This document shows positions 1-64,000 of a DNA stretch of 64,000 nucleotides, piece after piece. The stretch's first letter is position 1, and every line of letters begins with the position of its first letter. The DNA lies in the NCBI RefSeq assembly GCF_023498005.1, contig NZ_CP097289.1, forward strand, positions 1,860,001-1,924,000. The letters are read 5' to 3'. This stretch comes from Streptomyces durmitorensis (lineage in GTDB: Bacteria; Actinomycetota; Actinomycetes; Streptomycetales; Streptomycetaceae). Below the pieces are notes generated by a model. The model did no database searches, was not told the origin of the DNA, and worked only from the letters and a program-made list of their open reading frames with translations. Both the position numbers and the translations under genes were made by a program.

Positions 1-878
1 ACGCCGACCTCATCGTCATCGTGGGGACGCCCTTCGACTTCCGCATGGGCTACGGCAAGCGGCTCTCCCCGGACGCCACCGTCGTACAGATCGACCTCGA
101 CTACCGCACCGTCGGCAAGAACAGGGACATCGACCTGGGCATCGTCGGTGACGCGGGACTGATCCTGAAGTCGGTCACCGAGGCGGCGTCAGGACGGCTC
201 AACGGAGGCGCGTCCAAGCGCAAGGAGTGGATCGACGAGCTGCGCGCCGCCGAGCAGACGGCCATCGAGAAGCGGCTGCCGAACCTCAAGTCCGACGCCT
301 CGCCCATCCACCCGTACCGCCTCGTCAGCGAAATCAACGACTTCCTTACCGAAGACTCGATCTACATCGGCGACGGCGGCGACATCGTCACCTTCTCCGG
401 TCAGGTCGTACAGCCCAAGTCGCCCGGCCACTGGATGGACCCGGGCCCGCTCGGCACGCTCGGCGTCGGCATCCCCTTCGTGCTCGCCGCCAAGCAGGCG
501 CGGCCCGACAAGGAGGTGGTGGCCCTCTTCGGAGACGGCGCCTTCTCGCTGACCGGGTGGGACTTCGAGACGCTCGTCCGCTACAACCTGCCCTTCGTCG
601 GGATCGTCGGCAACAACTCCTCGATGAACCAGATCCGTTACGGCCAGAAGGCCAAGTACGGCGAGGAGCGCCAGCGGATCGGCAACACCCTCGGTGACGT
701 CCACTACGACAAGTTCGCCCAGATGCTGGGCGGTTATGGCGAAGAGGTCCGCGACCCCGCCGACATCGGCCCCGCGCTCCAGCGGGCCCGCGAGTCCGGC
801 AAGCCCTCGCTCATCAACGTATGGGTCGATCCGGACGCGTACGCCCCCGGAACCATGAACCAGACCATGTACAAGTGA
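1..878 (+). CDS. ThDP-dependent acetolactate-synthase-like enzyme, candidate oxalyl-CoA decarboxylase (5' partial)
   Basis: The frame is open from the left edge, so the N-terminal Pyr domain is missing and only the middle and C-terminal ThDP-binding domains are visible. The ThDP/Mg signature is clear: GDGAF near residues 172-176 of the visible part, then GNNSSMNQ about 25 residues later. The C-terminus reads APGTMNQTMYK, a tail I associate with IlvG-type acetolactate-synthase homologues rather than with Oxalobacter Oxc. It lies 12 nt ahead of an unmistakable formyl-CoA transferase gene, so decarboxylation of oxalyl-CoA to formyl-CoA is the likeliest job. That is inferred from context. A 2-hydroxyacyl-CoA lyase or carboligase remains possible. 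It acts in the cytoplasm. Confidence 0.75.
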   Translation, partial: ADLIVIVGTPFDFRMGYGKRLSPDATVVQIDLDYRTVGKNRDIDLGIVGDAGLILKSVTEAASGRLNGGASKRKEWIDELRAAEQTAIEKRLPNLKSDASPIHPYRLVSEINDFLTEDSIYIGDGGDIVTFSGQVVQPKSPGHWMDPGPLGTLGVGIPFVLAAKQARPDKEVVALFGDGAFSLTGWDFETLVRYNLPFVGIVGNNSSMNQIRYGQKAKYGEERQRIGNTLGDVHYDKFAQMLGGYGEEVRDPADIGPALQRARESGKPSLINVWVDPDAYAPGTMNQTMYK

Positions 879-890
879 GGAGCCCGCGCG

Positions 891-2123
891 ATGACGACCA
901 AGGCTCTTGAGGGCGTACGCGTCCTCGACATGACACACGTCCAGTCCGGGCCCTCCGCCACCCAGCTGCTCGCCTGGCTCGGTGCGGACGTGGTGAAGCT
1001 GGAGGCGCCCTCCGGGGACATCACGCGCAAGCAGTTGCGTGATCTCCCGGACGTCGACTCGCTCTACTTCACGATGCTCAACTGCAACAAGCGGAGCATC
1101 ACCCTCAACACCAAGACCGAGCGCGGCAAGGAGCTCCTCACCGAGCTGATCCGCCGCTCCGACGTGATGGTCGAGAACTTCGGCCCCGGCGCCGTGGACC
1201 GGATGGGCTTCACCTGGGAGCGCATCCAGGAGATCAACCCGCGGATCGTCTACGCCTCGATCAAGGGCTTCGGAGACGGCCCCTACACCAACTTCAAGGC
1301 CTACGAAGTGGTGGCGCAGGCCATGGGCGGCTCCATGTCGACCACGGGCTTCGAGGACGGTCCGCCGCTCGCCACGGGCGCCCAGATCGGTGACTCCGGG
1401 ACCGGCATCCACGCCGTGGCCGGGATTCTCGCCGCCCTCTTCCAGAGGGAGAACACCGGTCGCGGGCAGCGCGTGAACGTGGCCATGCAGCACGCCGTGC
1501 TCAACCTGTGCCGGGTCAAACTGCGCGACCAGCAGCGCCTGGCGCACGGGCCGCTCGCCGAGTACCCGAACGAGGACTTCGGGGACGAGGTGCCGCGCTC
1601 GGGCAACGCGTCCGGCGGCGGTCAGCCCGGCTGGGCGGTCAAGTGCGCGCCGGGCGGACCGAACGACTACGTGTACGTCATCGTGCAGCCCGTGGGCTGG
1701 CAGCCGCTCACCGAGCTGATCGGGCGTCCCGAACTCGCGCAGGACCCCGAGTGGGCCTCTCCGGAGTCGCGGCTCCCCAAGCTCGGCAAGATGTTCCAGC
1801 TGATCGAGGAGTGGTCCTCCACGCTCCCCAAGTGGGAGGTCCTGGAGCGGCTCAACGCCCACAACATCCCGTGCGGCCCGATCCTCTCCACCAAGGAGAT
1901 CATCGAGGACGCCTCGCTGGCCGCCAACGAGATGGTCGTCGAGGTCGCGCACCCGCAGCGCGGCTCCTTCACCACGGTCGGCTCCCCGCTGAAGCTGTCG
2001 GACTCCCCCGTGAACGTGGTCAGTTCGCCGCTCCTCGGCGAGCACAACGCGGAGGTCTTCGTCGGTGAGCTCGGCCTCGGCGACGAGGAACTGCGCCTGC
2101 TCAAGTCGAACGGAGTGATCTGA
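891..2123 (+). CDS. frc: Formyl-CoA:oxalate CoA-transferase (CaiB/BaiF class III)
   Basis: This 410-residue protein is collinear with Frc/YfdW. It should move CoA from formyl-CoA to oxalate, giving oxalyl-CoA and formate. The catalytic Asp sits in GDSGTG (Asp168). The glycine-loop segment [10 protein letters not shown] is at about 239-248. The stretches [15 protein letters not shown] and [12 protein letters not shown] are Frc hallmarks that other family III transferases lack. The ATG is preceded by GAGGAGCC. It follows the ThDP enzyme by 12 nt, and its TGA abuts the start of the next gene, so the set is probably one transcript. The enzyme is cytoplasmic. Identification as Frc is secure from sequence; the pairing with the upstream decarboxylase is inferred. 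Confidence 0.93.
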
Positions 2124-4271
2124 GTGATGGCCGAAGACCGCGCACTGACGGTGCGGGCGCTCCTCGACTCGGTGCGCGCCGAGGGGCGGACCTCCCTGAC
2201 CGCGCCCGAGGGCAAGATCCTCGCGGACGCGTACGGGATCGCCGTGCCGGGCGAGGAGCTTGCGACGGACGTGGACGAGGCGGTGGCGCACGCGGCCCGC
2301 TTCGAAGGGCCCGTCGTCATGAAGATCGTCTCCCCCGACATCCTGCACAAGACCGACGCGGGTGGCGTCATCGTCGGGGTGGAGGGCGCCACCGACGTAC
2401 GGGCCGCCTTCTGCGAGATCGTCAAGAACGCACGGGAGTACGCGCCTGGGGCACGCATCGAGGGCGTGCAGGTGCAGGAGCTGCTGCCCTCCGGCCAGGA
2501 GGTGATCGTCGGGGCGGTGACCGATCCGACGTTCGGGAAGGTCGTCGCCTTCGGGCTCGGCGGCGTACTGGTCGAGGTCCTCAAGGACGTCACCTTCCGC
2601 CTCGCGCCGGTCGACGCCGACGAGGCCGCATCGATGCTCGACTCGATCCGCGCGGCCGAGATCCTGCGCGGGGTGCGCGGCGCTCCGGCGGTGGACCGGT
2701 GGGCCGTCGCCGAGCAGATACGCCGGGTGTCCCAACTGGTCACCGACGTCCCGGAGATCGCCGAGGTGGACCTCAACCCGGTGATCGCCACTCCGGAGGG
2801 CGCGATCGCGGCGGACATCCGCGTCATCCTCGCGGAAGGGGCTCCGAAGAAGCGCCGTACCTACACGCGCGAGGAGATGCTCACGTCGATGCGGCGGCTG
2901 ATGGAGCCCCGCTCGGTCGCCGTGATCGGAGCCTCCAACGAGCAGGGCAAGATCGGCAATTCGGTGATGCGCAATCTCATCGACGGCGGCTTCTCCGGCG
3001 AGATCCATCCGGTGAACCCCAAGGCCGATGACATCCTGGGCCGCAAGGCGTACAAGAGTGTCACGGACGTTCCCGGTGAGGTGGATGTGGCGGTCTTCGC
3101 GATCCCCGCCAAGTTCGTGGCGTCAGCCTTGGAGGAGGTGGGTCGCAAGGGCATCCCCAATGCGGTCCTGATCCCCTCCGGGTTCGCCGAGACCGGTGAA
3201 CAGGCCCTCCAGGACGAGATCGTGGAGATCGGCGAGCGGCTCGGAGTGCGGCTGCTCGGCCCGAACATCTACGGCTACTACTCGACGTGGCAGGACCTGT
3301 GTGCCACGTTCTGCACGCCGTACGACGTCAAGGGCGGGGTCGCCCTGACGAGCCAGTCCGGTGGCATCGGGATGGCCATCCTCGGCTTCGCGCGCACTAC
3401 GAAGACGGGCGTTTCGGCGATCGTCGGGCTCGGCAACAAGTCCGACCTGGACGAGGACGACCTCCTGACGTGGTTCGGCGAGGACCCCAACACCCAGTGC
3501 ATCGCGATGCACCTGGAGGACCTCAAGGACGGCCGCGCCTTCGTGGAGGCCGCGCGGGCGACCGTCCCGAAGAAGCCGGTCGTGGTCCTGAAGGCCGGAC
3601 GTACGGCAGCGGGGGCGAAGGCCGCGGGATCGCACACGGGCGCCCTTGCGGGCGATGACGCCGTGTACGACGACATCCTCCGGCAGGCCGGCGTCATCAG
3701 GGCGCCGGGGCTCAACGAAATGCTGGAGTACGCGCGCGCGTTGCCGGTGCTTCCCACCCCGCAGGGCGACAACATCGTGATCATCACGGGTGCGGGCGGC
3801 TCGGGCGTCCTGCTGTCCGACGCGGTGACCGACAACGGACTGCGCCTGATGGAGATCCCCGACGACCTGGACGCGTCCTTCAAGGCGTTCATCCCGCCCT
3901 TCGGGGCGGCGGGCAACCCGGTCGACATCACCGGGGGCGAGCCCCCGTCGACGTACGAGGCGACGATCAGGCTCGGCATGGAGGACCCGCGCATCCACGC
4001 GCTCGTCCTGGGCTACTGGCACACCATCGTCACCCCTCCCATGGTCTTCGCCGAGCTGACGGCACGGGTGGTCGCGGAGTTCCGCGAGCGCGGCATCGAG
4101 AAGCCCGTCGTGGCATCCCTGGCGGGCGACGTCGAGGTGGAGGAGGCCTGCCAGTACCTCTTCGAGCGGGGCGTCGTGGCGTACCCGTACACGACGGAGA
4201 AGCCGGTCGAAGCGCTCGGCGCGAAGTACCGGTGGGCCCGGGCGGCCGGTCTGTTGGGGGGCGGTCGATGA
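2124..4271 (+). CDS. NDP-forming acyl-CoA synthetase (acetate--CoA ligase, ADP-forming, type)
   Basis: The 715-residue protein has an ATP-grasp domain (about 15-235; VVMKIVSPDILHKTDAGG) first. A CoA-binding Rossmann domain follows (about 260-380; SVAVIGASNEQGKIGNS), then a succinyl-CoA-ligase-like flavodoxin domain. The phosphohistidine loop is SHTGALAG near residue 507. The beta half therefore precedes the alpha half, the reverse of many single-chain enzymes of this family. The family interconverts acyl-CoA + ADP + Pi with acid + CoA + ATP. GTG 2124 directly follows the frc stop and ATG 2127 is an alternative. In this operon it could recover ATP from formyl-CoA or prime oxalate as oxalyl-CoA; the substrate is not readable from sequence. 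Confidence 0.85.
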   Translation: MMAEDRALTVRALLDSVRAEGRTSLTAPEGKILADAYGIAVPGEELATDVDEAVAHAARFEGPVVMKIVSPDILHKTDAGGVIVGVEGATDVRAAFCEIVKNAREYAPGARIEGVQVQELLPSGQEVIVGAVTDPTFGKVVAFGLGGVLVEVLKDVTFRLAPVDADEAASMLDSIRAAEILRGVRGAPAVDRWAVAEQIRRVSQLVTDVPEIAEVDLNPVIATPEGAIAADIRVILAEGAPKKRRTYTREEMLTSMRRLMEPRSVAVIGASNEQGKIGNSVMRNLIDGGFSGEIHPVNPKADDILGRKAYKSVTDVPGEVDVAVFAIPAKFVASALEEVGRKGIPNAVLIPSGFAETGEQALQDEIVEIGERLGVRLLGPNIYGYYSTWQDLCATFCTPYDVKGGVALTSQSGGIGMAILGFARTTKTGVSAIVGLGNKSDLDEDDLLTWFGEDPNTQCIAMHLEDLKDGRAFVEAARATVPKKPVVVLKAGRTAAGAKAAGSHTGALAGDDAVYDDILRQAGVIRAPGLNEMLEYARALPVLPTPQGDNIVIITGAGGSGVLLSDAVTDNGLRLMEIPDDLDASFKAFIPPFGAAGNPVDITGGEPPSTYEATIRLGMEDPRIHALVLGYWHTIVTPPMVFAELTARVVAEFRERGIEKPVVASLAGDVEVEEACQYLFERGVVAYPYTTEKPVEALGAKYRWARAAGLLGGGR

Positions 4272-4396
4272 GGTGACCGGTGTTGGGGCCGGCCGGCGGT
4301 GCGCGTCGGTCGGCCCCGGGACCCGTGCGCACACGAAAGGAATTGGACAGGGGGCGCTGGCCAGGATCTTTTCGACGCAAGGGGTGCTGAATCAAC

Positions 4397-5785
4397 ATGA
4401 CGACTACCGACATACCCACAGCCGTCCCGTACCGGGAGGTGACGGACGCCAACGGCCGGATGTACCGGGTCGGTGAGACCGACATCGACATCATGGGCCG
4501 CAGGCGCAAATGGATGGTCATCCTGCCGTGGATCGGCATGATGGGCATCAGCTCGGCCGAGTACGCGTTCGCGTCGGCCGAGGACACCCTGCACACCGCG
4601 CATTCCTGGGGCGACACCCACATCTTCTGGATGCTGGGGGTCTGGGTCTTCTTCCAGGCCGCGGTGGCCTTCCCGGCGGGCAAGCTGCGCGAGAGCGGAA
4701 GGCTTCCGGCGCGCTGGGCGATGATGTGCGGCGCCGTCGGAACACTGCTGGGCTATCTGTCCCTGGCGTTCGCGCCGCACGTCGTCGTCGCCTATGTCGG
4801 CTTCGGCATGTTCAGCGGTATGGGCGCCGGCATGGTCTACGCGACCTGCGTGAACATGGTCGGCAAGTGGTATCCCGAACGAAAGGGAGGAAAGACCGGA
4901 TTCGTCAACGGCGGATTCGCCTACGGTTCGGTGCCGTTCGTTTTCATCTTCACCGGCTTCATGGACCTGACGAACTTCCGCTGGGTGCTCGTGAGCGTCG
5001 GCCTCTTCCTGGCGGCGATGGTCGCCGTGGCCGGTTACTTCTTCCAGGACCCGCCGAAGAACTGGTGGCCTGCCGACGTGGACCCGCTGCGTCCGCCGGA
5101 CGACCCGCGGGCCAGGCGCGCGATGGCGATGAACCCGCCCGCCGTCCGGCAGTACACGCCCAAGGAGGCGTGGCAGACCGGCCGGGTCGCACTGATGTGG
5201 TTCTGCCTGCTGTGCACGTCCGGCGTGAACATCTTCGGCATCGCCTTCCAGGTGGACATCGGGGACGAGGCAGGATTCGCCGGCGGGATCGTCGCCACGG
5301 CCATGTCCTTGAAGGCGATCGTCAACGGCACCGGCCGAGGCGTCATCGGCTGGCTCTCGGATCTCTACGGACGCAAGCGCTGCCTGATATTCGTCTGCAT
5401 CGTCCTCGGCCTCTCGCAGTACGGAATCCTGTGGTCCGCGGAGATCAAGAACCTCCCCCTGTTCCTGGTCTTCTCCAGCATCTCCGGGTTCGGGGGCGGC
5501 GCCATCTTCCCGATGTTCGCGGCGATGACGGCGGACTACTTCGGCGAGAACAACAACGCGTCCAACTACGGCCTGGTCTACAGCTCCAAGCTGGTCTCCG
5601 GGCTGCTCGGCTCCGGAATGGGAGCCGTCGTGGTGAGCAACTGGGGCCACACGGGGGCCTTCACCCTGGCCGGCTCCATTTCCCTGTTCGCCGGATTCAT
5701 CGCGCTCTTCCTTTCCCAGCCGGGAAGGCCCAAGGACAAAGGCATCAAACCCAATCCGCAACCCCTCGGTGAGGAGATGGCCTGA
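4397..5785 (+). CDS. OFA-family (OxlT-type) MFS oxalate/formate antiporter, copy 1
   Basis: This is a 462-residue major facilitator with about 12 hydrophobic segments. The OFA marker DPPKNWWP falls in the central loop (about 217-224). MFS motif A-like sequence GWLSDLYGRKR follows TM8. Both this and the next protein begin with a cytosolic head resembling YREVTDANGRMYRVGETD. OFA carriers exchange oxalate for formate or related monocarboxylates. It follows the CoA-ligase gene after 125 nt that hold no gene, only a possible weak promoter and AAGGGG about 12 nt ahead of the ATG. The direction of transport and exact substrate are inferred from the oxalate context. Confidence 0.88.
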   Translation: MTTTDIPTAVPYREVTDANGRMYRVGETDIDIMGRRRKWMVILPWIGMMGISSAEYAFASAEDTLHTAHSWGDTHIFWMLGVWVFFQAAVAFPAGKLRESGRLPARWAMMCGAVGTLLGYLSLAFAPHVVVAYVGFGMFSGMGAGMVYATCVNMVGKWYPERKGGKTGFVNGGFAYGSVPFVFIFTGFMDLTNFRWVLVSVGLFLAAMVAVAGYFFQDPPKNWWPADVDPLRPPDDPRARRAMAMNPPAVRQYTPKEAWQTGRVALMWFCLLCTSGVNIFGIAFQVDIGDEAGFAGGIVATAMSLKAIVNGTGRGVIGWLSDLYGRKRCLIFVCIVLGLSQYGILWSAEIKNLPLFLVFSSISGFGGGAIFPMFAAMTADYFGENNNASNYGLVYSSKLVSGLLGSGMGAVVVSNWGHTGAFTLAGSISLFAGFIALFLSQPGRPKDKGIKPNPQPLGEEMA

Positions 5786-5786
5786 T

Positions 5787-7163
5787 ATGACGGCGGAGCC
5801 CATCGCCACAGGAAACAAGGCGCCTGGAAGCGGCACCCCGTATCGCGAGATCACCGACGAGCACGGCCGCGTCTATCGCGTGGGCGAGACGGACCGGGAC
5901 ATCCTCGGCCATTCCCGCAAGATCATGGTGTACCTGCCGTGGATCGCGATGATGGCCATCAGTGTCTTCGAGTATGCGTTCGGCTCGGCGGAGGACACCC
6001 TGTCCCACGCCCACGGCTGGACGCAGTCCAACACCTTCTGGATTCTGAGTGTCTGGGTCTTCTTCCAGGCAGGCATCGCGTTCCCGGCGGGATGGATGCG
6101 CGAGAAGGGCATCCTGACGGCGCGGAACGCCATGTACACCGGGTCGTTCATGTGCCTGATCGGATTCCTCGCCCTGTCACACCTGAACAACGTATGGCTC
6201 GCGATCATCGGGTTCGGCGTCATCGGCGGCGTGGGCTCCGGCTTCGTCTACGCGACCTGCATCAACATGGTTGCCAAGTGGTTTCCCGAACGCCGTGGCG
6301 CGAAGACGGGGTTCGTCAACGGAGGATTCGCCTACGGGTCCCTGCCGTTCATCTTCATATTCAACTACGCCTTCGACACCGGCAATTACCACCGGGTGCT
6401 CGACCTGATCGGCGCGTACATCCTCGTCGTCGTCCTGGCCTGTGCCTTCTTCTTCAAGGACCCGCCGAAGAACTGGTGGCCCTCCGACGTGGACCCGCTG
6501 GAGAAGTCGGGCGCCTCGAAGGACGCCGCGAGCCTCGCCAAGAACCCGCCCGCGGTACGTCAGTTCACACCGAAGGAAGCCATCAGGACGGGCATGCTGC
6601 CCCTCATGTGGTTCACCCTCGTCATGACCGCGGGTGTGTCCATCTTCGGGATCTCCTTCCAGGTGGACTTCGCCAAGGAGGTGGGCTTCGGCCCCCTGGT
6701 CGCCGCGACCTCGATGGGGCTCATGGCCGTCATCAACGGCATCGGACGCGGAGTGGTCGGCTGGCTCTCCGACATCTGGGGCCGCAAGGCGACCCTGGTG
6801 TTCGTGATCCTGGTCCTCGGGCTCTCGCAGTTCGGGGTGATCTGGGCGGGCGACATCCACAGCGAGTGGCTCTTCCTGGTCTTCGCGTTCCTCTCGGGAT
6901 TCGGTGGCGGTGCGTTCTACCCGATGTTCGCGGCGCTGACCCCGGACTACTTCGGGGAGAACTACAACGCCACCAACTACGGGCTCGTCTACAGCGGCAA
7001 GCTGATCAGCGGCCTGTTCGGCGGCGGGATGGGCTCGATGGTGGTGGCCGCGTGGGGCTACAACGGCGCGTACGCCCTCGCGGGCGGCATCTCCATGCTG
7101 GCGGCGGCCGTCGCGCTGCTGCTGCGCCAGCCGGGGCGGGAGAGGGCGCCGGTGCACGCCTGA
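5787..7163 (+). CDS. OFA-family (OxlT-type) MFS oxalate/formate antiporter, copy 2
   Basis: This 458-residue paralogue of the upstream carrier shares the YREITDEHGRVYRVGETD head, the DPPKNWWP loop and GWLSDIWGRKA. I chose ATG 5787, one base after the upstream TGA, because the longer in-frame start at 5769 would overlap the upstream gene and has no better ribosome site. By eye the two copies are roughly two-thirds identical, so this is an old tandem duplication that has since diverged. The pair may differ in affinity or direction (oxalate in, formate out). A strong hairpin follows 18 nt after the stop. Confidence 0.88.
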   Translation: MTAEPIATGNKAPGSGTPYREITDEHGRVYRVGETDRDILGHSRKIMVYLPWIAMMAISVFEYAFGSAEDTLSHAHGWTQSNTFWILSVWVFFQAGIAFPAGWMREKGILTARNAMYTGSFMCLIGFLALSHLNNVWLAIIGFGVIGGVGSGFVYATCINMVAKWFPERRGAKTGFVNGGFAYGSLPFIFIFNYAFDTGNYHRVLDLIGAYILVVVLACAFFFKDPPKNWWPSDVDPLEKSGASKDAASLAKNPPAVRQFTPKEAIRTGMLPLMWFTLVMTAGVSIFGISFQVDFAKEVGFGPLVAATSMGLMAVINGIGRGVVGWLSDIWGRKATLVFVILVLGLSQFGVIWAGDIHSEWLFLVFAFLSGFGGGAFYPMFAALTPDYFGENYNATNYGLVYSGKLISGLFGGGMGSMVVAAWGYNGAYALAGGISMLAAAVALLLRQPGRERAPVHA

Positions 7164-7180
7164 TCCACGAGACGCACAGA

Positions 7181-7221
7181 AACAGCTCTCGCCGCGCGGA
7201 AGCCGCGCGGCGAGAGCTGTT
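7181..7221. terminator. Bidirectional hairpin terminator between convergent units
   Basis: A perfect 19-bp stem (7181-7199 with 7203-7221, beginning AACAGCTCTCGCC) closes on a 3-nt loop. It lies between the stop of the second antiporter (7163) and the stop of the opposing isomerase gene (7241). The A-rich left side and T at the right end suit termination in both directions. Confidence 0.9.
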
Positions 7222-7240
7222 CGTACGTGCCGTCAGGCGC

Positions 7241-8404
7241 TCAGCGCTTCTTGCGGAGAGCCGCCAGGTTGTCGTAGCCGATCTTCGCAAGCTTCAGGGA
7301 CTGGCCCGGATCGGTGCCGCTCGGCGCGTTGTCCTGCTCGACCATGGGGTTGTGGTAGTTCTTCTCGCCGACACGGCTGAAGAAGGTGCGGTAGTCGATG
7401 ACGCCCTCGCCGAAGGCCACCATGTCGTAGCCCTGGCCGCTGGTGTCGTTGCGGGTGCCGTCCTTGGCGTGGAACAGCGGGTAGCGCTTGTTGTTGCGGC
7501 TGACGAGCGCCGCCGGGTCGAAGACCTTCTTGCGCTGGGAGCCGTCGTGCGCGGTGTACGTGTGGAACTTGTACTGCGCGACGTGCGCCCAGTAGATGTC
7601 CATCTCCAGCCAGACCGTCCGCGGGTCGGTGGCCTTGAGGAAGTACTCCAGCCTGCGGATGCCGGAGCTGCGGGTCGGGCGGCCCTGTGCGTCGAGCGGG
7701 CCGCCGTCGAGCAGGAAGCCGTACGCCGCGTCGTGGTTGTGCGTGTAGAGCTTGATGCCGGCCTTGCGCGCGATGGTGCCCATGGCGTTCCACTTGTCGG
7801 CGGCGACATCCCAATCGGCCTTGTACGAGCTGTTGGTGGGGTCGCCGCCGGTGCCCATGTGGTCCATGCCCAGGATGTTGGCGATCTCCAGGTGCTTCTT
7901 GAACGTGTCGAGGTCGGGCTGCGAGAGCGGCCATGACCCCGGTATGAAGCCGTGGTTTCCCTGGGCGCGCAGGCCGTACTCGTCGAGCCAGGAGCGCAGC
8001 AGCTTGGCGCCCGCCACGGACTCCAGGCTGGCGCCGCCGGGGGCGTTGGCGTGCTGGCCGTAGCCCGCGAACTCGACCTGCTTGTAGCCGTAGCGGGCCA
8101 GCTCCTTGAACACCTCGCGGAAGCCGGAGGGCAGGTCGGAGGTGAGCGGGTCGCGGCCGGTCGCGTCACGCACCGTGTAGAGGATGATGCCGCGCTTGTT
8201 CGCGGGCACCAGCTCGCGGCCGTGACCGTGGTGATGGCCGTGGCCCTGTGTCCGCGACTGGGCGAAGGACGGTGCCGCGCCGAACACGGGCGCGGCGATC
8301 GCGCCCGCGCCGACGGCGGTGCACGTGCTGAGGAAGCGGCGGCGGTTGATGCCGAGGCGCTGTCTGAGGGCCTCGTCGGCGGGAGTGTCGTGGAAGTCGG
8401 TCAC
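7241..8404 (-). CDS. Tat-exported sugar phosphate isomerase/epimerase-like TIM barrel
   Basis: This 387-residue protein has a twin-arginine signal at its N-terminus (NRRRFLSTCTAVGAGAIAAP, about 20-39). A His-rich linker GHGHHHGHG and an AP-endonuclease-2 type TIM barrel follow. Candidate metal ligands are in VEFAGYG, LYTHNHDA, WLEMDIYW and LFHAKDGT. Export through Tat suggests a folded, metal-loaded enzyme working outside the membrane, possibly on a keto sugar or cyclitol. The GTG start is at 8404. The 117 nt upstream (8405-8521) hold no gene; this could be the last gene of the ebo-like unit or have its own promoter. The substrate is unknown. Confidence 0.82.
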   Translation of the reverse strand: MTDFHDTPADEALRQRLGINRRRFLSTCTAVGAGAIAAPVFGAAPSFAQSRTQGHGHHHGHGRELVPANKRGIILYTVRDATGRDPLTSDLPSGFREVFKELARYGYKQVEFAGYGQHANAPGGASLESVAGAKLLRSWLDEYGLRAQGNHGFIPGSWPLSQPDLDTFKKHLEIANILGMDHMGTGGDPTNSSYKADWDVAADKWNAMGTIARKAGIKLYTHNHDAAYGFLLDGGPLDAQGRPTRSSGIRRLEYFLKATDPRTVWLEMDIYWAHVAQYKFHTYTAHDGSQRKKVFDPAALVSRNNKRYPLFHAKDGTRNDTSGQGYDMVAFGEGVIDYRTFFSRVGEKNYHNPMVEQDNAPSGTDPGQSLKLAKIGYDNLAALRKKR

Positions 8405-8521
8405 GGGTGCCTCTCCTGGCTCTTGGACGTGCGGGCGGACGCCACTGGTGCGTTGTCAGTGACGCGTGCTTCACTTTCTGTAACTGCTCCTGGTCGGGCG
8501 GGGGATGGGGCGAGGTATGTC

Positions 8522-9898
8522 TCAGCCCAGGCCGGCCAGGTCGAGGAGGAGGGATTTCACGGCGGTGGCCGCGATCCTGTCGGGAAGCGCATGGGGGGTG
8601 GAGCTGATGATGAGCGGACCGTCGTCGTCGCTCGTGGGAAGGCGGCCGTGGCTGCCGCGAATAGGTGAGGGGTCGAGGGGCACGACCGCCATGCGGTAGC
8701 GCATGCCGAGCTTCTTGCGGGCCAGCGCGCCCGCGGCCTTGACCTTCACATAGGGGTCGAGGGGGTCCATGAAGAGCTCGACGGGGTCGTAGCCGGGTTT
8801 GCGGTGGATCTCGACGAGCTGCGCGAAGTCGGGCGCGCGGGCGTCGTCGAGCCAGTAGTAGTACGTGAACCAGGCGTCCGGCTCGGCGACGGCGACGAGC
8901 TCGCCGGAGCGCGGGTGGTCCAGGCCGTGGGCCTTCTTGCCCTCGTCGTCGAGGAGTTGCTCGATGCCGGGCAGGTCGGCCAGTGCCTGACGGGTGGCTT
9001 CCATGTCCTCGGGCCTGCGCACGTAGATGTGGGCGATCTGGTGGTCCGCGACGGCGAAGGCGCGGGACGTCATGGGGTCGAGGTACTCCATGCCGTCCTG
9101 GGTGTGCACTTCGAGCAGTCCTGCGCGGCGCAGGGCGCGGTTGATGTCGACGGGGCGGTCCACGCGGGTGATGCCGTACTCGGACAGGGCGACGACGGTG
9201 CGGCCCTCGGCCTTCGCCTCGTCGAGGAGGGGGGCGATGGTCGCGTCGAGTTCGGCGGCGGCCCGGTGGGAGCGCGGGTCGTCGGGGCCGAAGCGCTGGA
9301 GGTCGTAGTCGAGGTGAGGGAGGTAGCACAGGGCCAGGTCGGGGTGGCGGGTGCCGATGATGTGGCGCGTGGCGTCCGTGATCCAGCGGCTGGAGACGAT
9401 GTCGGCGCCGGGGCCCCAGAAGTGGAAGAGGGGGAACGTGCCGATTTTCTCGGTGAGTTCGTCGTGCAGGGCCGGGGGCCGGGTGTAGCAGTCGGGTTCC
9501 TTGCGGCCGTCGGCGTAGTAGACGGGACGGGGGGTGATGGTGATGTCGGTGTCGGCGCCCATGGCGTACCACCAGCAGATGTTGGCGACGGTGTAGCCGG
9601 GATGCGCGCGTCGGGCGGCGTCCCACAGTTTGTCGCCCGAGACGAGGCCGTTGTGCTGCCGCCACAGGAGTACGTCGCCGAGCTCACGGAAGTACCAGCC
9701 GTTGCCGACGATGCCGTGCTCGGCGGGTGTGGTGCCGGTGAGGAAGGTGGACTGGGCGGCGCAGGTGACGGCGGGCAGGACCGTGCCCAGCGGGGCCTGG
9801 GAGCCGGACTGGCCAAGGGACTTGAGGTGCGGCATGTGGTCGAGGAGACGGGGGGTGAGGCCGACGACGTCAAGGACGAGGAGAGGGGTTGGGCTCAT
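8522..9898 (-). CDS. eboF: EboF-like alkaline phosphatase superfamily (nucleotide pyrophosphatase/phosphodiesterase) protein
   Basis: This is 458 residues without a signal peptide. The N-terminus LLVLDVVGLTPRLLDHMPHL supplies the first metal Asp. TCAAQSTFLTGTTPAEHGIVGNGW holds the phosphate-accepting Thr region typical of type I phosphodiesterases, and ADHQIAHIY provides later metal ligands. The ATG overlaps the stop of the EboE gene as ATGA, so translation is probably coupled. This superfamily hydrolyses phosphodiester or phosphomonoester bonds. In ebo clusters EboF is the phosphatase-like member, consistent with its position here. Naming rests on fold, motifs and gene context. Confidence 0.82.
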   Translation of the reverse strand: MSPTPLLVLDVVGLTPRLLDHMPHLKSLGQSGSQAPLGTVLPAVTCAAQSTFLTGTTPAEHGIVGNGWYFRELGDVLLWRQHNGLVSGDKLWDAARRAHPGYTVANICWWYAMGADTDITITPRPVYYADGRKEPDCYTRPPALHDELTEKIGTFPLFHFWGPGADIVSSRWITDATRHIIGTRHPDLALCYLPHLDYDLQRFGPDDPRSHRAAAELDATIAPLLDEAKAEGRTVVALSEYGITRVDRPVDINRALRRAGLLEVHTQDGMEYLDPMTSRAFAVADHQIAHIYVRRPEDMEATRQALADLPGIEQLLDDEGKKAHGLDHPRSGELVAVAEPDAWFTYYYWLDDARAPDFAQLVEIHRKPGYDPVELFMDPLDPYVKVKAAGALARKKLGMRYRMAVVPLDPSPIRGSHGRLPTSDDDGPLIISSTPHALPDRIAATAVKSLLLDLAGLG

Positions 9899-11064
9899 GG
9901 GAGTTCCTTCAGGCCGAGGTCCGTCAGGAGATCGCGGGCGAGGGTGAGCTCGGCGGCGATCCCGTCGGCGAGCTGGGGGCGGGAGCGGGGGCGCAGTTCG
10001 GGCGGCAGCGCCTGCCAGGTGTAGGTCTCGACCTCGAGGTGACGGGTGCGGGGCTCGGGACCGCCGACCAGGTGGGCGAGGGTGTCCTTGAGTACGGGGA
10101 GCGTGGAGGTGAGGGGCGGCGCGGGAGGCGCGTGCAGGGGGACGTGGAAGTGGGCGCGCCAGGGCGCCGTCTCGGGCAGGGCGTCACCGGCGAGGGATTC
10201 GCCGAGGTCGTCGGTGCCGCGCAGTCCGGCCGCGGTGCGGGTGCGGGTCTGGTGCAGGAAGCGGGGCTCGTCGAAGGCGGCGAGGGCCTCACGGACAGAA
10301 GGGAGATGGGGGTGTTCGGCGTGCAGGGCGGCGGAGAGCTGGGACTTGACGACGGGGATGCCCGCGACCGCGAGCGCGTCGAGCGCGGTCCGCGGGTCCT
10401 CGAAGGAGGTGGCGAGGTGACAGGTGTCGACGCAGACACCGATGCGGTCGTGGCCGATCGCGGTGAGCGGGGCGATCGCGTCGCCCGTGGTCTCCACGGT
10501 GCAGCCCGGTTCCGGTTCGAGGCCGATGCGGATCGATTTGCCGGTCAGCTCCGCGAGCGCGTCCAGGCGTTGGGCGAGCGCGGTGAGGGCGGCGCGGGCG
10601 GCTTCGGCGTGGGTGGTGTCGAAGGGGGTGCGCCAGGCGAGAGGAAGGGTGGAGATGGTGCCTTCGGTGGCGTCGTCCGGCAGGAGCGCGGCGAGCAGGC
10701 GGGCCAGGTCGGTCGTGTGGGAGAGGCGCTCGGGGTCGGTCCAGTCCGGCTTGTAGACGCGGTACTTGACCTCTTCGGCGCCGAAGCCCTCGTACGGGAA
10801 GCCGTTGAGGGTGACGACCTCCAGGCCCCGCCGGTCGAGTTCGGTGCGCAGGCCGCGCAGGGCCGCCGGGTCGGTGACCAGGGCGTGCGCGGCGTCCTTG
10901 GCGAGCCACAGGCCGATGCCGAGACGGTCCCTGCCGAGCCGTTTGCGCACGGGTTCGCAGTGGTCGCGGAGTTGAGCGAGGACGCCGTCGAGGGTCTCGG
11001 CGGGGTGGACGTTGGTGCAGTACGCGAGGTGGACGACGCTGCCGTCGGGGTGCCGGAAGCGCAT
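9895..11064 (-). CDS. eboE: Metabolite traffic protein EboE (sugar isomerase-like TIM barrel)
   Basis: The 389-residue protein opens with HLAYCTNVHPAETLDGVLAQL, the recognisable EboE opening. Other EboE-like stretches are GLWLAKDAA, LNGFPYEGF and YKPDWTDPERL. Metal-site-like segments IGLEPEPGC, VCVDTCHLATSFE and HFHVPLH mark a xylose-isomerase-type TIM barrel. The family is implicated with the other ebo genes in making or moving a metabolite across the inner membrane in cyanobacteria; its reaction is not established. It starts 3 nt after the TatD-like gene and overlaps eboF by 4 nt. Confidence 0.88.
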   Translation of the reverse strand: MRFRHPDGSVVHLAYCTNVHPAETLDGVLAQLRDHCEPVRKRLGRDRLGIGLWLAKDAAHALVTDPAALRGLRTELDRRGLEVVTLNGFPYEGFGAEEVKYRVYKPDWTDPERLSHTTDLARLLAALLPDDATEGTISTLPLAWRTPFDTTHAEAARAALTALAQRLDALAELTGKSIRIGLEPEPGCTVETTGDAIAPLTAIGHDRIGVCVDTCHLATSFEDPRTALDALAVAGIPVVKSQLSAALHAEHPHLPSVREALAAFDEPRFLHQTRTRTAAGLRGTDDLGESLAGDALPETAPWRAHFHVPLHAPPAPPLTSTLPVLKDTLAHLVGGPEPRTRHLEVETYTWQALPPELRPRSRPQLADGIAAELTLARDLLTDLGLKELP

Positions 11065-11067
11065 GGC

Positions 11068-11916
11068 TCACGCCCCGCCGCGGAGGATGGAGTTGCCCTC
11101 GTGGGTGGCTTCGGTGTCCGTCACATCGAGCGCGAGGCGGCCGCTGAGTCCGTAGAAGGAGACCGGGTTGCGCCACAGCACCAGGTCGACGTCGTCCTCG
11201 GTGAACCCGGACTCCAGCATGGCGTCGGCGACCTTGCGGGTCTTGAGCGGGTCGCTCTTGCCCCAGTCGGCCGCCGAGTTGACCAGGACCCGCTCGGTGC
11301 CGTGGTCGCGCAGGATGGCGACCATCCGGTCCTCGTCCATCTTGGTCTCGGGATAGACGGAGAAGCCGAGCCAGCATCCGCTGTCCTTGGCCTCCTTGAC
11401 CGTGGTCTCGTTGAGATGGTCGACGAGGACCCGCTCCAGGGGCAGCGCGGACTCCCGGACGACGTCGAGGGTGCGGCGCATGCCCGCGAGCTTGTCGCGG
11501 TGCGGGGTGTGGACGAGGGCCGGCAGCTCGTGGTCGGCGGCGAGCTGGAGCTGGGCGGCGAAGGCGGCGTCCTCGGCGGGGGTCATGGAGTCGTAGCCGA
11601 TCTCGCCGACGGCCACGACGTTGTCCTTGACGAGATAGCGGGGCAGCTCGTCGATGACCGGGGTGCAGCGGGGGTCGTTCGCCTCTTTGGGGTTGAGGGC
11701 GATGGTGCAGTGGTGGGCGATGCCGTACTGGGCCGCGCGGAAGGGCTCCCAGCCGAGCAGGGAGTCGAAGTAGTCGAAGAAGGAGGCCGGGGAGGTGCGG
11801 GGCTGGCCCAGCCAGAACGCGGGCTCGACGACGGCGCGGACGCCTGCGGCGTACATGGCCTGGTAGTCGTCGGTGGTGCGGGACGTCATGTGGATGTGGG
11901 GGTCGAAGATGCGCAT
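11068..11916 (-). CDS. eboB: TatD-family metal-dependent hydrolase (EboB-like)
   Basis: This 282-residue amidohydrolase-fold protein starts MRIFDPHIHMTSRTTDD, with the DxHxH metal motif at residues 5-9. AVGEIGYDS (Glu), LVHTPHRDK (His) and VLVDHLNE (His) follow, the usual TatD ligands. I placed the start at ATG 11916, which overlaps the EboA stop as TGATG. The open frame continues 79 codons upstream but those residues are Arg/Pro-rich antisense-type sequence. TatD-like EboB is a constant member of ebo clusters. Its physiological substrate is unknown. Confidence 0.88.
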   Translation of the reverse strand: MRIFDPHIHMTSRTTDDYQAMYAAGVRAVVEPAFWLGQPRTSPASFFDYFDSLLGWEPFRAAQYGIAHHCTIALNPKEANDPRCTPVIDELPRYLVKDNVVAVGEIGYDSMTPAEDAAFAAQLQLAADHELPALVHTPHRDKLAGMRRTLDVVRESALPLERVLVDHLNETTVKEAKDSGCWLGFSVYPETKMDEDRMVAILRDHGTERVLVNSAADWGKSDPLKTRKVADAMLESGFTEDDVDLVLWRNPVSFYGLSGRLALDVTDTEATHEGNSILRGGA

Positions 11917-12599
11917 CAGGACTCCTGATCCTCGCCGGTGGAAGGGGTCGCGGGGGCCGATGGCGCCGCTGCGGCCGAGGGGGCCGTAGGGGCGGCCAGG
12001 GCCAGGACGCGGTGCAGATCGCCGGGGACGGTGCGACCGGCAGCGGTGCGTTCGCCTGCGTAGTCGCCGAGCATGCGGGCGAGCTCGGCGTCGGCGCGGG
12101 CGCGGCGGTCGAGGTCGGCGACGGCTGCCACGGGGACACCGGTGAACAGGCACTTGAGCACCGCGTGGCGCCAGTCGTGCGGGGCGAGGTGCCGGGCTGC
12201 GTACGGACCGACGGCGGCGGCGACGAGCCGGGTGTCGTTGGTGCGCAGGGCGTCCTCGACCAGGGGCAGCGTCCCAGGCCCCTCGACCAGGTGGGGCAGG
12301 GCGAGCAGGACGGCTCGACGCTCGGCCGCGGTGCCTTGTTCGTAGACGCGGGTGAGGGTGGCCGGGTCCGCTTCGGCCGTGTGCAGGAGCAGCACGCGGG
12401 CGGCGTCGGCGTGGTCCTGGCCGCAGCGCCGCCCGGCCTCGGCGAAGCGCAGCTCCCAGAGGGGGGCCGGGCGTTGCTCCGGCCGTCCGCGGTGGGCGGC
12501 GGCCTCCGCCGTGGCCTGGTCGAGCCAGGCGCGGGCTGCCCCGTCGAGGGCGGCTTCGAGGCGGGTACGGAGGTCGTCGATGACGGCGGTCTCGGTCAC
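11916..12599 (-). CDS. eboA: EboA-domain protein
   Basis: This 227-residue, mostly alpha-helical soluble protein has no catalytic motif I can name. LRFAEAGRRCG, LLHTAEADPATLTRVYEQGTA, RRAVLLALPHL and DWRHAVLKCLFTGVPV match the character of EboA, where helical-repeat-like segments surround a conserved FTGVP-type motif. The last ~30 residues are an Ala/Pro/Ser/Thr tail with repeated APSAP, probably disordered. GTG 12599 overlaps the preceding isomerase stop as GTGA, and the end overlaps eboB by one base. The role is unknown; in other bacteria it travels with eboB, C, E and F. Confidence 0.85.
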   Translation of the reverse strand: MTETAVIDDLRTRLEAALDGAARAWLDQATAEAAAHRGRPEQRPAPLWELRFAEAGRRCGQDHADAARVLLLHTAEADPATLTRVYEQGTAAERRAVLLALPHLVEGPGTLPLVEDALRTNDTRLVAAAVGPYAARHLAPHDWRHAVLKCLFTGVPVAAVADLDRRARADAELARMLGDYAGERTAAGRTVPGDLHRVLALAAPTAPSAAAAPSAPATPSTGEDQES

Positions 12600-13507
12600 G
12601 GGGTTCTTCCTCTGGCCGGGGCCGTACTCATCGCTTCGGTGGCCGCCTTGTTCAGGAACTCGATCGACCGGGAGGCGAGTTGGGGGCCCGCGTGGGAGTG
12701 GCGGGGCAGTTCGACGACGGTGAGGCCCTGGTAGCCGGTGGCAGCGAGGGCTTCGAGGACGGGCGGGAAGTCGATCTCTCCGTCCCCGAACGGGAGGTGT
12801 TCGTGGACGCCCCGGCGCATGTCCTCGATCTGGACGTGCCGGAGCCAAGGGGCGGCGGCGCGCACGCAGTCGGCGGGCGACTGCGGTTCCAGGCACTGGC
12901 AGTGGCCGATGTCGAGGGTGAGGCCGAGGAGCTGGGGATCTCCCAGTTCGTGACGGAGCCGGTGGAAGTCGGCGAGCGTGGAGAGGAGGTGGCCGGGTTC
13001 GGGTTCGATGGCCAGGGGCACACCGGCGCCGGACGCGGCGTCAAGGACGGGACCGATGGCTTCGGCGAGCCGCTGCCAGGCGGTGTCCTCACAGGTGCCT
13101 TCGGGGGTGATGCCGCTGAAGCAGTGCACGGCGTGGGCACCGAGGTCGGCGGCGACCTGGACGGCACGGATCAGCAGGCGGACACGGGCGGCGCGCGCGT
13201 CCGGGTCGGGGTCCAGGAGCGAGGGGCCGTGCTTGCGGCGCGGGTCGAGCACGTAGCGGGCGCCGGTCTCGATCGTCGCCGTCAGACCGAGCCGCTCCAG
13301 GCTGCGGGCCACGTGGCGGGTGCGGGCGGCGAGGTCGGGGGCGAGGGGGTCGAGGTGCATGTGGTCGAGGGTGAGGCCGACGCCCGCGTAGCCGAGGTCG
13401 GCGAGGAGGCCGAGGGCGTCGTCGAGGCGGAGGTCGGTCAGCCCGTTGGTGCCGTAGCCGAAGCGGAAGGGGGGCGGGGCCCCCGTCGCGTGAGCAGTAC
13501 CCGTCAT
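12596..13507 (-). CDS. Sugar phosphate isomerase/epimerase-like TIM barrel in the ebo-like operon
   Basis: This 303-residue AP-endonuclease-2 type barrel carries candidate metal ligands in LAIEPEPGHLLS (Glu), LGLTLDIGHCQ (Asp, His), HVQIEDMRRG and VVELPRHSH (Glu). ATG 13507 overlaps the upstream UbiA stop as ATGA, and its own stop overlaps eboA as GTGA. The long upstream extension of the frame is antisense to eboC and was rejected. It is distinct from EboE (little similarity beyond the fold), so the operon carries two cytoplasmic barrels. It may epimerise or isomerise the cyclitol or sugar made by the first gene; that is inference. Confidence 0.83.
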   Translation of the reverse strand: MTGTAHATGAPPPFRFGYGTNGLTDLRLDDALGLLADLGYAGVGLTLDHMHLDPLAPDLAARTRHVARSLERLGLTATIETGARYVLDPRRKHGPSLLDPDPDARAARVRLLIRAVQVAADLGAHAVHCFSGITPEGTCEDTAWQRLAEAIGPVLDAASGAGVPLAIEPEPGHLLSTLADFHRLRHELGDPQLLGLTLDIGHCQCLEPQSPADCVRAAAPWLRHVQIEDMRRGVHEHLPFGDGEIDFPPVLEALAATGYQGLTVVELPRHSHAGPQLASRSIEFLNKAATEAMSTAPARGRTP

Positions 13508-15099
13508 GTGACGCTCACCTTCCGGCCGAACTTGCGGGCAGCCGGGGCCAGCGCGGCGGTCAGCAGCGCGGAGCCCAGGGCGCCCGTCCGGGCGGAGAGT
13601 GCGGCCTGGAGCGGGATCATGGCTCGGATGCCGCCGCCCACGGCCCGCTGGGTGAGCTGCGGGGACGGGTTGAGCGCGGCGTGGAAGAGGGGCCGGGCGG
13701 CGGTGACCGCGTAGGTGGCGGCGAGCGCGGCCTGGACGGCACCGCGAGCGCCGGTCCGCCAGTCGCTGCCGGGGCCGCCCGAGCCCACGGGACGCCCCGT
13801 GGCCAAGCCCGGCACGCCGCCGGGGGGCCACGCCCGGCTCGCTGGACGACCCGCCCATCGGCCCGCGGCGGCCAGCACCGAGGCAACCTCGGAGGCGGCG
13901 GCCGGGGCGCCCGGCGATGGCTGCCCACTGGTGGAGCCCGGTAGGCCGCGGGTGGCTGCTGCGCCGCGGCCTACCGGGAGTTGAGGGGCGCCGGGGCGGA
14001 CTGCGCTGCCGGTGTCGTAGCCGGTACCGAGGCCACCGCCTGCTGCGCCGGAGCCTGTTCCAGAACCGGAACCAGCGACTGCCCCGAAGCCGGAACCGGT
14101 ACCTGCCCCGAAGCCGGTGCCGGTGCCGGTGCCGGTGCCAGTGCCAGAACCGGAGCCTGCCCCGGCGCCGGCTTCACTGCTCAAGCTGTCGCCGAAGCCG
14201 GGGCTGACCGAAGCCCCGGCACCAGTGCCTGTTCCGGCGTCGGCACCCGCCCCGCGACAGGCACCGCCCCTGCCGCCCCTGCCGCTCCGGGCCAGCAGTT
14301 GTGCAAGCGCCGCCGTCGCCGCGAGCGCGCACAAGGGTGCCGCCGTGGAGCCGCCCTGGGCTTCGCGGCGCGAGACCGCCGTCACCGCGAGGGTGTGGGC
14401 GCCCAGGACGAGGGCCGTGGGAACCGCCGCGCGGAGGCCTCCCCCGGCGACGGGACGAGCGAGTGCGGGCCTTCCCGAGAGCTTCGCGCTCCCCCTCCGG
14501 CCCACCCTCCGGCCCGCCCCCGGACTCACCGCCCGCACGCCCGCCGAGGTCGGTGCCGACGTGGCCGCCGCCCCCAGGAGCAGGTCGAGCGCACGGGCCG
14601 CCGCCATCGCGGCCGGGCCCGCCGGAGTGTGCTTCAGGCCCAGGTCGTACGCCCACACCGTGGCCGCCAAGCCGCTCGCCACCGTCAGAGCGGGGCGTCC
14701 CGCGCCCGCGGCCAGGGCAAGGCCTCCTGCCGTCAGAGCCGCCGCCGCGCCCAGTGCGGCAGCCGGGGCTATGCGGCCGGACGGCAACGGGCGGTGCGGG
14801 CGCTCGATCGCGTCCTCCGCCCGGTCCGCCCAGTCGTTGAGGGCCATGCCCGCCTCGTAGAGGGAGAGAGAGGCGGCGACGGCGAGGAGAGTGCGGCGGT
14901 TGGGTCGCAGCCCCGTCGCCGCCGCCCCGGCAAGAGCGTCGCCGGGGACGGTGAACAGGGCGGAGACACGCAGCAGTTCGGCCCAGTCACGGCCGGTGCC
15001 CAGAGGGACACCTCCCCGGCTCCCCGGTTCGGAAACGGAACCTGAGCCCTCACGGGAATCCGAGCCCTCAGCCGAAGCACTCGCGCTCCCGCCCCTCAC
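13504..15099 (-). CDS. eboC: UbiA-family prenyltransferase (EboC-like) with a large low-complexity insertion
   Basis: The membrane prenyltransferase core is clear: LLRVSALFTVPGDALAG, then the first Asp-rich motif NDWADRAED (about 88-96), LPSGR, and AYDLGLKHT as second motif. The core resumes near residue 450 with QAALAATYAVTAARPLFHAALNP. Between about residues 272 and 450 lies Gly/Ser/Thr/Ala sequence encoded by GC hexamer repeats, so the protein is 531 residues against roughly 300 for usual UbiA members. GTG 15099 overlaps the MIPS stop as GTGA. UbiA enzymes transfer polyprenyl groups to aromatic or sugar-type acceptors. The acceptor here is unknown, although the preceding cyclase gene suggests a cyclitol. 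Confidence 0.85.
   Translation of the reverse strand: MRGGSASASAEGSDSREGSGSVSEPGSRGGVPLGTGRDWAELLRVSALFTVPGDALAGAAATGLRPNRRTLLAVAASLSLYEAGMALNDWADRAEDAIERPHRPLPSGRIAPAAALGAAAALTAGGLALAAGAGRPALTVASGLAATVWAYDLGLKHTPAGPAAMAAARALDLLLGAAATSAPTSAGVRAVSPGAGRRVGRRGSAKLSGRPALARPVAGGGLRAAVPTALVLGAHTLAVTAVSRREAQGGSTAAPLCALAATAALAQLLARSGRGGRGGACRGAGADAGTGTGAGASVSPGFGDSLSSEAGAGAGSGSGTGTGTGTGTGFGAGTGSGFGAVAGSGSGTGSGAAGGGLGTGYDTGSAVRPGAPQLPVGRGAAATRGLPGSTSGQPSPGAPAAASEVASVLAAAGRWAGRPASRAWPPGGVPGLATGRPVGSGGPGSDWRTGARGAVQAALAATYAVTAARPLFHAALNPSPQLTQRAVGGGIRAMIPLQAALSARTGALGSALLTAALAPAARKFGRKVSVT
14027..14180. repeat. Degenerate GGTGCC/GGAACC hexamer repeat tract inside eboC
   Basis: Hexanucleotide units such as GCCGGT and GCCAGA recur for about 150 bp, with a pure run at 14113-14146. 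They encode alternating Gly-Thr, Gly-Ser and Gly-Ala in the reading frame of the UbiA gene and keep the frame open. The tract is at the heart of the ~180-residue insertion. There is no spacer structure, so it is not a CRISPR array. Confidence 0.85.
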
Positions 15100-16265
15100 G
15101 CACCCACCCCCCGCAGCCGAGAAGCGAACCCGACGAGCGCCTCGTACTGCTCGGCGAGGGCCGACGACGAGCCGTCGTCCGGGTCCTTGAAGTAGAAGCC
15201 CAGCTCCCCCAAGGGCCCGGAAAGACCCCTCTCGTGGGCGCGGGCCAGCAAGCGGGCCAGGTCCAGGATCAGCGGTGCCGCGAGGGCCGAGTCGCAGCCC
15301 TGCCAGGTCGTCTGCAGGACCATCCGCGCGCCGAGGAAGCCGTCGAACGCGATGTGGTCCCAGGCGGTCTTCCAGTCGCCGAGCGAGGGGACGTCGTCGA
15401 TGTGGACCTCGCCCTCGGGGGCGGAGCCCAGCGTGTCCGCGAGGACCCGCTCCTTGCCGGCGTTCTTCGCCGCCGCCGCGGCCGGGTCCGCGAGGGCCGC
15501 GCCGTCTCCGCCGCCCAGGAGGTTCGTGCCCGACCAGGCGCGGACCGCGAGCGCGCGCTGGGCGAACATCGGGCCGATGACCGACCGCAGGAGCGTCTGG
15601 CCCGTCTTGCCGTCCCGGCCCGCGTAGGGAAGCCCGGATGAGGCGGCCGCCGAGGCAAGGTCCGGGTGGTGCAGGCCCGTCGACGGGGTGAAGTTCACGT
15701 ACGGGCAGCCCGCCCGCAGCGCCGCTGCCGCGTAGAGCGAGCTTGCGGGCAGCCTCCCCGCGCCCTCCTCCGGCAGCGGTTCCGTCGACGCCACGTTCAC
15801 GACCACCGCACGGGCAAGTCCCCGGCGACGTACGAAATCGCGGAGGTCTGCGGCGAAGGACGCGATCAGTTCCTCGTCCGTCCTGCCGTCGGAGTCCCCG
15901 CGGCGCGGCCCGCCCGCGCGGATCTCCGCGTCCGCGGCGGCCAGTTCGGCGGCCACCGCGGACGGCACGCCGTGCGGGAGCACACCCCCGGCGGCCAGCT
16001 GCTCCGCCCGCTTGGGCAGCGGGCACTCCATCACGTCGTGGCCGCCGAAGACCAGCGAAGACAACGTTGGCAGACCGCTGTCGGCGAACGGCCCGGTCTC
16101 CGTGACCATGCCGGTCGGCGGGTGCAGGCCGGCCGTCACGGCCGCGCACCCCGCGACCGCCGTCGTGGCGACCGAACCACGCGCTCCGATCAACCACACC
16201 CCGGTCGGCCCGCCACCCGAAGAACCAGATGAGCCAGAAGAACCAGAAGAAGGGGAATGGGACAC
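15096..16265 (-). CDS. Inositol-3-phosphate synthase (MIPS) family protein
   Basis: In this 389-residue protein, a Ser/Gly-rich head is followed by a Rossmann motif GVWLIGARGSVATT (about 22-35), the MIPS NAD site. VVVNVASTEPLP and FTPSTGLHHPDL follow. The catalytic region has DGKTGQTLLRSVIGPMF, WSGTNLLGGGDG and KNAGKERVL with the expected Lys residues. MIPS cyclises glucose-6-phosphate to inositol-3-phosphate through NAD-linked oxidation, aldol closure and reduction. GTG 16265 has AGGAGG at 16271-16276. It heads the ebo-like operon, so its product may feed EboC/EboE rather than general inositol metabolism. A different hexose phosphate is possible. Confidence 0.88.
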   Translation of the reverse strand: MSHSPSSGSSGSSGSSGGGPTGVWLIGARGSVATTAVAGCAAVTAGLHPPTGMVTETGPFADSGLPTLSSLVFGGHDVMECPLPKRAEQLAAGGVLPHGVPSAVAAELAAADAEIRAGGPRRGDSDGRTDEELIASFAADLRDFVRRRGLARAVVVNVASTEPLPEEGAGRLPASSLYAAAALRAGCPYVNFTPSTGLHHPDLASAAASSGLPYAGRDGKTGQTLLRSVIGPMFAQRALAVRAWSGTNLLGGGDGAALADPAAAAAKNAGKERVLADTLGSAPEGEVHIDDVPSLGDWKTAWDHIAFDGFLGARMVLQTTWQGCDSALAAPLILDLARLLARAHERGLSGPLGELGFYFKDPDDGSSSALAEQYEALVGFASRLRGVGA

Positions 16266-16353
16266 GGCTGCCTCCTGTCGTACACGCGGCGATCGCGCTG
16301 GGGAAGAAAGACGGGGAAGGACGGGGAAGAGAGACGGCTGACGGAAGTAAAGA

Positions 16354-16387
16354 CGGCGGGCGGAGGTCCGGCGTCCTCCGCCCGCCG
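16354..16387 (-). terminator. Hairpin terminator after the ThuA-DUF1080 gene
   Basis: A perfect 13-bp stem (16354-16366 with 16375-16387) and 8-nt loop lie just past the TAG at 16392-16394 on the minus strand. It separates the sugar-dehydrogenase unit from the MIPS/ebo unit, whose promoter should be in 16266-16350. Confidence 0.85.
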
Positions 16388-16391
16388 CCGT

Positions 16392-17753
16392 CTAGCGGCC
16401 CACGCCGGACGCGGCGTCGGCCGGCAGGTCCTTCACCCGGATGTCACGGAAGGAGACCTGGTCGTCGGCACCGTGGTTCTGGATGCCGATGTGACCGTCC
16501 TTCAGGCTCCTCGCGGGATCCGTGTTGGTGAAGTCGTTGATCTTCACTCCGTTGAGAAAGATCCGAAGGCGTTCGCCCTCGACCCGGAGCTCGTAGGTGT
16601 TCCACTCCCCCGGCGGATTCAGCGCCTTGTCGCGCTGCTTCAGGTCGGCGGACTTGAAGCCGTAGACGGAACCGGTGGTCTTCTCCGGAACGTCCGTGGC
16701 GTCGATCTGGATCTCATAGCCGTTGTTCACAGCCGACCAGGGGTCGTCGGAGGCCGGGAAGCCCACGAAGATCCCCGAGTTGTCGTCGCCGTCCATGCGC
16801 CAGTCCAGCTTGAGGGAGTAGGAGCCGAGCTCCTTCGCCCCGTACCAGAGCATGCCCATGCCGCCGACGGTCTTCAGGGTCCCGTCCTGCTCGTTCAGTT
16901 CGAACGAACCGGGGCCCGCCTGCTTCCAGGCCTCAAGCGACTTGGTCGTGCCGTCGAAGACGGGGGTGTACCCCTTCTCCGGACGGCAGTCGGCTTGCGC
17001 CGCGCCCGTCGCCCAGCGGATCCCGCCGAGCAGATGCGTGCGGTACGCGGCATCGGCGAACGACTCCTTGGTGTGGCCGCTGCCCGTGTAGAAGGAGCGG
17101 CCGCCCTGATAGTCCTGGCACCAGGCGATGGGATGGTCGCCGGACATCGAGCCGCCCGAGTAGGACGACTCGTCGAGCGAGGCCAGGACATGGGCGCGGT
17201 CCCGGGGATTGGAGCGGTAGTTGTACCACTCGTCGGTCCGGTCCCAGATCCCCGGCAGATGCGCCGTGGACGGGTGCCCGTGGTCCTCGACCCGCACCTT
17301 CGCGGGCTGGATCGCGGGGTGCGACTGGAAGTACGCGCCCGCGAGCCCGCCGTAGAAGGGCCAGTCGTACTCGGTGTCGGCGGCGGCGTGCACGCCCACG
17401 TACCCGCCGCCCTTCTTGATGTAGCCCTCGAAGGCCCTCTGCTGGGCGGCGTTGAGGACGTCGCCCGTCGTCGAGAGCCAGACCACGGCGTCGTAGCGCG
17501 CGAGGTTCTTGGCCGTGAAGGCCCCGGCGTCCTCGGTCGCGTCGACGGCGAAGCCGTTCGCCGTGCCGAGCTCCTTGATGGCCGCGATGCCCTCAGGGAT
17601 GGAGTCGTGGCGGAAGCCCGCGGTCTTCGAGAAGACCAGGACCTTCTCACCCTCCTGCTTGCCCTCCGGCTTCGATGCCGCGGGGCCCGACACACAGCCG
17701 ATGAGCAGAGCGGCGGCGGCGCTCGCGGTGGCGATCCGTGCGGATGCGCGCAT
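16392..17753 (-). CDS. ThuA-domain plus DUF1080 (3-keto-glycoside hydrolase-like) lipoprotein
   Basis: The 453-residue protein has a lipobox LLIGC (Cys20). A ThuA domain spans about 37-250 (VLVFSKTAGFRHDSIPEGIAAI; GGGYVGVHAAADTE; AWCQDYQGGRSFYTGSGHT). A DUF1080 jelly-roll spans about 268-445 (YTPVFDGTTKSLEAW; NSGIFVGFPA; GEWNTYELRVEGERL; HIGIQNHG). DUF1080 proteins are linked to hydrolysis of 3-keto-glucosides, and ThuA to keto-sugar use. It should be anchored outside the membrane. ATG 17753 has GGAAGGGG ahead of it and starts 13 nt after the sugar-dehydrogenase gene, so the two are probably cotranscribed. Confidence 0.88.
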   Translation of the reverse strand: MRASARIATASAAAALLIGCVSGPAASKPEGKQEGEKVLVFSKTAGFRHDSIPEGIAAIKELGTANGFAVDATEDAGAFTAKNLARYDAVVWLSTTGDVLNAAQQRAFEGYIKKGGGYVGVHAAADTEYDWPFYGGLAGAYFQSHPAIQPAKVRVEDHGHPSTAHLPGIWDRTDEWYNYRSNPRDRAHVLASLDESSYSGGSMSGDHPIAWCQDYQGGRSFYTGSGHTKESFADAAYRTHLLGGIRWATGAAQADCRPEKGYTPVFDGTTKSLEAWKQAGPGSFELNEQDGTLKTVGGMGMLWYGAKELGSYSLKLDWRMDGDDNSGIFVGFPASDDPWSAVNNGYEIQIDATDVPEKTTGSVYGFKSADLKQRDKALNPPGEWNTYELRVEGERLRIFLNGVKINDFTNTDPARSLKDGHIGIQNHGADDQVSFRDIRVKDLPADAASGVGR

Positions 17754-17766
17754 GGTGACCCCTTCC

Positions 17767-20280
17767 TCAGCTCGTGGTGAAGGTGAGGTCGTCGACGTCG
17801 TACAGGGCTCCGGTGCCCGTGCCCTTGAAGACCAGGAAGAGCGTCGTCGTCGACCTCGGTGCCTTGCTGATGGCGGTGCTCACGTCGGTGTAGGTCTCCC
17901 ACCCACCGGTCGGTGCGACCTTGGCCTTGCCCAGGAGCCTGCCGGTGGCCGAGCCGCTGCGGACCTCGAGCGTGCCGCCCGCTCCGGCCGACGCGACGCG
18001 CGCGGTCAGCTTGGTGGCGTTGCCGAGGATGTAGGGCTTGAAGGAGATCCAGTCGCCGTTGTTGATGTCGCCGACCGTCTTGCCGCCGTGCGCCGGGGTG
18101 TGGTTGGTGATGGAGACGCCCTTGGAGCCGTCGTAGTGCTCGGCCTGGCGGTGCTTGGGCTGGACGACGTTCTGGTCGTGCGTGGTCAGCGCGGGCTGGC
18201 CATTGGCACCCTTGTCGGTGTACTCGGCGTCGAAGACCCCGAAGATGTTGGCGTTCGGGTCATGCTCGCCGTCCGCCGACGTCTGGAGGGTTCCCTCGCA
18301 GCCGTTGGCCGTGGTCACCGGGTGGCCGTGGCTGTCATGGCCGAGGATGTGGGTGACCTTGACCTTGGTGCAGTCGATCGGGCCGTCTTCCCTGTCGGTC
18401 ACCTTCACCTTGAAGGGCACCTTGTCGCCGAAGGTGAACAGCTGCCCGTCGCCCGGGAGATCCAGCGTGACCTTGGGCGCGGTGTTGCCGACGGTGACGT
18501 GCGCGCTGGCCGATCCGGTGCGCCCGGTGGAGTCCTTGACGGTCACGGTCGCGGTGTACACGCCGTTCTTCTTATACGTGTACGAGGGGTTCTGCTGGGT
18601 CGACTTGCCGCCGTCGCCGAAGTCCCACGCGTAGGTCAGCGTGCCGCCGTCGGCGTCCGTGGCCTTCGCGGTGAAGTTGGTCCTGAGCGGGGCCTGGCCG
18701 CTGGTCACGGAGGCGCTCGCCTCGACGACCGGGGAGTGGCCGTCGGTGGCGTTCTCGATGCGGAAGAGACCGGAGTTCTCGTCGCCGCCGAACCAGGCGG
18801 TGCCGTAGTCCAGGACGTACAGCGCGCCGTCGGGGCCGAACTCCATGTCCATGATCTGCGTGCCCGTCCAGGGGAACGGGTTGATCTTGGAGACCGTGCC
18901 GTCCGCGCTCTGCTCGATGCGCTTGATCCAGCGCCGTCCGAACTCACCCGCGAAGAAGTCGCCGTCGTACGCCTCCGGGAACTTCACCGGGGAGGTGTTG
19001 GCCGCGTCATAGCGGTAGACGGGGCCGCCCATCGGGGACTCCGAGCCCGAGCCGAACTCGGGGACGGATCCGCCGTCGTAGGGAATCCAGGCTTCCTGTG
19101 CGGCCGGCAGATCGGTCAGGCCGGTGTTGTGCACGGAATCGTTCTTCGGTGCGGCGCAGTCGAAGGCGGCGCCGGAGGTCTGGGTCGCGAAGTCGTAGTC
19201 GATGTAGGCGTCGTTCTTGCCGGTGCAGTACGGCCAGCCGAAGTTGCCCGGCTTGGTCACGCGGGCGAACTCGACCTGTCCTGCGGGGCCGCGCTTGGGG
19301 TCGGCCGCGCCCGCGTCGGGTCCGTAGTCGCCGACGTACACCGTGCCGGTGGGCTTGTCGACGCTCATGCGGAAGGGGTTGCGGAAGCCCATCGCGTAGA
19401 TCTCGGGCTTGGTCTTCTCGGTGCCCGGCGCGAAGAGGTTGCCGTCCGGGACGGTGTACGTGCCGTCGTCGGCGACCTTGATGCGCAGGATCTTGCCGCG
19501 CAGGTCGTTGCTGTTGCCGGCGCTGCGGCGGGCGTCGAAGGCGGGGTTGCGGTCCGCGCGCTCGTCGAGCGGCGAGAAGCCGTCCGAGGCGAAGGGGTTG
19601 GAGTCGTCGCCCGTCGAGAGGTAGAGGTTGCCGTCCTTGTCGAAGTCGATGTCGCCGCCTACGTGGCAGCAGATGCCGCGGGTCGCGGGGACGTCGAGGA
19701 CCTTCTTCTCGCTGGCGTTGTCGAGGGTGCCGTCGGTCTTCAGGACGAAGCGGGAGAGGCGGTTGACGCCGTCGAACTTCTTGAAGTCGTCGGCCGTGCC
19801 GGTCTCCGGGGCGTCGCCCGCGGGGGTGTCGAGCGGGGGCGCGTAGTAGAGGTAGATCGCGCGGTTCTCGCTGAACTTGGGGTCGAGGCCGACGCCTTGG
19901 AGGCCCTCTTCGTCGTGCGTGTAGACCGGTATCTTGCCCGCGATCTTGGTGTTGCCCGCGGCGTCCGTGAGCCGGAGCGTGCCGTCGCGGGAGGTGTGCA
20001 GGACCGAGCGGTCGGGCAGGACGGCGAGTGTCATCGGCTCGCCCGTCTCGGTCTCGCCCTTGGCGAGCGTCACTTGCTGGAAGTCCTCGGCCGCGGCGGC
20101 CTTGCCGCCTGCCGCCTCGTCCGCCTGAGCCTGGGCGGCTCGGACGGCCTCCGGGTCGGCGGCGTTCGCGGCGGGGACGGCGAGGGTGAGCGTGGCACCG
20201 GCCAGCAGGGTGCCGGTGAAGAGCGCGAGGGTCTTGCGGAGTCTGCGGGTCTTACGGAGTCTGAGGCGTTTCCTGTGCAC
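17767..20280 (-). CDS. Secreted glucose/sorbosone-dehydrogenase-type (PQQ-like) beta-propeller with PKD and carbohydrate-binding C-terminus
   Basis: I chose GTG 20280, which has GGAGGAA about 7 nt upstream; the frame opens further to 20370 without a ribosome site. A Sec signal (RKTLALFTGTLLAGATLTLAVPAANA) precedes a GSDH propeller (about 60-510; EEGLQGVGLDPKF, CCHVGGDIDFDKDGNLYLS, GMGFRNPFRMS-like AMGFRNPFRMS, FGWPYCTG). A PKD domain follows (about 535-620; AWDFGDGG, YTATVTVKD). A jelly-roll resembling CBM6 comes last, ending YDVDDLTFTTS. These enzymes oxidise aldoses with PQQ. The C-terminus suggests polysaccharide binding. It is upstream of the ThuA-DUF1080 gene. Confidence 0.85.
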   Translation of the reverse strand: MHRKRLRLRKTRRLRKTLALFTGTLLAGATLTLAVPAANAADPEAVRAAQAQADEAAGGKAAAAEDFQQVTLAKGETETGEPMTLAVLPDRSVLHTSRDGTLRLTDAAGNTKIAGKIPVYTHDEEGLQGVGLDPKFSENRAIYLYYAPPLDTPAGDAPETGTADDFKKFDGVNRLSRFVLKTDGTLDNASEKKVLDVPATRGICCHVGGDIDFDKDGNLYLSTGDDSNPFASDGFSPLDERADRNPAFDARRSAGNSNDLRGKILRIKVADDGTYTVPDGNLFAPGTEKTKPEIYAMGFRNPFRMSVDKPTGTVYVGDYGPDAGAADPKRGPAGQVEFARVTKPGNFGWPYCTGKNDAYIDYDFATQTSGAAFDCAAPKNDSVHNTGLTDLPAAQEAWIPYDGGSVPEFGSGSESPMGGPVYRYDAANTSPVKFPEAYDGDFFAGEFGRRWIKRIEQSADGTVSKINPFPWTGTQIMDMEFGPDGALYVLDYGTAWFGGDENSGLFRIENATDGHSPVVEASASVTSGQAPLRTNFTAKATDADGGTLTYAWDFGDGGKSTQQNPSYTYKKNGVYTATVTVKDSTGRTGSASAHVTVGNTAPKVTLDLPGDGQLFTFGDKVPFKVKVTDREDGPIDCTKVKVTHILGHDSHGHPVTTANGCEGTLQTSADGEHDPNANIFGVFDAEYTDKGANGQPALTTHDQNVVQPKHRQAEHYDGSKGVSITNHTPAHGGKTVGDINNGDWISFKPYILGNATKLTARVASAGAGGTLEVRSGSATGRLLGKAKVAPTGGWETYTDVSTAISKAPRSTTTLFLVFKGTGTGALYDVDDLTFTTS

Positions 20281-20399
20281 GGGGGTTCCTCCGGAAGGGG
20301 GACGGTCGTACGCGGGTGTGGTGCGGTGGCGCCGGGCGCCGGGGTGCGCCGTCACCCCGGGGAGATTCATGTCCTGTACACATCAGGGACGGTAGCCAC

Positions 20400-20465
20400 G
20401 TTTGTCTTGGACGGAAAGCCCTTGCACAGCAACAGAGTTCAGCTTTTTCCTTGGGCAGGACAAAG
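20400..20465. promoter_or_regulatory. Candidate operator pair upstream of the sugar-dehydrogenase gene
   Basis: CAGGACAAAG at 20456-20465 recurs exactly ahead of the ROK regulator (27931-27940), with TTTYTCC 12 nt upstream of its start in both places. An inverted, 8-of-10 copy (GTTTGTCTTG) lies at 20400-20409. The whole 230-nt gap 20281-20510 contains no gene; it holds this site, the GSDH promoter and ribosome site. Confidence 0.45.
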
Positions 20466-20510
20466 TGACTCCGGGCAAGGGCCTCCCGGCCAAGGACCCG
20501 TGGACAGAGG

Positions 20511-21512
20511 TCAGTTCCCGCCGAACGCCGCGTCGAACGACGCCGTCGGCGGCTCGAAGTCGAACGCCTTCAGGCGCTTGAGCGCCTCAGGAGCCCCCTG
20601 GAGGCGGTCCATCCCCGCGTCCTCCCACTCCACCGAGATCGGCCCCGCATACGAGATCGAGCTCAGCATCCGGAACACGTCCTCCCAGGGGACGTCGCCG
20701 TGACCCGCCGACACGAAGTCCCAGCCGCGGCGCGGATCGCCCCACGGGAGATGCGAGCCGAGGCGGCCGTTGCGGCCGTCGAGGCGGCGCCTGGCCTCCT
20801 TGCAGTCGACGTGGTAGATCCGGTCCCGGAAGTCGTAGAGGAAGCCGACCGGGTCCAGGTCCTGCCACACGAAGTGCGAGGGGTCGAAGTTCAGGCCGAA
20901 GGCCGGGCGGTGGCCGACCGCCTCAAGGGCGCGGTGCGTCGTCCAGTAGTCGTACGCGATCTCGGAGGGGTGCACCTCGTGCGCGAAGCGCACGCCCTGT
21001 ACGTCGAAGACGTCAAGGATCGGGTTCCAGCGCTCGGCGAAGTCGTCGTAGCCGCGCTCGATCATCGACTCCGGCACGGGCGGGAACATCGCCACCAGAT
21101 GCCAGATCGCCGAGCCCGTGAAGCCGACGACCGTGTCGACACCGAAGGCCGCCGCCGCGCGTGCCGTGTCCTCGATCTCGCGGGCGGCCCGCTGCCGTAC
21201 GCCCTCCGCGTCGCCGTCGCCCCAGATGCGGGCGGGCAGAATCGCCTGATGCCGCTCGTCGATGATCGCGTCACAGACGGCCTGTCCGACCAGGTGGTTG
21301 GAGATGGCCCAGCACTTGAGGCCGTACTTGTCGAGGAGCTGGCGGCGCGAGTCCAGGTAGGAACGGTCGTTCAGCGCCTTGTCGACCTCGAAGTGGTCGC
21401 CCCAGCAGGCGAGTTCGAGACCGTCGTAGCCGAAGTCGCGGGCGAGGCGGCAGACCTCCTCAAGCGGCAGGTCGGCCCACTGGCCGGTGAAGAGCGTGAA
21501 GTCGCGGGGCAT
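20511..21512 (-). CDS. Sugar phosphate isomerase/epimerase (TIM barrel)
   Basis: This is a 333-residue cytoplasmic barrel of the AP-endonuclease-2 fold. Candidate metal ligands are [13 protein letters not shown] (Glu), [12 protein letters not shown] (Asp/His), YHVDCKEA (His) and [12 protein letters not shown] (Glu). It starts at ATG 21512, 12 nt after the dehydrogenase gene, and closes the ABC-importer operon. With Gfo/Idh/MocA neighbours, such proteins usually handle inositol-type or keto-sugar intermediates. The exact substrate cannot be read from the sequence. Confidence 0.87.
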
Positions 21513-21524
21513 GAACAGTCCTCC

Positions 21525-22742
21525 TCAGACCGTGACGGGGGTGGCAGCTACGAGGGTGTAGACCGAGTTCTTCGCCGCGCTCTCCTCCACCGCGGCGAGC
21601 ACCCGCTGCACCGAGAGGCCCGCGGCGAAGGACGGTTCGGGCTGCTCGCCGGTGGCGATGGCGTGCAGCAGGTCGTGGGCCTGGTGCACGAACGTGTGCT
21701 CGTAGCCGAGGCCGTGACCCGGCGGCCACCAGGCCTCCAGATACGGATGGCCCGGCTCGGTCACCAGGATGCGGCGGAAGCCCGATGACGTGGCGGGCTC
21801 CGTGTGGTCGTGGAAGGAGAGCTCGTTCAGGCGCTCCAGGTCGAAGGCCAACGAGCCGTTCGAGCCGTTGAGTTCGAGCCGCAGGGCGTTCTTGCGGCCC
21901 GCGGCGAAACGGGTCGCCTCGAACGAGGCGAGGGCGCCCGACGGGAAGCGGCCGGTGAAGACCGCGGCGTCGTCCACCGTCACCTGGCCGGTCGCGGTGC
22001 TCCCCTCCCCCGTGAGCCCGCTCGACACCCCGTCGAGCAGCGGCCGCTCCCGCACGAACGTCTCGGTCAGCGCCGAGACGCCCGCCACCGGCTCCCCCGC
22101 AAGGAACTGCGCGAGGTCCACGATGTGCGCCCCCAGGTCGCCGAGCGCGCCCGAACCCGCACGGTCCTTGCGCAGCCGCCACGTCAGCGGGAAGCCGGGG
22201 TCGACCAGCCAGTCCTGGAGGTAGGTGAGGCGGACGTGCCGCAGCGTGCCGAGCCGGCCGTCGGCGATCATCTGCCGGGCGAGCGCGAGAGCGGGAACGC
22301 GGCGGTAGTTGAAGCCGACCATCGCCACCTGCCCCCGCGCCCGTGCCCGTTCGGCTGCCTCGGCCATCGCCTCGGCCTCCTCGACGGTGTTGGCGAGCGG
22401 CTTCTCGCACAGCACGTGCTTGCCCGCGTCGAGCGCGGCGATCGCGATCTCCGCGTGGCTGTCACCGGGGGTGCAGATGTCGATGATGTCGACGTCGTCA
22501 CGGGCCACGAGTGCACGCCAGTCGGTCTCCGCCGCGGCCCATCCAAGGCGGTCCGCCGCGGCGCGCACGGCGGCGCCGTCGCGTCCGCAGACCGCCGAGA
22601 GGACCGGCCGCAGCGGCAGATCGAAGACGCGTCCGACGGTGCGCCAGCCCTGGGAGTGGGCGGCGCCCATGAAGGAGTATCCGACCATGCCCACCCCCAA
22701 CGGCCGCTTACCGGTCTCAGCCTCGTGTTCCGTCTCACGCAT
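21525..22742 (-). CDS. Gfo/Idh/MocA family NAD(P)-dependent sugar or cyclitol dehydrogenase
   Basis: The 405-residue protein has the Rossmann start GVGMVGYSFMGAAHSQGW at about 16-33, VDIIDICTPGDSHAE, and the catalytic-Lys motif CEKPLANT (about 114-121). A C-terminal alpha/beta domain follows with GDLGAHIVDLAQFL and EAWWPPGHGLGYEHTF. The family oxidises or reduces sugars and inositols. It sits between the ABC binding-protein gene (48 nt) and the isomerase gene (12 nt), fitting oxidation of the imported sugar followed by isomerisation. Only the family assignment is secure. Confidence 0.9.
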   Translation of the reverse strand: MRETEHEAETGKRPLGVGMVGYSFMGAAHSQGWRTVGRVFDLPLRPVLSAVCGRDGAAVRAAADRLGWAAAETDWRALVARDDVDIIDICTPGDSHAEIAIAALDAGKHVLCEKPLANTVEEAEAMAEAAERARARGQVAMVGFNYRRVPALALARQMIADGRLGTLRHVRLTYLQDWLVDPGFPLTWRLRKDRAGSGALGDLGAHIVDLAQFLAGEPVAGVSALTETFVRERPLLDGVSSGLTGEGSTATGQVTVDDAAVFTGRFPSGALASFEATRFAAGRKNALRLELNGSNGSLAFDLERLNELSFHDHTEPATSSGFRRILVTEPGHPYLEAWWPPGHGLGYEHTFVHQAHDLLHAIATGEQPEPSFAAGLSVQRVLAAVEESAAKNSVYTLVAATPVTV

Positions 22743-22790
22743 GCGGTACTCCTCCTCGTAAACGCTCGGTGGGGGGTGCGGACGCGCGCA

Positions 22791-23879
22791 TCACTTGAAG
22801 CCGGTGGACATGTACTTGCTGATGTTTTCCTTGTCGACCACGGCCGAGTAGAGCGTGATGAAGGCCGGGATCTCGAACTCGGCCATGCCGCTGACACCCT
22901 TGCTCTGGCCGAGCGCACGGGCCAGGTCGATCGCCGAGGCGGCCATCGACGGCGGGTAGAGCACGGTGGCCTTGAGCACGCTGTCGTCGGACTCGATGGC
23001 CTGCATGGCGGAGAGCGCGCCCGCGCCGCCGACCATCAGGAAGTCGTCGCGGCCCGCCTGCTTGATGGCGCGCAGGGCGCCCACGCCCTGGTCGTCGTCG
23101 TGATTCCACAGCGCGTCGAAGTTCTTCTGCGCCTGGAGGAGCTGGGACATCTTCTGCTGTCCCGACTCGACGGTGAACTCGGCGGCCTGCCGGGCGACCT
23201 TCTCGATGTTCGAGTAGTTCTTCAGGGCGTCGTCGAAGCCCTTCGAGCGCTGCTTGGTGAGCTCCAGGTTGTCCAGGCCCGCCAACTCCACGACCTTGGC
23301 GTTCTTCTTGCCCTTGAGCTTCTCGCCGATGTAGTGGCCGGCGCTCAGGCCCATGCCGTAGTTGTCACCGCCGATCCAGCAGCGGTAGGCCTGCGGCGAC
23401 GCGAAGACCCGGTCGAGGTTGACGACGGGGATGCCCGCCTTCATGGCCTTCAGGCCGACCTGGGTGAGCGCCTTGCCGTCGGCCGGCAGGATCACCAGGA
23501 CGTCGACCTTCTTGTTGATCAGCGTCTCGACCTGGCCGATCTGGGCGGCGGTGTCGTTCGAGCCCTCGGTGGACTCCAGCGTGACGTCCGAGTACTTCTT
23601 CGCCCGCTCCTTGGCGTTGTCGTTGATCGCGTTGAGCCAGCCGTGGTCGGCCTGCGGACCCGCGAAGCCGATGGTGACCTGCTTGCCGGGCTTGTCGTCG
23701 GCGACCTGCTGGCTCTTGTCGTCCGAGGCAGCACCGTCGGAGTCTTTGGGCTCGTTGCTGGTGCACCCCGTGATGAGGGCACCGGTCGACAGGGCGGCGG
23801 CTCCGAAGAGCAGTCCTCTGCGGCTCGCGAATGGGGATGTCTCTGGCATGGCGGTGAACCCTTCGGGTCTGCGGGTCAT
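22791..23879 (-). CDS. RbsB-type sugar ABC transporter substrate-binding lipoprotein
   Basis: In this 362-residue periplasmic-binding-protein-1 type solute receptor, the leader has paired Arg and a lipobox (SRRGLLFGAAALSTGALITGC). Family sequence follows: VTIGFAGPQADHGWLNAINDNAKERA, QVETLINKKVDVLVILPADGKAL, WNHDDDQGVGALRAIK. ATG 23879 overlaps the permease stop as ATGA. ATG 23849 has a better spaced GAAGGG and could be the true start. It should deliver a monosaccharide or cyclitol to the permease/ATPase encoded just upstream. Confidence 0.9.
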   Translation of the reverse strand: MTRRPEGFTAMPETSPFASRRGLLFGAAALSTGALITGCTSNEPKDSDGAASDDKSQQVADDKPGKQVTIGFAGPQADHGWLNAINDNAKERAKKYSDVTLESTEGSNDTAAQIGQVETLINKKVDVLVILPADGKALTQVGLKAMKAGIPVVNLDRVFASPQAYRCWIGGDNYGMGLSAGHYIGEKLKGKKNAKVVELAGLDNLELTKQRSKGFDDALKNYSNIEKVARQAAEFTVESGQQKMSQLLQAQKNFDALWNHDDDQGVGALRAIKQAGRDDFLMVGGAGALSAMQAIESDDSVLKATVLYPPSMAASAIDLARALGQSKGVSGMAEFEIPAFITLYSAVVDKENISKYMSTGFK

Positions 23880-24895
23880 GTATGGGAGGACGTACGTCGC
23901 TGGACGAGCACCGCGGCGACGATGATCGCCCCCTTGGCGATCTGCTGGACGGCGGTCTCCAGGTTGTTGAGCGCGAAGATGTTCTGGATCGTGATGAAGA
24001 TCAGTACGCCGAGCACGGAGCCGGTGATGGTGCCCCGGCCGCCGCTGAGCAGGGTGCCGCCGATGATCGCGGCGGCGATGGCGTCCAGCTCGTAGAGGTT
24101 GCCGTTGGTGTTCTGGCCCGACCCGGACAGGACGATCAGCATGAAGGCCGCGATGCCGCAGCAGAGCCCGGAGAGCAGGTAGAGGTAGAGCCGCTGCCTG
24201 CGTACGTCGATGCCGGCGAGCCGTGCCGCTTCCGCGTTGCCGCCGACCGCGACCGAGCGCCGCCCGAAGGTGGTGCGGTTCAGGAGCAGCCAGCCGACGG
24301 CGGTGACGGCCGCGAAGACGAGCACGAGCGGCGGGATGCCGAGGATGTAGGAGTCGCGCTCGCCGAGCTTCAACACCCCGTCCACGGTGACCATTTGCGT
24401 CTTGCCGTCGGTGATCTCAAGTGCGAGACCCCGGCCCGATGCGAGCATCGCGAGCGTCGCGATGAACGGCACCATCCCGCCGTACGCGATGAGCATTCCG
24501 TTGACGAGGCCGCAGGCCATGCCGACGATCACCGCGGTGAACAGGATGCCCGCGACGCCGTACTCCTGGGTGGCGACCGTCGTCGCCCACACCGAGGCGA
24601 GCGCGACGATGGCGCCGACGGACAGGTCGATGCCGCCGGAGATGATCACGAAGGTCATGCCGACCGTGACGACGCCGATGACGGACGCCTGGGTCAGGAT
24701 CAGCTGGACGTTGTCGGTGTCGAGGAACGAGTCGGGCTGGGTGATGCCGCCGATCAGGACCAGGACGGCGAGCACACCGAGCAGGGACAGCGTCCGCAGG
24801 TCGGCACGTGCGGAGAGCGTCCGCAACGGGCTTGCGCCGTCCGCGGGGCCACTCTTCGATGTGGCGGGCCGTGGCGGCGATGCGGGCTGCGTCAT
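23876..24895 (-). CDS. RbsC-type sugar ABC transporter permease
   Basis: This 339-residue protein has about 9-10 membrane segments. Family sequences are GMTFVIISGGIDLSVGAIVALASV, RRSVAVGGNAEAARLAGIDVRR and AAIIGGTLLSGGRGTITGSVLGVLI, the last being the coupling-helix region of ribose/xylose-type permeases. It overlaps the ATPase gene and the binding-protein gene by 4 nt each, so translation of the three is coupled. It forms the membrane channel of the importer. Confidence 0.93.
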   Translation of the reverse strand: MTQPASPPRPATSKSGPADGASPLRTLSARADLRTLSLLGVLAVLVLIGGITQPDSFLDTDNVQLILTQASVIGVVTVGMTFVIISGGIDLSVGAIVALASVWATTVATQEYGVAGILFTAVIVGMACGLVNGMLIAYGGMVPFIATLAMLASGRGLALEITDGKTQMVTVDGVLKLGERDSYILGIPPLVLVFAAVTAVGWLLLNRTTFGRRSVAVGGNAEAARLAGIDVRRQRLYLYLLSGLCCGIAAFMLIVLSGSGQNTNGNLYELDAIAAAIIGGTLLSGGRGTITGSVLGVLIFITIQNIFALNNLETAVQQIAKGAIIVAAVLVQRRTSSHT

Positions 24896-26409
24896 GACGC
24901 CGGGCTCCCTTCGAGTACGAGGTCGAGTACGCGGTGTTCGTCGAGGTCACGGGCGGGCGCCGTATGGACGACGCGCCCCTCGCGCAGGACCAGGACACGG
25001 TCGGCGAGGCCGAGGACTTCGGGCACTTCACTGGAGACGAGGAGGACGGCGAGGCCGTCGTCGGCGAGCCGGCGGATCACGGCGTACAGCTCGGCGCGGG
25101 CGCCGACGTCCACGCCGCGGGTCGGCTCGTCGAGCAGCAGGACGCGGCAGCCGCGGAGCAGCCAGCGGGCCAGGACGGCCTTTTGCTGATTGCCGCCGGA
25201 GAGCGTGCGCACGGGCGCCGAGGGATTGTCGGGGCGCAGGGAGAGCTCGCGGGTCGCGGTCTGCGCGGCCTTCCGCTCGGCGCCCCGGTCGAGCCAACCG
25301 CCGCGCGAGAAGCGGGACATGGAGGAGACCGACACGTTGTTGGTGACGGACTCCAGCATCAGCAGGGCCTGCGCCTTGCGCTCCTCGGGGGCCAGACCGA
25401 CTCCGGCGCGCACGGCGGCCCGCACGCTGCCGGGCTTCAACACCTGGCCGCCGAGGGTGACGTGGCCGGTGGTCGCCTTGCGTGCGCCGTAGATGGTCTC
25501 CAGGATCTCGGAGCGCCCGGAGCCGACGAGTCCGGCAAGGCCGACGATCTCGCCGGGGCGCAGTTCGAGGTCGAGGGGTTCGAACTCACCGGCGCGGGAG
25601 AGGCCCGCCACCTTCAACACCGGTTCAGCGGTGGGTGGTTCGACGGGTCGGTCCGGGAAGACGTACTCGACGTTGCGGCCCGTCATCAGGGCGACGACCT
25701 CGCGGGTCGGGGTCTCCTTCGCGGGGAGTCCGCCCGCGACCGCCCGGCCGTCCTTGAGGACGGTGACGCGGTCGCCGATGCGGCGGATCTCTTCGAGGCG
25801 GTGGGAGATGTAGACGACGGCGACGCCGTCCGCCGTGAGATCGCCGACGATGCGGAAGAGGTTGTCGACCTCGTCCGGGTCGAGGGCGGCCGACGGCTCG
25901 TCCATGACGATGAGGCGCACTTCGTGGGAGAGCGCGCGGGCCATCGACACGATCTGCTGATGGGCGGCGGAGAGGTCACCCACGAGCGTTCCTGGGTCGA
26001 TCTCGGCGTGCCCAAGTCGCTTGAGGAGTGCGGAGGTCGAGACCTTCGCCTCGCGGCCCTTCACGACGAAACCGGCCGCGGTCGGCTCATGTCCGAGGTG
26101 GACGTTCTCGGCCACGGACAGGCCCTCCACCAGGTCGAGCTCCTGGTAGATGGTGGCGATGCCGAGGCGCATGGCGGCGATGGGCGACTTGAGCGTGGTG
26201 CGCTCGCCGCGCCAGGTGATCTCGCCGCCGTCGGGCTGGTGCGCCCCGGCGAGGACCTTGATGAGCGTGGACTTCCCGGCGCCGTTCTGGCCGAGGAGGC
26301 AGTGCACTTCGCCGGCCTGGACCTGGAGGTCGACGCCGTCGAGGGCGCGGACGCCGGGGAACGACTTGGTGATGCCGGACATGGTGAGCAGGGGTGGTTC
26401 TGGTGCCAT
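24892..26409 (-). CDS. RbsA-type sugar ABC transporter ATP-binding protein (double nucleotide-binding domain)
   Basis: This 505-residue protein has two ABC domains. The first has Walker A GQNGAGKST (40-48), signature LSAAHQQIVSMARAL and Walker B LIVMDEPSAALD. The second has a degenerate Walker A (GLVGSGRSE), signature LSGGNQQKAVLARWLL and LLLDEPTRGVDVG. This asymmetry is normal for the ribose/xylose class. ATG 26409 is the first gene of the importer operon. The 174 nt upstream (26410-26583) hold no gene, only a promoter-sized gap with several GTACGGGT-like repeats near 26545-26582. Confidence 0.93.
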   Translation of the reverse strand: MAPEPPLLTMSGITKSFPGVRALDGVDLQVQAGEVHCLLGQNGAGKSTLIKVLAGAHQPDGGEITWRGERTTLKSPIAAMRLGIATIYQELDLVEGLSVAENVHLGHEPTAAGFVVKGREAKVSTSALLKRLGHAEIDPGTLVGDLSAAHQQIVSMARALSHEVRLIVMDEPSAALDPDEVDNLFRIVGDLTADGVAVVYISHRLEEIRRIGDRVTVLKDGRAVAGGLPAKETPTREVVALMTGRNVEYVFPDRPVEPPTAEPVLKVAGLSRAGEFEPLDLELRPGEIVGLAGLVGSGRSEILETIYGARKATTGHVTLGGQVLKPGSVRAAVRAGVGLAPEERKAQALLMLESVTNNVSVSSMSRFSRGGWLDRGAERKAAQTATRELSLRPDNPSAPVRTLSGGNQQKAVLARWLLRGCRVLLLDEPTRGVDVGARAELYAVIRRLADDGLAVLLVSSEVPEVLGLADRVLVLREGRVVHTAPARDLDEHRVLDLVLEGSPAS

Positions 26410-26583
26410 GGCGGGTCCCTCGGGCGGGTGCGGCCGGTTACAGGGCAGGGCGGGGTAGGGCGGTGGCCCCTTCGTGGGGGCGAAGCCTGTTTCGGAGCAG
26501 GGCGAGGCAGCGCGCTGTACTGGGTGAGGTGTGGTGCCGGGCGTCGTACGGGTCGTACAGGTGGTACGGGTGGTGCGTACGGA

Positions 26584-27774
26584 TCAGGCCGGTGAGAACA
26601 GGTGGTCGCTGATGAGCCGGGCGCCGCCGATGACTCCGGCGGTGGGCCCCAACTCGCCCAGGACGATGGGGAGGTTGCCCGTCGCCAGGGGCAGCGACTG
26701 GCGGTAGACCTGGGTGCGGATGGCGGCGAGCAGCGTGTGGCCGAGGCCCGTCACACCGCCGCCGATCACCACGAGGCCCGGATTGAAGAAGCTGACGAGG
26801 CCCGCGATGACCTGTCCTGTGCGGTTGCCGCCCGCGCGGATGAGGTCGAGTGCGGTGGCGTCACCGGCGGCGGCTGCCGCGGAGACATCGACGGCGCTGA
26901 GCTTCCCGGCGGCTTCCAGACGGGTCGCGAGCTCCTGGGAGAGCCCCTGACCGACGGCGTCCTCCGCGTCGCGGGCCAGTGCCGCGCCGCTGAAGTACGC
27001 CTCCAGGCAGCCCTTGTTGCCGCAGGCGCAGGGCCGTCCGTCCGGTTCGACCTGAATGTGGCCGATGTCGCCCGCGCTGCCGGTCACCCCTCGGTAGACC
27101 TCACCGCCGACGACGATCCCGCAGCCGATGCCCGTACCGATCTTGACGCAGAGGAAGTCGCCCACGGAGCGTGCGACGCCCGCGTGCTGCTCCCCCATCG
27201 CCATCAGGTTCACGTCGTTGTCGACCATGACGGGGCAGCCCAGATCCTGGCTGATGGCCTCCCGCACGGGGAAGCCGTCCCACCCCGGCATGATCGGCGG
27301 GGCGACCGGGACGCCTTCGGGGAAGCGGACGGGGCCCGGGACGCCGATCCCGGCGCCGTCGAACCCTTCCGCGAGTCCGGAGGCCTTCAACTTGGCTGCC
27401 ATGGCGAGGACTTGCTCGAAGACCGCGACGGGGCCTTCGCGTACGTCCATGGGCTGGTTGATGTGGCCGAGGACCTCCAGCTCGGCATTGGTCACCGCTA
27501 CGTCGACCGAGGTCGCGCCGATGTCCACACCGAGGAAGCGGAGGGCGGGGGCCAGGCGGATGTTGTGGGAGCGGCGGCCGCCGCGCGAGGCGGCGAGTCC
27601 GTCGGCGACCACGAGTCCGGTCTCCAGGAGCCGGTCCACCTCGACGGCCAGCTTCGACCGCGAGAGGTCGACCTGATCGCCCAGCTGGGCACGGGAGTTG
27701 GGCCCTCCGTCTCGCAGCAGCCGCAGCAGTCGCGCCTGGTGCGCATTGGCGGGTCGAGCCGTCATACGTCTCAC
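26584..27774 (-). CDS. ROK-family transcriptional regulator
   Basis: The 396-residue protein has an N-terminal winged helix (about 12-60; HQARLLRLLRDGGPNSRAQL) followed by a ROK sugar-kinase-like domain (LGVDIGATSVDVAVTN). The zinc motif is CACGNKGCLEAYFSG. The kinase active region is VMVDNDVNLMAMGEQ. GTG 27774 or ATG 27765 may be the start. It stands directly ahead of the RbsABC-type operon in the same direction and probably represses it and the nearby sugar-dehydrogenase unit until a sugar binds. A 10-nt site upstream recurs at the dehydrogenase promoter. Confidence 0.9.
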   Translation of the reverse strand: MRRMTARPANAHQARLLRLLRDGGPNSRAQLGDQVDLSRSKLAVEVDRLLETGLVVADGLAASRGGRRSHNIRLAPALRFLGVDIGATSVDVAVTNAELEVLGHINQPMDVREGPVAVFEQVLAMAAKLKASGLAEGFDGAGIGVPGPVRFPEGVPVAPPIMPGWDGFPVREAISQDLGCPVMVDNDVNLMAMGEQHAGVARSVGDFLCVKIGTGIGCGIVVGGEVYRGVTGSAGDIGHIQVEPDGRPCACGNKGCLEAYFSGAALARDAEDAVGQGLSQELATRLEAAGKLSAVDVSAAAAAGDATALDLIRAGGNRTGQVIAGLVSFFNPGLVVIGGGVTGLGHTLLAAIRTQVYRQSLPLATGNLPIVLGELGPTAGVIGGARLISDHLFSPA

Positions 27775-27918
27775 GCGCCCCTCCCCGCCTCAGTGGGCAA
27801 CTCATGTCGTCCAACTCGGTCCGCCGCGGCGGATTTTCGCCGTCGCGTCGGGCTTTCGAGGGGAACGTAGCAGCGCCTGCCGGGAGTGGGAAGAAGTTGC
27901 GCACGAATTACCCATGAC

Positions 27919-27940
27919 TTTCTCCAGTCACAGGACAAAG
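27919..27940. promoter_or_regulatory. Candidate ROK operator (CAGGACAAAG copy 2)
   Basis: TTTCTCC and CAGGACAAAG in this 22-nt span match 16 of 22 positions with 20444-20465. It lies about 145 nt ahead of the ROK start, similar to the spacing at the dehydrogenase gene, and suggests shared control or autoregulation. The gap 27775-28043 otherwise holds only this and the terminator below. Confidence 0.45.
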
Positions 27941-27983
27941 AGGCGGACAGACGTGTCCCACGCATGACCTGAGAAGTGGTCGA

Positions 27984-28018
27984 ACCGCCCACGCGCGGAT
28001 CACGCAGCCGTGGGCGGT
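27984..28018 (-). terminator. Hairpin terminator after the GntR gene
   Basis: Perfect 10-bp arms ACCGCCCACG (27984-27993) and CGTGGGCGGT (28009-28018) have TCGA-type flanking bases that can extend the stem. It lies 26 nt beyond the GntR stop on the minus strand. Confidence 0.75.
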
Positions 28019-28043
28019 CCTCGACCGGAGAGGGGCAGACGCG

Positions 28044-28724
28044 TCAGGCGTCGCGCTCTCGGCGGTGGTACGTCTCCCGCGTGTGCTCCGTGTGCGCGCG
28101 CATGATCTCCGTCGCCCCGCGCTCGTCGCGCTCGGCGATCGCCGCGATCAGCCGGCGGTGCTCGATCCAGGACTGCTTGCCGCGCTGGCGGGCCACCGGC
28201 GTGTAGTACCAGCGCACCCGGCGGTCGACCTGCCCGGCGAGTTCGGCGAGGACGACATTGCCCGCCAGCTCCATCACCTTGGCGTGGAAGGCCGCGTTCG
28301 TGGCCACCACCAGATCCACCTCGCCGTCCGCGACGGCCTGCTCCCCCTTGGCGCACAGCTCTTCCAGGGCGGTGATCCCCGCCGTGCCCGTGTTGGCCGC
28401 GGCGAGCCGGGCGGCCTCCGCCTCCAGGAGCGTACGGACCGTGAGCAGCTGGTCCGCCTCCTCCTCGGTGGGCTCGTGCACGAACGCGCCCTGCGCGGGA
28501 CGCAGATCGACCCACCCTTCGGTGTTGAGCCGCTGGAGCGCCTCGCGCACCGGCTGTCGTGACACCCCCAGATGCCCGGCCAGTTCGCTCTCCACCAGGT
28601 GCTGGCCCGGCTGGAGCGCACGGGTCGTGATGAGTTCGAGCAGTGCCTCGTAGACCCGCTCCCGGAGCGGACCGGGGCGTTCCAGCTTGGGCACCGCCCC
28701 CTGCGGCAGTCCTGTGGACAACAT
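28044..28724 (-). CDS. GntR/FadR-type (FCD) transcriptional regulator
   Basis: The 226-residue protein has a winged helix at about 18-82 (RERVYEALLELITTRALQPG, LGVSRQPVREALQRLNTEGW) and an FCD ligand domain (about 92-220). The latter has metal/ligand His residues in ATNAAFHAKVMELAGN and SWIEHRRLIAAIAERD. ATG 28724 has GGAGGGG upstream. An 11-nt FadR-like site lies 28-38 nt ahead of the start and recurs in reverse between the antiporter and reductase genes at 31457-31467. It probably regulates itself and the formate/oxalate genes beyond; the effector is unknown. Confidence 0.9.
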   Translation of the reverse strand: MLSTGLPQGAVPKLERPGPLRERVYEALLELITTRALQPGQHLVESELAGHLGVSRQPVREALQRLNTEGWVDLRPAQGAFVHEPTEEEADQLLTVRTLLEAEAARLAAANTGTAGITALEELCAKGEQAVADGEVDLVVATNAAFHAKVMELAGNVVLAELAGQVDRRVRWYYTPVARQRGKQSWIEHRRLIAAIAERDERGATEIMRAHTEHTRETYHRRERDA

Positions 28725-28751
28725 CGCGGTCCCCTCCTCGACGATTGCCTT

Positions 28752-28762
28752 TTGTCTACAGT
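28752..28762. promoter_or_regulatory. Candidate GntR operator TTGTCTACAGT (copy 1)
   Basis: TTGTCTACAGT lies just upstream of the GntR start. Its core TTGTNNACA resembles operators of FCD-type GntR proteins. The sequence continues GTCTACTGAG, giving a second half-site. The exact reverse complement is found at 31457-31467. Confidence 0.6.
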
Positions 28763-28834
28763 CTACTGAGCACAATGACCAGCACCAGGGGGAGTTGACC
28801 CGGTCACACGGCTCGACAGCGGCGATCCGTCGCG

Positions 28835-29782
28835 CTAGGGGCAGCGGATGACCTGGCCCGCGTACGACAGGTTCCCACCGAAGCCGAAGAGCAGCACCGG
28901 ATCGCCGTGGACGATCTCGCCGCGCTCCACCAGCTTGGACAGGGCGAGCGGGATGCTGCCCGCCGAGGTGTTGCCCGAGTTCACGACATCGCGCGCGACG
29001 ACCGCGTTGACCGCGCCGATCCGCTCCGCGAGGGGCTCGATGATGCGCAGGTTGGCCTGGTGCAGGACGACCGCCGCCAGATCCGCCGGCGTGAGACCGA
29101 CCTTCTCGCAGGCCTTGCGGGCGAGCGGCGGCAGCTGCGTCGTCGCCCAGCGGTAGACGCTCTGGCCCTCCTGCGCGAACCGCGGAGGCGTGCCCTCGAT
29201 CCGGACGGCGTTGCCCATCTCGGGCACCGAGCCCCAGAGCACGGGACCGATGCCGGGCTCGTCGCCGGGAGCGCACGCCTCGACGACGGCAGCACCCGCG
29301 CCGTCCCCGACCAGGACGCACGTGGTGCGGTCCGTCCAGTCGGCCACCTCGGACATCTTGTCCGCGCCGATCACGAGCGCACGCGTGGCGGCTCCGGCCC
29401 GCACGGCGTGGTCGGCGGTGGCGAGTGCGTGCGTGAAGCCCGCGCAGACCACGTTCACGTCCATGGCGGCCGGGGAGGGGATGCCGAGGCGCGCCGCCAC
29501 CCGTGCCGCCATGTTCGGCGAGCGGTCGATCGCGGTGGAGGTGGCGACCAGGACCAGGTCGATGGCGTCGGGCGCGAGGCCCGCGGCGGCGACGGCCTTG
29601 GCCCCGGCGTGCGCGGCGAGCTCGTCGACCGGCTCCTCGGGTCCCGCGATGTGGCGGGTGCGGATGCCCACGCGGGAGCGGATCCACTCGTCGCTGGTGT
29701 CGACCATGCCCGCCAGATCCTCGTTGGTGAGGATCTTGGCGGGCTGGTAGTGGCCGACGGCGGCGATGCGTGAGCCGTGCAT
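28835..29782 (-). CDS. FabH-like 3-oxoacyl-ACP synthase III family thiolase-fold enzyme
   Basis: The 315-residue protein has the KAS III catalytic triad: Cys in NVVCAGFTHAL (about 112), His in VVLHQANLRII and Asn in NSGNTSAGS. The opening ILTNEDLAGMVDTSDEW and GDGAGAAVV are typical. Housekeeping FabH normally lies in the fab operon, so this solitary copy beside a GntR gene and a carrier may condense a special acyl-CoA or act as an acyltransferase. The ATG is preceded by AAGGGGG. The 122 nt upstream (29783-29904) hold only a probable promoter. Confidence 0.87.
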   Translation of the reverse strand: MHGSRIAAVGHYQPAKILTNEDLAGMVDTSDEWIRSRVGIRTRHIAGPEEPVDELAAHAGAKAVAAAGLAPDAIDLVLVATSTAIDRSPNMAARVAARLGIPSPAAMDVNVVCAGFTHALATADHAVRAGAATRALVIGADKMSEVADWTDRTTCVLVGDGAGAAVVEACAPGDEPGIGPVLWGSVPEMGNAVRIEGTPPRFAQEGQSVYRWATTQLPPLARKACEKVGLTPADLAAVVLHQANLRIIEPLAERIGAVNAVVARDVVNSGNTSAGSIPLALSKLVERGEIVHGDPVLLFGFGGNLSYAGQVIRCP

Positions 29783-29904
29783 GAACGGGTCCCCCTTGTT
29801 GCCGGAGATGCGGGACCGTCCAGTCTGGTCAGCGACTCACCAGTAACAGGACGCGTAAAGCGACAGGAATCGGGCGTGGGCTTTGGACACTTCTCATCAT
29901 CGGG

Positions 29905-30048
29905 TCACCCGGTGAAGAGCTGAGTGGCCTTGTGTACGAGTTCATACAGCCCATATGCGAGCGGAAGCCCCACCCAGAGCCACGCGCCGACGATCAGGGC
30001 GCGACGGCGCGGCGGGCTACTTGGCGGCGTGCTGGTCGGTGCCGTCAT
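29905..30048 (-). CDS. MFS transporter small subunit (47-residue single-span protein)
   Basis: This short gene begins at ATG 30048 with GGGAGG 6 nt upstream, overlapping the last 32 nt of the antiporter gene in another frame, and ends at TGA 29905. Its product has a Pro/Ser/Thr head, an Arg cluster (PPRRRALIVGAWLWVG), one hydrophobic span with WLWVG and LAYGLYELV, and ends KATQLFTG. That pattern matches the small proteins annotated next to OxlT-type carriers in actinomycetes as MFS small subunit. It probably assists insertion, stability or activity of the carrier; this role is inferred from constant pairing. Confidence 0.8.
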   Translation of the reverse strand: MTAPTSTPPSSPPRRRALIVGAWLWVGLPLAYGLYELVHKATQLFTG

Positions 30049-31351
30049 GGGCGGCCTCCCTCGGGGCGGGGATGTGGTGGCGGGCGTGGACGGGCCGGAC
30101 GAATTCGTTCGCCACGAAGCCGACGACCAGGAGTCCGATCATGATCGTGAGGGAGAGGCCGTAGAGCCCCGCCCCGTGCTTGCCCGCCTCTTCCTGGCGG
30201 TCGGCGACCCAGTTCACGATCAGCGGCCCGAGGACACCGGCCGTGGACCAGGCGGTGAGGAGCCGGCCGTGGATCGCTCCGACCTGGTAGGTGCCGAAGA
30301 GATCCTTCAGGTACGCGGGGATCGTCGCGAAGCCGCCTCCGTAGAAGGAGAGGATCACCAGGGCGCAGACGATGAAGAGCGGTTTCGAGCTGTCTCCGAA
30401 CAGGACGATCAGCAGATACATCAGCGCGCCGACGCCCAGGTAGACGCGGTAGACGTTCTTGCGGCCGATCAGGTCGGACGTCGACGACCAGCCGATGCGT
30501 CCGGCCATGTTCGCGGCGGAGAGCAGGGCCACGAAGCCCGCGGCGGCGGCCGCCGAGACCGGCGTCGAGGTGTCCGAGAAGAAGTCGGTGATCATCGGCG
30601 CCGCCTTCTCCAGGATCCCGATGCCCGCGGTCACGTTCATGCAGAGCACGATCCACAGGAACCAGAACTGGGGCGTGCGCACGGCGGCCCGCGCGGACAC
30701 CTGCGGCCCGTCGAGCACACCGGGAGCACCGGGCGCCCGCGCCCCTTCCGTACGCGGCACCCGCACGAGCAGCACGCCGAGCGCCATGAAGACGGCGTAC
30801 GTGAGGCCGTGCACGAGGAAGGCGAGCGCGATGCCGTCGGAGTCCGAGCCGAAGGAGTCCAGCATCTGCGCCGACCAGGGCGACGCGATGAGCGCGCCGC
30901 CGCCGAATCCCATGATCGCGATGCCGGTCGCCATGCCGGGCCGGTCGGGGAACCACTTGATCAGTGTCGACACGGGCGAGATGTAGCCGATGCCGAGGCC
31001 TATGCCGCCGACGAAGCCGTACCCGAAGACGATCAGCCAGTACTGGCTGATCGCGGCGCCGAGTGCCGCGATCAGGAAGCCGGACGAGAAGCAGACGAGC
31101 GCGACCGTCATCGCCCAGCGCGGTCCGTTGCGCTCCACGAGCGTGCCGCCGAAGGCCGCCGAGAGGCCGAGCATCACGATGCCGAGCTGGAAGGGGAGCG
31201 CGCTCTGCGTGCCGCTGAGGTGGAGCGCTGATTCCAGCGGGGGCTTGAAGACGCTCCAGGCGTAGGCCTGGCCGATGGAGAGGTGGACGGACAGGGCGGC
31301 GGGCGGTACGAGCCAGCGGCTCCATCCCGGAGGTGCGACGGGGGGCCTCAT
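30017..31351 (-). CDS. OFA-family MFS oxalate/formate-type antiporter, third copy
   Basis: The 444-residue carrier has about 12 membrane segments. The family opening SIGQAYAWSVFKPPLE is followed by YGFVGGIGLGIGYISPVSTLIKWFPDRPGMATG and later GRIGWSSTSDLIGRKNVY. It is a divergent relative of the two carriers at 4397-7163 and lacks their DPPKNWWP loop. ATG 31351 was chosen because the frame further upstream is antisense to the reductase gene. It is followed in overlap by its small-subunit gene and transcribed away from the formate-dehydrogenase operon. Formate or oxalate exchange is likely. Confidence 0.87.
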   Translation of the reverse strand: MRPPVAPPGWSRWLVPPAALSVHLSIGQAYAWSVFKPPLESALHLSGTQSALPFQLGIVMLGLSAAFGGTLVERNGPRWAMTVALVCFSSGFLIAALGAAISQYWLIVFGYGFVGGIGLGIGYISPVSTLIKWFPDRPGMATGIAIMGFGGGALIASPWSAQMLDSFGSDSDGIALAFLVHGLTYAVFMALGVLLVRVPRTEGARAPGAPGVLDGPQVSARAAVRTPQFWFLWIVLCMNVTAGIGILEKAAPMITDFFSDTSTPVSAAAAAGFVALLSAANMAGRIGWSSTSDLIGRKNVYRVYLGVGALMYLLIVLFGDSSKPLFIVCALVILSFYGGGFATIPAYLKDLFGTYQVGAIHGRLLTAWSTAGVLGPLIVNWVADRQEEAGKHGAGLYGLSLTIMIGLLVVGFVANEFVRPVHARHHIPAPREAAHDGTDQHAAK

Positions 31352-31456
31352 GATCCCGAACAGTAGGAAGACAGGAGGGGAGTTGGGAAGAGGCGGACGC
31401 GATTCCGTCGACGGTATGCAATCTGCCGCGCAACCCCTTGCTGGGCCAACTTCCAT

Positions 31457-31467
31457 ACTGTAGACAA
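31457..31467. promoter_or_regulatory. Candidate GntR operator (copy 2, inverted) in a divergent promoter
   Basis: ACTGTAGACAA is the exact reverse complement of 28752-28762. It sits in the 216-nt divergent gap (31352-31567) between the third antiporter and the reductase/formate-dehydrogenase operon, a position suited to controlling both directions. No gene fits in this gap. Confidence 0.6.
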
Positions 31468-31567
31468 TATTCCATCGACAGTCATGGCATGCGATGGCCA
31501 CGGTCACGGCATGCGACGTCGACCCTGAGCCTTCTTCGGATCCCTCAACCGAACGGAGCGCGCCACC

Positions 31568-32545
31568 GTGAAAGTCGCAGTCCTCGGCGCCGGTGCGATC
31601 GGCGCCTACGTCGGAGCCGCGCTGCACCGCGCCGGTGCCGACGTCCATCTCGTAGCCCGTGGACCGCATTTGGCGGCCATGAGGCAGCACGGAGTACGTG
31701 TCCTCAGCCCACGCGGCGACTTCACCGCACGGGCCCACGCCACCGACGACCCGGCCGACATCGGCCCCGTCGACTTCGTCTTCCTGGGCCTGAAGGCCAA
31801 CTCGTACGCGGCGTGCGGGCCGCTGATCGAGCCGCTCCTGCATGACAAGACAGCGGTGGTCGCCGCCCAGAACGGCATCCCCTGGTGGTACTTCCACCGG
31901 CACGGCGGCCCGCACGACGGCCACCGCGTCACGAGCGTGGACCCCGAAGGCGCGGTCAGTGCGGTGATCGCGCCCGTACGGGCCATCGGCTGCGTCGTCT
32001 ACGCGGCAACCGAACTGGAGGGGCCGGGAGTCGTCCGGCACCTGGAAGGCACCCGGTTCTCCATCGGGGAGCCCGACCGCTCGCGCTCCGAGCGCTGTCT
32101 CGCCTTCAGTGAGGCGATGCAGGCGGGCGGCCTGAAGTGCCCGGTCGAGCCCGAACTGCGCGGCGACATCTGGATCAAGCTGCTCGGCAACATCTCCTTC
32201 AACCCGATCAGCGCGCTCGCCCGCGCCACGATGCGCGAGATGTGCCTGCACGGCGGCACGCGCCGCGTCATCGAGATCATGATGACCGAGACGCTCGCCG
32301 TCGCCGCGGCCCTCGGCTGCCGCCCCGACATCTCCGTCGAGCGACGCCTCGCGGGCGCCGAGCGGGTGGGCGACCACCGCACCTCCACACTCCAGGACCT
32401 GGAGCGCGGCAAACCGCTGGAACTCGACGTGCTGCTCGCGGCCGTCGTGGAACTCGCGGAGATCACCGGGGTCCCGGTGCCGACGCTCCGTACGGTCCAC
32501 GCCATCTCGGATCTGCTGGCCGACCGCATGAGGAGCGCGGCATGA
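31568..32545 (+). CDS. Ketopantoate reductase (ApbA/PanE) family oxidoreductase
   Basis: The 325-residue NAD(P)-binding protein starts MKVAVLGAGAIGAYVGAAL (Rossmann). VDFVFLGLKANSYAACGPL, AAQNGIPWW and a C-terminal domain with IWIKLLGNISFNPISAL (active Lys and Asn) follow. The family reduces 2-oxo acids such as ketopantoate. Being first in the formate-dehydrogenase operon rather than with pantothenate genes, it may act on another 2-oxo acid, for instance glyoxylate-like compounds; that is speculative. The stop overlaps a 26-nt-period duplication leading into the next gene. Confidence 0.87.
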   Translation: MKVAVLGAGAIGAYVGAALHRAGADVHLVARGPHLAAMRQHGVRVLSPRGDFTARAHATDDPADIGPVDFVFLGLKANSYAACGPLIEPLLHDKTAVVAAQNGIPWWYFHRHGGPHDGHRVTSVDPEGAVSAVIAPVRAIGCVVYAATELEGPGVVRHLEGTRFSIGEPDRSRSERCLAFSEAMQAGGLKCPVEPELRGDIWIKLLGNISFNPISALARATMREMCLHGGTRRVIEIMMTETLAVAAALGCRPDISVERRLAGAERVGDHRTSTLQDLERGKPLELDVLLAAVVELAEITGVPVPTLRTVHAISDLLADRMRSAA

Positions 32546-32571
32546 ACGAGAACATGAGGAGCGCGGCATGA
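32528..32571 (+). repeat. Short tandem duplication at the reductase / formate dehydrogenase junction
   Basis: ATGAGGAGCGCGGCATGA occurs at 32528-32545 and again at 32554-32571. The first copy ends the reductase, and the second contains the start of the formate dehydrogenase gene. Between them a 9-codon frame (ATG 32542 to TGA 32571) ends in the same residues RSAA and overlaps the next ATG as ATGA, so it may work as a coupling mini-cistron. Confidence 0.75.
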
Positions 32572-34490
32572 GCAGGAAACGGGACCGGGTGCCCAAGACG
32601 TACGCCCGGCTCACCCACCCCCTCGTTCGCGACTCGCGCGACGAGCCGCTGCGCCGGGCCACCTGGGAGGAAGCCCTGACCCGGACGGCGGCGGGCCTCC
32701 AAGCCGCACGCGGCGCGTTCGGGATGTTCTCCTGCGCCCGCGCGACCAACGAAATGAACTACGTGGCGCAGAAGTTCGCCCGCGTGGTGATGGGCACGAA
32801 CAACGTCGACTCCTGCAACCGCACCTGCCACGCCCCGAGCGTCGCGGGCCTCTCCGCCGCCTTCGGCTCGGGCGGCGGCACCTCGTCCTACGAGGAGGTC
32901 GAGCACACCGACCTGATCGTGATGTGGGGCTCCAACGCCCGCTTCGCGCACCCGATCTTCTTCCAGCACGTCCTGAAGGGGATCAGGAACGGCGCCCGCA
33001 TGTACGCGGTCGACCCGCGCCGCACCAAGACCGCCGAATGGGCGGAGAGCTGGCTCGGCCTGAACGTCGGCACGGACATCCCGATGGCGCACGCGATCGG
33101 CCGCGAGATCATCCACGCGGGCCTGGCCAACCGCGCGTTCATCGAGCGGGCCACGTCAGGCTTCGCGGAGTACGCGGCCCTGGTCGAGCCCTGGACGCTC
33201 TCGCTCGCCGAGAAGGTGACGGGCGTACCGGCCGCCGCCATCAAGGAGTTGGCGCACGCCTACGCCCGGGCCGAACGGGCCCAGCTGTGCTGGACGCTCG
33301 GCATCACCGAGCACCACAACGGTACGGACAACGTCCGCGCGCTGATCAACCTCTCGCTCCTGACCGGGCACGTGGGGCGCTACGGCTCGGGCCTCCAGCC
33401 GCTGCGCGGCCAGAACAACGTGCAGGGCGGCGGCGACATGGGCGCGATCCCCAACCGCCTGCCCGGCTTCCAGGACATCCTCGATCCGCAGTCGCGGCTG
33501 AAGTTCGAGACGGCGTGGGACACAGTCATCGAGCCGCGCTACGGGCTGAATCTGACGGAGATGTTCGAGGCGATGGAGGAGGGCGAGCTCAAGGCCGTCT
33601 ACTGCATCGGCGAGAACCCCGCGCAGTCGGAGGCGGACAGCGAGCAGGCGATGCGGCGGATGCGGGCCCTGGACTTCTTCGTCGTCCAGGACATCTTCCT
33701 CACGAAGACCGCCGAGCTGGCCGATGTGGTGCTCCCGGCGACCGCCGCCTGGGCGGAGACCGACGGCACGACGACCAACAGCGAGCGGCGCGTGCAGCGG
33801 GTGCGCAAGGCGCTGCGGCCGCCCGGCGAGGCGCGCGAGGACATCGACATCCTCTGCGATCTGGCCGAACGGATGGGCCACGACTGGAAGTACGCGGATG
33901 CGCAGGCCGTCTGGGACGAGTTGCGCTCGGTGTCACCGGACCACTGGGGCATGACGTACGACCGTCTTGAGTCCTTGCAGGGCATCCAGTGGCCCTGCCC
34001 TTCGGAGGACCGGGTCGAACCGACGTACCTGCACGGCAGGTTGTGGGACGCGGACCCCGCGCGGCGCGGCACGCTCGCGCCCTTCGGGCTCGTGGCGCAC
34101 GACCCGCCGGTCGACCTCACGGACGACTCCTATCCGATCCGGCTGACGACGGGGCGGCGGCTCGACTCCTACAACACCGGTGTGCAGAGCGGGAGCTTCG
34201 CCTCGCCGCTGCGGCGCGGTGAGTACGTCGAGCTGTGCCCGGAGGACGCCGAGCGGTACGGGGTCGTGGTGGGCGAGGAGGTCCGTGTGTCGTCGCGGCG
34301 CGGGACGGTGACGGCCCCTGTCTGGGTGGACCCCGGACTCCGCCCCGGTCTGGCCTTCATGACCATGCACTTTCCCGACGAGGTCGACACCAACCAGCTC
34401 ACGATCGAGGCCAATTGCCCGATCGCGGGCACGGCGGAGTTCAAGGCATCGGCTGTACGAATCGACAAGCTGACCATGTCGGCGACGTGA
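32568..34490 (+). CDS. Formate dehydrogenase catalytic core (molybdopterin oxidoreductase, N-terminal Fe-S part encoded separately)
   Basis: This is 640 residues. SCNRTCHAPSV (83-93) aligns with the FdhF selenocysteine site, so Cys87 is the Mo ligand and His88 the catalytic His. GSNARFAHPIF, LRGQNNVQGGGDMGAIPN, YCIGENPAQSEAD and a C-terminal molydopterin-dinucleotide-binding domain (IRLTTGRRLDSYNTG, ANCPIAGTAEFKASAVRI) follow. The protein lacks the usual N-terminal [4Fe-4S] domain, which is encoded at 36559-37419. With the NuoE/NuoF-type subunit it should form a soluble NAD-dependent formate dehydrogenase in the cytoplasm. Confidence 0.9.
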   Translation: MSRKRDRVPKTYARLTHPLVRDSRDEPLRRATWEEALTRTAAGLQAARGAFGMFSCARATNEMNYVAQKFARVVMGTNNVDSCNRTCHAPSVAGLSAAFGSGGGTSSYEEVEHTDLIVMWGSNARFAHPIFFQHVLKGIRNGARMYAVDPRRTKTAEWAESWLGLNVGTDIPMAHAIGREIIHAGLANRAFIERATSGFAEYAALVEPWTLSLAEKVTGVPAAAIKELAHAYARAERAQLCWTLGITEHHNGTDNVRALINLSLLTGHVGRYGSGLQPLRGQNNVQGGGDMGAIPNRLPGFQDILDPQSRLKFETAWDTVIEPRYGLNLTEMFEAMEEGELKAVYCIGENPAQSEADSEQAMRRMRALDFFVVQDIFLTKTAELADVVLPATAAWAETDGTTTNSERRVQRVRKALRPPGEAREDIDILCDLAERMGHDWKYADAQAVWDELRSVSPDHWGMTYDRLESLQGIQWPCPSEDRVEPTYLHGRLWDADPARRGTLAPFGLVAHDPPVDLTDDSYPIRLTTGRRLDSYNTGVQSGSFASPLRRGEYVELCPEDAERYGVVVGEEVRVSSRRGTVTAPVWVDPGLRPGLAFMTMHFPDEVDTNQLTIEANCPIAGTAEFKASAVRIDKLTMSAT

Positions 34491-34498
34491 GGTGACGT

Positions 34499-36558
<2,060 letters not shown>

Positions 36559-36562
<4 letters not shown>

Positions 36563-37419
36563 CCGCCGTACCGCTGGGAATCCCGCGCCGTCTCGTCGAG
36601 TTCACCCTGGACGGGCAGGACGCCAGAGTGCCCGAAGGGTCGACCATCCTGGACGCCTGCCGGGCCGCGGGCAAGGACGTACCGACCCTCTGCGAGGGCG
36701 ACACGCTCACCCCCAAGAACGCCTGCCGGGTGTGTGTCGTCGAGGTCGAGGGCGCCCGGACCCTCGCCCCCGCCTGCTCGCGCAGGGCCGAGCCGGGCAT
36801 GACCGTCCTCACCGACACCGAGCGCACCCGGCACAGCCGGAAGGTGGTGCTCGAACTGCTCGCCTCGTCCGTCGACATGTCGACCACGCCGAAGGTCGCG
36901 GGCTGGCTCAAGGAGTACGACGCCAAGCCCGACCGGTTCGGCCCGGATGCCGCCCGCCTGAACGAGGAGCCCAGGGTCGACAACGACCTCTACGTGCGCG
37001 ACTACGACAAGTGCATCCTCTGCTACAAGTGCGTCGACGCCTGCGGTGACCAGTGGCAGAACACGTTCGCCATCTCCGTGGTGGGCCGCGGCTTCGACGC
37101 CCGGATCGCCGTCGAGCACGACGGGCCGCTGACCGACTCCGCGTGCGTGTACTGCGGGAACTGCATCGAGGTCTGCCCGACCGGGGCCCTCAGCTTCAAG
37201 TCCGAGTTCGACATGCGGGCCGCGGGAACCTGGGACGAGGAGCGGCAGACCGAGACGACGACGGTGTGCGCGTACTGCGGAGTCGGCTGCAATCTGACCC
37301 TGCACGTGCAGGACAATGACATCGTGAAGGTCACCTCACCGCACGACAATCCGGTGACCCACGGCAACCTCTGCATCAAGGGCCGCTTCGGCTACCAGCA
37401 CGTACAGAACCGGGACTGA
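36559..37419 (+). CDS. Formate dehydrogenase iron-sulfur subunit (NuoG-like N-terminal part of the alpha subunit)
   Basis: GTG 36559 overlaps the NuoF stop as GTGA. The 286 residues hold a [2Fe-2S] ferredoxin domain (Cys45, Cys56, Cys59, Cys73), a ferredoxin-like pair of [4Fe-4S] motifs (CILCYKCVDAC near 154 and CVYCGNCIEVCP near 195), and the N-terminal molybdopterin-oxidoreductase [4Fe-4S] motif (VCAYCGVGCNL with NLCIKGRFG near the end). In FdsA/FdhF-type enzymes these domains precede the catalytic core in one chain; here they form a separate downstream gene. It should be the electron wire between the core and the NuoF subunit. Confidence 0.9.
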
Positions 37420-37424
37420 TCGAC

Positions 37425-38288
37425 ATGGGACGAGTCACGGAGCGCCGCCGCGTCATCCGCATCAGGGACGGGGCCGTCACCGAGCGGCCGGACACGCTGG
37501 TCGCGGAGGAGCCGCTGGAGATCCGGCTCAACGGAAAGCCGCTCGCGATCACCATGCGCACGCCGGGCGACGACTTCGCGCTCGCCGCGGGGTTCCTCGT
37601 GAGCGAGGGGGTGCTCGGCTCGGCGGACGAGCTCCAGTCCATCGTCTACTGCGCAGGGGCCACGGCGGACGGCTCGAACACGTACAACGTGGTCGACGTG
37701 AAGACCGCCCCTGGGCTCGTCCTGCCCGACATCAATCTCGAACGCAACGTCTACACCACCTCGTCCTGCGGCCTGTGCGGCAAGGCGAGCCTGGACGCCG
37801 TCCGTACGACGGCCCGCTGGGCGATCGACGACACGGACGGCGGCAGTACTCCCCCGGTCCGGCTCGGGACCGAGCTGCTCGCGTGCCTTCCCGACCGGCT
37901 GCGTGCGGCGCAGCGGGTCTTCGACCGGACCGGGGGCCTGCACGGGGCCGCGCTCTTCTCGGAGGACGGCGAACTCCTCGACATAAGGGAGGACGTGGGC
38001 CGGCACAACGCGGTCGACAAGCTCGTCGGGCGTGCGCTCCAGGACGGCCGTCTGCCGCTGTCACGTGCCGTCCTTCTCGTGTCGGGGCGTGCCTCCTTCG
38101 AGCTGGCGCAGAAGGCGGTGATGGCGGGCATTCCGGTGCTCGCGGCCGTCTCCGCGCCGTCGTCCCTCGCCGTCGATCTGGCCGCCGAGACGGGCCTGAC
38201 CCTGGTCGGCTTCCTGCGCGGCTCCTCCATGAACGTGTACGCGGGCGAGCACCGGGTCGCCATGCGGGCCACGGCCTCCCAGGGCTGA
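37425..38288 (+). CDS. fdhD: Formate dehydrogenase accessory sulfurtransferase FdhD
   Basis: The 287-residue protein has the hallmark SSCGLCGKASLDAV, whose CxxC carries sulfur to the molybdenum cofactor. FDRTGGLHGAALF, REDVGRHNAVDKLVG and LLVSGRASFELAQKA also fit. FdhD is needed to make formate dehydrogenases active. It begins 5 nt after the Fe-S subunit gene and ends the operon before a hairpin. Confidence 0.95.
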   Translation: MGRVTERRRVIRIRDGAVTERPDTLVAEEPLEIRLNGKPLAITMRTPGDDFALAAGFLVSEGVLGSADELQSIVYCAGATADGSNTYNVVDVKTAPGLVLPDINLERNVYTTSSCGLCGKASLDAVRTTARWAIDDTDGGSTPPVRLGTELLACLPDRLRAAQRVFDRTGGLHGAALFSEDGELLDIREDVGRHNAVDKLVGRALQDGRLPLSRAVLLVSGRASFELAQKAVMAGIPVLAAVSAPSSLAVDLAAETGLTLVGFLRGSSMNVYAGEHRVAMRATASQG

Positions 38289-38293
38289 CCGGC

Positions 38294-38337
38294 CGCTCCC
38301 CGCTGCACGGCGGCGGGACCCCGGCCGGCGGGGAGCG
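38294..38337 (+). terminator. Hairpin terminator after fdhD
   Basis: Perfect 10-bp arms CGCTCCCCGC (38294-38303) and GCGGGGAGCG (38328-38337) lie 6 nt after the fdhD stop. Overlapping GC-rich sequence to about 38369 can form an alternative stem that would face the opposite direction. Confidence 0.75.
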
Positions 38338-38374
38338 CCCCCTGCGCCGGCGGGGTCCCACCCGCCGCTCGCGC

Positions 38375-38440
38375 TATGCCTCGGTGCCCGAGATCCGGGT
38401 GAGCAGGTCCAGGAACTGCCGCCGCTCGGCGGCTGGCCTC
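38375..38440 (-). pseudogene. 3' remnant of a MarR-like regulator gene
   Basis: Reading the minus strand, about 20 codons end PAAERRQFLDLLTRISGTEA then TAG (38375-38377). This resembles the C-terminal helix of MarR-family proteins. No start or winged helix precedes it because the sequence runs straight into the truncated oxidoreductase below. It is short, so the family call is tentative. Confidence 0.5.
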
Positions 38441-39074
38441 ACCCGTCCCGGACGGGGCGAGCGCCGTCGACGCGGTCGCCCTCGTCCGCAGCGGACTCGT
38501 CGCGTACGGCGCGCTCGATGCCGCCCGGCCCGCGCAGGGCGAGGCGGCGCTGGTCACCGCGGCGGCCAGTGGAGTCGGACATCTCGCCCTGCAACTGGCC
38601 AAGTTGAGGGGTGCGTCGCGGGTCGTGGGGGCCGTGTCGGGAAACCGGGCAGGGTCCACCAAGGCGGAGTTCCTGCGCTCGCTCGGCGCCGACGAGGTCG
38701 TCACGTACGACGAAGAGACGTGGGGCGAGCCCGTCGACTACGCCCTCGACGCGGTCGGCGGCGAGCTGCTCACGCCCGCCGTGCGGGCACTGGCGCCGCA
38801 CGGGCGGCTCGTCGCGTACAGCTCGGGCGGCGGCACCGTCCAGGCGTACGACCTGCTGGTGGGCGCCAAGTCGGTCATCGGCTTCCAGATGGGGCTCGTC
38901 GCACGCGAAAGGCCCGAGGTGTACGAGACGTGGCGGCGCGAGCTGTGGCGGCTCTTCGCGGCGGGCGCGCTGCGCCCCGCCGTGCACGCGGAGTTCGCGC
39001 TGAAGGACGCGGCGAAGGCGCATGCGGTGATCGAGGAGCGGAGCAGCCTCGGGAAGGTCGTCCTGATGCCCTGA
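38436..39074 (+). pseudogene. C-terminal half of a zinc-type alcohol dehydrogenase / quinone oxidoreductase
   Basis: The frame reads from about SPVPDGASAVDAVALVRSGLVAYGAL, then the Rossmann VTAAASGVGHLALQLAKLRG and GADEVVTYDEE to the normal C-terminal EERSSLGKVVLMP. About 110-120 residues of the N-terminal GroES-like domain are missing and no plausible start with a ribosome site precedes it (TTG 38604 would begin inside the nucleotide-binding fold). It abuts the MarR remnant, as expected if one deletion removed both 5' ends of a divergent pair. Confidence 0.8.
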
Positions 39075-39202
39075 CCGCACGGCCCGCCGGGTCCGCCGCC
39101 GGGTCCGGTCCCCTGACCAGGGCGCGTCCATTCGTGGCACGCACGCTTCTTGTGGGGTGTCGCGCCGCCCAAGTAGCGTCTGTGGCGCGAACGTTGGACG
39201 TG

Positions 39203-39217
39203 GGATGTCAGGATGTC
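39203..39217 (+). promoter_or_regulatory. Direct repeat ahead of the sialidase gene
   Basis: GGATGTC occurs at 39203-39209 and 39211-39217, 28 nt upstream of the sialidase start. The close spacing suggests an activator or repressor site. The surrounding 39075-39244 holds no gene. Confidence 0.4.
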
Positions 39218-39244
39218 CAGTCACCTGGAAGGGTGGGCCGCGCC

Positions 39245-41143
39245 ATGCCATCAGCTCTCCGTGTACGCCTCAGATCGCTGCGCACCGCCACGGCCGCACT
39301 GACCGTCGTAGCCGTCGGGGCGCTGCTCCCCGGGCCCACGGCCCAGGCGGCGCCGGACACGCGCGCGACGGGGTTCGAGCAGCAGGTGCTCTTCAAGGCC
39401 TCGCAGGATCCCGGGTACGCCTGCTACCGCATCCCCGCCGTGGTGAAGACGGTCAAGGGCACGCTCCTCGCCTTCGCCGAGGGACGCGTGAACGACTGCA
39501 GCGACGCGGGCGACATAGACATCGTGGTCAAGCGCTCGCACGACGGCGGGCGCACCTGGAGTCCGCTCCAGGTCGTCAACGAAGGCGCGGGCGACACGCA
39601 CGGCAATCCCGCCCCGATCGTGGACCGCAGGACGGGCCGCATCCTCCTCGCGGAGACGTACAACACGGGCCGCACGGACGGCGGGAACTGCGCCGTCCCC
39701 TGCGACCGCACCCCGCACCTCCAGTACAGCGACGACGACGGCCGCAGTTGGTCGGCGCCGCGCGACCTGAGCGACCAGATCCTGCCGGACGACTGGAACT
39801 CCTGGTACGCGACAGGACCCGTGCACGGCCTCCAGCTGACCCGCGGCCGGCACGCGGGGCGGCTCGTCTTCACCGTCAACACCGAGACCTGGAACGGCAG
39901 TCGGGTCACCGCGAACCACGCGGCGCTGATCGTCAGCGACGACGGCGGCGACAACTGGAGGATCGGCGCCAAGGACTCGTACCCGATAGCGGACGACGGC
40001 ACGTTCCGGCAGAAGCCGTCGGAGATGACCATCACGGAGCGCCCGGACGGCGCCCTCTACGTCAGCGGGCGCGAGCAGGACGGCACCGACCTGGGGCACC
40101 GCACCCACACGGTCAGCCGCGACGGGGGTGATTCCTTCGTCGCGCCGTTCAAGGCCATTCCCGATCTCTACACGCCCCAAGTGCAGGGATCCACGCTCCA
40201 GTTCGGCAAGCGGATGCTGCTCGCCTGCCCCGGTGACCCCGACCGCCGCCGCACGATGCAGATCCGCTCCTCCTACGACGGCGGGCGCACCTGGGACAGC
40301 GTGGACCGCGGCACGACGGTGACCACGGACTGGTCCGGCTACTCGGACATGGTGCGGGCCGACGGCGAGCACGTGGGCCTGATGTACGAGGGCGGGGCGG
40401 TCGACGCCCGCGACGAGATCCGCTTCGCGCGCTTCACCGAGGACTGGCTGAAGCCGCGCCGCGGCCCGGACCCGACGACCGGCGACCGCGCGCCGCGGGC
40501 CAAGGCGGCGGCCGTGCTCGGCGGGGCGTCCACGACCGAGGGGCGCTTCGGCAGGGCCATCGCCTTCGACGGCACGGACGACGCCGTACGGCTGCCGTAC
40601 CGCAGTCAACTCCCGCTAGGAAGAAAGGACTTCACGGCATCCCTGTGGTTCCGCTACTCCGCGACCAGCGGTGAACAGCCCCTCCTGTGGATGGGCGGCA
40701 TCGGCACCAACCAGCCGCAGGTGTGGCTGCGCGGCGAGCCGGCGAGCAACCGCGTCACAGGCCTGATCACCACTCGCGACGGCTCCAGCGCCCCGAAGTC
40801 CGCTTCCGTGCGCACCACCGGCGCCTACAACGACGGCCAGTGGCACCACATCGCGCTGCGCAGGGGCCAAGGACAGCTCACCCTCTCCGTCGACGGCACC
40901 CGGATCACCACCGCCGACGTCCCTGGCACCGTCACCCGCACCTCGGGGTACGGCTTCCACGTCGGCCAACGGGTCGACAGCCGCGCCCACTTCACGGGGT
41001 CCATCGACGAAGTGCGCGTCTACGACCGCGCCTTGAGCGACGCCGAGCTGACCGAGCTCGGACGGGACGGCGGAGCCGAGGCGCCTGTGACGCGGGACAC
41101 CGTCGCGTGGCTCCCCATGGACCACATCCGCGCGAGCAACTAA
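39245..41143 (+). CDS. Secreted exo-alpha-sialidase with C-terminal LamG-like domain
   Basis: The 632-residue protein starts at ATG 39245 with a Sec signal (RSLRTATAALTVVAVGALLPGPTAQA). The GH33 propeller follows: YRIPAVV (Arg triad), FAEGRVNDCSDAGDIDIV, and Asp-box repeats SHDGGRTWSP, SDDDGRSWSAP, SDDGGDNWRI, SYDGGRTWDS. The nucleophile pair region is EMTITERPDGALYVSGRE. A LamG/concanavalin-like domain occupies about 430-615 (DFTASLWFRYSA, WHHIALRRGQGQL, FTGSIDEVRVYDRALSDAEL). It should release sialic acids outside the cell. The frame upstream of 39245 is noncoding. Confidence 0.92.
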   Translation: MPSALRVRLRSLRTATAALTVVAVGALLPGPTAQAAPDTRATGFEQQVLFKASQDPGYACYRIPAVVKTVKGTLLAFAEGRVNDCSDAGDIDIVVKRSHDGGRTWSPLQVVNEGAGDTHGNPAPIVDRRTGRILLAETYNTGRTDGGNCAVPCDRTPHLQYSDDDGRSWSAPRDLSDQILPDDWNSWYATGPVHGLQLTRGRHAGRLVFTVNTETWNGSRVTANHAALIVSDDGGDNWRIGAKDSYPIADDGTFRQKPSEMTITERPDGALYVSGREQDGTDLGHRTHTVSRDGGDSFVAPFKAIPDLYTPQVQGSTLQFGKRMLLACPGDPDRRRTMQIRSSYDGGRTWDSVDRGTTVTTDWSGYSDMVRADGEHVGLMYEGGAVDARDEIRFARFTEDWLKPRRGPDPTTGDRAPRAKAAAVLGGASTTEGRFGRAIAFDGTDDAVRLPYRSQLPLGRKDFTASLWFRYSATSGEQPLLWMGGIGTNQPQVWLRGEPASNRVTGLITTRDGSSAPKSASVRTTGAYNDGQWHHIALRRGQGQLTLSVDGTRITTADVPGTVTRTSGYGFHVGQRVDSRAHFTGSIDEVRVYDRALSDAELTELGRDGGAEAPVTRDTVAWLPMDHIRASN

Positions 41144-41153
41144 CGTCCCGCAC

Positions 41154-42410
41154 GTGCCCGCCGACCAAGGTCCACGCGGGGGACGGAGCGCGCGCAGGAC
41201 CTGGATCGTCCTGCTGCTCGCCCTGGCCTGCGCGGCCGTGCTGCTCATCGCCCTCCCGGAGGACCGGGAGGGCGGTGACGCATGCGAGGCGCGCACCGTC
41301 TCGTCCTGGGCCGCCGACGACAAGGTCACCGGCGCGTTCGCCCGCTACGGCGACGACACCGCGCGGGCCGACGACTGGACCGGCGGGGACGGCACGCATT
41401 CGGTGCGCCTCCCGGACGGGCGGCTCCTCTGGCTGTTCTCCGACACGTTCCTCGGCCAGGTGCACGCGCCGCCCAACCCGGCAGGCCAGCCCCACACCTG
41501 GCGGGACGCGACCGCGCCCATGGTCCGCAACTCGGGTGTGGTGATGTCGCGTTCGGGCACCTTGCAGCGCACCCTGCCCGCCCCGCTCTTCCCCGACCCG
41601 GCGGCCCAGCAGTGGCGCTGGCCGGTCGCGGCGAAGGTGGAGCCGCGCTCCCCCGGCTCGTCCGACAAAGTCGTACGCGTCCTGCTGTGGTCCCGCGCCA
41701 CCGGGACGGGCCCCTGGATCTACGGCGTCCCGAACGCCACCGAGGTCGCCACGCTCTCCCTGCCCGATCTGCGCGTCGAAAGCATCGTCAAGGTCTCCGA
41801 CCAGAGCGGTGTGCCGGACCCCGAGAAGCGTGTCCTGTACGGCACGACGACGGTCGACGACGGCGACTGGACGTACGTCTTCGGCGGCAACGACGCGCAG
41901 GCCGCCGCCCGCCCCGCCTCGCACGCCTACGTGGCACGCGTCCCCAAGGGCAGGCTCGCCGAGTCCGGCGCGTGGCGGTACTGGGACGGCGAGGACTGGA
42001 CGGAGTCCGGCAAGCCGCGGGCCGTCCTCGGCGACGGCGAACGCAAGGGGGTGGGCAGCGCGTTCACGGTGGTGCGCGTGAAGGGGACGTACGTCCTGTT
42101 CACGATGGCCGCGGGCACCGAGGGCCTGACCACCGTGACCTCCTACTGGGCGTGCTCGCCCACCGGCCCCTGGCACGGCCCCGCCAAGGGCTTCGCGCCG
42201 CCGCTGCCGAAGGACGGCTCGGCCGAGCAGGACATGGCCGCGTACAACCCCCAGGCCCATCCCGCGCTCAGCGGGAACGGACGGCTGCTGCTCAGCTACG
42301 ACGTCAACTGGCTGGACGCGGCGCCCGCGAGCGCGCAGGCGAACGTCAGCCGGAACGTGTCCCTGTACCGACCGCGGTTCGTGTCTCTTCGGATCGCGAC
42401 GGCTCGCTGA
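41154..42410 (+). CDS. Membrane-anchored or secreted beta-propeller protein (DUF4185-like)
   Basis: The 418-residue protein has an N-terminal hydrophobic span after Arg residues (RRTWIVLLLALACAAVLLIAL), then a glycosidase-like five-bladed propeller. Markers are DGTHSVRLPDGRLLWLFSDTFLG, NSGVVMSRSG, YVFGGNDAQAAARPASHAYVARV and YNPQAHPALSGNGRLLLSYDVNW. I do not recognise catalytic residues with certainty. GTG 41154 follows the sialidase stop by 10 nt, so it probably shares the transcript and works on the same extracellular glycan. Its 3' end overlaps the opposing transporter gene by 65 nt. Confidence 0.75.
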   Translation: MPADQGPRGGRSARRTWIVLLLALACAAVLLIALPEDREGGDACEARTVSSWAADDKVTGAFARYGDDTARADDWTGGDGTHSVRLPDGRLLWLFSDTFLGQVHAPPNPAGQPHTWRDATAPMVRNSGVVMSRSGTLQRTLPAPLFPDPAAQQWRWPVAAKVEPRSPGSSDKVVRVLLWSRATGTGPWIYGVPNATEVATLSLPDLRVESIVKVSDQSGVPDPEKRVLYGTTTVDDGDWTYVFGGNDAQAAARPASHAYVARVPKGRLAESGAWRYWDGEDWTESGKPRAVLGDGERKGVGSAFTVVRVKGTYVLFTMAAGTEGLTTVTSYWACSPTGPWHGPAKGFAPPLPKDGSAEQDMAAYNPQAHPALSGNGRLLLSYDVNWLDAAPASAQANVSRNVSLYRPRFVSLRIATAR

Positions 42411-43386
42411 CGAAGTCCTCGACGTCGCGGGAGCGGCGCTTCGCGATCACCGCACAGACCATCAGCTGCATCTGGTGGAAGAGCATCAGCGGCAGGACGG
42501 CGAGCGAGGCCTGGGCCCCGAACAGGACGCTCGCCATGGGCAGTCCGGCCGCGAGGGACTTCTTCGACCCGGCGAACTGGATGGCGATGCGGTCCCCGCG
42601 GTCGAAGCCCATCTTCTTGGCCCCGTACCAGGTCAAGGCGAGCATCGCGGCAAGGAGCACCGCCTCCACACCGAGCAGCGCGCCGAGGCGCAGCGGCGTC
42701 ACCTGGTGCCAGATGCCCTGCACCATGCCCTCGCTGAACGCGGTGTAGACGACGAGCAGGATCGAGCCGCGGTCGACGAAGCCGAGCACCTTCTTGTTCC
42801 GTGCGATGAAGCCGCCGATCCAGCGGCGCAGGAACTGTCCGGCCAGGAACGGCACGAGAAGCTGCAGCACGATCTTCATGACCGAGTCCGCGGAGAAGCC
42901 GCCCCCGCTGTTGCCGAGCAGGGCGGCCGCGAGGAGCGGCGTCAGGACGATGCCGGCGAGCGAGGAGAAGGAGCCCGCGCAGATCGCCGCGGGGACGTTG
43001 CCGCGCGCCATGGAGGTGAAGGCGATCGACGACTGGATCGTGGAGGGCACGAGCGTCAGGAAGAGGAACCCGCTGTAGAGGGCGGGCGTCAGGACGTACG
43101 GGACGAGTCCCTTGGCCGCGAGCCCGAGCAGCGGGAAGACGAGGAACGTACAGGCGAGGACGGTGAGATGGAGCCGCCAGTGCTTGAGCCCGTCGAGCGC
43201 CTCCCGGGTGGAGAGCCGCGCCCCGTAGAGGAAGAAGAGGAATGCGACGGCCCCGGTGGAGGCCCCGCCCGCGATGTCGGCGCCGACGCCGCGCGCGGGC
43301 AGCAGCGCGGCGAGGCCCACCGTGCCGAGCAACGCCAGGATGTAGGGGTCGATCGGCATCCAGGTGGGCCAGCTCGGGCGTTTCAC
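42346..43386 (-). CDS. Bile acid:sodium symporter (BASS) family transporter, YfeH/SLC10A7 type
   Basis: The 346-residue protein has about 10 membrane segments. GAVAFLFFLYGARLSTREALDGLKHWRLH, TLVPSTIQSSIAFTSMARGNVPAAI (crossover helix) and AIQFAGSKKSLAAGLPMASVLF identify the SLC10A7/YfeH branch. It takes up an organic anion with sodium; the substrate is unknown. It is divergent from a LysR gene that probably controls it. Its last 65 nt, encoding a hydrophilic tail, overlap the end of the opposing propeller gene, which is unusual. Confidence 0.9.
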   Translation of the reverse strand: MKRPSWPTWMPIDPYILALLGTVGLAALLPARGVGADIAGGASTGAVAFLFFLYGARLSTREALDGLKHWRLHLTVLACTFLVFPLLGLAAKGLVPYVLTPALYSGFLFLTLVPSTIQSSIAFTSMARGNVPAAICAGSFSSLAGIVLTPLLAAALLGNSGGGFSADSVMKIVLQLLVPFLAGQFLRRWIGGFIARNKKVLGFVDRGSILLVVYTAFSEGMVQGIWHQVTPLRLGALLGVEAVLLAAMLALTWYGAKKMGFDRGDRIAIQFAGSKKSLAAGLPMASVLFGAQASLAVLPLMLFHQMQLMVCAVIAKRRSRDVEDFVSEPSRSEETRTAVGTGTRSG

Positions 43387-43447
43387 TTCGCTCCATCGGT
43401 TTCGGTTCGCATCGTGCCCTCTTGATGATCCTCCTGATCACCGCGAT

Positions 43448-43458
43448 CGGGAATCCCG
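43448..43458. promoter_or_regulatory. Palindrome in the transporter/LysR divergent promoter
   Basis: CGGGAATCCCG is a perfect 5-1-5 palindrome, flanked by ATC-type bases that extend it. It lies midway in the gap 43387-43503 and could be the LysR site. A second imperfect dyad surrounds TCGCGAT near 43486-43494. Confidence 0.35.
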
Positions 43459-43503
43459 GATACCGCTCTGACTGTCATCACGTTTCGCGATAACGTGGTG
43501 TCC

Positions 43504-44379
43504 ATGTACGACCCCGCCCAGCTCCGTACGTTCCTCGCGGTGGCCCAGACGTTGAGCTTCACGCAGGCCGCCCGGCGCCTGGGTCTTCGCCAGTCCACGG
43601 TGAGCCAGCACGTGCGCCGCCTGGAGGACGCCACCGGACGCCAGCTCTTCGCGCGCGACACGCACTCCGTGGAGCTGACGGAGAACGGCGAGGCAATGCT
43701 CGGCTTCGCGCGGCGGATCCTGGAGGTGCACGAGCAGGCGTCAGCGTTCTTCACCGGGACGCGGCTCGGCGGGCGGCTGCGGTTCGGGGCCTCGGAGGAC
43801 TTCGTCCTGACCCGGCTCACCGACATCCTCGAGTCGTTCCGGCACGACCACCCGGACGTCGACCTGGAGCTGACGGTCGAGCTGTCCGGCACGCTGCACG
43901 AGAGCCTGGACGCGGGCAAGCTCGATCTGGTCCTGGCCAAGCGGCGCCCCGAGGACCCGCGCGGCGAGCTGGTCTGGCACGACGAGCTGGTCTGGATCGG
44001 CGCCGAGCGGCTGCGGCTCGACCCCGATGAGCCGGTGCCGCTGGTCGTGTTCCCGCCGCCGGGCATCAGCCGCGCGCTGGCCCTTGAGGCCCTGGAGCGG
44101 CGCGGCCGCGCCTGGCGGATCGCCTGCACGAGCGGCAGCCTGAACGGCCTGGTCGCCGCCGCCCGCGCGGGACTCGGCGTGATGGCGCACTCCCACGGCC
44201 TGATCCCGCCGGGCCTGGTCCGCGTCCCGGAGCGTGCGGGCCTTCCGGAGCTCGGCGCGGTCGACTTCGTGCTCCTGCACGGCGAGCGGCGGGCCTCGGC
44301 GCAGGGCGCGGCAGACGCGCTCGCCGCCTCGATCCTGGCGGGCGGCGACCGCCTGCACCGGCGGCGTCAGAGGGGATAG
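43504..44379 (+). CDS. LysR-family transcriptional regulator
   Basis: The 291-residue protein begins MYDPAQLRTFLAVAQTLSFTQAARRLGLRQSTVSQHVRRLE, a standard LysR winged helix at 1-60. A periplasmic-binding-like effector domain follows (RLRFGASEDFVLTRL, DLVLAKRRPEDPRG). GTG 43495 would add three residues. It is divergent from the BASS transporter gene and probably regulates it and itself. It ends 6 nt from the stop of the convergent Lrp-type gene. Confidence 0.92.
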   Translation: MYDPAQLRTFLAVAQTLSFTQAARRLGLRQSTVSQHVRRLEDATGRQLFARDTHSVELTENGEAMLGFARRILEVHEQASAFFTGTRLGGRLRFGASEDFVLTRLTDILESFRHDHPDVDLELTVELSGTLHESLDAGKLDLVLAKRRPEDPRGELVWHDELVWIGAERLRLDPDEPVPLVVFPPPGISRALALEALERRGRAWRIACTSGSLNGLVAAARAGLGVMAHSHGLIPPGLVRVPERAGLPELGAVDFVLLHGERRASAQGAADALAASILAGGDRLHRRRQRG

Positions 44380-44385
44380 GTCCGG

Positions 44386-45396
44386 TCAGCGGGGATAGGG
44401 CCGGTACGTGAGCTGCTTGACGCGGCGCATGAACGGCGCGGTCTCGACGTGCTGGACGCCGTCGAGCTGACCCAGCTTTCCGCTGAGGTAGGCGTAGAGC
44501 GCCGGAATGTCGCGGGCCACGGCCGTCGCCATGATGTTGGAGGGGCCCGCCACGGCGGTGGCGTGGGCGATCTCGGCATGCGACGCGAGCGCGTTGCCCA
44601 CCGACTCCATGGCCCAGGGAGCGGTGGTGATCCAGAGCATCGCGCCCACGTGCATGTCGATGAGGGCGTTGGCGTACTCGATGTCGATGTAGATGGCCCC
44701 GGAGGCGAGCAGCGCGCCGAAGCGGCGCTTGACGGCCGACTCCGAACGCCCGGTGGCCTGCTGGAGCTCGGGGTAGGTCGCGCGGCCGTCCTGTTCGAGG
44801 GCGGCGACGAGCGGCTCGTCCTCCGGCTCGATGCGCTGGGGCACGTCGGTGCGGACGGCGGGCGCGGGCCGTGCGGGGCGCAGGGCCGCGATCTGCTCGT
44901 CGTCGAGCGGCCCGTGCTTCATCAGCCAGCCGTCCGGGCCGCCGAAGAAGCGGTGCAGCATCTGCTGGGCGCGGATGTCGACGATGTGCGGGGTGCGCGG
45001 GAGCTTGGCGAGCAGCAGCTCGTCCTGGTCGGTGCGGGTGCGCGGCCGGGTGCAGCAGACGACTTCGGTGCCGCCGGACGTGAGGCCGATCCACGAGGTG
45101 TCGGGGCGGCGCGCCAGGGCGGTGGCGATGGCGTCGGCGCCTTCGGGGGCGCAGCGAAGCCGCAGCATCCACTGGTCCTGGCCGAGCTTCTCGTGGTCCC
45201 GGACGGCGACGATCCGCAGGCTGCCGTCGGCGACCAGCCTGCGGTAGCGGCGGGCGACGGTCTGGTCGGAGACGCCGAGGACGGCGGCGATCTTGCTGAA
45301 GGGCGCACGCCCGTCGATCTCCAGGGCCTGGAGGAGCTGGACGTCGAGCGAGTTCTGCATGGCCGTGGTGGGGGATTCCGTTGCCGCACTGCCCAT
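44386..45396 (-). CDS. Lrp/AsnC-type regulator with duplicated HTH-RAM halves
   Basis: The 336-residue protein has two AsnC-type halves. HTH 1 is at about 14-60 (LDVQLLQALEIDGRAPFSKIAAVLGVSDQTVARRYRRL). HTH 2 is at about 200-245 (VAALEQDGRATYPELQQATGRSESAVKRRFGALL). Each is followed by an effector-like domain. Single-domain Lrp proteins are about 150 residues, so this is a two-in-one form that could bind DNA as an intramolecular dimer. ATG 45396 and an internal ATG are both possible starts. It is divergent from a DHA2 exporter, its likely target. Confidence 0.88.
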   Translation of the reverse strand: MGSAATESPTTAMQNSLDVQLLQALEIDGRAPFSKIAAVLGVSDQTVARRYRRLVADGSLRIVAVRDHEKLGQDQWMLRLRCAPEGADAIATALARRPDTSWIGLTSGGTEVVCCTRPRTRTDQDELLLAKLPRTPHIVDIRAQQMLHRFFGGPDGWLMKHGPLDDEQIAALRPARPAPAVRTDVPQRIEPEDEPLVAALEQDGRATYPELQQATGRSESAVKRRFGALLASGAIYIDIEYANALIDMHVGAMLWITTAPWAMESVGNALASHAEIAHATAVAGPSNIMATAVARDIPALYAYLSGKLGQLDGVQHVETAPFMRRVKQLTYRPYPR

Positions 45397-45516
45397 TGCT
45401 GTCGGATTCCTTCGATCTTTCGTGACTGGTGACCTGGATCGTCCGGGCGGACTCCATCGTACGAGGCACGCACACACGGCGTACACGTCGTACACATCGC
45501 ACGAGGAGAGTTGACA

Positions 45517-47010
45517 ATGCGTACATGGGGGCCGCTCACAGCGGTATGCCTGGGGACGTTCATGCTGCTGCTGGACGTGACCATCGTGGTCGTGGCACTG
45601 CCCGACATGGCGACGGCGCTGGACGCCTCGCTGAGCGATCTGCAATGGGTGATCGACGGCTACGCGCTCGCGCTGGCCGCGCTGCTGCTCGGGGTCGGGG
45701 CCGCGGCGGACGTGCTCGGCCGGCGGCGGCTCAACGTGGCGGGCACCGCGCTCTTCGCGCTCGCCTCGCTGGGCTGCGGGCTCGCCACGAACGCGGAGGT
45801 CCTGGTGGCCGCCCGCGCCCTGCAAGGGCTCGGCGCCGCCGCGATGTTCGCGACAACCCTGCCGCTGCTCGGCGCCGCCTACCAGGGGCGGGACCGGTCG
45901 GTGGCGCTCGGCGTCTGGGGCGCGGTCAGCGGGGCCGCCGCGGCGATGGGACCGATCGTCGGCGGGCTGCTCACCGAAGGGCCCGGCTGGCGGTGGATCT
46001 TCTTCGTGAACCTTCCGGTGAGCGTCGCGTCGATGTGGCTGACGCTGCGCGTGGTGCCGGAGTCGAAGGGCCAGGCGGGCCGGCGGGTCGACTGGGCGGG
46101 CACGGTGACGTTCGCGCTCTTCGCGGGCGCGCTGACCTACGGAGTGGTGCGGGCGGGTTCGGAGGGCTGGGCGTCGGCGCCCACCGTGGTGACCCTTACG
46201 GTCGCGGCGCTCTCGCTCGCCGCCTTCGTGGCCGTCGAACGCCGCGTCGCCCACCCGCTCCTGGACCTGAGGCTCCTGCGCATGCCCGCCTTCACGGGCG
46301 TACTGGTCGGCGCGATCGGCTACAACGCGGCCGCGTTCGGCCTGATGCCCTACCTCTCGATCTGGCTGCAGACCGTGCTCGGCATGAGCCCGGTGACCGG
46401 CAGCCTCGTCATGCTGCCGCTCGCGGCGACCTCGTTCGTCGTGGCCGCGATCGGCGGGCGGCTGCTGCACGGGGTGCCCGCGCGGCTGACCATCGGCGTG
46501 GGTCTGCTCCTGATCGGTGGCGGCGGGATCGCGCTCACCGTGCTCGACGCCGGGTCGTCCTGGGGTGCGCTCGTCCCCGGGCTCACGCTCGCGGGCATCG
46601 GCACGGGGCTGGTCTCGCCGGCCCTGGGGGGCGCGGCCCTCGCGGCGGTGCCGCCGGCGAACTCGGGGATGGCGGGCGGCGCGGTCAACACGTTCCGGCA
46701 GCTCGGGTACGCGCTCGGGGTCGCCGTCTTCGGCACGGTGCTGACCTCGCGCATGCAGGACACGCTCGGCCATGACGCGGCTCACACCGTCGCGGGCGGC
46801 GGTGCGGCGGCCCTGCGTGGCACGCTTTCCGATCATGCTGTGCGGACGGCGTTCGCCTCCGGCCTGAACGCGGCGGCGGTCGTCGCGGGCGTGGTGGGTC
46901 TGGTGGCGGGAGTGGCGGTTCTCGCCATGGTCCGGTCCGCCCGCACGGCACCGGAAGCGAAGGTTCCGGCACCCGCCGAACGCGTCCTCGAAGGACAGTC
47001 ACAGCCGTAA
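45517..47010 (+). CDS. DHA2-family (EmrB/QacA) MFS drug exporter
   Basis: The 497-residue, 14-span carrier starts at ATG 45517 with GAGGAGAG 6 nt upstream. DVTIVVVALPDMATAL and DLQWVIDGYALALAAL are TM1/motif D1. AAADVLGRRRLNVAGTAL is motif A, and GAVSGAAAAMGPIVGGLLTEGPGWRWIFFVNLP is motif C plus the DHA2 WRWIFF segment. It should export a toxic compound with proton exchange. Upstream, CGTACACGT and CGTACACAT stand as direct repeats near 45479-45498 in the promoter shared with the Lrp gene. Confidence 0.93.
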   Translation: MRTWGPLTAVCLGTFMLLLDVTIVVVALPDMATALDASLSDLQWVIDGYALALAALLLGVGAAADVLGRRRLNVAGTALFALASLGCGLATNAEVLVAARALQGLGAAAMFATTLPLLGAAYQGRDRSVALGVWGAVSGAAAAMGPIVGGLLTEGPGWRWIFFVNLPVSVASMWLTLRVVPESKGQAGRRVDWAGTVTFALFAGALTYGVVRAGSEGWASAPTVVTLTVAALSLAAFVAVERRVAHPLLDLRLLRMPAFTGVLVGAIGYNAAAFGLMPYLSIWLQTVLGMSPVTGSLVMLPLAATSFVVAAIGGRLLHGVPARLTIGVGLLLIGGGGIALTVLDAGSSWGALVPGLTLAGIGTGLVSPALGGAALAAVPPANSGMAGGAVNTFRQLGYALGVAVFGTVLTSRMQDTLGHDAAHTVAGGGAAALRGTLSDHAVRTAFASGLNAAAVVAGVVGLVAGVAVLAMVRSARTAPEAKVPAPAERVLEGQSQP

Positions 47011-47024
47011 CCGCTGCGTACAGA

Positions 47025-47068
47025 TTCGGTGGAGATTACGCCACCGAAACTTACTCAACCGTAAGTAA
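47025..47068. promoter_or_regulatory. Exporter hairpin and candidate TetR-type operator
   Basis: TTCGGTGG (47025-47032) pairs perfectly with CCACCGAA (47041-47048) after the exporter gene, a small terminator-like stem. Directly next to it TTACTCAACCGTAAGTAA (47051-47068) is a dyad of the kind bound by TetR-family fatty-acid regulators. The 204-nt gap 47011-47214 holds no gene. Confidence 0.5.
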
Positions 47069-47214
47069 TCTGTCCCACCCCTCCCCTTGTGGCCGGATTT
47101 AACCGGCTGACCAGCGTGGACGGTACGTACCGAGGGGTCGGTCACCCCTCTCCCGCAGGGCACTGCGGTGGGGTACCGTCACCGGCGCTGTGCGGAGCGC
47201 CACAAGGAGCATCA

Positions 47215-49038
47215 TTGCGCGAGTTCACGAACCCTCCGATGGCGTCGGCGCCGCTGGTGGGCGGCCTTGCCGACGTCGTGTTCGACCATGCCCTTGAGGA
47301 TCCGCTCCACATCGCCTTCGGGCGCAAGACCGATGACGTGTGGCGCGACGTCACATCGGCGGAGTTCCGCGACCAGGTGATGTCGCTCGCCAAGGGGTTG
47401 CTCGCGCAGGGTGTCCGCTTCGGCGACCGCGTCGCCATCATGTGCCGCACGCGCTACGAGTGGACGCTCTTCGACTACGCGCTCTGGACGGTCGGCGCCC
47501 AGGTGGTGCCCGTCTACCCCACGTCGTCGGCCGAGCAGGTCTTCTGGATGCTGCACGACGCGCAGGTGTCGGCCGCCATGGTCGAGCACGAGGACCACGC
47601 GATGACGATCGGCTCGGTGATCGACCGGCTGCCACAGCTGCGCAGGCTGTGGCAGCTGGACGCCGACGCCGTGGACGAGCTGAACCGCGCGGGCCAGGAC
47701 GTCGACGACGAGGTGGTCAACCGCCACCGCCGCGCCGTCACCCCGGACTCGATCGCCACGATCATCTACACCTCGGGCACCACAGGACGCCCCAAGGGCT
47801 GCCTGATCTCCCACGCGAACTTCATGTTCGAGGCGGAGACGGTCATCCGGCGCTGGGAGCCGGTGTTCCACTCACGGCGCGGCGACGAGGCGACCACCTT
47901 GCTCTTCCTGCCCCTCGCGCACGTCTTCGGGCGGATGGTGCAGGTCGCCGCGGTCCGTGGCCGGGTCAAGCTGGGCCACCAGCCGAGCCTGAACGCGGCG
48001 GCGCTCATCCCGGACCTCGCGGCGTTCCGGCCCTCCTTCATCCTGGCCGTGCCGTACATCTTCGAGAAGGTCTTCAACGCCGCGCGGCGCAAGGCCGAGA
48101 AGGACGGCAAGACCGGTCCGTTCGACAAGGCCGTGGAGTGCGCCGTGCGGTACGCCGACGCGATGGAGGCCAAGGCCTTCGGCACCGGACCCGGACCTTC
48201 GGCGGCCCTGCGCATGCAGCACTCGCTCTTCGAGAAGCTCGTCTACGCCAAGGTGCGCGACGCGATGGGCGGCCGTGTCCGGCACGCGATGTCCGGCGGC
48301 TCCGGGATGGACCGGCGCCTCGGCCTGTTCTTCTCGGGCGCGGGCGTCGAGATCTACGAGGGGTACGGCCTGACGGAGTCGACCGCGGCCGCCACCGCCA
48401 ACCCGCCCGAGCGCACCCGCTACGGCACGGTCGGCCAGGCCATCCCCGGCACCACCGTGTACATCGCGGAGGACGGCGAGGTGTGGCTGAACGGTGGCAA
48501 CGTCTTCCAGGGCTACCTCAACGACCCCAAGGCCACCGACGCGACCCTGCACGAGGGCTGGCTCGCCACCGGCGACCTGGGGGCGCTCGACGAGGACGGC
48601 TACCTCACGATCACCGGGCGCAAGAAGGAGATCCTGGTGACGTCCGGCGGCAAGAGCGTCTCGCCGGGGCAACTGGAGGAGCGGGTGCGCGACCATCCGC
48701 TGGTCGCGCAGTGCATCGTCGTGGGCAACGACCGGCCCTACATCGCGGCGCTCGTCACGCTGGACGGCGAGGCCGTCGAGCACTGGCTGAACATGCGCCG
48801 CAAGCCTCCGATGTCCCCCACCGACCTGGTGCGCGACCCTGATCTGGAGACCGAGGTGCGGCGGGCCGTGGTGGCCGCCAACACCCTTGTCTCGCAGGCC
48901 GAGTCGATCCGTACGTTCCGGATACTGGCTCACCAGTTCTCCGAGGAGCACGGGCTCCTGACTCCCTCGCTGAAACTCAAGCGCAAGGCGATCGAGACGG
49001 CCTACTCGGCCGAGGTGGAGGCCCTTTACCGGGCGTAA
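47215..49038 (+). CDS. Long-chain acyl-CoA synthetase (AMP-forming)
   Basis: The 607-residue ANL-superfamily ligase has the P-loop IIYTSGTTGRPKGCLISHANF, YEGYGLTEST, ATGDLGALDEDGYLTITGRKKE and the GGKSVSPGQLEE hinge. This is the bacterial long-chain FadD15-like branch. I chose TTG 47215 because AAGGAG lies at 47204-47209. The frame opens to 47089 but that part has no ribosome site. It activates a carboxylic acid as acyl-CoA. It precedes an ABC importer with 111 nt between, so its substrate could be what the importer brings in; that link is inferred. Confidence 0.9.
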   Translation: MREFTNPPMASAPLVGGLADVVFDHALEDPLHIAFGRKTDDVWRDVTSAEFRDQVMSLAKGLLAQGVRFGDRVAIMCRTRYEWTLFDYALWTVGAQVVPVYPTSSAEQVFWMLHDAQVSAAMVEHEDHAMTIGSVIDRLPQLRRLWQLDADAVDELNRAGQDVDDEVVNRHRRAVTPDSIATIIYTSGTTGRPKGCLISHANFMFEAETVIRRWEPVFHSRRGDEATTLLFLPLAHVFGRMVQVAAVRGRVKLGHQPSLNAAALIPDLAAFRPSFILAVPYIFEKVFNAARRKAEKDGKTGPFDKAVECAVRYADAMEAKAFGTGPGPSAALRMQHSLFEKLVYAKVRDAMGGRVRHAMSGGSGMDRRLGLFFSGAGVEIYEGYGLTESTAAATANPPERTRYGTVGQAIPGTTVYIAEDGEVWLNGGNVFQGYLNDPKATDATLHEGWLATGDLGALDEDGYLTITGRKKEILVTSGGKSVSPGQLEERVRDHPLVAQCIVVGNDRPYIAALVTLDGEAVEHWLNMRRKPPMSPTDLVRDPDLETEVRRAVVAANTLVSQAESIRTFRILAHQFSEEHGLLTPSLKLKRKAIETAYSAEVEALYRA

Positions 49039-49056
49039 CGGACCCTCCAGAGTTTC

Positions 49057-49102
49057 TGACGGTTCATCAATTCCCGATGCGTCAGTTCTTGACGGTTCAT
49101 CA
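49057..49102 (+). promoter_or_regulatory. Two 13-nt direct repeats TGACGGTTCATCA before the ABC importer
   Basis: Exact copies lie at 49057-49069 and 49090-49102, about three helical turns apart, 48 nt ahead of the binding-protein start. This spacing suits cooperative binding of a dimeric regulator on one face of DNA. No gene fits in 49039-49149. Confidence 0.6.
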
Positions 49103-49149
49103 GGTCACGCACAGAATCAGCCCCACTTCGACTTCAGGGGGCTCGACCC

Positions 49150-50415
49150 GTGTCGCGATCGATCCGCACCATCACCGTCACCGTGGCCGCACTGCTGCTC
49201 GCCACCGCCTGCAACTCCGCCTCCAACAGCAGTGGTTCGAGCGGCGGCGACGACAAGGCAGGCGGCTCCGTACGCGGCGTGAGCGCCGACTCCATCAAGG
49301 TCGGCGGCATCGTCTCCATGACGACCGCGAGCGGCTACAGCAAGAAGGACACCGACCTCGGCGCCAAGGCCCGCTTCGACCGCGTGAACGCCGAAGGCGG
49401 CGTACACGGACGGAAGATCGACTACCTGGGCGCGGAGGACGACGGCCAGGACCCGGGCAAGAACCTCGCCGCGGCGCGCAAACTCGTCCAGCAGGACAAG
49501 GTGTTCGCCATCTCGCCGATGAGCTCGGTCACCTTCTCCGGCGCCGACTTCCTGCAGAAGCAGAAGGTCCCGACCTTCGGCTGGGGCACCATCCCGCCCT
49601 TCTGCGGCCCGAGTTACATGTACGGCTACGGCGGCTGCATGGTCCCGATGCCGGGCGGCACCATCACGCAGAGCTGGCCAGAGGGCCTGAAGAAGGTGAC
49701 GGGCGGCTCGAAGGGCAAGTCCGTGGCCATCCTCGCCAACGACAACGACGCGGGCACCTTCGCCATCCGCACCTACAAGCAGAGCTTCGCGGCGGCCGGT
49801 TACAAGGTGACGTACGCCAAGTCGACCGTGCCCGCGACCTCCGTGCCGAGCGACTGGTCGGCGTACACCAAGGAGATCCTGCGCTCGGACGGCGGCAAGG
49901 CGCCGGACGTGGTCGTCTCCGTGATGCAGACCCCGTACAACATCGGCCTGTTCACGGCCGTCAAGCGCTCCGGCTTCAAGGGCGTGATCACGGACCCGAC
50001 CGACTACGACCCGGGTCTCCTCGCCAAGAGCGCGACGAAGAAGGCGCTCGACGGCGTGCACATCCTGCTCGCCTTCCAGCCGTTCGAGCAGAACACCGCG
50101 GCGATGAAGCAGTTCAAGGCGGACATCAGGAAGGCGGCGGGCAAGGACGTCCCGCTCAACATGCACATGATGACCGGCTACATGTCGGCCGACCTCTTCC
50201 TCTCGATCGCCGACAAGGCGGGCAAGAACTTGACCGTCGACTCCTTCCAGCAGGCGGCGAACGGCTTCTCCGACAAGGACACGATGGTCGGCGACCGCAG
50301 CCTGCCCAAGGGGCAGAAGGAGTCGTTCGGCTGCGGCGCGCTGGTGCAGCTGAAGGACGGAAAGTACTCGGTGTCCTCGCCCTTCACCTGCTACGACCCC
50401 ATCCCCTTCAAGTAG
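49150..50415 (+). CDS. Branched-chain-amino-acid-type ABC transporter substrate-binding lipoprotein
   Basis: The 421-residue protein has a lipoprotein signal (AALLLATAC, Cys21) and a Ser/Gly linker. The type-1 periplasmic fold common to LivJ/UrtA-like receptors follows (IKVGGIVSMTTASGYSKKDTDLGAKARFDRVNAEGGVHGRKI; DQKVFAISPMSS-like region near 117). GTG 49150 has AGGGGG 9 nt upstream. It opens the importer operon, 15 nt before the permease gene. The ligand is not evident; aromatic or fatty acids are as likely as amino acids given the adjacent ligase. Confidence 0.87.
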   Translation: MSRSIRTITVTVAALLLATACNSASNSSGSSGGDDKAGGSVRGVSADSIKVGGIVSMTTASGYSKKDTDLGAKARFDRVNAEGGVHGRKIDYLGAEDDGQDPGKNLAAARKLVQQDKVFAISPMSSVTFSGADFLQKQKVPTFGWGTIPPFCGPSYMYGYGGCMVPMPGGTITQSWPEGLKKVTGGSKGKSVAILANDNDAGTFAIRTYKQSFAAAGYKVTYAKSTVPATSVPSDWSAYTKEILRSDGGKAPDVVVSVMQTPYNIGLFTAVKRSGFKGVITDPTDYDPGLLAKSATKKALDGVHILLAFQPFEQNTAAMKQFKADIRKAAGKDVPLNMHMMTGYMSADLFLSIADKAGKNLTVDSFQQAANGFSDKDTMVGDRSLPKGQKESFGCGALVQLKDGKYSVSSPFTCYDPIPFK

Positions 50416-50430
50416 AAGGGCGGGGCATCC

Positions 50431-53175
50431 ATGTCCGACCTGCTGGGATTCGTGCTGAGCGGTCTCGTCTCCGGCGCCCTGTACGCGCTGCTCGCGACGG
50501 GCCTCGTCCTGTCCTACTCCGCCTCCGGTCTCTTCAACTTCGCGCACGGCGCGACCGCCTACCTCTGCGCGCTCGCCTTCTACGAACTCCACTCCGGCTT
50601 CGGCTGGCCCGCCGTGCCGACGGCCCTCCTTCTCGTCTGTGTCGTGGCGCCCGCGCTCGGCTGGGGCCTTGACCGGCTGATGTTCCGCAAGCTGGCGAGG
50701 GTGGGCGAGACCGCGCAGATCGTGGCGACGATCGGGCTGCTCGTCGCGCTGCCCGCGCTGGGTCTGTGGGTGGTGGAGCTCTTGGCGGACGCGGGAGCGT
50801 CCGTCAAACCGGCCGAGAACCAGTTCGGACTGCCGGGCGTCGGGCCGAGCCCGGCGACGTCCTGGCAGCTGATGGACGGCGTCGGCATCGACTCCGACCA
50901 GCTGATCACATGGGTCGCGACAGCCGTGGTCGCCGTCGGCCTGTGGATCCTGATGCGGCACACGCCGCTGGGGCTGCGGCTGCGGGCCGCGGTGGACAAC
51001 CGCTCGCTGGTGGAGCTGCGGGGCATGAGCGCGGACCGGCTCTCGTCGGTGGCGTGGATGCTGTCGTCGGGCCTCGCGGGGTTGGCCGGTGTGCTGGCGA
51101 CTCCCTTGCTGGGCCTGTCCTCGCACGACTTCACGCTGTTCCTGTTCGTGTCGGCCACGGCCGCGGTGCTCGGACGCTTCATGTCCATTCCGCTGGCGTT
51201 CGCGGGCGGGCTCGGTCTCGGCGTGCTGCAGAACCTGGTCGCCGGGTACGCCGATTTCGCGGAGAAGATCACCGGGTTCCGTACGGCGGTTCCGTTCCTG
51301 ATCCTCTTCGCCGGGCTGCTCCTCATGACGCGGCGGCAGCGGACGGCGGGCACGGCGGCGGTGGACGCGCCGCCGATCGACTATCTCGCGGGGAAGTCGT
51401 GGATGCGCAGGTGGGGGCCGTGGGCCTCGGGGGGCGTCCTGCTCGCGCTGTCCTTCTACACGGTCACCACGCCCTTCTGGAGCGGGATCCTCGCGCAGGG
51501 CCTCGCGATCTCGCTGGTCTTCATCTCCTTCACCGTGGTGACGGGCCTCGGCGCGATGGTGTCCTTGGCGCAGGCCACGTTCGTGACGGGCGCGGCGCTC
51601 GTGGCGGGCCTGCTGATGAGCCACGGGTGGCCGTTCATCGCGGCGGCCCTGGTCGGGACCTGCGGGGCCGCGGTGCTCGGCGCCCTCGTCGCGCTGCCTG
51701 CGCTGCGTCTCGGCGGCCGGTCACTGGCCCTCGCCACGCTCGCCCTGGCCTTCCTCGCCGATCAAGTCCTCTTCCAGATGGGGTGGTTGAGGAACGGCGA
51801 CACCGGGTGGGAGATCCCGCGCGCCGTCTTCGGCCCCGTCGATCTGAGCGACGACCGCGCGATGGGTGTGGCGATGGTCGTCCTGGTGACGGTGGCCGTG
51901 GCCGCGCTCAGCGCGCTGCGGGGGTCGGCGACGGGGCGGGCGATGCTGGCGGTGCGGTCCGCTCCTGCGGCGGCGATGGCCTCCGGGGTGTCGGTGGTGC
52001 GGACGAAGCTGCTGCTTTTCACGTTGTCGGCGGGGCTCGCGGGGTTCGGCGGCGTGATGTACGCGTCGTTCAACACGCGGATCACCGCCACGGACTTCAC
52101 CGCGATGACGGGGCTCGTGTGGCTGGCGGTCGTGGTGGCCGCGGGGGTGCGCAGGCCGCAGTTCGCGGTGGTGGCGGGGCTGGTCTTCGCCATCGTGCCG
52201 CACCTGGTCGCCGACTACGTGACGGAGTCCGTGCAGCTGCCGGTGATCCTGTTCGGGTTGGCGGGGCTTGCGCTGGCCAATGATCCGGACGGGTACTGTG
52301 CGGCGGTTTCGGTGCGGATGCATCGCAGGCGGGCGGGGGCTACTCAGCCCGTCCGGCGTTTGAGGACGAACTCGGCGAAGCCGGTGATGACGGCATCCAA
52401 GGCCCCCGCGCCGAGCGGGTTTTCGGGAAGGGGCGGGCTTGGGGAAGAGAACCCGCCCTCCCTCGCCCTGCGTGACGTCCACGCCGGGTACGACGGCGCC
52501 CCCGTCCTCCACGGAGTGACCCTCACCGTCCACCCCGGCGAGATAGTCGCCCTGCTCGGACCGAACGGCGCGGGCAAGTCCACGACCTGCAAGGCCGCGG
52601 CCGGGCTCCTCGCCCCCACCCGGGGGCGGATCCACGTCGCGGGGGCCGACGCCACACACCGCGGCCCCGTCCACCGCTCCCGAGCGGGCATCGTCCTCGC
52701 CCCCGAGGGCCGCGGAATCTTCCCCTCCCTCACCATCGAGGAGAACCTCACCCTGCACCTCCCGGAGGGGGACGCCCGCGACGCCGTCTACGAACGCTTC
52801 CCCGGCCTCGCAGCACGGCGCAAGGTCACCGCCGGCTCCCTCTCCGGAGGGGAACAGCAGATGCTCGCCCTCGCGCCCCTCCTCCAGCGCCCGCCGAAGG
52901 TGCTGATCGCGGACGAGCCGTCCCTCGGTCTCGCACCGCGCGTGGTCGAGGAGGTGTTCCGTCTCCTCGCCGAACTGCGCGACGCCGGAACGGGGTTGCT
53001 CCTGGTGGAGGAGAAGGCCGCCGAGATCCTGGGCATCGCCGACACCGTCGCCTACCTCGCCCAGGGCCGGATCTCCTGGTGCGGCCCGCGCTCCGAGGTC
53101 CGGGCGGACCAGCTGACCGAGGCCTATCTGGGCATAGCCGCGCAGGGGCACACCGAAGGAGTGGCACGGCCATGA
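50431..53175 (+). CDS. ABC importer LivH-LivM-LivF three-part fusion
   Basis: In this 914-residue protein, residues 1-310 are a LivH-like permease (LSGLVSGALYALLATGLVLSYSASGLFNFAHG). About 330-635 is LivM-like (FISFTVVTGLGAMVSLAQATFVTGAALVAG). About 675-905 is a LivF-like ATPase with Walker A GPNGAGKST, signature LSGGEQQMLALAP, Walker B VLIADEPSLGLAP. LivHM fusions occur in actinomycetes, but the ATPase is joined through about 36 residues (638-674) encoded by a REP-like repeat. The stop overlaps livG as ATGA. If expressed as one chain, the ATPase is tethered to the membrane part. Confidence 0.87.
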   Translation: MSDLLGFVLSGLVSGALYALLATGLVLSYSASGLFNFAHGATAYLCALAFYELHSGFGWPAVPTALLLVCVVAPALGWGLDRLMFRKLARVGETAQIVATIGLLVALPALGLWVVELLADAGASVKPAENQFGLPGVGPSPATSWQLMDGVGIDSDQLITWVATAVVAVGLWILMRHTPLGLRLRAAVDNRSLVELRGMSADRLSSVAWMLSSGLAGLAGVLATPLLGLSSHDFTLFLFVSATAAVLGRFMSIPLAFAGGLGLGVLQNLVAGYADFAEKITGFRTAVPFLILFAGLLLMTRRQRTAGTAAVDAPPIDYLAGKSWMRRWGPWASGGVLLALSFYTVTTPFWSGILAQGLAISLVFISFTVVTGLGAMVSLAQATFVTGAALVAGLLMSHGWPFIAAALVGTCGAAVLGALVALPALRLGGRSLALATLALAFLADQVLFQMGWLRNGDTGWEIPRAVFGPVDLSDDRAMGVAMVVLVTVAVAALSALRGSATGRAMLAVRSAPAAAMASGVSVVRTKLLLFTLSAGLAGFGGVMYASFNTRITATDFTAMTGLVWLAVVVAAGVRRPQFAVVAGLVFAIVPHLVADYVTESVQLPVILFGLAGLALANDPDGYCAAVSVRMHRRRAGATQPVRRLRTNSAKPVMTASKAPAPSGFSGRGGLGEENPPSLALRDVHAGYDGAPVLHGVTLTVHPGEIVALLGPNGAGKSTTCKAAAGLLAPTRGRIHVAGADATHRGPVHRSRAGIVLAPEGRGIFPSLTIEENLTLHLPEGDARDAVYERFPGLAARRKVTAGSLSGGEQQMLALAPLLQRPPKVLIADEPSLGLAPRVVEEVFRLLAELRDAGTGLLLVEEKAAEILGIADTVAYLAQGRISWCGPRSEVRADQLTEAYLGIAAQGHTEGVARP
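52344..52450 (+). repeat. REP-like Streptomyces repeat, single unit, in frame at the LivM-LivF joint
   Basis: The 26-nt core at 52344-52369 is identical to the arm at 35120-35145. The distal part (CCCGCGCCGAGCGGGTTTTC and on to TTGGGG near 52444) matches the left unit of the 34995-35224 element in reverse. It has no stop in the transporter frame and encodes a basic, Pro/Ser/Gly-rich linker. Confidence 0.85.
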
Positions 53176-53948
53176 GCGAGCGCATCCTCGACGCCTCCGG
53201 CATCGGCGTCCGCTTCGGCGGCATTCACGCCCTCACGGACGTGGACCTGAGCCTGCGCCCCGGCGAGGTCTGCGGCCTCATCGGCCCCAACGGGGCAGGA
53301 AAGACAACCCTGTTCGACGTCGTCTCCGGCATCCGCCGCCCCGACCAGGGCCGCGTCCTGCTCGACGGCGTCGACGTCACACGCCGCTCCCCCGTCTGGC
53401 GCGCCCGCCACGGCATGCGCCGCACCTTCCAGCGCCAGCAGCTCTTCGGGCAGCTCACGGTGACCGACAATCTGCTCGTCGCGCAGGAGTGGCGTGGCGG
53501 CGGTGGCGGGTTCGGCGCCGATCTGCTCGCCTCGCCCACCCGGCGTACGCACGAACGGGACAGAAGGTCCCGCGCGTCAACCGTCTTGCGGGAGTGCGGA
53601 CTTGAGGAACTCGCCGACGACTACGCGGGCGCGCTGCCTATCGGCCGGGCCCGCATGGTGGAACTGGCACGCGCGGTGGCGGACCCGCCCAGGGTGCTGC
53701 TCCTGGACGAGCCCGCCTCCGGGATGACGGCCGACGAGCGAGGCCAGCTGTCGGCCGTCGTCCGGCACCTCGCGGACGAGGAGGACTGCGCCGTGCTCCT
53801 CGTGGAGCACAACGTCGCCTTCGTGATGGAGCTCTGCGCCCGCGTGGTGGTCCTCGACCTCGGCCATGTCCTGGCCGAGGGCACGGCGGCCGAGGTACGG
53901 GCGGACCCGAAGGTGCGGGACGCGTACCTCGGGACCACCGCGGCCTAG
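53172..53948 (+). CDS. LivG-type ABC transporter ATP-binding protein
   Basis: This 258-residue ATPase starts at ATG 53172, overlapping the fusion gene by 4 nt. It has Walker A GPNGAGKTT, a LivG-like MRRTFQRQQLFGQLTVTDNLLVAQ, Walker B VLLLDEPASGM and the C-terminal LGHVLAEGTAAEVRADPKVRDAYLG. The signature is degenerate (LPIGRARMVELARAVA instead of LSGGQ), a common LivG variant. It pairs with the LivF domain of the upstream protein. It ends 10 nt from a convergent gene. Confidence 0.93.
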   Translation: MSERILDASGIGVRFGGIHALTDVDLSLRPGEVCGLIGPNGAGKTTLFDVVSGIRRPDQGRVLLDGVDVTRRSPVWRARHGMRRTFQRQQLFGQLTVTDNLLVAQEWRGGGGGFGADLLASPTRRTHERDRRSRASTVLRECGLEELADDYAGALPIGRARMVELARAVADPPRVLLLDEPASGMTADERGQLSAVVRHLADEEDCAVLLVEHNVAFVMELCARVVVLDLGHVLAEGTAAEVRADPKVRDAYLGTTAA

Positions 53949-53958
53949 GACCGCGTCG

Positions 53959-55092
53959 CTAGCTGATCGTCACGCGGAATATCTGGTCCGAACCGTCGGG
54001 CTGCCCGCCGTTGTTGTCGGCGTTGGTGGTCGAGAGCCACAGCTGGTCGGCGCCCGGCACGGCCGTGACCGCGCGCAGCCGCCCGTACTCGCCGACGAAG
54101 TACGCCTTCGCCGTCCCGACGTCCTCGTTGTCGGCGTTGATCGGTATGCGCCAGAGCCGCTCGCCCTTCAACGCCGCCATGTAGACGGCGCCGTCGACGA
54201 CGGCGACGCCGCTCGGCGAGGCCTCGGCGACGCCCCAGGTCTTCTTGGGGTTGGTCATGCCGGAGACGTCACAGGTGCCTTCGCAGGTGGGCCAGCCGTA
54301 GTTCTTCCCGGGTTTGATGAGGTTCAGCTCGTCCTTCGCGCTCTGGCCCAACTCCGCTTCCCACAGCCTTCCTTGGGTATCGAAGGCGATGCCCTGCGGG
54401 TTGCGGTGCCCCATGCTGTAGGCGTAGTTGCCGAAGGGGTTGCCGGGTGCCGCTCCACCGTCCTTGGTGAGGCGCAGGATCTTGCCGTTCAGGGAGTTCT
54501 TGTCCTGCGCGAGCGCGCCGTCCTGGGCGTCGCCGGTGGTGGCGTAGAGGTAGCCGTCGGGGCCGAAGGCCAGGCGGCCCCCGTTGTGGTACTTGTTCTT
54601 CTTGATCCCCTTGAGCAGCACCTTGTAGTCGGTCAGCTCCGTCCCGTCGTACGTCATGCGCGCGATGCGATTGCCCTCGGACGAGGTGTGCATGACGTAC
54701 ACGTGGTGGTTCGTGGCCCAGTCCGGGTCGACGGCCACCCCCATCAGGCCGCCTTCTCCGCCGGTGGTCTGCGACTCGGGCACCGTGCCGATCTGCTTCT
54801 TGTCCTTGCCGTCCGCCGAGACCAGCCGGACGCGGAAGTCGTCGCGCTCGGTGACCAGGGCGGACTTGCCGTCGGGCGTCCAGGACGTGCCCCAGGGGAT
54901 CGTCCAGCCGGTGGATATCGTCGCAATGTCGGTCGGTTCGCCGACCGCCGCCCTCGGCCGGTCCGCGGCTCCCGGCAGGTCCGCCGCTCCCGGCCGGTCC
55001 GGAGCCGCGGACGCCGACGTGACGTACTGGGTGAGCCCGACGACCAGGGCCGCTGCGCCGAGCACGGCCGCCCTCTTCTTGCTGCTGTCCAT
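53959..55092 (-). CDS. Secreted PQQ-dependent aldose (glucose/sorbosone-type) dehydrogenase
   Basis: The 377-residue protein has a Sec-type leader (RAAVLGAAALVVGLTQYVTSASAA), a short Ala/Pro/Gly repeat linker (PGAADLPGAADRP), then a six-bladed GSDH propeller: TIPWGTSWTPDG, GEGGLMGVAVDPDW, HNGGRLAFGPDGYLYATTGDAQ, SMGHRNPQGIAFD, YGWPTCEG. This is the soluble aldose dehydrogenase branch. The pqq genes lie 1.1 kb upstream on the same strand, so PQQ supply is close at hand. It starts 3 nt after the chitinase gene. Confidence 0.9.
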   Translation of the reverse strand: MDSSKKRAAVLGAAALVVGLTQYVTSASAAPDRPGAADLPGAADRPRAAVGEPTDIATISTGWTIPWGTSWTPDGKSALVTERDDFRVRLVSADGKDKKQIGTVPESQTTGGEGGLMGVAVDPDWATNHHVYVMHTSSEGNRIARMTYDGTELTDYKVLLKGIKKNKYHNGGRLAFGPDGYLYATTGDAQDGALAQDKNSLNGKILRLTKDGGAAPGNPFGNYAYSMGHRNPQGIAFDTQGRLWEAELGQSAKDELNLIKPGKNYGWPTCEGTCDVSGMTNPKKTWGVAEASPSGVAVVDGAVYMAALKGERLWRIPINADNEDVGTAKAYFVGEYGRLRAVTAVPGADQLWLSTTNADNNGGQPDGSDQIFRVTIS

Positions 55093-55095
55093 GTC

Positions 55096-56124
55096 TCAAC
55101 CCCCGTACTGCGCGACGATTTTGGTGAAGTCGTACGGAGCCTGCGACACGCCGCTGCACGAGTCCCCGGCGCTCCCGCCGGACGAGCAGTCGCGGTCGCG
55201 GTTGACGGCCCAGAAGGAGAACCGCGCGATGTGGTGCTGCTGCGCGTAGGCGAGGATCTTCTTGAAGTCGTTCGTCGTGACGGTCTCGCCCGCCACGTCC
55301 GTCTTGCCGTTCATCGAGGAGACGCCGATGCGCTTGTACGCGTCGGCGTCGCTGTAGCCGTAGGCGCTCTTGACCGCGCTCTTCAGGCCTTCGAGCGCGC
55401 TGACCGAGGCATCACCCATGGAGCCGCTGTGGCTGCCGAAGTCGAACGGCATGATCACCCAGGCGTCGTTGTCGAGACCGGCGGCGGCGCCGCGCTTGAT
55501 GAGGTCCTTGCCGGTGGCGTCGGGACCGCTCGGGGTCGTCCCCATGGTGATGTAGGTGACGATCCCCGGGTTCTTCTGCTTCACGATCTTCAAGGCGTCG
55601 ACGACGCGCTGGCGCACGGTCGCGTTGCTGAACTCGGTGTCCTCGATGTCGATGTCGAACGCCTTGAGCCTGTAGGCGTCGATGACCTTCTGGTACGCCC
55701 CGGCGAGCGCGGTGGCACTGGTGCACTTCTCGCCGAGCTTGGCGCCGCTCCAGCCGCCGACGGAGACGACGATGTCTCCGCCGGCGCCGCGTATGGACTT
55801 GATGGCGGACTCGTCGGAGCCGCCCTTCAGTGGGCGGCTGCCGTCCCAGGCAGGGTTGCAGCCGCCGTCGGACAGGATGAAGGCGAGCGTGAACCACTTG
55901 ACGCCGGTCGCGGCCATCACGTCGGTGGGCTTCTGCGGGCTGCCCCAGCCGAGGTACTCGTACGGGGCGGCGTGGATGGTGCCGGCCGCCTTGGCCGTCA
56001 CGTCCTTGGCGCTGTCCTCCGGGGGTGCGGCCGAGGACTGTGCGGCCAGGGTGAGGGACGCCGTCGTCGCGAGGACGCCGGCCGCGGCGAGCGCGGTGGC
56101 CGTTCTGCGGGGGGTGTGAGACAT
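55096..56124 (-). CDS. Secreted GH18 chitinase-like glycosidase
   Basis: The 342-residue protein has a Sec signal (TALAAAGVLATTASLTLAAQSSAA) and a GH18 barrel: GDIVVSVGGWSG (SxGG) and LKAFDIDIEDTE, the DxDxE catalytic motif with Glu as acid. In the longer GH18 consensus the first Asp is replaced by Lys here, a variant seen in some bacterial members, so activity is likely but not certain. ARFSFWAVNRDRDC gives the conserved Trp. It precedes the aldose dehydrogenase gene by 3 nt, suggesting joint use of chitin-type sugars. The gap 56125-56236 has no gene. Confidence 0.87.
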   Translation of the reverse strand: MSHTPRRTATALAAAGVLATTASLTLAAQSSAAPPEDSAKDVTAKAAGTIHAAPYEYLGWGSPQKPTDVMAATGVKWFTLAFILSDGGCNPAWDGSRPLKGGSDESAIKSIRGAGGDIVVSVGGWSGAKLGEKCTSATALAGAYQKVIDAYRLKAFDIDIEDTEFSNATVRQRVVDALKIVKQKNPGIVTYITMGTTPSGPDATGKDLIKRGAAAGLDNDAWVIMPFDFGSHSGSMGDASVSALEGLKSAVKSAYGYSDADAYKRIGVSSMNGKTDVAGETVTTNDFKKILAYAQQHHIARFSFWAVNRDRDCSSGGSAGDSCSGVSQAPYDFTKIVAQYGG

Positions 56125-56236
56125 GGGGGGTGTGTTCTCCTTCGTATGGTTGTTGCGGGGTGAGGAGCTGTCAGGAAGGGTTCCTAACGATCTGAGGGCG
56201 CGGGAGTGCGGTGATGTCCCGCGTCAAGGGCAGTCC

Positions 56237-57370
56237 TTACGTCTTCTGGGAGGCCCGGTAGGCGAAGTCGCCCGCCCCGCGTCCTGCGCCGCTTCCTGCG
56301 CCGCTTCCCGTGCCGCCTCCCACTCCGTCGACGAGGGCGCGGACCGCCCCGTGGTCCGGGGAGCGGTGGCAGGCGGGGTCCGTGCGGGCGGCGTCACCGG
56401 TCAGGGCGTACGCCTGGCAGCGGCAGCCGCCGAAGTCCACGGTCCGCAGGTCGCAGCTGCGGCAGGGCTCGCGCATCCAGCTCTCGCCGCGGTAGCGGTT
56501 GAAGGCCGCCGACTCCCGCCAGATCCAGCCCAGTTGGCGGTCCTTGACGTTCGGCGCGTCGGAGCCGACGAGTTCACCGGCGGCCGGGCACGGCAGCACC
56601 GTGCCGTCCGGGGCGACGGTCAGCGAGAGCGCGCCCCAGCCGCCCATGCAGGGCTTCGCGATGCCGTCCACGTAGTCGGGCGCGACCCACACCAGCTCCA
56701 TGCGCCCCGCGAGCCGCTCCCGCCACCGCTCGACGCGCTCGCGGGCCCGCGCGACCTGGGCGCGGTCCGGCAGCAGCGCGTCCCGGTTGCGCAGCGCCCA
56801 GCCGTAGAACTGCGTGTTGGCCAGCTCGATCCGGTCCGCGCCCCACGCGAGCCCCAGCTCCACGATCCCGTCGAGGGCGTCGAGATTGGCGCGGTGCAGC
56901 ACGGCGTTGAGTCCGAGCGGAAGGTCCGCCGCCCGCACGAGCCCGGCAGCTCGCTCCTTGGCCCTGAACGCCCGTGCCCCCGCGATGAGTTGGGCCTGCT
57001 CGGGATCGGCGTGCTGCACGGACAGCTGGACGCTCCGCAGGCCCGCGCCGACGAGGGCGGCGAGACGCGCTTCGTGCAGGCCGACTCCGCTGGTCACGAG
57101 CTGCGTGTGGATCCCGGCGGAGTCGGCGGCCGTGACGATCTCTGCGAGGTCGCGGCGCAGGAGGGGCTCACCGCCGGAGAGATGCGTCTGCACGACGCCG
57201 ATCTCGGCGGCCTGGCGCATGACATCGCTCCACTGCGCGGTGGTCAACTCACCTGTCCGGGAGCTGAGTTCAACGGGGTTGGAGCAGTAGGCGCACCGCA
57301 GCGGGCACCCGTGCGTGAGCTCGGCGAGCAGAGCCCAGGGCGGCTCGACCCTGCGAGGGGACTCCGTCAC
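56237..57370 (-). CDS. pqqE: PQQ biosynthesis radical SAM enzyme PqqE
   Basis: The protein has the radical SAM motif CPLRCAYC, HLSGGEPLLRRDL, and a C-terminal SPASM region with CMGGWGALSLTVAPDGTVLPCPAA and CRSCDLRTVDFGGCRCQA. It forms the first Glu-Tyr carbon bond in PqqA with help from PqqD. GTG 57370 overlaps the pqqD stop as GTGA; GTG 57379 would add three residues. The last ~25 residues are a Gly/Ala/Ser tail from GC repeats (GSGAGSGAGRGAG), unusual for PqqE. It is the last gene of the pqq set. Confidence 0.95.
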   Translation of the reverse strand: MTESPRRVEPPWALLAELTHGCPLRCAYCSNPVELSSRTGELTTAQWSDVMRQAAEIGVVQTHLSGGEPLLRRDLAEIVTAADSAGIHTQLVTSGVGLHEARLAALVGAGLRSVQLSVQHADPEQAQLIAGARAFRAKERAAGLVRAADLPLGLNAVLHRANLDALDGIVELGLAWGADRIELANTQFYGWALRNRDALLPDRAQVARARERVERWRERLAGRMELVWVAPDYVDGIAKPCMGGWGALSLTVAPDGTVLPCPAAGELVGSDAPNVKDRQLGWIWRESAAFNRYRGESWMREPCRSCDLRTVDFGGCRCQAYALTGDAARTDPACHRSPDHGAVRALVDGVGGGTGSGAGSGAGRGAGDFAYRASQKT

Positions 57371-57663
57371 CGAAGCCACCCCTGCCCCCGCAGGTCGGCG
57401 AGGAACCGCAGCACGTCATCGGCCACGGATGCACCGGGATGCCGCCTCTCCAACTCACGGACGATTTCGGCGACTTCACGCTCACCGTCGCACAGCTCCA
57501 CGATGCTCCCAGCGGATCCGCGCAGCACGACCACGCGCTCGGGGAGCACCAGCAGGTCGACGCCGCGTACCCGGTCGTGCCGCAGGATCACCGGGCGCGC
57601 CAACGCGGGCCGCCAGTCGGGACGTACGCCTTCGTCTTCCGTCGCGCGTACGGCATCGGTCAT
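57367..57663 (-). CDS. pqqD: PQQ biosynthesis peptide chaperone PqqD
   Basis: In this 98-residue small winged-helix-like protein, PALARPVILRHDRVRGVDLLVLPERVVVL, SAGSIVELCDGEREVAEIV and DVLRFLADLRGQGWL are typical PqqD segments. It delivers PqqA to PqqE. ATG 57663 overlaps the pqqC stop by one base and the end overlaps pqqE. Confidence 0.93.
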   Translation of the reverse strand: MTDAVRATEDEGVRPDWRPALARPVILRHDRVRGVDLLVLPERVVVLRGSAGSIVELCDGEREVAEIVRELERRHPGASVADDVLRFLADLRGQGWLR

Positions 57664-58358
57664 CAGCCGCACACCGGCCCCCGGTCGACCGCGTCGAGCA
57701 GCGTCCACAGCACGTCGCACTTGAAGCCGAGCGCCGCGACGGCCCGCTCCTGCGCCTCCCGGGTGCGCGCCCACTCCAGGACGAGTCCGAGCGCTTCCTG
57801 CCCGTCGCGGCTGCCCTGCTCCACACGGGTGCGGAAGTACGCGAGGCCCTCCCCGTCGATCCACGGATAGTGCCGCTCGAACGCGTCGATCCTGGTCCGC
57901 ATGAGATCCGGCGCCGACAGCTCGGTGAGCGAGGCGGCGACGGCGTCGAGCGCGGGCCGCAGGCGGCAGAAGTTGACGTATCCCTCGACCGCGAGCCGCA
58001 CACCGGGCAGCACCCGCGAGGCGTCGAGGAGTTCGCCGCGCTCGATCCCGGCGGCCTCGCCGAGGCGCAGCCACCGCTCGATGCCGCCGTCCCCGTCCTT
58101 CTCCCCGTCGTGGTCCTGGATCCTGCGCACCCAGCCGCGGCGCAGCGACGGGTCGTCGAACTTGGCGAGGATCAGCGCGTCCTTGACGGGGATGTGGCGC
58201 TGGTAGTGGAACCGGTTCGCGATCCAGCGGCGCAACTCCTCGCGGGTGAGGGTGCCTTCATGCATGCGTACGTTGAAGGGATGCCGGTCGTGATAGCGCT
58301 CGGCCGAGACGGCGCGCAGCCGCTCGGTGAACTCGCCGGGTGTCCAGGGAGCCGTCAC
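57663..58358 (-). CDS. pqqC: Pyrroloquinoline-quinone synthase PqqC
   Basis: The 231-residue all-helical enzyme closes the ring and performs the final oxidation to PQQ. Family sequence includes YHDRHPFNVRMHEGTLTREELRRWIANRFHYQRHIPVKDA, RIQDHDGEKDGDGGIERWLRL and FERHYPWIDGEGLAYFRTRV. GTG 58358 overlaps the pqqB stop as GTGA. The longer open frame is antisense-type sequence over pqqB and was rejected. Confidence 0.96.
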   Translation of the reverse strand: MTAPWTPGEFTERLRAVSAERYHDRHPFNVRMHEGTLTREELRRWIANRFHYQRHIPVKDALILAKFDDPSLRRGWVRRIQDHDGEKDGDGGIERWLRLGEAAGIERGELLDASRVLPGVRLAVEGYVNFCRLRPALDAVAASLTELSAPDLMRTRIDAFERHYPWIDGEGLAYFRTRVEQGSRDGQEALGLVLEWARTREAQERAVAALGFKCDVLWTLLDAVDRGPVCG

Positions 58359-59269
58359 AGCTCGATCACCATCCGTTCCGCCGCGACTTCGATTCCCCAC
58401 TCCGCGAGGAGCTTGTGCTGTTCGGCGTGCGGGTTCCCGAGCGGGTTGGTGTTGTTGAGGTGGGTGTAGAGGCAGCGCCCCGGCAGCCGCGCGAGCCGCC
58501 GCGCGGTGCCGCCGGGGCCGTTGACCGGCAGATGCCCCATGCCGGTGGCGGTGCGGGTGGAGAAGCCGGAGCGCAGGGGTTCCTCGTCGTCCCAGAAGGT
58601 GCCGTCGACGAAGACGCAGTCGGCGTCGCGCGCTGCTTCGTCGAAGGCGTCGGACCAGACGGCGAGGGCGGGGGCGTAGAGGAGGGTGCGACCGGTGGCG
58701 GGTTCGTGCAGGCGCAGGGCGATGGACCAACTGTCGCTGGAATCCTCGTGGTTGGCGGCATACCGAGGCTTCTTGGCCGCAAGGGGGACGGCGCTGACGC
58801 TGACACCCGCGGCGCCGCTGGACCGTCCGTCCAGCGGGGACCCGACGCCACCGGACAGCTCGCGCCACCGTACCGGCGTGTACGGACCGAGGACGGCATC
58901 GAGCCGCAGCCCCTCCCGCACGGCGTCGAGGACGGGCGGGGTGGCCAGCACGTCGACGCCTTCGTGGGCCTCGCGGAGGCGGGCGATGCCGAGGGTGTGG
59001 TCGAGTTCGGCGTCGGTCAGGACGACGCCGGCGAGGGGGGTCTGCCGGGCTCCGGGCCCGGGGTGGAGTTCCGGGGTCGCCTCGATCTGTTCACCGATGT
59101 CGGGGGTGGCGTTGACGACGTACCAGCGTCCGTCCGCCACGCGAACGGCGAGCGAGGCGTGCCGGCGGCGGCGCTCCGGGTGGGCGCGTGCCCCGGTGCA
59201 CCCGGGACACGCGCAGTTCCACTGGGGAAGACCGCCGCCCGCCGCGGTGCCGAGCACCTGCAGCAGCAT
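58355..59269 (-). CDS. pqqB: PQQ biosynthesis protein PqqB (metallo-beta-lactamase fold hydroxylase)
   Basis: The 304-residue protein begins LLQVLGTAAGGGLPQWNCACPGC, with the PqqB zinc cysteines. VVLTDAELDHTLGIARL follows (the TDAELDH variant of the metallo-hydrolase motif), then FVDGTFWDDEE and LYTHLNNTNPLGNP. It hydroxylates the cross-linked Tyr during PQQ formation. ATG 59269 lies 10 nt after the pqqA stop. Confidence 0.95.
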   Translation of the reverse strand: MLLQVLGTAAGGGLPQWNCACPGCTGARAHPERRRRHASLAVRVADGRWYVVNATPDIGEQIEATPELHPGPGARQTPLAGVVLTDAELDHTLGIARLREAHEGVDVLATPPVLDAVREGLRLDAVLGPYTPVRWRELSGGVGSPLDGRSSGAAGVSVSAVPLAAKKPRYAANHEDSSDSWSIALRLHEPATGRTLLYAPALAVWSDAFDEAARDADCVFVDGTFWDDEEPLRSGFSTRTATGMGHLPVNGPGGTARRLARLPGRCLYTHLNNTNPLGNPHAEQHKLLAEWGIEVAAERMVIEL

Positions 59270-59279
59270 GGCGGCGGGG

Positions 59280-59405
59280 CTACCGGTCGGCGCTGCGGTA
59301 CGCGGTCACTTCGAGCGCGGTCTCCACGACCTCGTACTCGGGGGTCTGCCATGCGGTGACGGCTTCCGTCACTTCCGGCGTGGTGGGGTTCTGGTCTTCG
59401 TTCAT
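59280..59405 (-). CDS. pqqA: PQQ precursor peptide PqqA (41 residues)
   Basis: This small gene runs from ATG 59405 to TAG 59280. The peptide has an acidic head and TPEYEVVETALEVTAYRSADR at its C-terminus, giving Glu32 and Tyr36 in the E-x3-Y spacing that PqqE crosslinks. It is longer than the ~23-residue PqqA of many proteobacteria because of an N-terminal leader-like part. AGGAAGG is upstream at about 13 nt. It is the first gene of the pqqABCDE unit; no pqqF peptidase gene is present in the window. Confidence 0.93.
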   Translation of the reverse strand: MNEDQNPTTPEVTEAVTAWQTPEYEVVETALEVTAYRSADR

Positions 59406-59635
59406 GGGTGTGGGGCTGCCTTCCTGAAGAGTGGGGGTTCAGGAGTCGCCGTTCACCGTTCACATGAGTGTCCTGCGTTCAGCGACGTGCAATAGAGTCG
59501 CGGCATGACGGAACGCGGTCAATGGTGCGGACCAAAAAACGCCCGGACTTCACCCGGGAGTGGTCAAGGAATGCAGCACCGCATCTGATCGTTGACCATG
59601 GGAGTACCAACCGACGACTTAAGGATCGAGAGCTC

Positions 59636-60469
59636 GTGAGCAAGGTCCCCCCGATCATCCTGAACAATGGCGTCGAGATGCCGCAGCTCGGCTTCGGCGT
59701 CTGGCAGGTACCGGACGACGAGGCCGAGTCCGCCGTCGCGACGGCGCTGGAGGCCGGGTACCGCAGCATCGACACCGCTGCCGTTTACGGCAACGAAGAG
59801 GGCACCGGCAAGGCCATCGCCGCTTCCGGCATCGCCCGCGAGGAGCTCTTCGTCACGACGAAGCTCTGGAACACCGACCAGGGCTACGACTCGACGCTCC
59901 GCGCCTTCGACACGTCCCTGGAGAAGCTCGGCCTCGACCATGTGGACCTGTACCTGATCCACTGGCCGCTGCCCTCCAAGGGCCTGGCCGTGGAGACGTA
60001 CAAGGCCTTCGAGAAGATCCAGGCCGACGGCCGCGCGAAGTCCATCGGCGTCTCGAACTTCCTGCCCGAGCACCTGGAGAAGCTGATCTCCGAGACGTCG
60101 GTCATCCCCGCCGTCAACCAGATCGAACTCCACCCGCACCTCCAGCAGCGCGCGTCCCGCGAGATCCACGCGGAGCAGGGCATCGCCACGGAGGCCTGGT
60201 CCCCGCTCGGCCAGGGCAAGGGCCTCCTGGAGGTCCCGGCGATCGTGGCGATCGCCCAGAAGCACGGCCGCACGCCGGCCCAGGTCGTCCTGCGCTGGCA
60301 CATCCAGCTGGGCAACGTGGTGATCCCCAAGTCCGTGACGCCGTCGCGGATCAAGGAGAACATCGACGTCTTCGGCTTCGAGCTGGACCCCGAGGACATG
60401 GCGGCGATCAGCGCACTGAACGAGGACCGGCGACTGGGTCCTGACCCGGCTTCGTTCGACGTGGCCTGA
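59636..60469 (+). CDS. Aldo/keto reductase (AKR5/2,5-diketogluconate reductase type)
   Basis: The 277-residue (beta/alpha)8 NADPH reductase has the Asp/Tyr site YRSIDTAAVYGNEEGTG, TTKLW (Lys) and LYLIHWPLP (His). IGVSNFLPEHLEKL and VVIPKSVTPSRIKENIDVF bind the cofactor. I chose GTG 59636, which has AAGGAT about 9 nt upstream; the frame opens back to 59468 without coding character. The 230-nt gap 59406-59635 contains the divergent promoters for this gene and pqqA, with TTCACCGTTCAC near 59452-59463 as a short direct repeat. It may reduce keto sugars or general aldehydes. Confidence 0.92.
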   Translation: MSKVPPIILNNGVEMPQLGFGVWQVPDDEAESAVATALEAGYRSIDTAAVYGNEEGTGKAIAASGIAREELFVTTKLWNTDQGYDSTLRAFDTSLEKLGLDHVDLYLIHWPLPSKGLAVETYKAFEKIQADGRAKSIGVSNFLPEHLEKLISETSVIPAVNQIELHPHLQQRASREIHAEQGIATEAWSPLGQGKGLLEVPAIVAIAQKHGRTPAQVVLRWHIQLGNVVIPKSVTPSRIKENIDVFGFELDPEDMAAISALNEDRRLGPDPASFDVA

Positions 60470-60471
60470 GA

Positions 60472-63400
60472 TCAGTCCGGGGCGTCCCCGTCCGGCTTGG
60501 GCCGGGTGGGGGCGTCCCTCTGTCGTTCCACGGCGTCGGCGCGCTCGGCGTAGCCGGCCTCGCGCAGGGCCCCGATGAGACTCTCGTAGGACCACCGGGT
60601 GTCGGGATGGCCCTCACCCAGGACTCTGATCCGGGCTTCCAGCGTGCGTTCGTGCAGAGACGTCGCCTTCTCCAAGGCCCCGTCCAGCCGGTAGGCGTCG
60701 GCAAGATGCTGGGCGACCAGGAGAGTGCCGGGGTGGTCCGTCCCCCGCGACGCGATGCGCTCCGTCAGTGCCCTCTCGTACAGTTGGATCGCCCTGCCCT
60801 GCTTGCCCTGTGCCGCACACACCTCCGCGAGGTGTTCGCACAGACGCATCGTGTCCGGGTGAGAGGCCCCGCGGACACGGAGGCCGGCGACCAGCGCGTC
60901 CTCGTACACCCGGAGCGCTTCCGGCATCTCGCCCGCGTGCTCGTGCGCATGGGCCAGGTCGACTTGTGCCGCGAGAGTACGCGGATGGTCCGCGCCCAGG
61001 ACCCGGCGGCAGTCGAGCAGCACCTGCACGGCCTCGCGCCTCGCCCGGCCCACGTATCCCGCAACGCGGCAAATGGTCGACAGCTTGCTCCGTACGGCGA
61101 TGGTGTCCGGGTGGTCGTCTCCCAGCACCCGGACGCACGCGACGAGCGCCCCCTCGCACAGCGCCATTGCCTCCGCGATCCTGGAGGCGTCCACGGAACC
61201 CGCGTACGCCCCGGCGCGTCTCGCCCGCACCCACAAGGTGCGGTGGTGCTCGTACCCCCAGACCGCAGCCGTGTGCGCCTCGGCATCGTCATACAGTGTG
61301 ATGGCCCGTTCCACGTTTCCCGACTCCTGATACAGGTCCGCGAGTTCGGCCCGGAAAGGCTGCACATCGGGGTGGCCTTCCCCCAGTGCCCCGACCAGCG
61401 CGGCGATGGACTCTTCGTAGAGCGCGACGGCCCGCTCCGAGGCCCCCGCCGCCCGGTATGCCCCTGCGAGCCTCGCTCGGGCCGAGTGGGTCGCCGCAGC
61501 CGCAGGACCGAAAACCCTTTGCGAGGTCTCGACCACGTGGTGCAGTGCGGCGACGGCCTTGTCCGGCTGCCCCTGGCCGATGCAGAAGTCCGCGAGCCCT
61601 TCGAGTGCGGGCAGAAGCCCGGCGTCATCCGGCCGGGAGCGCTCCGCGAGAGCCTCAATGTGCGGAAGCAGCTCCCGCCATCGGGGCCAGGTCACGGGAT
61701 CCTCCGTGCGGTCAGGAACCGAGCTCGCGAGAAGGCTCACTGCCGTGGCGCGGGCTCCTTCGAGGGCCTCAGCGGTGCGGTACGGGGCCTGCTCGTCCGG
61801 TATCCGCACCGCGGCCCTGATGAGCCGGTGCACGGTGATCGAATCGGGGTCGAGCCTGATCAGGCTGAGACTGTCCAAGAGGCCCAACGCACGGGCGAGT
61901 TGAGGCTCGGGGATTGCCAGGCCCGGCAGGATCTCCGTGGGCACGGGCTCGGGTGCGTACCAGGACAACGTCGTCATGATCCGCACCGCCAGGGGATCCT
62001 CGACGGCACGCAGGCTCACCTTCCATGCCTCGGCGATGCCGGTCGCCGAGCCGGGGACGGGCGCCTCGAGCAACTCCTGCCTCTGCGTCTCGAAGAGCCT
62101 CAGGTACTCGTCGACGGGCATCCGGGTCTCGGCCAGCCACGCCCCCGCCTGGACCAGCGCGAGGGGGAGCCTGCCGAGCTCCTCACAGAGGCGCTCGGCA
62201 GGCCCAGCGGCCCCGCCATCCAGATACCTCGTCAACAGCTCGACCGCTTCCGGGAGTTCCAGCACGTCGAGAGGCAACATCGCGGCCGGAAGCGCGTGCC
62301 AGCCCTCGGCATCCCGGCTGGTGATCAGAAAGCGGCCACCCGGACCCGTACGCCACACGAACGACCCCACATCTGCCGGGTCCACCGCGCCGTCCAGCAC
62401 GAGCAGCCAGTCCTCATGGGCGCTCAACCACTGCAGGGCCCATTCCTTCTGCCGCTCCCGTTCCAGCAGACCGCCGAGCGACGGCGCCAGGGCAGCCGTG
62501 AGATCCGCCAGACCTTCGTCGATGCGGACCTGCGATTCCGCGTTGATCCACCACACCATCGTGAACGCGTCATCCTCGAGTCCCCGTCTCGCCCACTCCC
62601 AGGCCAGCGCGGTCTTCCCCACCCCTCCCATGCCGTGCAGGACGGTGGTGAAGTTCTCGGGGGGCGAGAGGAACCTGCGGAATCGCGCGTCCAGTTGAGC
62701 GATCTCGTCCTGCCTGCCGACGAAGGGCTCCCTGGCCGGAAGGTTCGTGAGCCGTCGCGGACACGGCACCGAGGCGGCCGGTCCCGTCAGTGCTGCCGAC
62801 CCGTCGGTGAGCTCCTCGCCTCGCGTCGGCGAATTAGGCGGTACGAGGGACATCAGCGCCACCTCGGACCCCAGCACCAGCTCGCACATCCCGGCCAGCT
62901 CCTGCGTAGGCCGCTTGATGCCTCTCTCGATCTTGCTGAGGTGACTCTTGCTGTAGTGGACCATGTCGGCCAGCTCCGTGAGGGAGAGGCCGGCCGCGGT
63001 GCGGGCTCGGCGCAGTTCCTGTCCGAAGTCGGGCGGCAGCGTGATGTCGACCGTCATGGACGTCTCCACCACCGGGATCGCCGTACTCCGCAACAGCCCC
63101 AACGCCTCCTCGCTCACCAGCGCGAAGGGCTGCCCCGCGTCCCCGAGCCTCCGGCTGCCCGCCCCCTCCGCCACCGCCACGAGCGCGCGGAAGGCCCGCG
63201 GCGCCGAGCCCGCCCTGACCTCGATCTCCTCGCCGAGCCGCTCCAGCAGCTCGGCGACGGCGAGCGACTCCGGGCGCGGCAGGGTCTCGATCAGCGCACC
63301 GCGCGCACCCGGCACGAAGTCGTACAGGCCCGCTCCCGCGTCGACCGGCTCCAGCAGGCCGCTCAGGAGCACCTCCGCCAGGTCGCTCGGGCGCGACCCC

Positions 63401-64000
63401 GGTGTGACGCGCTGCTGGATCAGCCGCATCACCGGCAGCGCGGGCACGGACAGCGCGATGTGCGCCGCGAGATCGGCTGCCGTGGGCGAGGCCGCCGACT
63501 GGAAGCGCATGATGCGCTCGGCGATGGTCAAGTCCCCCTCGCTCGAGCGGGGTTCGGGGTGCGCGGCCGGGCGCGCGCTCACGTAGGTGACGGCCGTGTC
63601 CCGGTGCCGGTCGCCCGAGGCCGTCAGGAGCCCGGCCCAGTCGGCGAGCCAGTCGGGGGCCAGCTCGAGGACCGGGACGGGGACCGCGCCGGCGGGGCGT
63701 CTGGTGCGGCCGTCGTGCGGGGTGAAGCGCAGCCCCGTGTTCGGGGCGCTCGCGCGGGACGCGATCGCCCTGCCGGGGACGGCGGGGGCCGCCGTGCGCC
63801 GCCACAGCCGCTCCGGGAGCGGCTGCAGGATGGCGGTGGGTCCACGCCTCGCCCACCGGTGGATCGCCGGTCCGGCGCGCCCTTCCCACCAGTGCGGACC
63901 GGAGCAGTCGCTGAGCACGAGGACGACCTGACGGCCCGTCGGGTCGATCAGCGCCGCCGGGTCGACGGCCGGGCCGTCCGGCGCCGGCTGAATTCCCAGG
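60472..64000 (-). CDS. STAND ATPase: SAV_2336-like domain, XRE HTH, NB-ARC, TPR repeats (5' partial)
   Basis: The frame stays open through the right edge, so the N-terminus is missing. The visible 1,175 or so residues start with a SAV_2336-type region (VVLVLSDCSGPHWWEGRAG; DLAAHIALSVPALPVMRLIQQR). An XRE helix-turn-helix follows (FGQELRRARTAAGLSLTELADMVHYSKSHLSKIERG). The NB-ARC NTPase has P-loop VLHGMGGVGKTALAWEW, Walker B WLLVLDGAVDPAD and FLITSRD. At least eight TPR units of the GHPDTxxxRxxLAxxY type complete the chain. This resembles the FxsT regulators of the FxSxx-COOH peptide systems and other signal-sensing STAND proteins. It ends 3 nt from the convergent reductase gene. Confidence 0.85.
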   Translation of the reverse strand, partial: LGIQPAPDGPAVDPAALIDPTGRQVVLVLSDCSGPHWWEGRAGPAIHRWARRGPTAILQPLPERLWRRTAAPAVPGRAIASRASAPNTGLRFTPHDGRTRRPAGAVPVPVLELAPDWLADWAGLLTASGDRHRDTAVTYVSARPAAHPEPRSSEGDLTIAERIMRFQSAASPTAADLAAHIALSVPALPVMRLIQQRVTPGSRPSDLAEVLLSGLLEPVDAGAGLYDFVPGARGALIETLPRPESLAVAELLERLGEEIEVRAGSAPRAFRALVAVAEGAGSRRLGDAGQPFALVSEEALGLLRSTAIPVVETSMTVDITLPPDFGQELRRARTAAGLSLTELADMVHYSKSHLSKIERGIKRPTQELAGMCELVLGSEVALMSLVPPNSPTRGEELTDGSAALTGPAASVPCPRRLTNLPAREPFVGRQDEIAQLDARFRRFLSPPENFTTVLHGMGGVGKTALAWEWARRGLEDDAFTMVWWINAESQVRIDEGLADLTAALAPSLGGLLERERQKEWALQWLSAHEDWLLVLDGAVDPADVGSFVWRTGPGGRFLITSRDAEGWHALPAAMLPLDVLELPEAVELLTRYLDGGAAGPAERLCEELGRLPLALVQAGAWLAETRMPVDEYLRLFETQRQELLEAPVPGSATGIAEAWKVSLRAVEDPLAVRIMTTLSWYAPEPVPTEILPGLAIPEPQLARALGLLDSLSLIRLDPDSITVHRLIRAAVRIPDEQAPYRTAEALEGARATAVSLLASSVPDRTEDPVTWPRWRELLPHIEALAERSRPDDAGLLPALEGLADFCIGQGQPDKAVAALHHVVETSQRVFGPAAAATHSARARLAGAYRAAGASERAVALYEESIAALVGALGEGHPDVQPFRAELADLYQESGNVERAITLYDDAEAHTAAVWGYEHHRTLWVRARRAGAYAGSVDASRIAEAMALCEGALVACVRVLGDDHPDTIAVRSKLSTICRVAGYVGRARREAVQVLLDCRRVLGADHPRTLAAQVDLAHAHEHAGEMPEALRVYEDALVAGLRVRGASHPDTMRLCEHLAEVCAAQGKQGRAIQLYERALTERIASRGTDHPGTLLVAQHLADAYRLDGALEKATSLHERTLEARIRVLGEGHPDTRWSYESLIGALREAGYAERADAVERQRDAPTRPKPDGDAPD

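Follow-up and report, generated by a model that had tools for sequence, protein, structure and literature searches.

The window analysed here is a stretch of 64,000 nucleotides from Streptomyces durmitorensis. Its minus strand carries seven closely packed genes between 16265 and 8522: a homologue of inositol-3-phosphate synthase (MIPS), a UbiA-family prenyltransferase, a TIM-barrel protein (called TIM1 here), EboA, EboB, EboE and EboF. All junctions from MIPS to EboF overlap or almost touch. The MIPS stop and the UbiA start (15099) overlap by four bases, and the following genes start at 13507 (TIM1), 12599 (EboA), 11916 (EboB), 11064 (EboE) and 9898 (EboF). An earlier note on this DNA had drawn the operon over 7241–16265. 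The run of genes is real, and the EboA, EboB, UbiA, EboE and EboF homologues with MIPS at the head were all recovered by profile searches, but the operon proper covers 16265–8522.

The head gene (15096..16265, minus strand, 389 aa, GTG start) encodes a sugar-phosphate cyclase of the archaeal MIPS type, with PF07994 (118.3 bits) and PF01658 (101 bits) both above their cut-offs. The UbiA-family protein (13504..15099, minus; 531 aa, GTG start) occupies the position of EboC; its translation reads with a long low-complexity insert and an NDxxDxxxD motif. It matches the NF045897 ‘SCO3242 family’ model at 367.5 bits (cut-off 260), and reaches 106.8 bits (cut-off 250) with the EboC model NF035940, of which NF045897 is a sister model. 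TIM1 (12596..13507, minus; 303 aa) resembles metal-dependent sugar isomerases (PF01261, 154.3 bits). Residues E165, D196, H199, D226, H232 and E263 are invariant over 26 rows, and UlaE is the top Foldseek match of its AlphaFold model (pLDDT 94.5). The EboA-domain protein (11916..12599, minus; 227 aa) passes the domain model NF035938 (164.5 bits, cut-off 50) and falls below the cut-off of the stricter family model NF035937 (59.4 against 320). EboB (11068..11916, minus; 282 aa) is a TatD-like metal-dependent hydrolase (PF01026, 51 bits, cut-off 27), EboE (9895..11064, minus) is a TIM-barrel protein (NF035939, 426.7 bits, cut-off 250), and EboF (8522..9898, minus) belongs to the phosphodiesterase/nucleotide pyrophosphatase family (PF01663, 234.9 bits, cut-off 23). 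The assignments of EboE and of the EboA domain thus hold in profile searches. A sequence search of the Protein Data Bank (PDB) gave no useful relatives of EboE or EboF.

A second sugar-isomerase-like barrel (TIM2; 7241..8404, minus; PF01261, 79.9 bits) lies 117 bases beyond the EboF end of the operon and has the Tat-like signal of a secreted protein, as read by eye. It is found near 61 of 62 MIPS loci in named Streptomyces and less regularly elsewhere. On these counts, TIM2 is probably no member of the conserved block; it is mainly a Streptomyces neighbour. Two extra barrels had been counted for the operon, and only TIM1 has its place in the block. On the other side of the operon lie a gene with a ThuA domain fused to a 3-keto-disaccharide hydrolase domain (16392..17753, minus; PF06283, 282 bits; PF06439, 144.5 bits) and a gene for a probably secreted glucose/sorbosone dehydrogenase-like protein (GSDH) with PKD and CBM6 domains (17767..20370, minus; PF07995, 128 bits). 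Also upstream are genes for an ABC sugar importer and a Gfo/Idh oxidoreductase, and one for an SCO6571-like TIM barrel with 2-hydroxy-3-keto-glucal hydratase as its next relative in the PDB. A terminator-like stem of 15 pairs (16352..16389, minus) sits between the ThuA gene and MIPS. It is weak on its own, since three such sites occur in the region against 2.6 expected. A scan of the region for sigma-70 promoters found no site.

The cyclases of the operon and of the genome

The ebo genes are widespread in bacteria. In Nostoc, transfer of the scytonemin monomer into the periplasm depends on them (Klicki et al. 2018, PMC6282210), and Yurchenko et al. (2016, PMC5133447) proposed that their product is an isoprenoid-cyclitol. 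As in the known operon, homologues of EboA, EboB, UbiA, EboE and EboF stand here in a single run; unlike it, the window has no EboD, has MIPS and TIM1, and shows another gene order. The 9.86 Mb genome holds a single PF01761 match, which lies outside the window and reads as AroB. An EboD elsewhere in the genome is ruled out, as this aroB is the sole dehydroquinate (DHQ) synthase match; the lack of a DHQ-synthase-like EboD had been noted from the window. Because EboD is absent, we class the locus as a variant rather than a standard ebo operon. A few gene sets without eboD are already listed in the 2016 paper, which also mentions an actinobacterial EboA in fusion with a xylose-isomerase-like protein; in the window, EboA and TIM1 are two overlapping genes. 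The main text of that paper (PMC5133447) nowhere uses the word inositol, and we found no description of a MIPS-type ebo variant in the literature searched.

The operon MIPS and the housekeeping enzyme are different proteins. An Ino1 of the mycothiol type is encoded elsewhere in the genome, at C1:4847106-4848158, and scores 729.9 bits against TIGR03450 (cut-off 638), with which the operon protein reaches 32.6 bits. The nearest PDB chain is the Archaeoglobus MIPS (203 bits). The Archaeoglobus entries (A. fulgidus MIPS, PDB 1u1i) share the fold (TM 0.84–0.90) and the catalytic residues at about 36% identity, and the same residues are found in BT1526 of B. thetaiotaomicron (7nwr; TM 0.78–0.89, about 30% identity). 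The residues are N248, K267, K271, K299, D325 and K360 (codons within 15186..15524, minus), equivalent to N255, K274, K278, K306, D332 and K367 of Archaeoglobus, and all six are conserved in 86 of 86 aligned ebo-MIPS rows. Their roles are taken from PMC5614600 and PMC11348189; PDB titles of the Archaeoglobus enzyme include the mutants N255A, K278A and K367A.

One active-site position differs. Residue 252 of the operon MIPS (codon 15510..15512, minus), which corresponds to position 259 of Archaeoglobus, is a glycine, as in all 85 actinobacterial ebo-MIPS examined. The residue is Asp in Archaeoglobus and Asn in 121 of 121 rows of the Gemmatimonadota group, in 19 of 19 other actinobacterial MIPS and in four reference rows; archaeal-type MIPS and BT1526 likewise have Asp or Asn. 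We equated the position, by reading the motif, with yeast N354, described as the second invariant Asn of block D (PMC5614600).

The two cyclases at EboE loci

We mapped 116 EboE loci. MIPS is present in 86 and EboD in 11; eight have neither cyclase (four of these are interrupted by a contig end), 11 consist of EboE alone, and none has both. As the loci are related by descent, these counts are not independent. TIM1 accompanies MIPS in 82 of 86 loci and EboD in none of 11. Among the first 106 loci mapped, the core order MIPS-UbiA-TIM1-EboA-EboB-EboE-EboF, counted without regard to non-core genes, is unaltered in 74 of the 82 MIPS-type loci, including the window, which is more than chance would give. 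A profile scan of contigs yielded at least 80 loci, of which the 80 kept are all from Streptomyces, and 75 rows of a further match list were examined (60 full-length from outside Streptomyces, 11 from Streptomyces and four partial); gene calls made at some loci from third-position G+C are a rough guide. Evidence from outside the Actinomycetota comes from ten plasmid loci (nine of EboD type and one of MIPS type), and 16 of the 48 plasmid records with a match were examined.

Both types occur within one actinobacterial family (f42), with EboD in L012 and L171 and MIPS in L174 and L175. The two EboD genomes have no PF07994 match and two DHQ-synthase genes each. In a survey of 396 genomes from the phylum, PF07994, a profile that barely detects housekeeping Ino1, matched 12 members of the window's class, and these are the same 12 that have EboE. 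At least 206 of the 295 Streptomyces genomes examined have an EboE match.

The earlier note had suggested that one cyclase replaced the other, and had proposed scoring whether the two exclude each other and placing the MIPS in a phylogeny. Its interpretation finds partial support. That one stands where the other was is well supported: the two were not found together in any of the 116 loci, the EboE and EboA-domain assignments hold, and the MIPS is distinct from the housekeeping enzyme, also in the phylogeny. Operons with neither cyclase, losses of TIM1 and UbiA, and a mosaic operon in Gemmatirosa had not been foreseen. Sixteen Streptomyces operons have UbiA-TIM1-EboA-B-E-F and neither cyclase, with at least 5 kb upstream covered. 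They comprise L009, L165 and 14 of 32 loci that were selected as likely second copies, and for this reason the split of the 32 (13 with MIPS, 14 without, 5 cut) is not a fair sample. Fifteen of the 16 lie in genomes with another EboE match; G1078 has a single copy. In L137, a Gfo/Idh gene occupies the place of MIPS. These cyclase-less operons and the Gfo/Idh operon speak against a strict replacement. In 16 of the 18 MIPS-less loci from named Streptomyces, the first visible ebo gene has no more than 233 bases of sequence upstream of it; L044 and L071 are without MIPS over 7–8.5 kb of upstream sequence. TIM1 is absent from 4 of the 82 MIPS loci first mapped. UbiA was not seen in 7 of the 62 named Streptomyces MIPS loci, nor in L157, L124 and L252. 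L026 is a decayed operon with neither cyclase.

A plasmid of Gemmatirosa (Gemmatimonadota) carries EboE, EboB, EboF, UbiA, MIPS and TIM1. EboA was not found on it, nor was a DHQ synthase in its 1,040,503 bases. A joint tree of EboB, EboE and EboF rejects a single MIPS clade (p-AU 9e-07), as does EboB by itself (p 4e-78, lnL difference 210). EboF (0.09) nearly rejects it and EboE (0.71) does not. The UbiA tree splits by cyclase type and groups Gemmatirosa with the MIPS loci (support 86, not starred). Because these trees disagree, we regard the operon as a mosaic. Two independent swaps, as read from the joint tree, are weakened by the finding that only EboB rejects one clade gene by gene; from the sequences, MIPS may have been recruited twice.

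Proposed function and competing readings

Two unrelated sugar-phosphate cyclases that never meet in 116 loci make a strong genomic case for a cyclitol core in the ebo product, and they limit its possible chemistry to outcomes within reach of both enzymes. We lean towards a distinct ebo type, widespread in actinobacteria, in which MIPS and TIM1 supply the ring that EboD supplies elsewhere, for a prenylated cyclitol. This reading builds on gene content, the exclusivity of the cyclases, the linkage of MIPS and TIM1, the retained catalytic residues and the separateness from Ino1; from these we infer all chemical steps, the product and its role. MIPS would cyclise a hexose 6-phosphate with NAD and retain the phosphate, and TIM1 would isomerise or epimerise the ring, probably as the keto form. 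UbiA would then attach a prenyl chain to the ring in the membrane, EboF would take off the phosphate, EboB and EboE would remodel the prenylated cyclitol, and EboA would aid assembly. The product may move metabolites across the membrane, as proposed for Nostoc. The presence of EboF in both types counts against this scheme, because a ring made by EboD, unlike one made by MIPS, would carry no phosphate. The glycine invites a bolder version, which we offer as a guess that is rather unlikely to hold: the ebo-MIPS would emit a keto-cyclitol phosphate (inosose phosphate) and not inositol phosphate, copying the keto-cyclitol output of the EboD type. After isomerisation by TIM1 and prenylation by UbiA, this compound would become a prenyl-cyclitol lipid of a new class, serving metabolite export as a carrier.

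MIPS could instead merely add to the inositol phosphate from which ordinary inositol lipids or mycothiol are made; its place in the operon would then be a matter of regulation, and no cyclitol would be needed for the ebo product. The conserved catalytic residues would fit this, and so would the 16 Streptomyces operons that manage without MIPS. We nevertheless consider it unlikely. The genome owns its mycothiol-type Ino1, 19 actinobacterial ebo-MIPS form their own clade in the phylogeny (support 99, starred), the glycine stands at an otherwise Asn/Asp site, and MIPS was found with EboD in none of the 116 loci.

Another reading makes the entire region a cluster for the catabolism of 3-keto-glycosides or cyclitols, with the ebo genes working in uptake or breakdown and not in synthesis; we consider it quite unlikely. 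The importer, Gfo/Idh, SCO6571-like barrel, GSDH and ThuA/3-keto-disaccharide hydrolase genes upstream point that way. GSDH, ThuA or the hydrolase is also found near 50 of 82 MIPS loci, against 0 of 6 EboD, 0 of 10 EboE-alone and 1 of 8 neither-cyclase loci. However, the association is missing in several families (0 of 5 in f8, 0 of 4 in f7), in the MIPS-type plasmid operons L203–L206 and in each of 14 Streptomyces copies without MIPS, and a prenyltransferase with a de novo cyclase suits synthesis better.

Instead of a swap within one pathway, the two cyclases could belong to two ebo pathways that end in different products and have their late enzymes in common. This agrees with the different chemistry of the two enzymes, with TIM1 accompanying MIPS only, with the split UbiA tree and with the poor match of the EboC model to the window's UbiA, but is very unlikely given that EboB, EboE and EboF are common to both types and that an EboD-type EboB stands beside MIPS, TIM1 and a UbiA from the MIPS side in Gemmatirosa, a mixture that makes ebo parts look interchangeable. 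With the MIPS type at hand in Streptomyces, the ebo question becomes testable by routine genetics and lipid analysis.

Related loci and neighbouring biosynthetic genes

The favoured reading, a ring supplied by MIPS and TIM1, would also correct annotations: these MIPS genes are annotated as inositol-3-phosphate synthase, and SCO3243 is counted as a gene of the CDA cluster. S. coelicolor SCO3242, the namesake of the model that fits the window's UbiA, and SCO3243 (‘myo-inositol phosphate synthase’) are listed among the CDA genes in PMC3610822 and are not termed ebo in the portions available. The window copy is unlikely to be the equivalent of this CDA-linked copy, given S. violaceoruber L070, whose surroundings match those in the window (GSDH-ThuA-ebo-TIM2, then the genes past TIM2) and in whose 21-kb stretch no CDA genes were recognised by eye.

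The aristeromycin enzyme Ari2 (PDB 6k96), which makes a five-membered cyclitol phosphate (PMC11188666), is likewise a MIPS relative recruited in Streptomyces for a special product. With 208 bits against the housekeeping protein and 36.9 against the ebo MIPS, it is closer to the mycothiol-type Ino1.

In favour of the reading that we prefer, some MIPS-type operons adjoin NRPS genes and some adjoin aromatic-polyketide genes, much as ebo stands beside the scytonemin genes; BLAST probes for biosynthetic genes matched few loci. On two Streptomyces plasmids, a gene of the ScyD/ScyE family lies directly upstream of the MIPS-type operon (NF033206, 243 bits against 80 in L203).

The operon and its cyclase

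Seven genes lie on the minus strand of the window from 16265 to 8522, each overlapping the next or lying a few bases away from it. Their order is MIPS (an inositol-3-phosphate-synthase-type cyclase, 15096–16265), a UbiA prenyltransferase, TIM1 (a sugar-isomerase-like TIM barrel, 12596–13507), EboA, EboB, EboE and EboF. An earlier note had described an ebo-like run headed by a MIPS homologue. Profile searches back the gene names and find the arrangement well beyond the window. EboE and the EboA domain exceed NCBI cut-offs, the prenyltransferase is above the cut-off of the "SCO3242 family" model and below that of the EboC model, and EboB and EboF are named from Pfam alone. The UbiA carries a long low-complexity insert, inside which short, G+C-rich tandem repeats are seen (14079–14157). 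Across loci, 71 to 2117 bases separate MIPS from TIM1.

The note had also claimed that EboD, the dehydroquinate (DHQ)-synthase-family cyclase of standard ebo operons, is missing here. EboD was not found anywhere in the 9.86-Mb, Streptomyces-type genome, and the sole DHQ-synthase match reads as AroB. Two genes in this genome carry PF01658, the operon MIPS and a mycothiol-type Ino1 (729.9 bits against the model for mycothiol Ino1, 600 bits to M. tuberculosis Ino1). Because this separate Ino1 is present, the operon MIPS is not the housekeeping enzyme. It scores 203 bits to the Archaeoglobus MIPS versus 34 bits to the M. tuberculosis Ino1 structure, and the Archaeoglobus enzyme is also the nearest structural match (TM 0.84–0.90) to its predicted model (mean pLDDT 88.7).

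In Archaeoglobus numbering, N255, K274, K278, K306, D332 and K367 are present in all 86 ebo-MIPS rows (82 mapped loci and four named Streptomyces). The one departure is at position 259 (residue 252 of the window MIPS), which is Gly in 85/85 actinobacterial ebo-MIPS rows. It is Asn in 121/121 Gemmatimonadota-group rows, in 19/19 other actinobacterial MIPS, and in housekeeping Ino1, M. tuberculosis Ino1, the Bacteroides enzyme and Ari2; in Archaeoglobus it is Asp. PMC5614600 gives this Asn as invariant among its MIPS set and lists yeast N354 with the conserved catalytic-domain residues. From the motif, we infer that yeast N354 is position 259. With its catalytic residues kept, ebo-MIPS looks active, with one clade-specific change close to the substrate.

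Distribution of the two cyclases

EboE matches were found in 19/396 genomes of a phylum draw, in 98/394 and 6/299 genomes of two class draws, in 206/295 genomes of a genus draw (202 above the cut-off), and in 48 plasmid records; the draws overlap one another. Using profiles built for this analysis, we mapped 116 EboE loci: 86 have MIPS, 11 EboD, 8 neither and 11 EboE alone. MIPS and EboD occur together in none of the 116, so the mutual exclusivity that the earlier note had proposed to check holds in these loci. The phylum draw alone (20 loci, window counted) gave 17 with MIPS, one with EboD and two with neither. The MIPS type was found in Streptomyces, under 14 further actinobacterial family codes and on one Gemmatimonadota plasmid. 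Among named Streptomyces (the best 80 of 359 loci), 62 loci have MIPS and none of the 80 has EboD; of the remaining 18, all except L044 and L071 (16 loci) are truncated by the end of the contig. In L044 (Streptomyces sp. uw30), EboA-EboB-EboE and also EboF are present twice, either by duplication or by assembly error, and MIPS was not found in 7.1 kb upstream.

Both types occur within one family, f42: the operon is of the EboD type in two genomes (L012, L171) and of the MIPS type in two more (L174, L175), and a fifth has EboE alone (L172). Neither EboD-type genome has a PF07994 match, and each has two DHQ-synthase genes. Across the 12 genomes examined, a second DHQ-synthase gene was also present in the MIPS-type Streptomyces G659, over 800 kb away from the ebo operons there, and G462 gave a weak partial match. 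In the EboD-type operon of L012, the gene adjoining EboF (12574–13659) is a putative type 2 isopentenyl diphosphate isomerase gene, which would suit a prenylated product.

The best reading of this gene pattern is a replacement in which MIPS may do what EboD does elsewhere. The MIPS-type operon is a new ebo operon variant that extends far beyond the window; no description of it was found among the matches listed in the open-access literature searched. The available part of the Ubi-297 paper (PMC9235831) covers ebo clusters from the actinobacterium Saccharomonospora and names EboD for the ebo cluster generally, the cyclase per genome not being specified there.

TIM1 is linked to MIPS, being present in 82/86 MIPS loci and in 0/11 EboD loci. 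It is highly conserved, with a full set of likely metal ligands. Its profile matches in the PDB include MJ1311 (83.5 bits), UlaE (74.6), IolI (45.4) and IolE (37.4), and its model (pLDDT 94.5) is nearest to UlaE, which epimerises a phosphorylated ketose. This likeness would suit a keto sugar or keto-cyclitol, possibly in phosphorylated form, as the substrate.

EboE-family genes were also seen with no other ebo gene in the available stretch (L127, L148, L151, L162, L163, L167–L170, L172). Five of these (L127, L148, L151, L162, L172) score 402–442 bits with our EboE profile, thus EboE exists outside the operon too.

Cyclase-less copies and descent of the operon

In four of the eight mapped loci with neither cyclase (L173, L179, L180, L188), the contig stops within 235 bases. 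L009 and L165 are second ebo copies, a MIPS gene being present in each of these genomes as well, and L026 is a decayed operon. L137, also lacking TIM1, has a Gfo/Idh/MocA gene in the MIPS place (12713–13888, minus strand; levoglucosan dehydrogenase-like, 373 of 650 bits), and another type of MIPS lies on a different contig of its genome. In 32 extra Streptomyces loci, picked as likely second copies, 13 have MIPS, 5 are cut, and 14 have neither cyclase, keep UbiA and TIM1, and have at least 5 kb available upstream. Including L009 and L165, there are 16 cyclase-less Streptomyces operons, and for 15 of them the genome contains a further EboE match; in G1078 the cyclase-less copy is the only one. 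It is possible that MIPS encoded elsewhere supplies such operons, and MIPS is present in both genomes checked (G128, G659). UbiA was not seen in 7/62 named Streptomyces MIPS loci, nor in L157, L124 and L252. A CrtI/CrtO-like FAD oxidoreductase gene (88–100 % identity) is common to nine MIPS-less second copies (L009, L165, L241, L243, L244, L246, L247, L249, L250), in L009 directly upstream of UbiA. By eye, a putative cytochrome P450 gene follows the MIPS-less operons L233 and L240.

The phylogenetic comparison with housekeeping MIPS proposed in the earlier note sets the ebo enzymes apart. The best-sampled tree unites 19 actinobacterial ebo-MIPS in a single clade (99*) adjoining a Gemmatimonadota clade and Archaeoglobus, with the Bacteroides-like enzymes apart. 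Adding distant Ino1 rows brings in a very long branch along which the grouping blurs, and in a tree of 31 ebo rows, Gemmatirosa included, the ebo group requires two changes. In a joint EboB, EboE and EboF tree, 30 actinobacterial MIPS-lineage loci (including L009, L165 and L137, themselves without MIPS) are on one side, and the MIPS-type operon of Gemmatirosa is placed among EboD-type operons. The single-gene trees conflict: the Gemmatirosa signal comes from EboB, UbiA leans the opposite way, and EboE and EboF favour neither. The Gemmatirosa operon is therefore mosaic. UbiA, MIPS and TIM1 are contiguous in it, and a block of these three may have entered an operon whose EboB was of the EboD type.

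Surroundings of the operon

In Streptomyces the operon is usually flanked by a ThuA/3-keto-disaccharide hydrolase gene with a glucose/sorbosone dehydrogenase-like gene (GSDH), and by TIM2, a putatively secreted TIM barrel (7241–8404 in the window). With the detection used, the 62 named Streptomyces MIPS loci have TIM2 in 61, ThuA in 59 and GSDH in 35. The window also encodes, on the minus strand at 20514–24895, an SCO6571-orthologous TIM barrel, a Gfo/Idh oxidoreductase, and the sugar-binding protein and permease of an ABC sugar importer. The TIM barrel matches PDB 2zds (734 bits), deposited as a putative DNA-binding protein; its next relative is 2-hydroxy-3-keto-glucal hydratase. Together, these neighbours look like a cluster for 3-keto-glycoside uptake and breakdown. 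In the first 106 loci mapped, GSDH, ThuA or hydrolase lies near 50/82 MIPS loci (36/63 outside Streptomyces), 0/6 EboD, 0/10 EboE-alone and 1/8 neither-cyclase loci; the association is missing from several families.

At 21–7160 on the plus strand are genes for a TPP enzyme, a CoA transferase III, an ATP-grasp CoA ligase and two MFS transporters, a set resembling an oxalate/formate cluster. Genes alike by eye come after TIM2 in S. violaceoruber (L070).

In two Streptomyces plasmids, ScyD/ScyE family genes (L203, 6221–7423; L204, 6026–7225) lie directly upstream of a MIPS-type ebo operon, with a multicopper oxidase and an aromatic prenyltransferase nearby. According to PMC6282210, ScyE is a periplasmic enzyme that completes scytonemin after ebo-dependent export, so this neighbourhood supports a shared export role. 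A scytonemin-like extracellular finishing pathway in actinobacteria is possible. Such neighbourhoods are isolated examples chosen from plasmids and a handful of chromosomes, as opposed to a measured association. Other biosynthetic settings among them place ebo copies with an NRPS and a phosphopantetheinyl transferase or with aromatic-polyketide genes; one similar aromatic-polyketide-type cluster, with ketosynthase genes, has EboE alone.
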